IMG/VR virus record: IMGVR_UViG_3300032285_003489
Coordinates: 1-20,886 of that record
Length of the DNA stretch: 20,886 nucleotides
Reading direction: 5' to 3' (one strand)
Source of the DNA: a virus
In this document: positions 1-20,886 of the stretch, piece by piece
How positions within the stretch are numbered: position 1 is the first letter of the stretch
Layout of the letters: every line of letters starts with the position of its first letter
The notes under the pieces: generated by a model
Databases searched by the model: none
Seen by the model: the letters and a program-made list of their open reading frames with translations, nothing else
Told to the model about the DNA's origin: nothing
Made by a program: the position numbers and the translations under genes

Positions 1-95
1 ACATAAAGACGGTTGTCGGTTGAAGTAACCCACTGGCAGAATTGTTCCCAAGTGGATAAAGCGCCAGAACGGCGTGTAGCAATTGTAGCAGTCAT
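1..95 (-). CDS. psbA: Photosystem II D1 protein, 5' end only
   Basis: Only the first 31 codons are present; the gene continues off the left edge. The visible peptide begins [11 protein letters not shown] and contains [16 protein letters not shown], the characteristic D1 N-terminus just before the first membrane helix. D1 is the rapidly turned-over reaction-centre subunit of photosystem II; cyanophages carry psbA to keep electron flow going while host D1 synthesis declines. The start ATG occupies 93-95 and is preceded by a roughly 145-nt leader and a consensus sigma70 promoter, so the gene appears to be transcribed on its own rather than by read-through. The D1 identification is secure from the motif, but whether the rest of the gene is intact cannot be judged here. 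Confidence 0.95.
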
Positions 96-239
96 TTGTT
101 AAAAGGGTAAGTATAAGTCCAGGGGGAACTGAACGAGTACAGTATTTCCCACAACACCCTCCATTGTGGGTATGAGAGACACTTTACTTCTGATGGTCTC
201 GGTTACAGAAGATTAAGAAATGTTTTGATTTCTTAACAT
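96..239 (-). promoter_or_regulatory. Structured 5' leader of psbA
   Basis: No coding sequence fits this stretch. Between the predicted transcription start (near 239) and the psbA ATG lie three inverted repeats: a 9-bp perfect stem (213-221 with 228-236, 6-nt loop) at the very 5' end, a 6-bp stem (187-192 with 206-211), and a 7-bp stem CCCACAA/TTGTGGG (148-154 with 164-170). None is followed by a U-run, so they do not look like terminators. A 5'-terminal hairpin could protect the mRNA from RNase E, and the others could affect translation; that is inference. The stems are directly visible. Confidence 0.55.
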
Positions 240-245
240 TTATTT

Positions 246-274
246 ATTGTAGCACAGAACACAAATGGTGTCAA
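246..274 (-). promoter_or_regulatory. Sigma70-type promoter for psbA
   Basis: On the minus strand, TTGACA (269-274) and TACAAT (246-251) are separated by exactly 17 bp. The -35 is a perfect match and the -10 has one mismatch to TATAAT. Transcription would start near 239. Unmodified host RNA polymerase should read it, unlike the TATAAATA-type late boxes elsewhere in the window. Confidence 0.85.
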
Positions 275-278
275 GCAT

Positions 279-306
279 AAAAAAAGAGACCCCTTTCGGA
301 GTCCCT
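279..306 (-). terminator. Rho-independent terminator after the fibre gene
   Basis: Read on the minus strand, AGGGACTCC-GAAA-GGGGTCTCT forms a 9-bp stem with two G-U pairs capped by a GNRA-type GAAA tetraloop (285-306), followed by seven T (279-285). It lies about 20 nt past the fibre stop codon and immediately upstream of the psbA -35 box, isolating psbA from fibre transcription. Confidence 0.85.
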
Positions 307-325
307 TTCAAGTTTTAGTTAGTAA

Positions 326-2536
326 TCAAACAGGAGTTGCTGTCAATACTCCAGTAGTACCAACTCCAACTGACCATTTTGCTCCAGTAGAATCTTTCAT
401 AACAATTTGTGTTCCATTAGAATCAAAGACAAGATTGGTTCTAATATAAACAGATCTTGCAGAATCACCTCTCAACCACCAATCATTAGCAGAACCAATT
501 GCTAATTGAGTTGATGCATTTGTATCCTCAACATCTATATCATATCCAATAACAACATTATGATCACCACCAGTTTGATTATTACCAGCATATCCACCAA
601 TAAAGACATTAGCACCACCAGTTGCACCAAGACCAGCATTTCTGCCTAAGTAGATATTATGATCTCCATCAACATTTCTGTTTCCAGCATATTTACCCAT
701 AAAGATGTTGTTATCACCATAGGTATTTCTAAATCCAGCAAGATAACCTAAGTAAATGTTGTTATCTGCACCATCATGATTGCTTCCACCACCTTCACCA
801 ATGCAAATGTTTCTATCATCTCCTCCAGTATTAGAGAAGGAAATACCATTTACATTTAAGTCTCTGGTGATGGTTGTATCTGCAGAGATTACACCACGAA
901 CTCTAATTTCATAAGGTGAGCGACTGAATGTTCTAAATCCTTCTTCATGTCCATCATTAGGATAAGGAGTTGAATAATCATATTCATCAAGATAGAAATC
1001 TCCTCCTGACAAAGTATTTACACCAATAGCAGTTGCATTTGTTAATGTAAGTTCTGCATCAGCAAGAACAAGTTTTGTATCAATAGAAGTTAAAAGAATA
1101 TTTTGTGCTACAAAGTCACCATAAACACCTTCAAATTCACCATCTTTTCTAAATCTTGCAACAAATCCATTTCCATTATCTCTGTCAATATTTTCAGTAT
1201 AACCAGTGATGAAGATATAATCACCCTCTACTGTAAGAGAACGATGTCCCCATTTATAAAAGGACTCTTCATAATACTTGGTTCCAAATGATTTTGCATA
1301 TTTGAATTCACCATCAGAACTATACTTGGCAATAATCAAATCCTCATATTGAGGAGCAATTGTTTGCTCATATTCTGCATAATCAACATCAGCATATCCA
1401 GAAAGATAAAGATTTTCTTCAGCATCTAATGAAACTGCTGCTCCATATGAATAATCAGTATCAGTCAAAGATTTCTGCCAAACAATTGCTCCAGCAGAAC
1501 TGAGTTTAGCAACATAAATTGATTGATTTGACATTACCTCTGTAGGATATGCAGATCCAGTAACATAAACATTACCAGAAGTTCCTACTGCAACACCATA
1601 CCCATATTCCCAGCTACCGTTGTCAAATAATCCAAGAGTTTTTTGCCATGCAAATGTTGGAATAGTGTCATCATCACCAATTACAATATTTAATTTGGCA
1701 ACAAAAATATCAGCACCACCTTGTCCAGAATTTGTAGTTTCTCCTACAACATAGAGATGACCATTATCTATTGCAAGTGCTTCTCCTTTTTTGAAACCAG
1801 ATCCTTCAATGAGTTGCTTCCAGTAACAAACACCATCTGGAGAGAACTTAGCAATAAATCCTTCTCTATATCCAACACCTTGAGATCTGGTGCTGCCACA
1901 AACATAGACATAACCTTCAGCATCAACAATTACATCTGTTGCTTCTTCTGAATTTGAACCATCAATTTCACGAGCCCACTCAAGATTTATACCTTCTCCA
2001 ATTGATAATTTGGCAAGAATAATTTCATCAGTACTATCATCAGTAGTAATAACTACATAAGCACTATCACCATTTTCTGGATCTTTGTGAATGGCAATTG
2101 CTTCACCAAATTGACGATCTGCATTTGAACCATCATAAACAAATCTCCAATTTGCAAACCCAGTTCCTGGAGCACCAACTTCCCCATTAGTATCAAATAC
2201 TGATACAGTTGCTCTAACACCAACACCATCATATCCACCAACAACCCATAGAAAACCATTACTATCTACTGCTGATCCAGAACCATAATATCCTTTCCAG
2301 TCTGATCTAAGATTACCAAAAATTGTAAGCCATTGTGAAGCATCTTTGTTGGATTCAAATGCTTCAAGATTACGGGTCTTGATACCAATACCTCCGGGAG
2401 TTTGTCCATCAGACAATGACATATTGCCATTATCGGGATCCCAGAAAAGTTCTCCTTTATCTCCTACAAACTTAGTTGGATCCGATGCACCCAACTTTTC
2501 AGGAAACGCTCTATAAGTTGTGTTTGAAACTGACAT
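326..2536 (-). CDS. Propeller-type tail fibre / virion adhesin
   Basis: This 736-residue protein has no signal peptide. Residues 20-56 (GDKGELFWDPDNGNMSLSDG) resemble the N-terminal attachment domain of major tropism determinant (Mtd)-like virion proteins. Residues about 80-475 hold roughly seven repeats of an SBBP-like beta-propeller blade, each with a strand such as LYVVGET, VYVTGSA, LYLSGYA or IFITGYT followed by FVAKL or IIAKY. Residues 575-667 are five 17-residue repeats of the NIYLGxxAG type, as in trimeric beta-helical adhesin stalks. The C-terminal 70 residues form a unique tip. The order suggests a fibre attached at its N-terminus, with propeller, stalk and tip. A TATAAATA late box lies 28 nt upstream of the ATG, as expected for a structural gene. 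The family fit is good; the exact virion location is inferred. Confidence 0.8.
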   Translation of the reverse strand: MSVSNTTYRAFPEKLGASDPTKFVGDKGELFWDPDNGNMSLSDGQTPGGIGIKTRNLEAFESNKDASQWLTIFGNLRSDWKGYYGSGSAVDSNGFLWVVGGYDGVGVRATVSVFDTNGEVGAPGTGFANWRFVYDGSNADRQFGEAIAIHKDPENGDSAYVVITTDDSTDEIILAKLSIGEGINLEWAREIDGSNSEEATDVIVDAEGYVYVCGSTRSQGVGYREGFIAKFSPDGVCYWKQLIEGSGFKKGEALAIDNGHLYVVGETTNSGQGGADIFVAKLNIVIGDDDTIPTFAWQKTLGLFDNGSWEYGYGVAVGTSGNVYVTGSAYPTEVMSNQSIYVAKLSSAGAIVWQKSLTDTDYSYGAAVSLDAEENLYLSGYADVDYAEYEQTIAPQYEDLIIAKYSSDGEFKYAKSFGTKYYEESFYKWGHRSLTVEGDYIFITGYTENIDRDNGNGFVARFRKDGEFEGVYGDFVAQNILLTSIDTKLVLADAELTLTNATAIGVNTLSGGDFYLDEYDYSTPYPNDGHEEGFRTFSRSPYEIRVRGVISADTTITRDLNVNGISFSNTGGDDRNICIGEGGGSNHDGADNNIYLGYLAGFRNTYGDNNIFMGKYAGNRNVDGDHNIYLGRNAGLGATGGANVFIGGYAGNNQTGGDHNVVIGYDIDVEDTNASTQLAIGSANDWWLRGDSARSVYIRTNLVFDSNGTQIVMKDSTGAKWSVGVGTTGVLTATPV
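536..814 (-). repeat. Tandem 51-bp coding repeats in the fibre gene
   Basis: This stretch encodes five consecutive units of about 17 residues with the core N-(I/V)-x-(L/I/M)-G-x-x-A-G and a Gly/Asn-rich turn (for example DNNIFMGKYAGNRNVDG). The units are diverged in DNA but regular in protein, typical of a trimeric beta-roll stalk. Repeat number could change by recombination and alter fibre length. Confidence 0.75.
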
Positions 2537-2563
2537 ACTCTTAAGAATTTTTTTGACTAATAT

Positions 2564-2571
2564 TATTTATA
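2564..2571 (-). promoter_or_regulatory. T4-type late promoter of the fibre gene
   Basis: The minus strand reads TATAAATA exactly, the T4 gp55-dependent late -10 box, ending 28 nt before the fibre ATG (2536). Transcription would begin near 2557, leaving a leader of about 20 nt. Confidence 0.75.
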
Positions 2572-2595
2572 TTTTAGCGATTCAATCAAAAATAC

Positions 2596-2603
2596 AATAA
2601 ATA
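2596..2603 (+). promoter_or_regulatory. Candidate late promoter for the plus-strand operon
   Basis: AATAAATA on the plus strand differs from the T4 late box TATAAATA by one base and ends 25 nt before the ATG at 2628, the same geometry as the fibre promoter on the opposite strand. No good TTGACA/TATAAT pair is seen in this 91-bp divergent gap, so late expression of the operon is likely but not certain. Confidence 0.45.
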
Positions 2604-2627
2604 GTTACAAATATTACTTATAGAAAA

Positions 2628-3089
2628 ATGAAAAGATTAGCACTACTCTTTTCGTTATTCTTAACTACTCCTGCTTTTGCTGGTGAAATTACAAACAAAA
2701 TTACTGATTCCGTTCAACTAGGCGTTCAGGGTGCTGCGGTACAATCCGTGAGACTTGGAGGAGAATACTCAGTCTCTGGCACAAATATAAAAGCAAATAC
2801 TTTCGGCGGTGTTGGAACTGCTGGTTCTTATGATGTTAATACTGCGGGTCAAGCATTTAATTTTTCAGAAACCAAGCGTACTGCTGATACTGATGTCACC
2901 TCTCAGTCGGTCTCTGGTGGAACTATTGCTTCTCCCAACCTTTATGGGGATGCTACTACTCAGTTAGGTGGAGACAAAGGTTCTCTTGCTGGAACTCTCT
3001 CACCAACTGGTGTTCCTACAATTACTGCTGGTGGTCCTGGAACTACTGCAACCGCACAACGTAGTGTAGAACTGAGTGTATTCAAATGA
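2628..3089 (+). CDS. Exported hypothetical protein, first of a tandem pair
   Basis: This 153-residue protein has a textbook Sec signal peptide: MKR, a hydrophobic core (LALLFSLFLTTP), then AFA before GE, with cleavage after residue 18. The mature part is rich in Gly, Ser and Thr, lacks Cys, and contains no motif I recognise. Residues 46-80 (YSVSGTNI ... GQAFNFSET) match a segment of the next protein (YTVTGTNI ... GAAFQFSET), so the two are diverged paralogues. Its stop codon overlaps the next start (ATGA at 3086-3089), implying translational coupling. It probably acts in the host periplasm or as a secreted or envelope protein; no function is assigned. Confidence 0.75.
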   Translation: MKRLALLFSLFLTTPAFAGEITNKITDSVQLGVQGAAVQSVRLGGEYSVSGTNIKANTFGGVGTAGSYDVNTAGQAFNFSETKRTADTDVTSQSVSGGTIASPNLYGDATTQLGGDKGSLAGTLSPTGVPTITAGGPGTTATAQRSVELSVFK

Positions 3090-3448
3090 AAAAACTCCTA
3101 GCAGGTTTATTTCTGCTAGGGTTTTCTTCATCGTCTGCCCTAGCAGTTCCTGTGGTTCCTAATTTTACAAGTGGAACTATCACAGCAGAAACAAAAACAC
3201 ACACGGAAGTTATTGAGAGTATTCATCAAATAGAATATTCTACTGGAAATTCTTATACTGTAACTGGTACGAATATCAATATTCCTGGAAGACCACAACC
3301 AGGAACAAACTATTCAATTTATAATCAAGGTGCTGCATTCCAGTTTAGTGAAACATCACTAGTACCTGGCATGAGCAAAGAGACATGGATCGACAGAAAA
3401 ACAACAGAAGACTCTACCACAAACTCGGTCTCTGTATTTACGCAGTAA
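3086..3448 (+). CDS. Exported hypothetical protein, second of a tandem pair
   Basis: This 120-residue protein has a clear signal peptide (MKK, then LLAGLFLLGFSSSS, cleavage after ALA at about residue 21). The mature region shares the TGTNI ... (N/G)QGAAFQFSET pattern with the upstream gene, indicating duplication followed by divergence. It begins within the ATGA overlap at 3086, and its last 64 bp are also read in another frame by the next gene. No catalytic motif, Cys pair or membrane span beyond the leader is visible. Function unknown; envelope or periplasmic location is inferred from the leader. Confidence 0.72.
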   Translation: MKKLLAGLFLLGFSSSSALAVPVVPNFTSGTITAETKTHTEVIESIHQIEYSTGNSYTVTGTNINIPGRPQPGTNYSIYNQGAAFQFSETSLVPGMSKETWIDRKTTEDSTTNSVSVFTQ

Positions 3449-3999
3449 TGTTATCTGGGTCATCAGTTGCCCAGCAAGCACCTTCCAATACAAACATAGC
3501 AGGACCTTCAGCATCTGCAACTGGTAATGTAACTAATCAGGCAGTTCAGGTGCTTCAAGGTCCTTATGCTACAAATACTTATGGTGCAGGAATCTCTTGC
3601 CAAGGTCCAACTATGAGTTTTGCACCTTTTCTTTTAGGTAGTACAAATTATAGTCAAGACCCAGCATCATTCCAAACTTATAATGGAAACTTTGGATTTT
3701 CTATGGGATTTAATTTTCCTCTTGATGGTTCATTGCAAGAACTTTGTAAACAAAGAGTGCGAACAGAAATAGAAAGACAAGATGCAGAAGCAGCAAAAGC
3801 GAAATTAGATTTTGAACTTGTAAGATTAATCAAGTGCGGAGAAGCAAAAAAATCTGGAGTTGATTTTCATCCTCTGTCACCTTATGCCAAAATTTGTGCG
3901 GATATCATAGTACAACCACCAAAAATTGTTACAATTGACCCCGCAAATTCAATAAATATTAAGTTACTGCAACAATCAAATGGCAAAGTCAGCAAATAA
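3385..3999 (+). CDS. Exported protein with a Cys-bearing helical C-terminus
   Basis: Starting at 3385 gives a 204-residue protein with a believable signal peptide: a basic n-region with several Lys and Arg, a hydrophobic core (LGLCIYAVML), and SVA before QQ at about residue 29. An alternative ATG at 3448 (TAATG with the previous stop) would remove most of this leader, so I prefer 3385, although that makes a 64-bp overlap. The mature N-half is Gln/Asn/Ser/Gly-rich. Residues about 116-150 form a charged amphipathic helix (LCKQRVRTEIERQDAEAAKAK) with flanking Cys, followed by a Pro-containing segment and another Cys, so disulfides are possible after export. No known family recognised. Confidence 0.68.
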   Translation: MDRQKNNRRLYHKLGLCIYAVMLSGSSVAQQAPSNTNIAGPSASATGNVTNQAVQVLQGPYATNTYGAGISCQGPTMSFAPFLLGSTNYSQDPASFQTYNGNFGFSMGFNFPLDGSLQELCKQRVRTEIERQDAEAAKAKLDFELVRLIKCGEAKKSGVDFHPLSPYAKICADIIVQPPKIVTIDPANSINIKLLQQSNGKVSK

Positions 4000-4093
4000 A
4001 GGTAAGAAAGGTTCTGCAGGAGGAAAACAATCCAAACAGAATCAAGGAAATGCGACTGCCAAAAAAGCAAAAAATGGTGGAAAGAAAAAATGA
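3980..4093 (+). CDS. Lys/Gly/Asn-rich 37-residue basic peptide
   Basis: The frame opens at ATG 3980, overlapping the end of the previous gene by 20 bp, and closes with TGA at 4091-4093. The peptide (starting MAKSANKGKKGSAGG) has 14 Lys, no acidic residues and no hydrophobic segment. It would be disordered and nucleic-acid- or membrane-binding by charge alone. No ribosome binding site stands out, so translation is probably coupled to the gene before it. A spurious frame is possible, but it fills the gap exactly between neighbours. Confidence 0.5.
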   Translation: MAKSANKGKKGSAGGKQSKQNQGNATAKKAKNGGKKK

Positions 4094-4099
4094 GGTTTT

Positions 4100-4291
4100 A
4101 TGACAAGAGAATGGAATACTCCAATTAGAGAACCTTGGAATCCTGTAATTAAAAAATGCCTTGATGCTATTGATGAACATATCAGGGAATATGTTAAAAC
4201 TGAAGACGCCTGGCATTTATCGCAAGCAGAAATATTAAGAAAATATGTAAAAGATTTGAAAGTTTGGATACATAAAAAAGAAGGAAGATGA
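4100..4291 (+). CDS. Small charged helical protein, unknown function
   Basis: This 63-residue protein (MTREWNTPIREPWNPVIKK...) is rich in Trp and charged residues and predicted almost wholly helical from about residue 15 to the end. It has no leader or membrane span. GAGG in AATGAGGTTTTATG provides a ribosome binding site, supporting the start at 4100. The stop overlaps the next start as ATGA (4288-4291). No family recognised. Confidence 0.65.
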   Translation: MTREWNTPIREPWNPVIKKCLDAIDEHIREYVKTEDAWHLSQAEILRKYVKDLKVWIHKKEGR

Positions 4292-4398
4292 CTAATGTAG
4301 TTTGGAGTGTTAATATTTTACTCGGTATTGGATTATTAGGAACTGCCTGGTCCATTTACTATATACTAAGACTGGCATATTTGGAGACTAAAAAATGA
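4288..4398 (+). CDS. Single-span membrane microprotein
   Basis: ATG 4288 to TGA 4396-4398 gives 36 residues. One hydrophobic helix (about residues 4-29, with NILLGIGLLGTAW at its centre) is followed by a short tail ending LETKK, so the C-terminus should be cytoplasmic. Both ends use 4-bp ATGA overlaps with their neighbours, strong support for translation as part of the operon. The membrane role is inferred from hydrophobicity; no family recognised. Confidence 0.65.
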   Translation: MTNVVWSVNILLGIGLLGTAWSIYYILRLAYLETKK

Positions 4399-4604
4399 AA
4401 GAACTATCACTAATTTTATCAGCACTCAGTTTAACTGTATCTTTAGGTTTAGCAGTTGGTGCTTATATGACATATAAGAAAGCAGAAGATATGATTAACA
4501 ATCCAGAAAAACTAATTGACCAAATCGTAGATCATAAAATGAATGATCTACTAAAAAACTTACCATTACCAAAATCACCAATTAAAGACTTCAAGATTTT
4601 TTAG
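4395..4604 (+). CDS. Small membrane-anchored protein with charged tail
   Basis: This 69-residue protein has an N-terminal hydrophobic helix (residues 4-27, LSLILSALSLTVSLGLAVGA) and a charged amphipathic tail (KKAEDMINNPEKLIDQIVDHK) ending in a Pro-rich stretch. It could be an uncleaved anchor. GGAG lies about 10 nt upstream of the ATG, and the start overlaps the previous stop (ATGA). It is the last gene of the plus-strand run and overlaps, tail to tail, the opposite-strand gene by 14 bp. No function assigned. Confidence 0.65.
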   Translation: MKELSLILSALSLTVSLGLAVGAYMTYKKAEDMINNPEKLIDQIVDHKMNDLLKNLPLPKSPIKDFKIF

Positions 4605-5370
4605 ATTGTGCTTCTTTATATTGACGCATCTTTTCTTGTTTCTGTTCTTTTTTCAAAAGTTTAGCAACTTTTTTCATTTGAACATCTTTTTCAAAGGCAA
4701 AGAAAACTTGAAGTTCATAATCAGTTAAGTCCTTATTCAAAAGTTTTTTGGCACGAACATAAAATTGATTTGCTAGTGGCTTAAAAAATTTAAGAAGAAA
4801 CTCTACTGCAGATTTTCCTAGTATAGCAGCAGCAGTTGCAGCCATTGCTGTGGTTCCTGCTAATGCAATCTCTTTATTTGTAGGAACTGGAACTGCACCC
4901 AATATAGGAACATGAATTTCGGGTGCTCCTATTTGAGTGCTTGTAGATGGTTGATCGGAAATATTCCGATTATCCTGTGTATTTTGAACAGGAATTTTGA
5001 CTTGAGGTATTACTGGTTTTGAATCAGGAAGTTTTCTTTCTTTTTGTTCTTCTTCCTTTTCCTTCTTTTCATGTTCTGCTTTTACGGCAGCATCAAATTC
5101 TTCCTGTGTTGGCACAGTTAAAACAGGATAAGACAAAGAAGGATCTGGAACGTTCACTATGGGACGCCCCAGATCCCTTATAACTGGAAATTCAAACTTG
5201 TGTTGAGGCAGATGCTCTACTGTAGTCTGGGGAATCTCCACAGGTTGGACAACCTTCGGTTGATTCAGTTGCGACAACTGGTTCAATTGTTGGTTCGGTA
5301 AGTTCTGGAGTTGGTTCAACTGCGGTGATTGCAGGTTCGGAATCTCGTTTGGCATCTTCCTGTTTATCAT
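4591..5370 (-). CDS. Pro/Gln-rich membrane protein with coiled-coil end
   Basis: This reads as 259 residues: a Gln/Asn/Leu/Pro-rich N-terminus (1-60), a segment that looks conserved (GRPIVNVPDPSLSYPVLTV, about 68-86), a Lys/Glu-rich linker (97-114), a Pro-rich region, one membrane helix (about 167-186, Ala/Thr-rich) and a Lys/Glu-rich helical C-terminus. The first 60 codons overlap the preceding gene by 179 bp in another frame, and there third positions are unusually rich in G/C (AAC, CTG, CCG, CAG), unlike the A/T-ending codons used downstream and in the competing frame. The real start may therefore be downstream, for example GTG at 5157 (about 188 residues), or the N-terminus is overprinted. 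Function unknown. Confidence 0.6.
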   Translation of the reverse strand: MINRKMPNEIPNLQSPQLNQLQNLPNQQLNQLSQLNQPKVVQPVEIPQTTVEHLPQHKFEFPVIRDLGRPIVNVPDPSLSYPVLTVPTQEEFDAAVKAEHEKKEKEEEQKERKLPDSKPVIPQVKIPVQNTQDNRNISDQPSTSTQIGAPEIHVPILGAVPVPTNKEIALAGTTAMAATAAAILGKSAVEFLLKFFKPLANQFYVRAKKLLNKDLTDYELQVFFAFEKDVQMKKVAKLLKKEQKQEKMRQYKEAQSKKS

Positions 5371-5554
5371 TCTTTAGTGTATTAATACCAAAGGTTGCAG
5401 CAGAAGCAGTAAATACCGTCGCAATAAAAGTTGGATCCATTTTAGCAAGAAGTCCTGCATAACTAGCAGTCAAAAGAGCTGCAGACCAACTCAAAATTGC
5501 AACACGAATTAACTGTCCCATAGCTCTTTCTCTTTTATTTGTTGAATCGGCCAT
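5192..5554 (-). CDS. Small membrane protein, possible holin
   Basis: This 120-residue protein has a short basic N-terminus (STNKRERAM), a long hydrophobic region that can form two helices (about residues 13-33 and 38-56), then a hydrophilic, Glu/Pro-rich tail with a CPTCG motif near residue 100. Topology and proximity to the lysozyme recall two-span holins, but no holin family motif is recognised, so that is only a hypothesis. Codon usage in the 3' part, which overlaps the next gene, is normal for this genome (A/T-ending), arguing this frame is the original one. A CTAAATA late-type box lies 48 nt upstream of the ATG. Confidence 0.65.
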   Translation of the reverse strand: MADSTNKRERAMGQLIRVAILSWSAALLTASYAGLLAKMDPTFIATVFTASAATFGINTLKNDKQEDAKRDSEPAITAVEPTPELTEPTIEPVVATESTEGCPTCGDSPDYSRASASTQV

Positions 5555-5595
5555 TGTATCTAAAATAGTGGTGAACTCACTTTAGATAATTTATT

Positions 5596-5608
5596 CTATC
5601 CTATTTAG
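5596..5608 (-). promoter_or_regulatory. Late-type box CTAAATAGGATAG, copy 1
   Basis: The minus strand reads CTAAATAGGATAG, identical over 13 bp to the sequence before the C39 peptidase gene (7856-7868). The CTAAATA core resembles the T4 late box with its first base pair changed. It overlaps the nuclease stop codon and would start transcripts near 5595, about 40 nt before the small membrane protein ATG. Confidence 0.55.
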
Positions 5609-5987
5609 TCCAAGGACATGCCTTTGGCATATAAACTACAGCATGACCAGTTGCTACTGCTTCCTGGTTAATTTCAGTTCCATCAGCAAGAAAGAGGCGT
5701 CCAACAGTTCTACCATAAAGATCTTTAGTAACTCTTTCAATCTTAATATCTTGATTTAGAACTAAATCAGACAACCATTTTTGTGCTGCTGGACCACCAA
5801 TTGGATCTTTTTTACCGTGCTTGTTATTGGTTACTTCTGGAGCATCAATACAAGCAAGACGAATCTTTTCACCAGATGCTGTAGTTACAGTATCTCCATC
5901 ATGAACTCCAACAATAACATCTGCTTTAACAGCAAGTGTTACTAATGAGAGGGCAGCAATTACTGCACCAATTTTTAAAAGTTTCAT
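5601..5987 (-). CDS. Exported staphylococcal-type thermonuclease
   Basis: This 128-residue protein has a signal peptide (MKLLKIGAVIAALSLVTLAV, cleavage after VKA at about residue 22) and a compact SNase domain. The metal and catalytic residues of staphylococcal nuclease are all visible: DGDT (Asp30, Asp32), IRLACIDAPE (Arg43, Asp48, Glu51) and DLYGRTVGRL (Arg93). The family cleaves DNA and RNA phosphodiester bonds with Ca2+. The leader predicts export to the periplasm, so it would act on extracellular or incoming DNA or on debris at lysis rather than on the cytoplasmic chromosome. It sits between the metallopeptidase and the small membrane protein in one orientation. No key residue is missing. 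Confidence 0.88.
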   Translation of the reverse strand: MKLLKIGAVIAALSLVTLAVKADVIVGVHDGDTVTTASGEKIRLACIDAPEVTNNKHGKKDPIGGPAAQKWLSDLVLNQDIKIERVTKDLYGRTVGRLFLADGTEINQEAVATGHAVVYMPKACPWTK

Positions 5988-6012
5988 TTTTATTTTGAAT
6001 AGTTTTTACTTA

Positions 6013-6477
6013 TTACAAAGGAGGCATTTTGAAAACATCTGGATGTGAGAAATCAAAGTTTCTCATCATAATAGCAGATCGTACATTTGCTTCATTTTCT
6101 GTTGGACTTCCAGTTTCACCAGTTCCATGAACACCAGTAATATGTTGGTGGTAATGAACTAATTCATGACCAAGAGTTCTTAAAGCATCCAAGGGTTGTC
6201 TATTTTCAATATTTACCACAATTCTATTATGTTGACTTGTCTGACCAAATGTTCCCTTAACTTGACTAAATCCTGAATTTTTAACAATTGTAATTCCAGG
6301 AATATTTTTTACATGAAGTCCTTCCTTCCCATTTTTAAAATGAAGAGGAGGAATTGTTTTGAGTTTTAATTCCTTAAAAACAAAAGGAAGAAACTTATGA
6401 ACAAGTTTTTCAAACTCTTCTATACTAGTTTTTTGACAACTAGATGCTTCATTTAGAAATTCCTGGAATGTTTTCAT
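6013..6477 (-). CDS. HExxH zinc metallopeptidase with capsid-targeting N-terminus
   Basis: I place the start at 6477 (MKTFQEFLNEA); the longer frame from 6522 would overlap the lysozyme gene and hide this typical N-terminus. The mature domain has HELVH (residues 104-108), a gluzincin-like zinc site, with ENEAN (127-131) placed to give the third Glu ligand. The first ten residues closely resemble the T4 internal-protein capsid-targeting sequence (MKTYQEFIAE), and LNE before Ala fits the L/I-x-E cleavage site of the T4 prohead protease gp21. The protein (154 residues) may thus be packaged and injected. The start is 1 nt after the lysozyme stop. Protease activity is well supported by motif; packaging is inference. 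Confidence 0.78.
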   Translation of the reverse strand: MKTFQEFLNEASSCQKTSIEEFEKLVHKFLPFVFKELKLKTIPPLHFKNGKEGLHVKNIPGITIVKNSGFSQVKGTFGQTSQHNRIVVNIENRQPLDALRTLGHELVHYHQHITGVHGTGETGSPTENEANVRSAIMMRNFDFSHPDVFKMPPL

Positions 6478-6478
6478 T

Positions 6479-7129
6479 TTACTTCTTCCACGATTCACCT
6501 TCTGCCTTTCTTCTACGAGCAAGTCCTGCTTCTACATTTGAACCAGGATTGCGATAGAGATATAAAGCATCAGGAACTTTATCCCATTCTTTATTCTTCA
6601 GTCTTGTGGTAATGGTATTAAAATCTCCACTACCATAAAAACCTGCACCTAAGTTATAAGCGAAAGAAAGTAATGCACCTCTTTGCCCATCACTCATTTC
6701 ATTCCAATGTGGAATTTTACGAAGTGCTGGAAGGAAGTTTTTACGGCATTCATCCATCAATAATGAATCTGCTTCTGCTTGAGTAATGGTTTGACCCAAT
6801 CTAAATGGACCACCATTCTTATCTCTGGTGCATCCCCAACCAATCGTAATTGGAAGTCCTCCTGTGAGAGGATCTGGATATGCATTCAATCTGCAACCTT
6901 CAAATTGTTTAATCAATTGAAGACCTGCTGCAGGAACATCATCACCAGATGCTGCAGCGGCAGATGCTGCTACAGCTTCAGTCTTTTTTCTAAAGATCTC
7001 CGCCCATTCTGCCTTATCTTCCAAATATTGAACTGGAAGATGATCTTCTAACCATTGAACTCCTTTTACATGATTTTCATTCTTTTCATCATAAAACTTG
7101 AAAAAGTTATGTAAATCTACTTTTGCCAT
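6479..7129 (-). CDS. GH24 lysozyme (endolysin) with N-terminal module
   Basis: The 216 residues fall in two parts. Residues 1-50 form a helical module almost identical in pattern to the start of the next-door peptidase (DLHNFFK(F/Y)YD...NENHV...VQWLED). A Ala-rich linker (about 51-66) leads to a GH24 muramidase domain: LIKQFEG gives catalytic Glu77, and Asp86 and Thr95 (in PITIGWG) match the T4 lysozyme Glu11/Asp20/Thr26 arrangement; GQRGALLSFAYNLG is the family's second signature. It hydrolyses MurNAc-GlcNAc bonds of peptidoglycan. AGGAG lies 8 nt upstream of the ATG. There is no signal peptide, so release would need a holin, or it acts from the virion. Confidence 0.9.
   Translation of the reverse strand: MAKVDLHNFFKFYDEKNENHVKGVQWLEDHLPVQYLEDKAEWAEIFRKKTEAVAASAAAASGDDVPAAGLQLIKQFEGCRLNAYPDPLTGGLPITIGWGCTRDKNGGPFRLGQTITQAEADSLLMDECRKNFLPALRKIPHWNEMSDGQRGALLSFAYNLGAGFYGSGDFNTITTRLKNKEWDKVPDALYLYRNPGSNVEAGLARRRKAEGESWKK
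6986..7117 (-). repeat. Shared N-terminal module, copy in lysozyme
   Basis: This encodes residues 5-48 of the lysozyme. It aligns without gaps over most of its length with the start of the peptidase gene and shares an exact 18-bp DNA run (7043-7060 equals 7754-7771), so the module was duplicated within this locus. Confidence 0.8.
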
Positions 7130-7147
7130 TGTTCTGTCTCCTGATAA

Positions 7148-7837
7148 TTACGAACCGAAAATACGACCCCAGCCTGTGCCAGGTTTGCCCTGATCTAACC
7201 AACGATACTTGAGAACATCTTTGGTATAGATTGTTTTTTTACCATGCTCAACTGGACCAGTATAGTTATCATTTAACGATCCATAAGGATCGTTAATATA
7301 ATATCCTTTGAGATCAGGAGTAGTACCAATCACTACGACCATGTGACCGCCAGTTGGAGCAGAAAGAGGACCACGGTGGAGGATACCGATAACCAAGGGG
7401 CGCCCAGCAGCAAGCTCTCTATCAATATCAGCAAACCCAAGGTTGTAACTAAAATGTGACTTAACGCCATAAGAAGCAAGAACTTTTGTCTGTACTGAGT
7501 GATCAGTACTGTCACCAATTGCGAACACTTTTTGTACGTAAGCATCATCACCTTTTGCACCTTTAAGAGTGCCTGGTTTGAGGAACTCCAAGCACATAGC
7601 GCACGATGAAGAGTTGCAAGTCCTATGTGCATCTCTATAGTTATCTACTTGATTGAAATATGGAACTGCCAATACTGGTGGAGTAGGTGGTTTAGTTCTA
7701 AAAATTTTGATCCATTCTGTTTCTGAATCATCCATATATTCAGCAGGAAGGTTATCTTCTAACCATTGAACTGCTGCTACATGGTTTTCATTCGTATCAT
7801 CATAATACTTAAAAAAGTTATGAAGATCTAAGGTCAT
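7148..7837 (-). CDS. C39-like papain-fold cysteine peptidase
   Basis: This 229-residue protein starts with the same module as the lysozyme (residues 3-49), then a Pro-rich linker (PPTPP) and a Peptidase_C39_2-like domain. Visible landmarks are VPYFNQ (58-63), the nucleophile region RTCNSSS with Cys74, PTGGHMVVVIG with His165, and INDPYG with Asp183, giving the Cys-His-Asp triad in order. This family cleaves peptides and in phages often acts on cell-wall cross-links; the substrate is inferred from the neighbouring lysozyme and shared module. GAGG lies 5 nt upstream of ATG, and a CTAAATA late box lies 31 nt upstream of the start, so expression is probably late. It leads a run of four degradative enzymes. 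Confidence 0.8.
   Translation of the reverse strand: MTLDLHNFFKYYDDTNENHVAAVQWLEDNLPAEYMDDSETEWIKIFRTKPPTPPVLAVPYFNQVDNYRDAHRTCNSSSCAMCLEFLKPGTLKGAKGDDAYVQKVFAIGDSTDHSVQTKVLASYGVKSHFSYNLGFADIDRELAAGRPLVIGILHRGPLSAPTGGHMVVVIGTTPDLKGYYINDPYGSLNDNYTGPVEHGKKTIYTKDVLKYRWLDQGKPGTGWGRIFGS
7691..7828 (-). repeat. Shared N-terminal module, copy in C39 peptidase
   Basis: This encodes residues 4-49, the partner of the lysozyme module at 6986-7117. Conserved features are DLHNFFK, NENHV, VQWLED(N/H)LP and EW..IFR. The function is unknown; it could anchor both enzymes to the same place (cell wall, tail or each other). Confidence 0.8.
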
Positions 7838-7855
7838 TTTACCTCATTTATAACA

Positions 7856-7868
7856 CTATCCTATTTAG
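7856..7868 (-). promoter_or_regulatory. Late-type box CTAAATAGGATAG, copy 2
   Basis: This is identical to copy 1 at 5596-5608. The CTAAATA core starts 31 nt upstream of the peptidase ATG, which would give a transcript start near 7855 and an 18-nt leader holding the GAGG ribosome binding site. Confidence 0.6.
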
Positions 7869-7934
7869 ATAATGATGCTTTTATTATAATTAAAGATACA
7901 CCTAAAACAAAATAAACTAAAAAAGAATAATATA

Positions 7935-8096
7935 TCATCTATAATATTCCTGAATCTTATCTAAAACTTGATTAAGATATTTGTGTGCCAATCCTTTTGG
8001 ATCTGATGTATAACCAATCTGTTCCTTATATAACTGTTCCTTTAGCTTCTCCACATGACACCTAATTTCTTCTTTTGAAAGTTCGTTTCTAGGCAT
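7935..8096 (-). CDS. Small helical protein, unknown function
   Basis: I take the start at 8096 (MPRNELSKEE), giving 53 residues. The longer frame from 8120 would add MGEDFFYF encoded by the arm and T-run of the hli terminator, which is unlikely to be coding. The CTAAATA box at 8120-8126 lies 30 nt upstream of 8096, the same spacing as for the peptidase gene, further supporting this start. The protein is charged and mostly helical (KEEIRCHVEKLKEQLYKEQ), with no leader or membrane span. No family recognised; it sits alone between the hli operon and the peptidase. Confidence 0.6.
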   Translation of the reverse strand: MPRNELSKEEIRCHVEKLKEQLYKEQIGYTSDPKGLAHKYLNQVLDKIQEYYR

Positions 8097-8101
8097 AAAA
8101 T

Positions 8102-8135
8102 AAAAAAAATCCTCACCCATATTTAGAGTGAGGAT
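8102..8135 (-). terminator. Rho-independent terminator of the hli operon
   Basis: On the minus strand, ATCCTCAC and GTGAGGAT form a perfect 8-bp stem (8109-8116 with 8128-8135) with an 11-nt loop, followed immediately by a T-run at 8108-8102. It is 29 nt past the last hli stop codon. The loop contains a CTAAATA late box. Confidence 0.85.
8120..8126 (-). promoter_or_regulatory. CTAAATA late-type box inside the terminator loop
   Basis: The minus strand reads CTAAATA within the loop of the hli terminator. A start near 8113 would fall in the descending arm, so the late transcript would lack a complete hairpin and could proceed into the small gene starting at 8096. Confidence 0.5.
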
Positions 8136-8164
8136 AGGTATGAATGCTTATTTGTGTTAGGGAC

Positions 8165-8272
8165 TCACCATACTCCAGGAATTACCTGACCTGTAAGGGC
8201 ATATGCACCCATAGCAGCCACAATTCCAATCATAGCAAACCAACCATTAATACGTTCTGCGCGATCGTTCAT
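8165..8272 (-). CDS. hli: High-light-inducible protein, 35 residues
   Basis: This single-helix chlorophyll-binding (Hli/Scp) protein is of minimal length. Residues 6-16 (ERINGWFAMIG) hold the ExxN chlorophyll-ligand core, with Trp where the usual signature has Arg (NGR). The helix continues through IVAAMGAYALTGQ and ends with VIPGVW. Such proteins sit in the thylakoid membrane, bind chlorophyll and carotenoid, and protect photosystem II assembly under stress. AAGGAG lies 7 nt upstream of the ATG and overlaps the previous stop codon. It is third in the hli operon, and a terminator follows. Confidence 0.88.
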   Translation of the reverse strand: MNDRAERINGWFAMIGIVAAMGAYALTGQVIPGVW

Positions 8273-8283
8273 TGTTTTTCTCC

Positions 8284-8370
8284 TTAATAAGTTTCGGAAA
8301 GTTGATTGACAGAATGTGCAAGAAGCACAAAGAAAGCAATACTGGTAACAGTAAAAATTGCTTCTCCCAT
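8284..8370 (-). CDS. 28-residue membrane peptide between two hli genes
   Basis: ATG at 8370 overlaps the upstream hli stop as TAATG, and TAA at 8284-8286 closes 28 codons. The peptide (MGEAIFTVTSIAFFVLLAHS...) is one hydrophobic helix with a short polar tail (VNQLSETY), similar in size and shape to low-molecular-mass photosystem subunits, but I cannot match it to PsbM, PsbT, PsbI, PsbN, PetN, PsaJ or Psb30. Position and stop-start coupling make translation likely. A thylakoid location beside the Hli proteins is inference. Confidence 0.65.
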   Translation of the reverse strand: MGEAIFTVTSIAFFVLLAHSVNQLSETY

Positions 8371-8579
8371 TATACTACACCAAAGAAGAGGTGTCCAGTA
8401 AATGCATAAGAGATAAGTGCTGCGACAAATCCAAGCATCGCAGTACGTCCATTCAAAAGTTCAGCACGTTCTGCATGAGTTTGAAGTGCATAACGTTCTG
8501 CGTCACTTTGGGACACATACATTTTAGGTTCTTTAGCAAACATGTTTTGTTGCCCGAACTCATTCGTCGTTACAGTCAT
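8370..8579 (-). CDS. hli: High-light-inducible protein, 69 residues
   Basis: A hydrophilic N-terminal extension (1-35) precedes the Hli helix: residues 36-51 contain AERAELLNGRTAMLGF with the full ExxNGRxAM chlorophyll-binding signature (Glu40, Asn43, Arg45), continuing FVAALISYAFTGH. It binds chlorophyll in thylakoids and helps protect photosystem II, the same process served by the phage psbA. It is first in its operon, 28 nt downstream of a near-consensus sigma70 -10 box. No clear Shine-Dalgarno sequence precedes its ATG, unlike the second hli gene. The start at 8579 is the only ATG giving the usual extension. Confidence 0.92.
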   Translation of the reverse strand: MTVTTNEFGQQNMFAKEPKMYVSQSDAERYALQTHAERAELLNGRTAMLGFVAALISYAFTGHLFFGVV

Positions 8580-8606
8580 TTACGTTTTGTTACGAAACAT
8601 TACAAA

Positions 8607-8635
8607 AGTATATAGGAAATATAAAGGTTTGTCAA
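8607..8635 (-). promoter_or_regulatory. Sigma70-type promoter of the hli operon
   Basis: The minus strand has TTGACA (8630-8635) and TATACT (8607-8612) separated by 17 bp, the same architecture as the psbA promoter. The -35 box begins 4 nt after the stop codon of the last glycan gene, and no terminator separates them. Confidence 0.85.
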
Positions 8636-8638
8636 GCC

Positions 8639-9430
8639 CTATTTGCCTTCCCATCCAGGAGGAAGAGTTCCAAAATAAGGATCATAATCAAATATTGAAC
8701 TCCAGTCTGAAACATCAGATGATTCATTTTTCCAAAATTGCCATAATCCATCATAACTACTTTTATGAAAAGCATCTATGTGATCTTTATGAATGGAAGA
8801 TCCTAATTCAATCTTATACATGAACAGGGGAATTGAAAATGTATTTCCAGAATTATAAATTAAATCGTCAGCAACTGCTCTGGGTTTAACACCATTATCT
8901 AACTTATATTTTTCTCCACGAACATGAAGATTGATAAGTTTTTGAGCATGATGTCTAGTGATCAAATAACATGCGGTAGAAAAATCATTCACAAATCTAC
9001 GATGTAATTTCATATGTATTTGAGCAGGATTAATTATAGCCAATTGAATTACATCATAATCATAAGGAATTTTGCAATAAAAATCTTTCCAATTAAATCC
9101 CCAATGTTTTACAGTATCCAAATCACAATCATCTTCCATTATTAATGCACATGGAGAATCAGAATTTTCTAAAAAGTATTTAAGTGCTTTTAGATGGGAA
9201 GTTGTACATCCAACTTCTCCAGAATTCATCATATTTGGATATCGACCTTTTATAATATCACTAAGATCATCGTCTCTTCCATCATATGCAGAGATGCGTG
9301 TATAATCTTCAATTTCCCAATGTTTAAACTGACTTTCCATGTATTCTGCTCTTTCTGGTTGCCCATCAAGATTCAAATAATAAATGGAAGGAAGACCTTT
9401 AAGTTTGTAAGTTGATTTATTTTTATCCAT
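8639..9430 (-). CDS. GT25 family glycosyltransferase
   Basis: This 263-residue protein has the LPS-type GT25 pattern: YYLNLDGQPERAEYM (17-31), a short acidic region after AYDGR, GEVGCTTSHLKAL (71-83) and the nucleotide-sugar/metal motif EDD (99-101, in ALIMEDDCDL). Family members include bacterial LOS galactosyltransferases and collagen galactosyltransferases, so UDP-Gal or a similar donor is plausible but not shown. It lies 3 nt after the previous gene and is the last gene of the 12-kb glycan run. Cytoplasmic, with no leader. Confidence 0.8.
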   Translation of the reverse strand: MDKNKSTYKLKGLPSIYYLNLDGQPERAEYMESQFKHWEIEDYTRISAYDGRDDDLSDIIKGRYPNMMNSGEVGCTTSHLKALKYFLENSDSPCALIMEDDCDLDTVKHWGFNWKDFYCKIPYDYDVIQLAIINPAQIHMKLHRRFVNDFSTACYLITRHHAQKLINLHVRGEKYKLDNGVKPRAVADDLIYNSGNTFSIPLFMYKIELGSSIHKDHIDAFHKSSYDGLWQFWKNESSDVSDWSSIFDYDPYFGTLPPGWEGK

Positions 9431-9433
9431 GTT

Positions 9434-10210
9434 TCATTTTAATGTAAAAGCATCATTTTCATCTTGTAATGTTACATTTTCAGGTTTTGGTATAATTACA
9501 GTAGATTTGCATCCACCTAACCACCAAGAAACTTCGGTAAATGTACTTCCCCATGTACCTATAATTGTTTTGCATTTAGACAAAAGTAAACAATCAATAA
9601 ATCCATCAGTTACCAATTGAACATCATCATGATGAAATCCAAAAATATTACACTTTGTTTGATGCATCACTTGATCGTGAGTTATTATCCTATCACCATA
9701 TTTTTGTTTAAAATATTCAATTACATCATTATTATCACTACATAAAAATATTTTTTTAGAGGAATCAAATTTATCTATTTCATTTTCAAATAATTTGTTA
9801 TCGTGCCAATAAAGTCTAGGTGGTCCGGCGTGCCACCAACTTCTAATGTGAACGCCAATAACATCACTCCAATCTTCCAAAAAATTATCCACATATTCTA
9901 AAATATCAGGATTAATTTCAATTTTATCAAGAGAATTTAAATATTTTTTAATAAAATACTGTGGGGTATCATTATATAAAAAATCTATTGTTTTATACTT
10001 TTCAATATAAGTTTCTTCTTCTTCAAGAACTTTTAATTTTGATCCACATACACCATTAATTGGATTTTGATCATATGCAATTGAAGGGAATATGTAAGAA
10101 TCTGCATAAACTTCAGTATTAACCCGATCATATTCACAAAGAAAACTCATATAGGTTTTAATTCTATTGCACAATCCCTGCGCCTTAACAACTGTTGGTA
10201 TACTAGTCAT
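9434..10210 (-). CDS. Fucosyltransferase-like protein (HxR type)
   Basis: This 258-residue protein starts with a GLCNRI segment (12-17), comparable to the GxxxN donor-loop start of GT11/GT23-like fucosyltransferases. IGVHIRSWW (118-126) supplies the HxR motif that contacts GDP-fucose in that superfamily. LCSDNNDVIEYF (156-167) and the late segment GFIDCLLLSKCKTIIGTWGS match the donor-binding second half. It could be a second fucosyltransferase, using the GDP-fucose made by Gmd and Fcl; the linkage cannot be read. It overlaps the upstream gene by 8 nt and is AT-rich (10 G/C in 60 at 9721-9780). Confidence 0.6.
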   Translation of the reverse strand: MTSIPTVVKAQGLCNRIKTYMSFLCEYDRVNTEVYADSYIFPSIAYDQNPINGVCGSKLKVLEEEETYIEKYKTIDFLYNDTPQYFIKKYLNSLDKIEINPDILEYVDNFLEDWSDVIGVHIRSWWHAGPPRLYWHDNKLFENEIDKFDSSKKIFLCSDNNDVIEYFKQKYGDRIITHDQVMHQTKCNIFGFHHDDVQLVTDGFIDCLLLSKCKTIIGTWGSTFTEVSWWLGGCKSTVIIPKPENVTLQDENDAFTLK

Positions 10211-10961
10211 TTAAAATAATCTCCATCATATTATTAAAGATCTCAGTTTTTTTAACTAGAGGATCATTAAAATCTCTCCAGTTAGAATGCCAGTTAGTAG
10301 CAGCACGATAGTGTAGAAACTTACCATCCAAATGCAACTCAAAGTTATATCCTTTGGTTACTTCATCATTTTGCAATTCAATATCATTATAATGTGTTGG
10401 ATACTGAACATCAGTTTCTTTGAAAATTACTTTATTTTTTTTAAAGTATTGATATGTTTGTCCACCAGTATCAAGATGTTGACCATCAACATAATCAACA
10501 TTAAACTTAATATCAGAATCAAGTTCCATAAGTTTGGGCATATTAAAAAACATTAAACCATTCCACATGTATTTAATATGTTTCCTTACTTGTGGAAGCC
10601 CAGAAATCACACAGTCAGACATATATTCCACAATATTAAAATTGTCAATTAAAAACATATCAGAGTCTGTCCAGAAAACAATATCTGATGAGAATTTCTT
10701 TTTGATAATCTCATCAAATGACCATTGAATTACATTTCCAACTTTTGTTGATGGATTATTGTGTTCTAAATTTTTTGGAGTTTTGTAATATTCAATATTT
10801 TGTTCATCACATATTTGTTTAAACTGTGAAGAAATATTTTCATCTATAGAATCATCAACAACATGAAACTTATAATCTCCAACAATAAACTTTTTAAATA
10901 AATCGTTTTGGACTTTTACAAAATCTGGACGATTAACAACTGAAGTAAAAATGTGAATCAT
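10203..10961 (-). CDS. Glycosyltransferase, GT-A fold with DxD
   Basis: ATG at 10961 (MIHIFTSVVNRPDF) overlaps the epimerase stop as ATGA and removes six implausible residues of the longer frame; the protein is then 252 residues. It has an N-terminal beta-alpha unit for nucleotide binding, FHVVDDS in the donor region, and the metal-binding motif TDSDMF (Asp99, Asp101), followed by GLMFFNMPKL. These are GT-A features, but I cannot place it in a numbered family. The sugar and linkage are unknown. Its position between epimerase and the HxR-type transferase fits assembly of the same glycan. Confidence 0.68.
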   Translation of the reverse strand: MIHIFTSVVNRPDFVKVQNDLFKKFIVGDYKFHVVDDSIDENISSQFKQICDEQNIEYYKTPKNLEHNNPSTKVGNVIQWSFDEIIKKKFSSDIVFWTDSDMFLIDNFNIVEYMSDCVISGLPQVRKHIKYMWNGLMFFNMPKLMELDSDIKFNVDYVDGQHLDTGGQTYQYFKKNKVIFKETDVQYPTHYNDIELQNDEVTKGYNFELHLDGKFLHYRAATNWHSNWRDFNDPLVKKTEIFNNMMEIILND

Positions 10962-11857
10962 AAGTGTGATGCAATCCAATCTTCAAGTTTCATGGTTGGT
11001 TCCCAACCAAAAGTTTTACGAAGTTTTTGATTATTCGCCAAACTTAAACGAGTTTCACCAGGGCGAGGAGCAATATGCACAGTATCATTAGAAATTATTT
11101 TAGAAACTTGCCTAATTGAATAATTAGTTCCTGTTCCGACATTATAAACTTGTCCGTAAAGTTCATTATCAATATCAGTAGTTGCTGCTAAAATATTTGC
11201 CTGACATACATCTCCAACGTAAGTAAAATCTCTACGTTGATGCCCATCACCAATAATAGTTAATGGTTCACCTGCTGCACGTTGACGAAGGAAAATACCA
11301 ATCACAGGAGCATACTGACCCCGAAGAGGTTGGCGTTCTCCATAAACATTAAAATACCTAAAGATAACCGTTCTTAATCCATACAATTCAGTATACATTC
11401 TACAAAGTTTTTCACCATTAACTTTGGATACCGAATAAGGATTCAAACAATCATCAGGTTGGGTTTCAATATTGGGAGGTTCATTTTTCCCATATGCAGA
11501 AGAAGTTGAAGAATACATAACTTTCTTCACACCTGCCTCACGAGAGCATTGTAGAACTGTTACTGTACCAACAGAGTTGATACTTACTGCTTCAATAGGA
11601 TTGTGGATAGCAGGTTGAATACGTGCTTCCGCAGCAAAGTGAAATACATAATCTACACCATCGTAGAGTGGGCGAGTATTCTCATAATCACGAATATCAT
11701 ACTTATAGTTTTGCGCTTTATCGTTCCAATAAAAATGATCATGAGCATCGGAATACTCATTATCGATTACCACAACTTCATGCCCAAGTTCTAGTAAACG
11801 ATCTACAAGGTTGGATCCAATAAATCCAGCACCTCCAGTAACAAGTGATTTAGTCAT
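10958..11857 (-). CDS. UDP-hexose (Glc/GlcNAc) 4-epimerase
   Basis: This 299-residue extended SDR enzyme has GGAGFIG (8-14) for NAD, HFAAEARI (73-80), SSTSSAYG (116-123) with the catalytic Ser/Thr, and YSVSK (Tyr141, Lys145). RYFNVYGERQ (167-176) and RRDFTYVGDV (208-217) are typical of the GalE/WbpP group. It interconverts UDP-Glc/UDP-Gal or UDP-GlcNAc/UDP-GalNAc; the substrate cannot be fixed by eye. It lies two genes after the GT6 transferase, which needs UDP-Gal or UDP-GalNAc, a direct functional link. Base composition is near 50% G/C at 11281-11340, much higher than the neighbouring glycosyltransferases. It overlaps its upstream neighbour by 4 nt. Confidence 0.82.
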   Translation of the reverse strand: MTKSLVTGGAGFIGSNLVDRLLELGHEVVVIDNEYSDAHDHFYWNDKAQNYKYDIRDYENTRPLYDGVDYVFHFAAEARIQPAIHNPIEAVSINSVGTVTVLQCSREAGVKKVMYSSTSSAYGKNEPPNIETQPDDCLNPYSVSKVNGEKLCRMYTELYGLRTVIFRYFNVYGERQPLRGQYAPVIGIFLRQRAAGEPLTIIGDGHQRRDFTYVGDVCQANILAATTDIDNELYGQVYNVGTGTNYSIRQVSKIISNDTVHIAPRPGETRLSLANNQKLRKTFGWEPTMKLEDWIASHL

Positions 11858-12498
11858 ACAATTCTTTCAGGTAAAAAATAGTTTTTGTTATAATTAAAAC
11901 ATTCTTCGGTTGGGTAACTAGTTAAAGGATTCACAGTTCCATGATACCCGCTTGTTTGATAGAAGAATGGATCGTCAAAAGCATAAACATTAAACCAACG
12001 TTGAATTTCTGCAAATCCAATATCTTGATAATCTTCAATTACATATCCAGCATGGTATGTAATTCTTTGGCACATTCTAACATATTCATCAGTCAAATAC
12101 AAGACAGAATGACCACTCAACATATTATATACGCGATAAAGATCATCCTTTACTTTTTCATATTGAACATAAGGTCCAGAATGACCATTCATTCTTCCCC
12201 AAGATGAAATGCCAAGATAAACTGCATCAGCATCATCAGGAACTTCGATTTCAGGACGAAAGTTTTTAATCATACAATCATCTTCAAAAAGAATGAAGGG
12301 AGTATCAACTTCTTGAAGTCCTTTATGATGTGCAGAAGAACATCCAGCAACTGGATTGTCTGGACGTTCAACACCCTCTACACGAATAATATTTTTAAAT
12401 CCACATTCCTTGAGAATCTTTTGCATATTCTCATTTTTTTCAGTATGCTGTTTAAGATTCATATAAACAGCAGGTATCTCTCTAAGATCTAAGTTCAT
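11854..12498 (-). CDS. GT25-like glycosyltransferase
   Basis: The 214 residues begin with IPAVYMNLKQHTEKNENM (8-25), the GT25-type N-terminal strand and helix, followed by GCSSAHHKGLQ (52-62) and FEDDCM (71-76) with the EDD metal motif. The C-terminal half holds the acceptor region and no known motif. It is shorter than the other GT25 protein at the end of the cluster and only distantly similar to it. It overlaps the GT6 gene by 17 nt and the epimerase by 4 nt, so all three are translationally linked. Donor and linkage unknown. Confidence 0.7.
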   Translation of the reverse strand: MNLDLREIPAVYMNLKQHTEKNENMQKILKECGFKNIIRVEGVERPDNPVAGCSSAHHKGLQEVDTPFILFEDDCMIKNFRPEIEVPDDADAVYLGISSWGRMNGHSGPYVQYEKVKDDLYRVYNMLSGHSVLYLTDEYVRMCQRITYHAGYVIEDYQDIGFAEIQRWFNVYAFDDPFFYQTSGYHGTVNPLTSYPTEECFNYNKNYFLPERIV

Positions 12499-13171
12499 CT
12501 TTATTTCTTTTCAAAGCAATAATTTTAGGTTCATGTGGATAATCAGTTCCATAAAACTCTTCAGCAAAGCAGTAGGAAGGGGTCAGAGATAGTGTAGGAG
12601 GATTATCAATCATATACCTATTCATGTGACTTTCATCATGCCAAAGAGCAATCACATCATTCTCAAAATCCTTATTAACACGATCAGCAATCACTTCAGA
12701 CATTTGAATAAAATTTTTGGTCGATCCACCATTAAATCCACCAGCATAATAATTTTTACCTTCACCAGATGGAACATATGCTAGAGATTTTGGATTACGA
12801 TCATAAGACATAGTTTCAATACTATTGAAAGATTGATATGGATGTTGAGTTCCAACTAAGTCACTTAAAACTTCATCACCAACTGAATTATCAACTCTCA
12901 TATCAGCATCAAAATAGAAGCAATAATCATGCTGAAGAATAAAATCTTTTTCCTTTACAAAGTAATTGTAACGCTTTAGAGTTGGCATCGGCCAAGGTTC
13001 ATGATCAATATAATGAACTCTCACATTATCAGAAGTTTCTACCTCATGATCAGTAAACAGGAGACAACTAATTTCGTGCCCATTGAGAAAATTTTCATCA
13101 ATAGTATCATAAAGTTCTTCAACAAACTGAAGATACTTATTTGTTGCGATAGTCAAAATACAAATTTTCAT
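12482..13171 (-). CDS. GT6 family glycosyltransferase (ABO-type)
   Basis: This 229-residue protein has nearly every hallmark of GT6, the family of the human ABO enzymes, alpha-1,3-galactosyltransferase and Forssman synthase: WPMPTLKRYNYF (60-71), FYFDADMRV with the metal motif Asp88-Ala-Asp90, GTQHP (107-111), YVPSGEGKNYYAGGFNGGS (132-150) and WHDESHMNRY (177-186) with the catalytic Glu180. Vertebrate enzymes add Gal or GalNAc alpha-1,3 to Fuc-alpha1,2-Gal. Many bacterial GT6 enzymes have NxN, while this one keeps DxD, so metal dependence is likely. Residues 143-145 (Ala-Gly-Gly) occupy the ABO donor-specificity positions; Gly at the second site is the GalNAc-type state. There is no membrane anchor, unlike the Golgi enzymes. 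Confidence 0.88.
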   Translation of the reverse strand: MKICILTIATNKYLQFVEELYDTIDENFLNGHEISCLLFTDHEVETSDNVRVHYIDHEPWPMPTLKRYNYFVKEKDFILQHDYCFYFDADMRVDNSVGDEVLSDLVGTQHPYQSFNSIETMSYDRNPKSLAYVPSGEGKNYYAGGFNGGSTKNFIQMSEVIADRVNKDFENDVIALWHDESHMNRYMIDNPPTLSLTPSYCFAEEFYGTDYPHEPKIIALKRNKDELRS

Positions 13172-13188
13172 GATTATAAAAAAGATAC

Positions 13189-13977
13189 TTATTTTTTAGC
13201 TGCTATAATTATATTTTTAAAAATTCCACATTCACAATAATCATTTATAAAATTAAATCCATCATCTTTCATTTTAGTTATTATAGTATTATAATTTTCT
13301 TTACTATAATGGTCAAGTAATAAATTATAAGTAATATAAACTACTTTACTATTTTTTATAACTTTATCGTAATAATTCAATTGCGATTCAATACTAAGTT
13401 CAGAAAGAGAATAATTACTAATTAAAAGATCAATATCAAAAATGTCGATTAATTGATCACAAGGAATAAATTTATTTCTAGAATATACTTCAGGAAAATT
13501 TTGTAAATATTTCTCTTGAATTTTTACAGCTTCGGGAAGATCAATATTTACATATTCATCAAAATCACACAGAACACTTAAAGTTTTACATAACCCACCA
13601 TATCCACCACCAATTTCAACTATTTTGGAAATTTTTTGATCTTCGCATAAAGAACTTAGATCTAAAGAATTTTTAATATACCTAAGAGTCGAAGGAGATA
13701 TTTTTACACCATCATATAAAAATTTTTTTGGATTTCCTATCAAATCATTTTCTAAAAATTTATTTAAATTTTGATTATAAATTTCTTCTCCAACTTCCTT
13801 TATATACTCTAAATATTCTTCTCCCAATTCATAATCCACATGTTCCAAAATAACATTATATTCTGGTAAGGTTTTAAAATTAGAAAAAAGTTCTTCGCTT
13901 TCTAAAATTTTATTACAGATATCAATATAATTTTTTGCATCATTTGAATTGATATCCCATTCATTAGTGTTTTTCAT
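13189..13977 (-). CDS. Putative sugar O-methyltransferase
   Basis: This 262-residue protein has a helical N-terminal half and a class I SAM-binding fold: KIVEIGGGYGGL (118-129) is motif I, followed by EYVNIDLPEA (141-150). This VEIGGGYGGL...DLPE arrangement is characteristic of the 'putative sugar O-methyltransferase' group found in surface-polysaccharide loci. It would use S-adenosylmethionine to methylate a glycan hydroxyl, a cap that can hide the chain from glycan-binding proteins. It is strongly AT-rich and begins an AT-rich block that contrasts with the GT6-to-epimerase block downstream. Acceptor unknown. Confidence 0.72.
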   Translation of the reverse strand: MKNTNEWDINSNDAKNYIDICNKILESEELFSNFKTLPEYNVILEHVDYELGEEYLEYIKEVGEEIYNQNLNKFLENDLIGNPKKFLYDGVKISPSTLRYIKNSLDLSSLCEDQKISKIVEIGGGYGGLCKTLSVLCDFDEYVNIDLPEAVKIQEKYLQNFPEVYSRNKFIPCDQLIDIFDIDLLISNYSLSELSIESQLNYYDKVIKNSKVVYITYNLLLDHYSKENYNTIITKMKDDGFNFINDYCECGIFKNIIIAAKK

Positions 13978-13985
13978 TAGAATAA

Positions 13986-14711
13986 TTATTTTAATAATTT
14001 TTCAGATAACTTATTAAGCACATCGTCATCCACGTTATTATATAGTACAGATTTATATTTTAACATTTTTACTTTAGAATACTTATTCATACTAAAATTA
14101 TATTTCTCCCTAACTTTCATAGACCAAACAACATCTTCACCCTGCCCCCAAACTAGATTCTCATCTAAAGGAAACTCCAACATAACACTTTTCTTAGCAA
14201 CCCAATAAGCACCAGAAAAATACATATGTTTAGTAAATTTATTTTCATCATAGGGGAGTAAACATCTCATTCCAGGTTCAACAATATCAGAAATTAGTCT
14301 ATTATATTGCCCATCAATATGTGGAATATTTGGATCATTCCACATACAAAGACACCAATCTCGATATCGAGTTCCGTCAAAATTTATAATTTTATTCATG
14401 CACAAATCAAAAGAATTTTCAAATTTTAAAAATCCATCATACCAACCAACATCAAATTTAATATAATCGTGAAGATAAACTATATTTTCAAACTCAGAGA
14501 AATTAGTAATAATATTTTTCTTTCTGGTAATCCAAGAAGTTTTTATACTTTCATCAAATTCGATTATTTTAGTTCTTTTTCTTTTGACTATAGAATTACC
14601 AACGATTATAATTTCATATTTTGGAATATTTTGTGATTCGATGCTGTCAATAATTTCATTAATATTATTATCGTTAGATCCATTAGTAACTATACCAAAA
14701 GTAAAATTCAT
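13986..14711 (-). CDS. GT2-type glycosyltransferase
   Basis: The 241 residues begin FGIVTNGSNDNNINEIIDSIESQ, the nucleotide-binding unit of GT2 (residues 5-27), followed by YEIIIVGNS (32-40). YLHDYIKFDVGWYDGF (79-94) is where the DxD-like motif normally lies; here it is His-Asp-Tyr. WGQGEDVVWSMKVR (188-201) provides the ED motif with the likely catalytic base Asp. This is an inverting GT-A family; the donor is unknown. It is very AT-rich (9 G/C in 60 at 14041-14100) and separated from its neighbours by 4 and 8 nt. Confidence 0.7.
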   Translation of the reverse strand: MNFTFGIVTNGSNDNNINEIIDSIESQNIPKYEIIIVGNSIVKRKRTKIIEFDESIKTSWITRKKNIITNFSEFENIVYLHDYIKFDVGWYDGFLKFENSFDLCMNKIINFDGTRYRDWCLCMWNDPNIPHIDGQYNRLISDIVEPGMRCLLPYDENKFTKHMYFSGAYWVAKKSVMLEFPLDENLVWGQGEDVVWSMKVREKYNFSMNKYSKVKMLKYKSVLYNNVDDDVLNKLSEKLLK

Positions 14712-14715
14712 TCAA

Positions 14716-15672
14716 CTACCTTACCATAATTTTTTCAATTTTTTCAACTAAACTATTTTCATAAGCAATTCCGTTTTCCATCCCAATTCCAAAAGAATTA
14801 TAATTTGAATTATGAATAGTATTATACGTTAAGTGTACAGAAAATCCATTTTTAACATACAAAGTTTTTTTATTAAAATTGTTTTTAAAAACATTTAGAG
14901 ATACTTCATCAAATGCATCATATGCTGGCATAAAAACAATTTTTTTCCAATCACTTGTTTTTATAAAGAAAACACTATTTGTATAATAAGGACTATCAAA
15001 TTCATCTATTGAGTACTTTTGTTTGTTTGCAATCTTATCAAAATTATTTAAAATATAGTCATTTAAAATAATTTGTGCTTCGGCACAAATTCTAATTGGA
15101 TGAATACCTTTATAAAAGTGATTTATTTGATCAACACCTTGATAAAAATGAGAAGGATTCCAAGAAGTTGCTTGTAGCGTATATGCATTCAAAGGAGAAT
15201 AGTCTACACCCCATAAACCATCTGGCATATTCCTATTCAAAAAATCTGAATAAATTTTATTTTTTACATTTTCATCAGTTATAAAAGATTCTATAAATTG
15301 GTCTACTAAAGGAATATTATTCGAAAGTAGTGGTGCTAAAAGCAGATTATCTTCGGATTTTAGTACATCAACATTTTCAATCATGTAATCCCACACATGA
15401 TTGCTTATAAAACAATCCTCATCTAATTTGACGGAATAATAAGTATCTTCCGAAATAGCATAGTTTATTTTATCCATATAGTTTAATCCAGGATTAAATA
15501 CAACTATATTTGTTGCGATACCATCTGGTCCTTCAAAATCAGTACGACCTGTGGATAAAATATTAATTTTTATTTTTGATTTGTTTTCTTCCTTTATAAG
15601 ATTAAGAAAATTCTTTGTTATTTTCCAAAAAGTTTTTGACCTTGTGTTAGACAGATAATTAATAGTTATCAT
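14716..15672 (-). CDS. Putative glycosyltransferase with DED motif
   Basis: This 318-residue protein has an N-terminal alpha/beta unit (ITINYLSNTRSKTFW), an inner strand KINILSTGRTDFEGP, and VKLDEDCFI (81-89) where GT-A enzymes carry DxD. Further on, a long insert contains MPDGLWGVDYSPLNAY and HFYQGVDQINHF; no numbered family is recognised. It follows a 73-bp gap, the longest within the glycan cluster, and has GAGAG 6 nt before the ATG. Call based on fold-like features and neighbours. Confidence 0.5.
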   Translation of the reverse strand: MITINYLSNTRSKTFWKITKNFLNLIKEENKSKIKINILSTGRTDFEGPDGIATNIVVFNPGLNYMDKINYAISEDTYYSVKLDEDCFISNHVWDYMIENVDVLKSEDNLLLAPLLSNNIPLVDQFIESFITDENVKNKIYSDFLNRNMPDGLWGVDYSPLNAYTLQATSWNPSHFYQGVDQINHFYKGIHPIRICAEAQIILNDYILNNFDKIANKQKYSIDEFDSPYYTNSVFFIKTSDWKKIVFMPAYDAFDEVSLNVFKNNFNKKTLYVKNGFSVHLTYNTIHNSNYNSFGIGMENGIAYENSLVEKIEKIMVR

Positions 15673-15745
15673 TTTTTACTCTCGACAAATTTACAATATT
15701 TAATGGAGATCCACAATAATAAAGACATTAGACTACAACCTACAA

Positions 15746-16351
15746 TTAACTTCTAATTACAAATAATAAATCATCCCATCTTCCCTTTTTATCACGAAGA
15801 TCAATACACTCAAATATATATTCAATTTGATTATCAATTGATTCGCACACTTTTTTTGCCGTATCAGTCAAAGAATCAAAACACTCAACATTTTGAACAT
15901 CTTCAATTACAAAAAGTCCATTTTGTTTTAATTTTGGCAAATATATCTCTATGGACTTTAGTTGACTTTCTAATGTATGAGGACCGTCATCAATAATGAT
16001 GTCAAATGTTTTAAACTTTTTAGAAAATTTTTCATCATAAGCATCACTAAAATACATCATTACACCATCAATATTTTTATATCTTTGATCTATCTTATCA
16101 TCATCGATATCAACACCAATAATAGATTTAGAGTTTAAAAAATATTCTTTCCAGAGTTTTAAAGAACCACCAGTTTCAATTCCAATCTCTAATAAACTAA
16201 TATTTTTTTCTTTATAAAAAGAAAATTCTTTTTCATAAAAACTTTCAATATAACTATGGCAAGTGTTTTTGTCAGTTCCACCTTTTTCACAACCTTCATT
16301 TAAAAAATCAGAATCTAAATTAAATTCATTTAAAATATCAATCAATTTCAT
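15746..16351 (-). CDS. SAM-dependent O-methyltransferase
   Basis: The 201 residues contain GGTDKNTCHSY (24-34), then SLLEIGIETGGSLKLW (52-67) as SAM motif I, IIGVDID (77-83), and FDIIIDDGPHTLESQL (116-131) with the DDGxH metal site seen in macrolide sugar methyltransferases such as MycE. GLFVIEDVQ (145-153) closes the core. It belongs to a different methyltransferase family from the enzyme at 13189-13977, so two methylation steps are available in this module. It overlaps the preceding gene by 14 nt. AT-rich. A sugar acceptor is inferred from the locus. Confidence 0.78.
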   Translation of the reverse strand: MKLIDILNEFNLDSDFLNEGCEKGGTDKNTCHSYIESFYEKEFSFYKEKNISLLEIGIETGGSLKLWKEYFLNSKSIIGVDIDDDKIDQRYKNIDGVMMYFSDAYDEKFSKKFKTFDIIIDDGPHTLESQLKSIEIYLPKLKQNGLFVIEDVQNVECFDSLTDTAKKVCESIDNQIEYIFECIDLRDKKGRWDDLLFVIRS

Positions 16352-17015
16352 TTTTATATTTTATCGCATCGTACCTATGTAGGTGTCTTTCATACACATT
16401 AATATTAGAATTCCAAAGACTTTTTAAATCTCCATTACCCATACCAACCCAAAACTCACAGTTATGTCTTATTGAAAGTATTGGGGGATTTTTTGGATAT
16501 TTAATTTCATTTATGGTTGGAAGTTTTTTAATATATGAAGAATTTGCCCACCAAAAATTACCAGAAAAATGAACAGCAGGTTGATTAACTAAATCAACTC
16601 CACATGCATCATGATTATTTAATGCACCAAAACACTTTTTATGTTGCCCAATATTAAAATAAGTCATATATTGACGCCAATCATCAATACAGGGATTATT
16701 TGGTGTTGTTACTCCTTTTGTGTGAATGTATAAAATTTTATAGTTGTTTTGTGATGAATCTGAGAATGTTTTAATTAAATTTAAAGTAAAAAATTCTCCA
16801 GTTTCTACGTAAAAATCTTGATGTATTTTAATTTTTTTATGCGATTGGACATTAAGTATATTTTTTCCAACTATGCAAATATTTACAGTTTCAACTTGAT
16901 CTATTAATTTAGAATTTAATATTTCATTATAAATTTCATCAAATACTTTTTGATATTCACCAATCGTTGCTACATGGAAATATATTATTTTTTTGTCCTT
17001 AATACAAAATTCCAT
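16338..17015 (-). CDS. Glycosyltransferase-like protein (HTKG / HFSGNFWW type)
   Basis: This 225-residue protein has YKILYIHTKGVTTP (92-105), DDWRQYMTYFNI (111-122), CGVDL and HFSGNFWWANSSYIKKLP (149-166), a set of motifs I associate with uncharacterised glycosyltransferase-like proteins in polysaccharide loci, related in style to rhamnan-synthesis F proteins. HTKG would lie in the donor site. Start ATG at 17013-17015 directly abuts the previous stop (TAAATG). Reaction and donor cannot be named. It lies immediately after the ColD-like gene, so it might transfer that unusual sugar; that is a guess. Confidence 0.55.
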   Translation of the reverse strand: MEFCIKDKKIIYFHVATIGEYQKVFDEIYNEILNSKLIDQVETVNICIVGKNILNVQSHKKIKIHQDFYVETGEFFTLNLIKTFSDSSQNNYKILYIHTKGVTTPNNPCIDDWRQYMTYFNIGQHKKCFGALNNHDACGVDLVNQPAVHFSGNFWWANSSYIKKLPTINEIKYPKNPPILSIRHNCEFWVGMGNGDLKSLWNSNINVYERHLHRYDAIKYKNEID

Positions 17016-18170
17016 TTAGAAAACACTCTCCAGTAACTTAAGTTCTTTATTACCAATAAAATGGTTGTTTCCCAAATAAATTCCATTATCATGAACAAAA
17101 TCAACTGTCAAAGTATTTTTATGAGTGGTTATATCATAACCTTCTAAAAATGGTTGTTTTAATAAATTTCCGCTTATAATTGGTCTATGTTCAATACCAA
17201 TTTCATCAAACTTTTTCTTTAAATTATCTGCAATTTCTTTTGTTTTACAGATTAAAGGAAAACAAAAATTGCTGCATGTTGGATAATATTTTGGAGCAAT
17301 AAACTTATCTGGATATTTTTTAACAAGTTTTATAAAATTAATATAATTTTTATTTCTAATCTCAATATACTTATCTAACCTTTTAAGTTGAGATAATCCT
17401 AAAACTGCACCAAGTTCATGATTTCTAAAATTATATCCATCAGTTACGAATAAAAACTGATCAGAAATGTGAGAATATTTTTTTGCATATTCTTTATGCT
17501 TTGTAGATTCTCTAGCAAGTCCATGACTTCTTTTCATCCTCATTAAATCGTACAATTCATAATTATTGGTAGATACCATTCCACCTTCAACTGTAGACAT
17601 ATGATGGCCAAAATAAAAACTAAATGTAGAACCTAAACTATCAGATCCACGTTTTGTTCCATCGGGAGACTTACAACCATGCGATTCACAAACATCATCC
17701 AAAATTAAAGCATCAGGAAATAAGTTTTTATACCTTTCATTATTTGCAGAAAATCCAATTAAATGAGTAACAAATATAAGTTTAATATCTGGATGTTCTT
17801 TAGAAATATACTCAAGATCTTCTTCACAAAAACTAAAATTATTAATATTAATATCACAAAAAATAGGAGTAAATCCTAATTGAATTACAGGTCCAATATT
17901 AGTAACCCAAGTACAAGATGGAACTAATACTTTATCTCCATTTTTTAGACCATAAAGTTCTTTAACTGCAGAAAGAAGTAAATAATTTGCAGTACTTCCA
18001 GAAGAAACATATAAAGAATATTTTGAACCTAACCAGTCATTCCATTTAGATTCAAACTCTCTAACTTTTTTACCATTAGTAAAACGATCTGAAGTTAGAA
18101 CAAATTTTGCAAGATTAAATCTATCACCTAAAGTGATATTATTTTTCATTAACGGCCATTTAAATTGCAT
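17016..18170 (-). CDS. colD: GDP-4-keto-6-deoxy-D-mannose 3-dehydratase (ColD-like)
   Basis: With the start at 18170 (MQFKWPL; overlaps fcl by 11 nt) the protein has 384 residues. It has the DegT/DnrJ/EryC1 aminotransferase fold: SSGSTAN (56-62) binds phosphate, and LDDVCESHG (157-165) contacts the PLP ring. Where the family has the PLP-binding Lys it has His: FYFGHHMSTVEGG, with His189 at the Lys position. ColD of colitose synthesis and the E1 3-dehydratase share this Lys-to-His change, and GYNFRNHELGAVLG and GIEHRPIISGN (325-335) also match ColD. The reaction removes the 3-OH of the Gmd product. The longer frame from 18236 would overlap fcl by 77 nt and lacks support. No ColC-type reductase other than Fcl is visible. 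Confidence 0.8.
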   Translation of the reverse strand: MQFKWPLMKNNITLGDRFNLAKFVLTSDRFTNGKKVREFESKWNDWLGSKYSLYVSSGSTANYLLLSAVKELYGLKNGDKVLVPSCTWVTNIGPVIQLGFTPIFCDININNFSFCEEDLEYISKEHPDIKLIFVTHLIGFSANNERYKNLFPDALILDDVCESHGCKSPDGTKRGSDSLGSTFSFYFGHHMSTVEGGMVSTNNYELYDLMRMKRSHGLARESTKHKEYAKKYSHISDQFLFVTDGYNFRNHELGAVLGLSQLKRLDKYIEIRNKNYINFIKLVKKYPDKFIAPKYYPTCSNFCFPLICKTKEIADNLKKKFDEIGIEHRPIISGNLLKQPFLEGYDITTHKNTLTVDFVHDNGIYLGNNHFIGNKELKLLESVF

Positions 18171-19122
18171 TTTCTTTATACCACTCATATGTTGTTTTAA
18201 TTCCCCCCAACAGACCAACTTTTGGTTCCCATCCAAGAGATTTAATTTTATCTACATTTAAAACTTTTCTTGGAGTTCCATTTGGTTTAGTAAAGTCCCA
18301 GGTAATCTCTCCAGGAAAACCAACTACCTCCGAAATAATATTTGCAAGTTCCCATATTCTAACATCCTCACCAGTACCAACATTAATGTGTTCTGATTCA
18401 TCATAGTTTTTCATACAAACATAACATGCCTCTGCAAGATCATCAACGTGAAGAAACTCTCTCATAGCAGATCCATCACCCCAAAGATTTACTGATGGTC
18501 CATGCCAGGGACCACCTGGATCTATAACATAACCATCTTCCTTTGCCTTATGAAACTTAGCAATCATCGCAGGAAGAACATGCGATGTTTCCAAATCAAA
18601 ATTATCATTAGGTCCATAAAGATTTGTAGGCATCAAAGAAATAGCATTAAATCCGTGCTGCTGACGATATGCCTGACACATTTTAACACCTACTATTTTT
18701 GCAAGTGCATAGGAATCATTAGTAGGTTCCAAAGGTCCAGTCATTAACTGATCTTCTGTAATTGGTTGTGTTGCAAACTTGGGATAGATGCAAGAAGAAC
18801 CAAGAAACAACAGTTTCTTTACACCCCAACGGTAAGAAGACTCAATAATATTAGTTTGAATACGAAGATTTTGAGTCAGGAAATCTGCCTTGTGGTTGTT
18901 ATTTGCCATAATACCACCAACCTTAGCGGCAGCAACAAAAACGTAATCAGGTTCTACAGATTGAATATACTCATCAGTTATTAATTCATCCGCAAAATCT
19001 ACAGATTTACGAGTTCCTTTGATTATATTACAATATCCTTTACTCTCAAGATTTCTTACAATTGCCGAACCAACCATTCCATTAGCACCAGCAACTAAAA
19101 TTTTAGAATTTTTTTCCATCAT
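18160..19122 (-). CDS. fcl: GDP-L-fucose synthase
   Basis: This SDR enzyme has about 320 residues. It has VAGANGMVGSA for NADPH, GSSCIYP with the catalytic Ser and Cys, YALAK with the Tyr/Lys pair, MPTNLYGPNDNF, and SHVLPA with the catalytic His of epimerisation. It converts GDP-4-keto-6-deoxy-D-mannose, made by Gmd, to GDP-L-fucose by 3,5-epimerisation and reduction. Start choice is open: ATGATG at 19117-19122 overlaps the fucosyltransferase stop and gives a length like E. coli Fcl; an ATG at 19134 would add four residues. It is flanked by the enzymes that make its substrate and use its product. Confidence 0.93.
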   Translation of the reverse strand: MMEKNSKILVAGANGMVGSAIVRNLESKGYCNIIKGTRKSVDFADELITDEYIQSVEPDYVFVAAAKVGGIMANNNHKADFLTQNLRIQTNIIESSYRWGVKKLLFLGSSCIYPKFATQPITEDQLMTGPLEPTNDSYALAKIVGVKMCQAYRQQHGFNAISLMPTNLYGPNDNFDLETSHVLPAMIAKFHKAKEDGYVIDPGGPWHGPSVNLWGDGSAMREFLHVDDLAEACYVCMKNYDESEHINVGTGEDVRIWELANIISEVVGFPGEITWDFTKPNGTPRKVLNVDKIKSLGWEPKVGLLGGIKTTYEWYKENAI

Positions 19123-19916
19123 AGAACTATCCATTTATTAAGGTACAAATCTTTTGTATTATTTTTAGAACAATCTCCACCAAACCAATTTTTTGGGGCA
19201 ATAGTTTTTTCACTTTTAGACAACCAGGATCCCCACCAACTATATGAACTATTTGCAATTACATGATAATTACACATAGACATCAAACAGAGATCAATAT
19301 TAGTATCACCAGAGTCTGAAACCATAAATCGATCAGATTCAAATAACTTTTGTTCTTTACACCATTCAGGATCGTCAGAAAAAATAAGAACAGGAATATC
19401 AGAATCAAAATAATTTAATGCTGATTTATAATATTCTTGAGTTTGTATTGGGTGATTTGGATTTGTTACATAATCACCTCTACGAATATGCAAAGAAATT
19501 ACTTTTGAATTAAATGCTTCTTCAAAAAATTCTTCGCATACATTTAAGATATGTTCCTTAAAAGTAAAATCTTTTCTGATTTCATCTTCAATATGTTTGA
19601 AATATTTTTCAGATTGAAAATATCCATAAAGATCTACATTATCGGGGCAGGAATTAAAAATATTTTTATCAAATTCATACCCACATTCTTGAATGATTTG
19701 ATTTTGTGTTACTGATTGAATACATTTTGATAAAACAAAACAATCATAGATTGTAGTATCAGAATTCTTAACATTCTGATCTATAAAACCAAATGCTTGT
19801 TTGGGAGGAATAAAATATTCATATCCATGTTTCTTTGCTATTCCCTTCAGAGAAGCATATTGAAACATTTGATTTGAAAGTCTACCAAGATTTCCAAGAT
19901 GATTAAATGATATCAT
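19119..19916 (-). CDS. GT11 alpha-1,2-fucosyltransferase
   Basis: From ATG 19916 (ATGA overlap with the gmd stop) the protein has 265 residues beginning [18 protein letters not shown]. It has the GT11 signatures: [11 protein letters not shown] near the N-terminus (11-21), SLHIRRGDY (141-149) with the HxRRGDY donor motif, and [25 protein letters not shown] (about 208-232, given in part). GT11 enzymes move fucose from GDP-fucose onto O-2 of galactose, making the H-antigen unit. An extra ATG at 19931 would add MCLWA inside the gmd frame and is not preferred. It lies between gmd and fcl, which make its donor. No membrane anchor. Confidence 0.9.
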
Positions 19917-20886
19917 TGCCCATAAACACACATGTCCTCAACTAATTCTTTAAATGAAATCTTAGGTTCCCAACCCAATTTTTCCTTTGCCTTAGTGGCA
20001 TCACCTAACAAAGTCTCTACTTCAGAAGGTCTAAAATATTTAGGATTAACTCGAATGACTTCTTTTTTGGTATTTAAATCATATCCAATTTCATCCAAAC
20101 CTTCACCCATCCACACAATCTTCATACCAAAATAAGGTGCCGCTGCTTCAACAAACTCACGAACTGAATACTGAACACCAGTGGCAATTACAAAATCTTC
20201 TGGTTCATCTTGCTGAAGCATTAACCACATCGCTTCAACAAAATCCTTAGCATGTCCCCAGTCACGCTTGGCATTCAGATTGCCAAGATACAAACAATCT
20301 TGAAGTCCAACAGAAATCTTAGAAAGTGCCCGAGTAATCTTACGTGTTACAAAGGTCTCACCACGACGAGGAGATTCATGATTAAAAAGAATACCCGTGC
20401 AGGTATACATTCCATATGCTTCACGATAGTTCTTTGTAATCCAGTATCCATAAACCTTAGCACACCCATAAGGAGAACGAGGATGAAAAGGTGTAGTCTC
20501 TTTCTGTGGAATCTCCTGCACCAATCCAAACATCTCTGAAGTAGATGCTTGATAGATACGAACTTTCTTATCCATTTCCAATAAACGAACTGCTTCAAGA
20601 ATACGAAGAGTTCCTAGAGCATCTGTCTGCCCAGTATATTCAGGCATCTCAAAGGATACTTTCACATGACTCTGAGCACCAAGATTATAAATCTCATCTG
20701 GTTGAACTTTTTGAATAACTCGAACTAGGTTAGTAGAATCAGTAAGATCACCGTAATGAAGATTAAGACGATCATAAATCCCATCAATTCTGTGAGTATT
20801 GATAAGGGAGGATCTCCTGATGATTCCGTGTACTTCATATCCTTTTTCTAAGAGCAATTCGGCAAGATAGGAACCATCTTGTCCCG
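19913..20886 (-). CDS. gmd: GDP-mannose 4,6-dehydratase, 5' end missing
   Basis: 323 codons are visible; the frame enters from the right edge at [20 protein letters not shown], so only about ten N-terminal residues with the Rossmann GxTG are lost. The Gmd core is intact: STSEMFG with catalytic Thr and Glu, SPYGCAK with the Tyr/Lys pair, and [17 protein letters not shown] (residues near 190 in the family). The enzyme turns GDP-D-mannose into GDP-4-keto-6-deoxy-D-mannose, the branch point here for Fcl (GDP-fucose) and the ColD-like 3-dehydratase. Base composition is high for the window (28 G/C in 60 at 20461-20520). The stop overlaps the next gene as ATGA. Confidence 0.95.

Follow-up and report, generated by a model that had tools for sequence, protein, structure and literature searches.

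A predicted zincin-like metallopeptidase of a T4-like cyanophage carries a conserved capsid-targeting-like leader

We report a small predicted zinc metallopeptidase that is probably targeted to the head of a T4-like cyanophage through a ten-residue N-terminal leader of the T4 type. The window analysed, a virus fragment of 20,886 bases (20.9 kb) from IMG/VR, is assigned to a T4-like cyanophage because it contains high-light-inducible, C39, lysozyme, nuclease and glycosyltransferase-type genes; its nearest cultured relatives are the lake Synechococcus phages DSL-LC02 and DSL-LC03 (Kyanoviridae). The concept of cargo carried by a capsid-targeting sequence (CTS) is already known from T4, and we read the peptidase as a new, enzymatic cargo of that known internal-protein system. 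In the open-licence literature we found neither a stand-alone metallopeptidase described as CTS cargo nor the leader presented as a general rule for enzymes in cyanophage heads.

Results

The peptidase begins with a leader constrained at the functional positions of the T4 CTS

The gene lies on the minus strand at 6013-6477 (ATG at 6477, stop at 6013-6015) and encodes a product of 154 amino acids. The initial annotation had read MKTFQEFLNEA at the N-terminus and HELVH followed by ENEA in the body of this product, and translation of the ORF bears this out: the three motifs are residues 1-11, 104-108 and 127-130 (ENEAN, 127-131), respectively. A longer product starting from a TTG at 6522 was considered unlikely, since in the relatives L006, L007, L008 and L204 an in-frame stop lies just before the equivalent of the ATG start.

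Codons 1-10 (6448-6477, minus strand) encode the capsid-targeting-like leader MKTFQEFLNE. In T4 the first ten residues suffice for packing, with residues 4 and 7 directing packing and residues 8 and 10 directing cutting by gp21, which cleaves after L/I-x-E (PMC9026906). The peptidase leader has the appropriate residue at each of these four positions and ends, at the sequence level, in the gp21-type site L8-N9-E10 followed by A11. Compared with the T4 leader of the MKTYQEFIAE type to which the initial annotation had likened it, Y4 is replaced by F and I8 by L, both inside the range found in relatives. Cleavage after Glu10 would release a predicted mature peptidase of 144 residues (residues 11-154; 6016-6447, minus strand) with a calculated pI of 9.3, consistent with the basic bodies of T4 internal proteins. 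Residues 1-22 also align weakly to the PHROGs family phrog_2667, 'internal head protein' (E = 0.05).

Relatives of the peptidase were collected by a close search, which gave 27, and by a profile search, from which 80 of 480 were kept. Close relatives begin with MKTFQEFLNEA, MKTFNQFLSEA, VKSFQEFLIEA or MKTYDQFITEA, and distant homologues (35-40% identity) with MRFKEFLxES, MHTFKSFLIEE or MNYKQFLRES. Among laboratory phages, Synechococcus phage B23 has a homologue that bears the leader. Conservation was assessed on 16 distinct leaders, which were selected through homology and without use of the leader pattern. An aromatic residue (F/Y) occupies position 4 in 15 of the 16, every leader has F7 and E10, and only L or I occurs at position 8; position 9 is occupied by nine different residues, and position 5 also varies. 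The constraint thus falls on the positions that are functional in T4, since 4, 7, 8 and 10 are kept while 9 varies.

Two further observations concern the N-termini. Some relatives begin differently, with MKIxELLE-type sequences that might represent another class of propeptide. In addition, L004:590-1051 and L005:475-936 encode near-identical peptidases whose leaders differ (MKTFQEFLNEA and MKTFNQFLSEA), as does the end of the upstream gene, a difference in sequence that suggests an exchange near the leader boundary.

A single zincin-like peptidase domain is predicted for the body

The HELVH motif (6154-6168, minus strand) supplies the predicted zinc-binding and catalytic residues H104, E105 and H108, and the ENEAN motif (6085-6099, minus strand) the predicted third zinc ligand, E127; all four residues are invariant in an alignment of 47 relatives. 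An AlphaFold model of the peptidase, predicted with confidence (pLDDT 84.7, pTM 0.82), forms a single domain consisting of a leader helix (4-12), a helix, a small sheet, the HELVH helix (95-113) and the ENEAN helix (125-144), the last being the second active-site helix. An HExxH helix succeeded by a helix bearing an invariant Glu is the gluzincin-type layout, and the zincin-like MPTases in phage polyvalent proteins are arranged in the same way, their first C-terminal helix carrying HExxH and their second the Glu (PMC5512222). Polyvalent proteins combine several unrelated domains in one polypeptide; the product described here has one domain, and some of its relatives are longer and multi-domain. 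An ORF of 384 amino acids at L022:2547-3698, for example, has an apparent Nudix domain (N-terminus MKVFDLFREN) ahead of the metallopeptidase domain.

The best viral fold matches were to phage IrrE-like proteins (E = 1e-10), and the fold search also showed related domains to be part of larger proteins with AAA, amidoligase and cytidyltransferase-like annotations (the last in BFVD). Pfam M78 scored 15.7 bits, below its gathering cut-off of 22, and weak M78 matches recurred in 17 of 19 members. The Pfam MPTase-PolyVal profile did not match the peptidase significantly, a sequence search of solved structures returned nothing relevant to it, and the best hit of a PDB fold search, the SprT protease domain, was not significant (E = 0.29). 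Because M78 falls below threshold and no solved structure matches significantly, we describe the product as a predicted zincin-like, IrrE/MPTase-type zinc peptidase and place it in no named peptidase family.

Such a domain could also belong to a conventional phage protease of the IrrE/ImmA-like or SprT-like kind that is made after infection and acts inside the cell producing it, with packing absent or a side effect. The non-significant SprT match points this way, as do leaderless homologues in related phages, the leader being absent from the S-SRM01 homologue and from the related group L224-L273. We nevertheless consider this explanation unlikely, as the leader is retained in homologues of only 35-40% identity and is constrained precisely at the functional CTS positions.

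The lysis neighbourhood suggests late expression

Directly upstream of the peptidase gene lies a lysozyme gene (6479-7129; Pfam Phage_lysozyme, E = 1.1e-22), which is outside the leader system, preceded by a C39-like peptidase gene (7148-7837; Pfam Peptidase_C39_2, E = 1.7e-13); both assignments are backed by synteny. Behind the peptidase are a staphylococcal-nuclease-like gene (5601-5987; Pfam SNase, E = 2.2e-12), whose N-terminus appears by eye to be hydrophobic and signal-peptide-like, and a DUF6450 gene with a hydrophobic stretch (5192-5554; Pfam DUF6450, E = 2.1e-16). All four are on the minus strand. The lysozyme and C39 products share a similar N-terminal domain of ~47 residues, ~64% identical in cross matches. 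An ORF at 4591-5370 (minus strand) shares 179 bases, in another frame, with the ORF at 5192-5554. Both are conserved in relatives, and the two may be genuine overlapping genes of the lysis region.

In close relatives the peptidase gene likewise directly follows a cell-wall enzyme, either lysozyme or C39; in several of these relatives SNase, DUF6450 or both come after it. This neighbourhood suggests late co-expression with the lysis genes, and it is the argument for a competing explanation in which the peptidase belongs to a late lysis cassette, is expressed together with its C39 peptidase and lysozyme and serves in lysis or envelope breakdown, and the leader is incidental or a relic. Late expression is, however, also the time of head building, so the lysis neighbourhood decides neither packing nor lysis. 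The cassette was not seen around distant homologues, and in DSL-LC02 and DSL-LC03 the C39-lysozyme cassettes are intact and lack the peptidase gene, which is therefore accessory. Pfam and PHROGs searches found no peptidoglycan-peptidase domain (M15, M23 or C39) in the peptidase, and its fold is IrrE-like. Packing is favoured over lysis because the protein has neither such a domain nor a signal peptide, because the cassette stands without the gene in cultured relatives, and because the leader is constrained at positions 4, 7, 8 and 10; a role in lysis is accordingly doubtful.

Promoter sequences were uninformative on timing. The late-promoter motif TAAATA shows no enrichment, occurring 30 times in the window where 40 occurrences were expected. 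ATAAATA precedes 15 of 86 leader genes and 111 of 627 other ORFs, and is thus no more frequent in front of leader genes. These counts neither support nor refute late expression.

The same leader occurs on many unrelated, basic proteins

The initial annotation had proposed looking for other proteins with the same leader. The window itself contains a single leader gene; among relatives the search succeeds. A degenerate DNA pattern for the leader gave 20 matches, spread over nine of ten related phage records, and the reversed pattern gave none. A scan of the whole collection matched at least 120 stretches, and examination of 80 leader loci yielded 87 leader proteins longer than 40 amino acids, with bodies from at least 45 unrelated families on viral contigs. 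As a positive control, some of these bodies belong to PHROGs annotated 'internal virion protein' or 'internal head protein' (phrog_5341, phrog_2667 and phrog_8765). Enzyme-like bodies include PARP/ADP-ribosyltransferase (weak, below cut-off), DPBB lytic transglycosylase, glucosaminidase and GNAT acetyltransferase (weak). The median pI of leader bodies is 10.2, compared with 6.1 for other ORFs on the same contigs (P = 1.5e-29), as expected of proteins packed together with DNA.

Several leader proteins drew attention in their own right. Those of L057, L090, L098, L104 and L118 contain a YHGTxxxxxxxIxxxGF-like stretch and, judging by this sequence and weak profile support, are possibly ADP-ribosyltransferases like T4 Alt. 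At L120:9295-9711 and L102:6253-7065 the leader is joined to a DPBB lytic transglycosylase and a glucosaminidase, respectively; cell-wall enzymes are not a cargo that one would expect in the head. In S-SRM01 (L029:3956-5909) the leaderless peptidase homologue is succeeded by a leader-bearing cytidyltransferase gene (MKNFHQFITEA).

Leader genes can also be clustered. In S-CREM2 (gp12-gp15; L187:7704-13331) and S-CRM01 (126c-131c; L275:425-5426), most of the adjacent genes start with the leader or a variant, and these clusters look like head-cargo operons. The N-termini of the neighbouring S-CRM01 genes are MKLFNQFFKEA (127c), MKKLDQFLTEK (129c), MISFDQFLSEK (130c) and MNFSEFLEAIE (131c), and the kinase of S-CRM01 has been reported in virions (as cited in PMC10665884). 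In S-CREM2 gp12 and S-CRM01 128c the leader lies ~17 residues in, behind a common SRW(S/A)NWS-type N-terminus.

Leader-bearing proteins are enriched in published cyanophage virions

Three proteomes of CsCl-purified cyanophage virions were used to assess where leader proteins are found: S-CREM2 (PMC10665884, Table 3), S-SZBM1 (PMC9146016, Table 1) and S-SCSM1 (proteins marked 'virion protein' in the record; PMC9602691). The leader pattern run on their whole genomes was a protein-level one, drawn up before the sequences of these phages were examined. The strict DNA pattern has zero matches in S-CREM2 and S-SZBM1, because its codon choices exclude their leaders (such as those with S or A at position 6 in S-CREM2), and the test therefore rests on the looser protein pattern. 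Ten of its 12 matches coincide exactly with the annotated start of a gene, in genomes that offer 12,667 possible start codons for 719 genes (Fisher P = 2e-11).

Products of six of the ten leader genes were detected in virions, compared with 1.9 expected (P = 0.0045), small numbers drawn from three cyanophages. S-CREM2 accounts for four of these, out of five leader genes: a cytidylyltransferase (MKNFSSFLTEA), an APH-like kinase (VKRFDAFLTEE), a SAM hydrolase (MKDFDSFLEEF) and gp13 (MKDLHSFLTEQ). S-SZBM1 has three annotated leader genes, of which the cytidylyltransferase (MRFRQFIIEA) was detected, and S-SCSM1 has two, of which the NMNAT (MKSFLQFLKEA) was detected. Among the four undetected products are members of the ~106-aa VNISGDFNG family, which was missing from the virions of each of the two phages that carry it. 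The detected tail, baseplate, portal and capsid-shell proteins were free of the leader in all three genomes; its presence on a surface structural protein had been named at the outset as an observation that would count against head targeting. A small S-SCSM1 virion protein (ORF93; L285:41626-41835) ends in RTFKEFLEYIE, a CTS-like stretch that is C-terminal instead of N-terminal.

For the enzymes in their virions, the authors of the S-CREM2 study were unable to distinguish packaging from contamination (PMC10665884), and proteins detected in this way could indeed be co-purified. Among the four virion enzymes that they class under regulation or DNA metabolism, three begin with the leader, and the remaining one carries a similar motif ~17 residues in. 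The presence of the leader favours packaging over contamination for these enzymes. While short motifs do recur by chance and some leader proteins go undetected in virions, it is very improbable that the likeness to a CTS is fortuitous, or reflects a general phage N-terminal motif without a targeting role, given the empty reversed search, the clustering of matches at true gene starts, the basic bodies and the virion enrichment.

Discussion

The initial annotation had proposed that the peptidase is packed in the head, trimmed after Glu10 and injected to act as a protease in the host from time zero. The targeting part of this proposal is well supported, if indirectly, by conservation at CTS positions, by the occurrence of the leader on internal head proteins and by the enrichment in virion proteomes; packing of this protein itself we infer. 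The predicted cut after Glu10 matches a gp21-type site, and of 20 related records 11 have a gp21-type protease, namely every one of the five complete phage genomes and six of the large contigs; no gp21 gene lies within the window, which covers part of a genome.

These observations are compatible with a model in which the peptidase would be made during head assembly and be brought inside through binding of its first ten residues to the scaffolding core of the prohead. A gp21-type prohead protease would then cut after Glu10 to free the basic enzyme, which would remain with the packaged DNA and be ejected together with it. In the infected cell, before phage gene expression, the most likely substrate of the peptidase would be a regulatory or defence protein of the host, or a protein on the incoming DNA. 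We consider this whole chain of packing, trimming, injection and action in the host likely, though less firmly than the head targeting with which it begins; its cleavage, ejection and target steps we infer.

The closest known systems are the T4 internal proteins IPI, IPII and IPIII, which share the ten-residue N-terminal leader (aromatic 4, F7, L/I8, E10), the L/I-x-E site and a basic body, and in which the leader alone is sufficient (PMC9026906). Their bodies are small inhibitors or DNA-bound proteins, whereas the body here, known from its sequence, is a predicted metallopeptidase. T4 Alt, an ADP-ribosyltransferase carried in the head and injected, resembles the peptidase in that the enzyme arrives together with the DNA and undergoes trimming by gp21, as we propose here, but it is a different enzyme and its propeptide has 7 residues (PMC9026906) and is not of this leader type. 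The zincin-like MPTase domains of P1 DdrB and the N4 virion RNA polymerase (PMC5512222) have the same HExxH and Glu helices and show metallopeptidases within head-packed proteins; there the domain is part of a giant protein, whereas here it stands alone behind a T4-type leader. Peptidase M78 (IrrE/ImmA-like) likewise combines HExxH with a downstream Glu, but the score for the present protein is under the Pfam cut-off. Finally, cytidylyltransferase/NMNAT-like proteins, which are different enzymes, are found in virions of S-CREM2, S-SZBM1, S-SCSM1 and S-SM1, and in the first three carry the same kind of leader, a feature not pointed out in the literature searched.

On balance we lean towards a broader model in which the T4-type leader is a common ticket for swappable head enzymes in cyanophages and other T4-superfamily phages. 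With the same leaning, we would count metallopeptidases, ADP-ribosyltransferase-like and NMNAT-like proteins, SAM hydrolase, kinases and cell-wall enzymes among them. Such a common ticket would explain why enzymes have repeatedly been found, and doubted, in cyanophage virion proteomes. If the model is true, a ten-residue tag would provide a testable rule for enzymes in cyanophage particles, and head cargo, including host-directed cargo, would be predictable from genomes alone. For the phage described here, it would mean that a working protease is brought in with the DNA, ahead of any phage gene expression.

Follow-up and report, generated by a model that had tools for sequence, protein, structure and literature searches.

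Gene content and order at the hli site

The window analysed here is the whole of the virus fragment IMGVR_UViG_3300032285_003489 (20,886 bases). In the list of its open reading frames, a near-continuous run of minus-strand genes extends from 20884 down to 8639; all frames of the run are open, and gmd, at the window end, is the only one that is cut. The genes of this run and the neighbouring hli gene are the following:

19913..20886, minus: gmd, GDP-mannose 4,6-dehydratase, 5' end cut by the window end (TIGR01472)
19119..19916, minus: predicted GT11 alpha-1,2-fucosyl(/colitosyl)transferase (PF01531, phrog_2644, HIRRGDY)
18160..19134, minus: Fcl-type GDP-4-keto-6-deoxymannose epimerase/reductase, an SDR (PDB matches, tree)
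17016..18188, minus: predicted ColD-type GDP-4-keto-6-deoxymannose 3-dehydratase (2gms, His195, no Cys in 172-305)
16338..17015, minus: uncharacterised protein, possibly a glycosyltransferase by eye (synteny; no family over cut-off)
15746..16351, minus: class I SAM methyltransferase (PF13847 1.4e-7 and PF13578 1.2e-6, both over cut-off)
14716..15672, minus: uncharacterised, possibly a GT-A type transferase by eye (relatives in ColD-free loci)
13986..14711, minus: uncharacterised, GT2-like by eye (relatives in ColD-free loci)
13189..13977, minus: putative sugar O-methyltransferase (TIGR04371, 80.3 bits, cut-off 44)
12482..13171, minus: GT6 (ABO/BoGT6a family) transferase (PF03414, PDB, model)
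11854..12498, minus: member of a phage family that mostly occurs close to GT6; by eye, it resembles GT25 (phrog_24091, 1.7e-84)
10958..11857, minus: nucleotide-sugar 4-epimerase, GalE/WbpP-like (PF01370 3.7e-59, PDB matches)
10203..10979, minus: uncharacterised, possibly a glycosyltransferase by eye (present in 51 of 80 GT6 loci)
9434..10210, minus: fucosyltransferase-like protein of putative NodZ/FUT8 fold (PF05830 below cut-off, model, Foldseek)
8639..9430, minus: GT25 glycosyltransferase (PF01755, 2.2e-11)
8370..8579, minus: high-light-inducible protein (hli), marking the cyanophage hli site (PF00504 1.1e-4, over cut-off)

The gene content and order beside hli place this run in the LPS cluster found at the hli03 site of cyanophages (PMC3037559; papers are cited by PMC number for individual passages). 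As judged from its sequence, the virus is cyanophage-like and Kyanoviridae-like, infecting marine cyanobacteria, with a predicted surface-glycan cassette at that site. The first-pass annotation had reported GT11, GT6, gmd, fcl and a UDP-hexose 4-epimerase in one run, accompanied by two methyltransferases, and all of these are present, the methyltransferases being those at 15746-16351 and 13189-13977. It had left out the ColD-type gene (17016-18188), the NodZ/FUT8-like gene (9434-10210) and the phrog_24091 gene (11854-12498), the last of which is present in 78 of 80 GT6 loci. NCBIfam profiles were applied to the ten genes from gmd to GT6. No family over the cut-off was found for 16338..17015, 14716..15672 or 13986..14711 with Pfam, NCBIfam and phrog profiles, nor any family for 10203..10979 with Pfam and phrog profiles. 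The 16338-17015 gene lies directly downstream of ColD here and of GT11 in ColD-free relatives. A fibre-like ORF, recognised by eye, is located at 326-2536.

ColD-free contigs show the order gmd, fcl, GT11, 16338, 15746, 14716, 13986, 13189, GT6, 11854 and epimerase (numbers being the first coordinate of the window gene), with extra genes interspersed, and a DNA search with the gmd-to-methyltransferase stretch of one such contig returned nine phage records. The window gmd is 98.6% identical in DNA to that of contig IMGVR_UViG_3300032218_002454. Compared with a contig that has closely similar flanks, the window has GT11 between gmd and fcl and differs over 13.2-17.0 kb. This GT11 occupies an 800-bp segment missing from the nearest relative, and none of 183 gmd-fcl pairs in relatives has a GT11 between the two genes. 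The cassette has probably been assembled by exchange. Among the gene pairs having changes, dN/dS ranged from 0 to 0.32.

Donor-supply genes and the ColD-type protein

The gmd product scored well above the cut-off of the equivalog TIGR01472 (541.5 bits; Pfam, 3.5e-149). The DegT 'aminotransferase' at 17016-18188 is, by prediction, a ColD-type GDP-4-keto-6-deoxymannose 3-dehydratase. Its best PDB match was ColD (2gms, 2.6e-55), followed by a non-ColD protein at 2.5e-28. His195 stands in place of the PLP lysine and aligns with the position of His188 in ColD, and no cysteine occurs between residues 172 and 305, where the [2Fe-2S] cysteines of E1 are located; the protein is therefore without the cluster ligands of E1/SpnQ. 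The FGHH sequence was kept in every one of the 131 strong ColD rows, a count that includes overlapping loci. In ColD, a His replaces the catalytic Lys and the gmd product is the substrate (PMC8987622); for the window protein, it is the neighbouring gmd that suggests activity on GDP-4-keto-6-deoxymannose.

In relatives, gmd and an SDR nearly always accompany ColD, and in some cases a GT11 from a distinct clade comes after it. Among the best 80 of 364 ColD loci, gmd was present in 78 and fcl also in 78; in 80 genome loci, both gmd and an SDR were adjacent to ColD in 47, gmd only in 7, an SDR only in 6, and neither in 20. A strong ColD was found in only 1 of 51 GT25-anchored loci. No paper in the limited literature collection that was searched mentions both colitose and cyanophages.

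The SDR (PF01370, 5.7e-62) had GDP-L-fucose synthases as its best PDB matches, at about 1e-93; despite these, we call it Fcl-type only, because its score with the curated NCBIfam profile GDPFucSynFcl (NF047922) was 441.5 bits, under the cut-off of 500. In a quick tree with long branches, from which four long-branch phage rows were left out and which included no characterised ColC sequence, the window SDR fell in a 42-row phage set (97) and outside a 46-row bacterial set, and so did not group with the bacterial ColC-like (ColD-adjacent) proteins. This bacterial set contains 43 ColD-adjacent rows, out of 51 such bacterial rows overall; support for placing E. coli Fcl with the phage rows is weak, at 70 only. 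The phage rows were sampled by taking every second ColD-adjacent (29 of 59) and every third ColD-free one (24 of 74), and 3 of the 29 and 10 of the 24, respectively, fell on the bacterial side. Since the window SDR is Fcl-type and lies outside the bacterial ColD-adjacent set, its closing of a colitose route is an assumption. In the sets containing the window fcl, most rows are ColD-free, namely 9 of 12 and 16 of 19; its very nearest rows, L266 by path and L097 by identity (86%), are ColD-positive.

The first-pass annotation had proposed that both donor-supply branches are encoded; its scheme omitted ColD, which would share the Gmd product and lead towards colitose. The name 4-epimerase is correct at the family level only: the PDB matches were the UDP-glucose 4-epimerase 4zrm (4.9e-52), WbpP (4.7e-42) and WbgU (about 2e-39). 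The residue aligned with the WbpP gatekeeper, which we take to influence substrate choice, is a Ser, as in WbpP and also in 4zrm; because the latter is a UDP-glucose 4-epimerase, this Ser does not decide between UDP-Gal and UDP-GalNAc.

The GT11, GT6 and putative NodZ-fold transferases

The 270-residue GT11 protein matched PF01531 (4.4e-29, over cut-off) and phrog_2644 (2.6e-117), and it carries HIRRGDY at residue 148, which fits the HxRRxD motif that we take to mark this family; a PDB sequence search with it gave nothing at E 0.01. The 336 rows of the GT11 tree were not reduced by contig, and some come from loci that overlap on a single contig, so its counts refer to rows and not to events. 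In this tree, a set of 45 rows includes those that follow ColD, and the window GT11 lies outside it. Because rows already known to follow ColD were used to define this clade, the informative count is that from the GT11-only scans, in which 16 of 19 rows of the set came from ColD-positive loci, as did 50 of the remaining 180; for the scans chosen for ColD or GT6, the values were 25 of 26 and 41 of 110. The set to which the window GT11 belongs has 90 rows, 10 of them ColD-positive. A first tree (102 rows, a biased set) showed the same split, with one other ColD-adjacent GT11 (L138) in the part occupied by that of the window. WbgN and FUT2, both GT11 enzymes, accept GDP-Col and GDP-Fuc (PMC11987014); since the tested enzymes take both sugars, donor supply may decide which is used. 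Given that the window GT11 comes from a mostly ColD-free clade and that its gene directly separates gmd from fcl, it could transfer fucose, colitose or both.

The GT6 protein scored over the cut-off of PF03414 (1.4e-36) and below that of the subfamily model Gltr_6 of NCBIfam (197.4 bits, cut-off 250); by sequence, its best PDB matches were BoGT6a (4ayj, 7e-41) and then human ABO (about 1e-32). The suggested comparison of a GT6 model with ABO structures agreed with the family assignment: the closest structure was BoGT6a (Z 26.1, rmsd 2.8, 197 aligned residues), followed by GTA/GTB (25.2) and, close behind, alpha3GT (24.5). The catalytic sites W177-H178-D179-E180 and D88-A-D90 (the DAD motif) are kept. 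Ala143-Gly144-Gly145 occupy the donor site at ABO positions 266-268, the same AGG as in BoGT6a; because BoGT6a is a GalNAc transferase, we infer that GalNAc would be the donor. On the acceptor side (BoGT6a contacts from PMC3961637, ABO position 235 from PMC4202792), His110, Trp177, His178, Asp179 and Glu180 are kept, Thr134 is replaced by Ser122, and the residue corresponding to ABO 235 is Tyr112, in contrast to the Gly/Ser of ABO and BoGT6a. Next to this site, at residues 114-139, the pLDDT of the model is below 50. Because its acceptor loop differs from those of ABO and BoGT6a, the acceptor cannot be read from homology.

Immediately upstream of GT6, the most frequent gene family was GT11, at 23 of 78 distinct GT6 genes against 6 for the runner-up; once loci fetched with GT11 queries were excluded, the count was 11 of 50. 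GT11 holds this place for both GT6 subtypes and is present in 68 of 80 GT6 loci. Among ColD-anchored loci, GT11 occurs in every one of the 19 with GT6 and in 15 of the 61 without it. The GT25-anchored clusters (51 of 79 loci, those with at least 9.9 kb upstream) showed no positive association between GT6 and GT11 (both in 20, GT11 only in 17, GT6 only in 12, neither in 2), a test that the 10-kb limit weakens. GT11 does not need GT6, because it occurs in 17 of the 19 GT6-free clusters of this sample. Co-occurrence as proof of sequential action of the two enzymes was dropped, since the GT25-anchored sample shows no positive association. Of the A/B-like epitope proposed initially, the nearness of GT6 to BoGT6a (an A-antigen synthase) and ABO and the position of GT11 upstream speak in favour, while the GT25-anchored counts and the Tyr112 loop speak against; as judged from these data, an A-like epitope is plausible.

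A second candidate GDP-deoxysugar transferase, according to its model, is the protein of putative NodZ/FUT8 fold. It scored under the cut-off of PF05830 (6.1e-5, 22.4 bits; cut-off 28.3), and a PDB sequence search gave nothing below E 0.3. Its model (pLDDT 88.8) matched NodZ (2.9e-8, TM 0.52, rmsd 9.1) and FUT8 (5.7e-7) in Foldseek.

Proposed role, alternatives and precedents

We propose that Gmd would convert host GDP-mannose to GDP-4-keto-6-deoxymannose, which the SDR would turn into GDP-L-fucose; ColD would remove the 3-OH, and the same SDR would complete GDP-L-colitose. With ColD and a shared SDR, the cell would therefore receive one or both donors. GT11 would add fucose or colitose alpha-1,2 to a beta-galactoside, GT6 would attach GalNAc (or Gal) in alpha-1,3 linkage to that galactose or a different one, and the other transferases and the methyltransferases would build and cap the chain. 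The most likely target is the host outer-membrane polysaccharide, with a change of surface 'serotype' (receptor masking, superinfection exclusion); blocking of co-infection, also suggested in the first-pass annotation, had already been proposed for P-SSM2 (PMC2984593). Our best reading, to which we give about an even chance, is of a mosaic cassette, kept by purifying selection, by which the glycan on the surface of infected cells is remodelled. A more specific outcome seems quite unlikely: a colitose A-antigen analogue, GalNAc-alpha1,3-(Col-alpha1,2-)Gal, on the host surface, for which ColD would divert the precursor, a GT11 of the fucosyl-type clade would accept the 3-deoxy donor and GT6 would cap it, with the switch between fucose and colitose made by gain or loss of a single gene.

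Several alternatives bear on which sugar and which residues are involved. That GT6 and GT11 act in one oligosaccharide on different residues, forming no ABH-like epitope, is a serious contender, although short of an even chance; the GT11 in GT6-free GT25-anchored clusters and Tyr112 point this way, but the frequent placement of GT11 directly upstream of both GT6 subtypes and the ColD-anchored counts do not. A plain H/A-type module, in which GT11 uses fucose only, GT6 acts on Fuc-alpha1,2-Gal and the ColD product goes to, for example, the NodZ-fold protein, is possible though on balance unlikely. It agrees with the mostly ColD-free sets around the window GT11 and fcl, with the ColD-free contigs that have identical genes and order and gmd-fcl only, and with the use of 2'-fucosyllactose by BoGT6a, the nearest solved relative (PMC3961637). 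Against it stand the ColD-positive nearest fcl rows, the acceptance of both sugars by tested GT11 enzymes, the altered GT6 acceptor loop and the lack of a positive GT6-GT11 association in the GT25-anchored set. We consider it unlikely that the ColD-type protein leads to a 3,6-dideoxy sugar other than colitose, for example with the help of an additional epimerase or from a different GDP-4-keto substrate: Campylobacter C3-dehydratases 62-67% identical to characterised ColD act on GDP-heptoses (PMC10440746), and the identity between the window protein and the E. coli ColD fragment used for comparison is just 34%, but gmd, whose product is the ColD substrate, is present in 78 of the best 80 of 364 viral ColD loci.

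Decoration of the virion (e.g., its fibres) instead of the host surface is very unlikely. Cassettes of this kind have tail-fibre genes nearby in S-CAM7, ACG-2014f and P-SSM2, and the window has its fibre-like ORF, but no transferase is tied to a virion protein here, and the precedent for the E. coli GT11 and GT6 enzymes is use in O-antigen (PMC4202792). PMC3037559 allows that cyanophage LPS genes may be either functional or stuffer DNA; for this run, decaying or stuffer DNA without function is scarcely credible and already disfavoured, given the open frames (except the cut gmd), the low dN/dS and the catalytic His kept throughout the strong ColD rows.

If the cassette works as we propose, cyanophages would carry, beyond generic LPS genes, a switchable 6-deoxy/3,6-dideoxy sugar pathway for the host surface, in which a single dehydratase gene determines the donor; colitose is the rarer sugar of the two. 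Cassettes of shared order with and without ColD would be a testable pair for the old question of the role of phage glycan clusters in infection. The predicted ColD-type identity would also correct annotations of this protein as an aminotransferase or hypothetical protein.

Among characterised proteins, E. coli ColD (2gms, 3gr9) resembles the window protein in the His at the PLP-lysine position, the gmd and SDR beside it and the absence of cysteines where those of E1 are expected; it differs in sequence (34% identity to the fragment) and in that the window partner SDR is Fcl-type. BoGT6a of Bacteroides ovatus, the closest solved GT6, has the identical Ala-Gly-Gly donor site, but it is a metal-independent NXN enzyme (PMC3961637), whereas the window GT6 has DAD, and it has Gly, not Tyr, after the HP pair. 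In E. coli O86, the GT6 WbnI and the GT11 WbwK make a blood-group-B-like O-antigen (PMC4202792), and in O55 the GT11 WbgN takes colitose or fucose (PMC11987014); these are bacterial loci, and bacterial GT6 proteins are mostly NXN (PMC3961637), in contrast to the DAD of the window.

The first-pass annotation regarded a complete set in one phage as striking. The set is not new: the Prochlorococcus phage P-SSM2 (AY939844, near hli03) already has it, and PMC3961637 counts two cyanophages with GT6. P-SSM2 has gmd, two epimerases, GT11, GT6, a hypothetical protein, an epimerase, GT25 and hli in the same order, its GT6 and GT11 being 72% and 53% identical to those of the window and both named in its record; in contrast, its stretch is without a ColD-type gene and has other middle genes. 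In the Synechococcus phages ACG-2014f (KJ019059) and S-CAM7 (KU686212), gmd, fcl and a ColD-type gene are consecutive and followed by GT11, and ACG-2014f additionally has GT6, epimerase, GT25 and hli. Unlike in the window, their GT11 belongs to the ColD-following clade and is placed after ColD, and the ACG-2014f GT6 is of another subtype (32% identity, QGC-type site). The hli neighbour is common to the window, P-SSM2 and ACG-2014f, and in the window a gene that may turn the fucose precursor towards colitose lies within such a set.

The glycan gene run

The window carries a real cyanophage glycan cassette, ordinary in kind, with an overlooked step of the ColD type (GDP-4-keto-6-deoxymannose 3-dehydratase) and a gene order that is probably derived. 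The stretch is an IMG/VR virus record of 20,886 bases. The nearest annotated relatives by DNA were cyanophages, and the 12 matched records were all Synechococcus, Prochlorococcus or marine-virus entries. The first-pass annotation had proposed an ABH-like module made of GT11, GT6, gmd, fcl and a 4-epimerase; these genes are indeed all present in a single minus-strand run, with an hli gene beside it:

8370-8579, hli gene
20884 down to 8639, minus strand, in order: gmd, GT11, Fcl-type SDR, DegT-family protein (17016-18188), unknown, methyltransferase, two unknowns, sugar O-methyltransferase, GT6, phage family, 4-epimerase, unknown, NodZ-like protein (9434-10210), GT25

Several other genes of the window are also of note. 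The lysozyme-like (6479-7129) and C39-peptidase-like (7148-7837) proteins have a similar N-terminal stretch (VDLHNFFK/LDLHNFFK...), and cross-matches against a relative (104 bp at 83.7%) point to a putative duplicated leader domain. The protein encoded at 5601-5987 resembles staphylococcal nuclease (PF00565, 2.2e-12) and begins with a signal-like stretch; in DSL-LC02, a thermonuclease family protein is annotated downstream of the cassette. Near the cassette, the 736-aa protein at 326-2536 looks fibre-like on inspection by eye and weakly matches a beta-propeller repeat (SBBP, 6e-4, marginally below the cut-off). Three small plus-strand ORFs at 2628-3999 oppose the main direction and have signal-like N termini; two of the three contain SGTNI-like stretches. 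These ORFs look curli-like by eye only.

A ColD-type gene and the candidate sugars

Against solved structures, the DegT protein matched ColD entries best (2gms, 2.6e-55), whereas the next, non-ColD structure scored 2.5e-28; the values were 1e-27 to 2e-26 for E1 dehydrases and about 2e-23 for perosamine synthases. In the alignments, His195 occupies the position of the aminotransferase PLP-lysine, and there are no cysteines in residues 172-305, which we take to be the region where those of E1 would fall. According to PMC8987622, this residue pattern is expected of ColD rather than of E1. FGHH was kept in 131/131 strong ColD rows from viral and phage loci, some of which overlap, and HHxxxxEGG in 79 of 80 genome loci, the exception being a 201-residue reading.

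Neighbours in the best 80 of the 364 viral ColD loci found were gmd (78), fcl (78), GT11 (34) and GT6 (19). Among the 80 ColD genome loci, with gmd counted at ≥50% identity, gmd and an SDR were both adjacent in 47, only gmd in 7, only the SDR in 6, and neither in 20. From these neighbourhoods, gmd, SDR and ColD therefore appear to form a single donor unit, which is described as the colitose route in E. coli and Yersinia (PMC8987622).

Among the weak DegT rows of the viral loci, 17 form a further, less closely related family that reads PAHH where the strong rows read FGHH; its sequence suggests that RfbH/E1-type CDP-sugar 3-dehydratases may also occur in phages. Separately, a contig of 15,998 bases assigned to a Crocinitomicaceae MAG (L315, PACT01000001.1) carries a phage-like gmd-ColD-fcl arrangement with a ColD of 73% identity; because it has the same number of bases as the viral contig IMGVR_UViG_2825980227_000005 and a match that looks equal, this contig is probably of phage origin and was sorted into a bacterial MAG.

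As to whether fucose or colitose is supplied, the window SDR shares 50% identity with E. coli Fcl and a median of 39% (33-67%) with ColD-adjacent SDRs of the genome loci. In a quick tree, it fell inside a 42-row phage set (97) and outside a bacterial set of 46 rows, 43 of them ColD-adjacent. The starred phage SDR sets that hold it were mostly ColD-free (9/12 and 16/19 rows), but the rows closest to it were ColD-adjacent, namely relative loci L266 (nearest along the tree) and L097 (highest identity, 86%). Of the ColD-adjacent phage SDRs sampled for the quick tree, 26 of 29 lay in the window's set, so ColD in phages is mostly partnered by an Fcl-type SDR. The GT11 rows also divided: ColD-followers gathered in one 45-row set, with the window GT11 outside. 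Among rows from GT11-only scans (best 80 of at least 549 and at least 561 relatives), 16/19 in this set were in ColD-positive loci, 12 of them adjacent, compared with 50/180 of the remaining rows, 2 adjacent. WbgN and FUT2, both GT11, are described as using GDP-colitose and GDP-fucose alike (PMC11987014), and by analogy the choice of sugar may be set by donor supply.

The leading Foldseek matches of the 9434-10210 protein model (pLDDT 88.8) were NodZ (2.9e-8; TM 0.52, rmsd 9.1), FUT8 and plant FUT1, and these folds suggest that the ColD/Fcl sugar has at least two candidate users, this protein included. Its relatives were present in 9/314 loci, 6 of them ColD-positive.

GT6 and a possible A/B-like epitope

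Several results favour an ABH-like module. By sequence, the GT6 is nearest to BoGT6a and ABO, and its model (pLDDT 73.8) matched BoGT6a (Z 26.1), ABO (25.2) and alpha3GT (24.5) in a near tie. The donor site reads AGG, as in BoGT6a, in 39/42 window-type GT6 genes, and QGC in 35/36 of the other subtype. Of 78 distinct GT6 genes, 23 had GT11 as their immediate upstream neighbour (next family, 6), as did 11/50 once loci fetched by GT11 queries were excluded. In the ColD-anchored set, GT11 was present in 19/19 loci with GT6 versus 15/61 without it. Other results speak against such a module: the GT25-anchored set, in which 10 kb were seen and GT11 can lie beyond, gave no positive GT6-GT11 association (Fisher p 0.053, odds ratio <1), Tyr112 replaces the Gly/Ser of ABO and BoGT6a, and Ser122 corresponds to Thr134 of BoGT6a. 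The strong form of the initial proposal, a phage A/B antigen, is no more than possible.

By a simple pattern, DXD was read in 71 of the 78 distinct phage GT6 genes (window-type 42/42, other type 29/36; 5 not read, 2 NXD); in bacterial GT6 enzymes, by contrast, the described motif is NXN, apart from a few exceptions (PMC3961637).

Cassette assembly and known systems

DNA identity to the nearest contig (L008) was 98.6% in gmd, 93.6% in fcl-ColD and 91.7% in the span from GT6 through to the lysozyme region; the 13.2-17.0 kb stretch had no DNA match to this contig. In L008, gmd and fcl directly abut, whereas in the window 800 bp, the GT11 gene, separate them. Among 183 gmd-fcl pairs within 3 kb (loci partly overlapping), 144 were directly adjacent and none had GT11 in between; thus, the window order is unusual and probably derived. 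For gene pairs with changes, dN/dS was 0 to 0.32; GT25 had no changes. Two contigs (L169/L120 and L170/L123, each pair being stretches of one contig by name) carry gmd, fcl, GT11, the counterparts of ORFs 16338, 15746, 14716, 13986 and 13189, GT6, the counterpart of ORF 11854 and the epimerase in this order, with extra genes interspersed and no ColD in the fetched stretches, which jointly span the order.

Parts of this picture are already in print: two cyanophages with GT6 (PMC3961637), LPS clusters near hli03 (PMC3037559), the co-infection block as a hypothesis (PMC2984593), and S-SCSM1, reported to carry Gmd, Fcl, an alpha-1,2-fucosyltransferase and NodZ (PMC9602691). In the literature searched, no paper treating colitose and cyanophage together was found. 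P-SSM2 has the architecture of the window but lacks ColD. S-CAM7 carries gmd-fcl-ColD-GT11, its ColD being annotated as a putative CDP-sugar dehydrase, and ACG-2014f carries gmd-fcl-ColD-GT11 plus GT6, with its ColD-type gene annotated as hypothetical.
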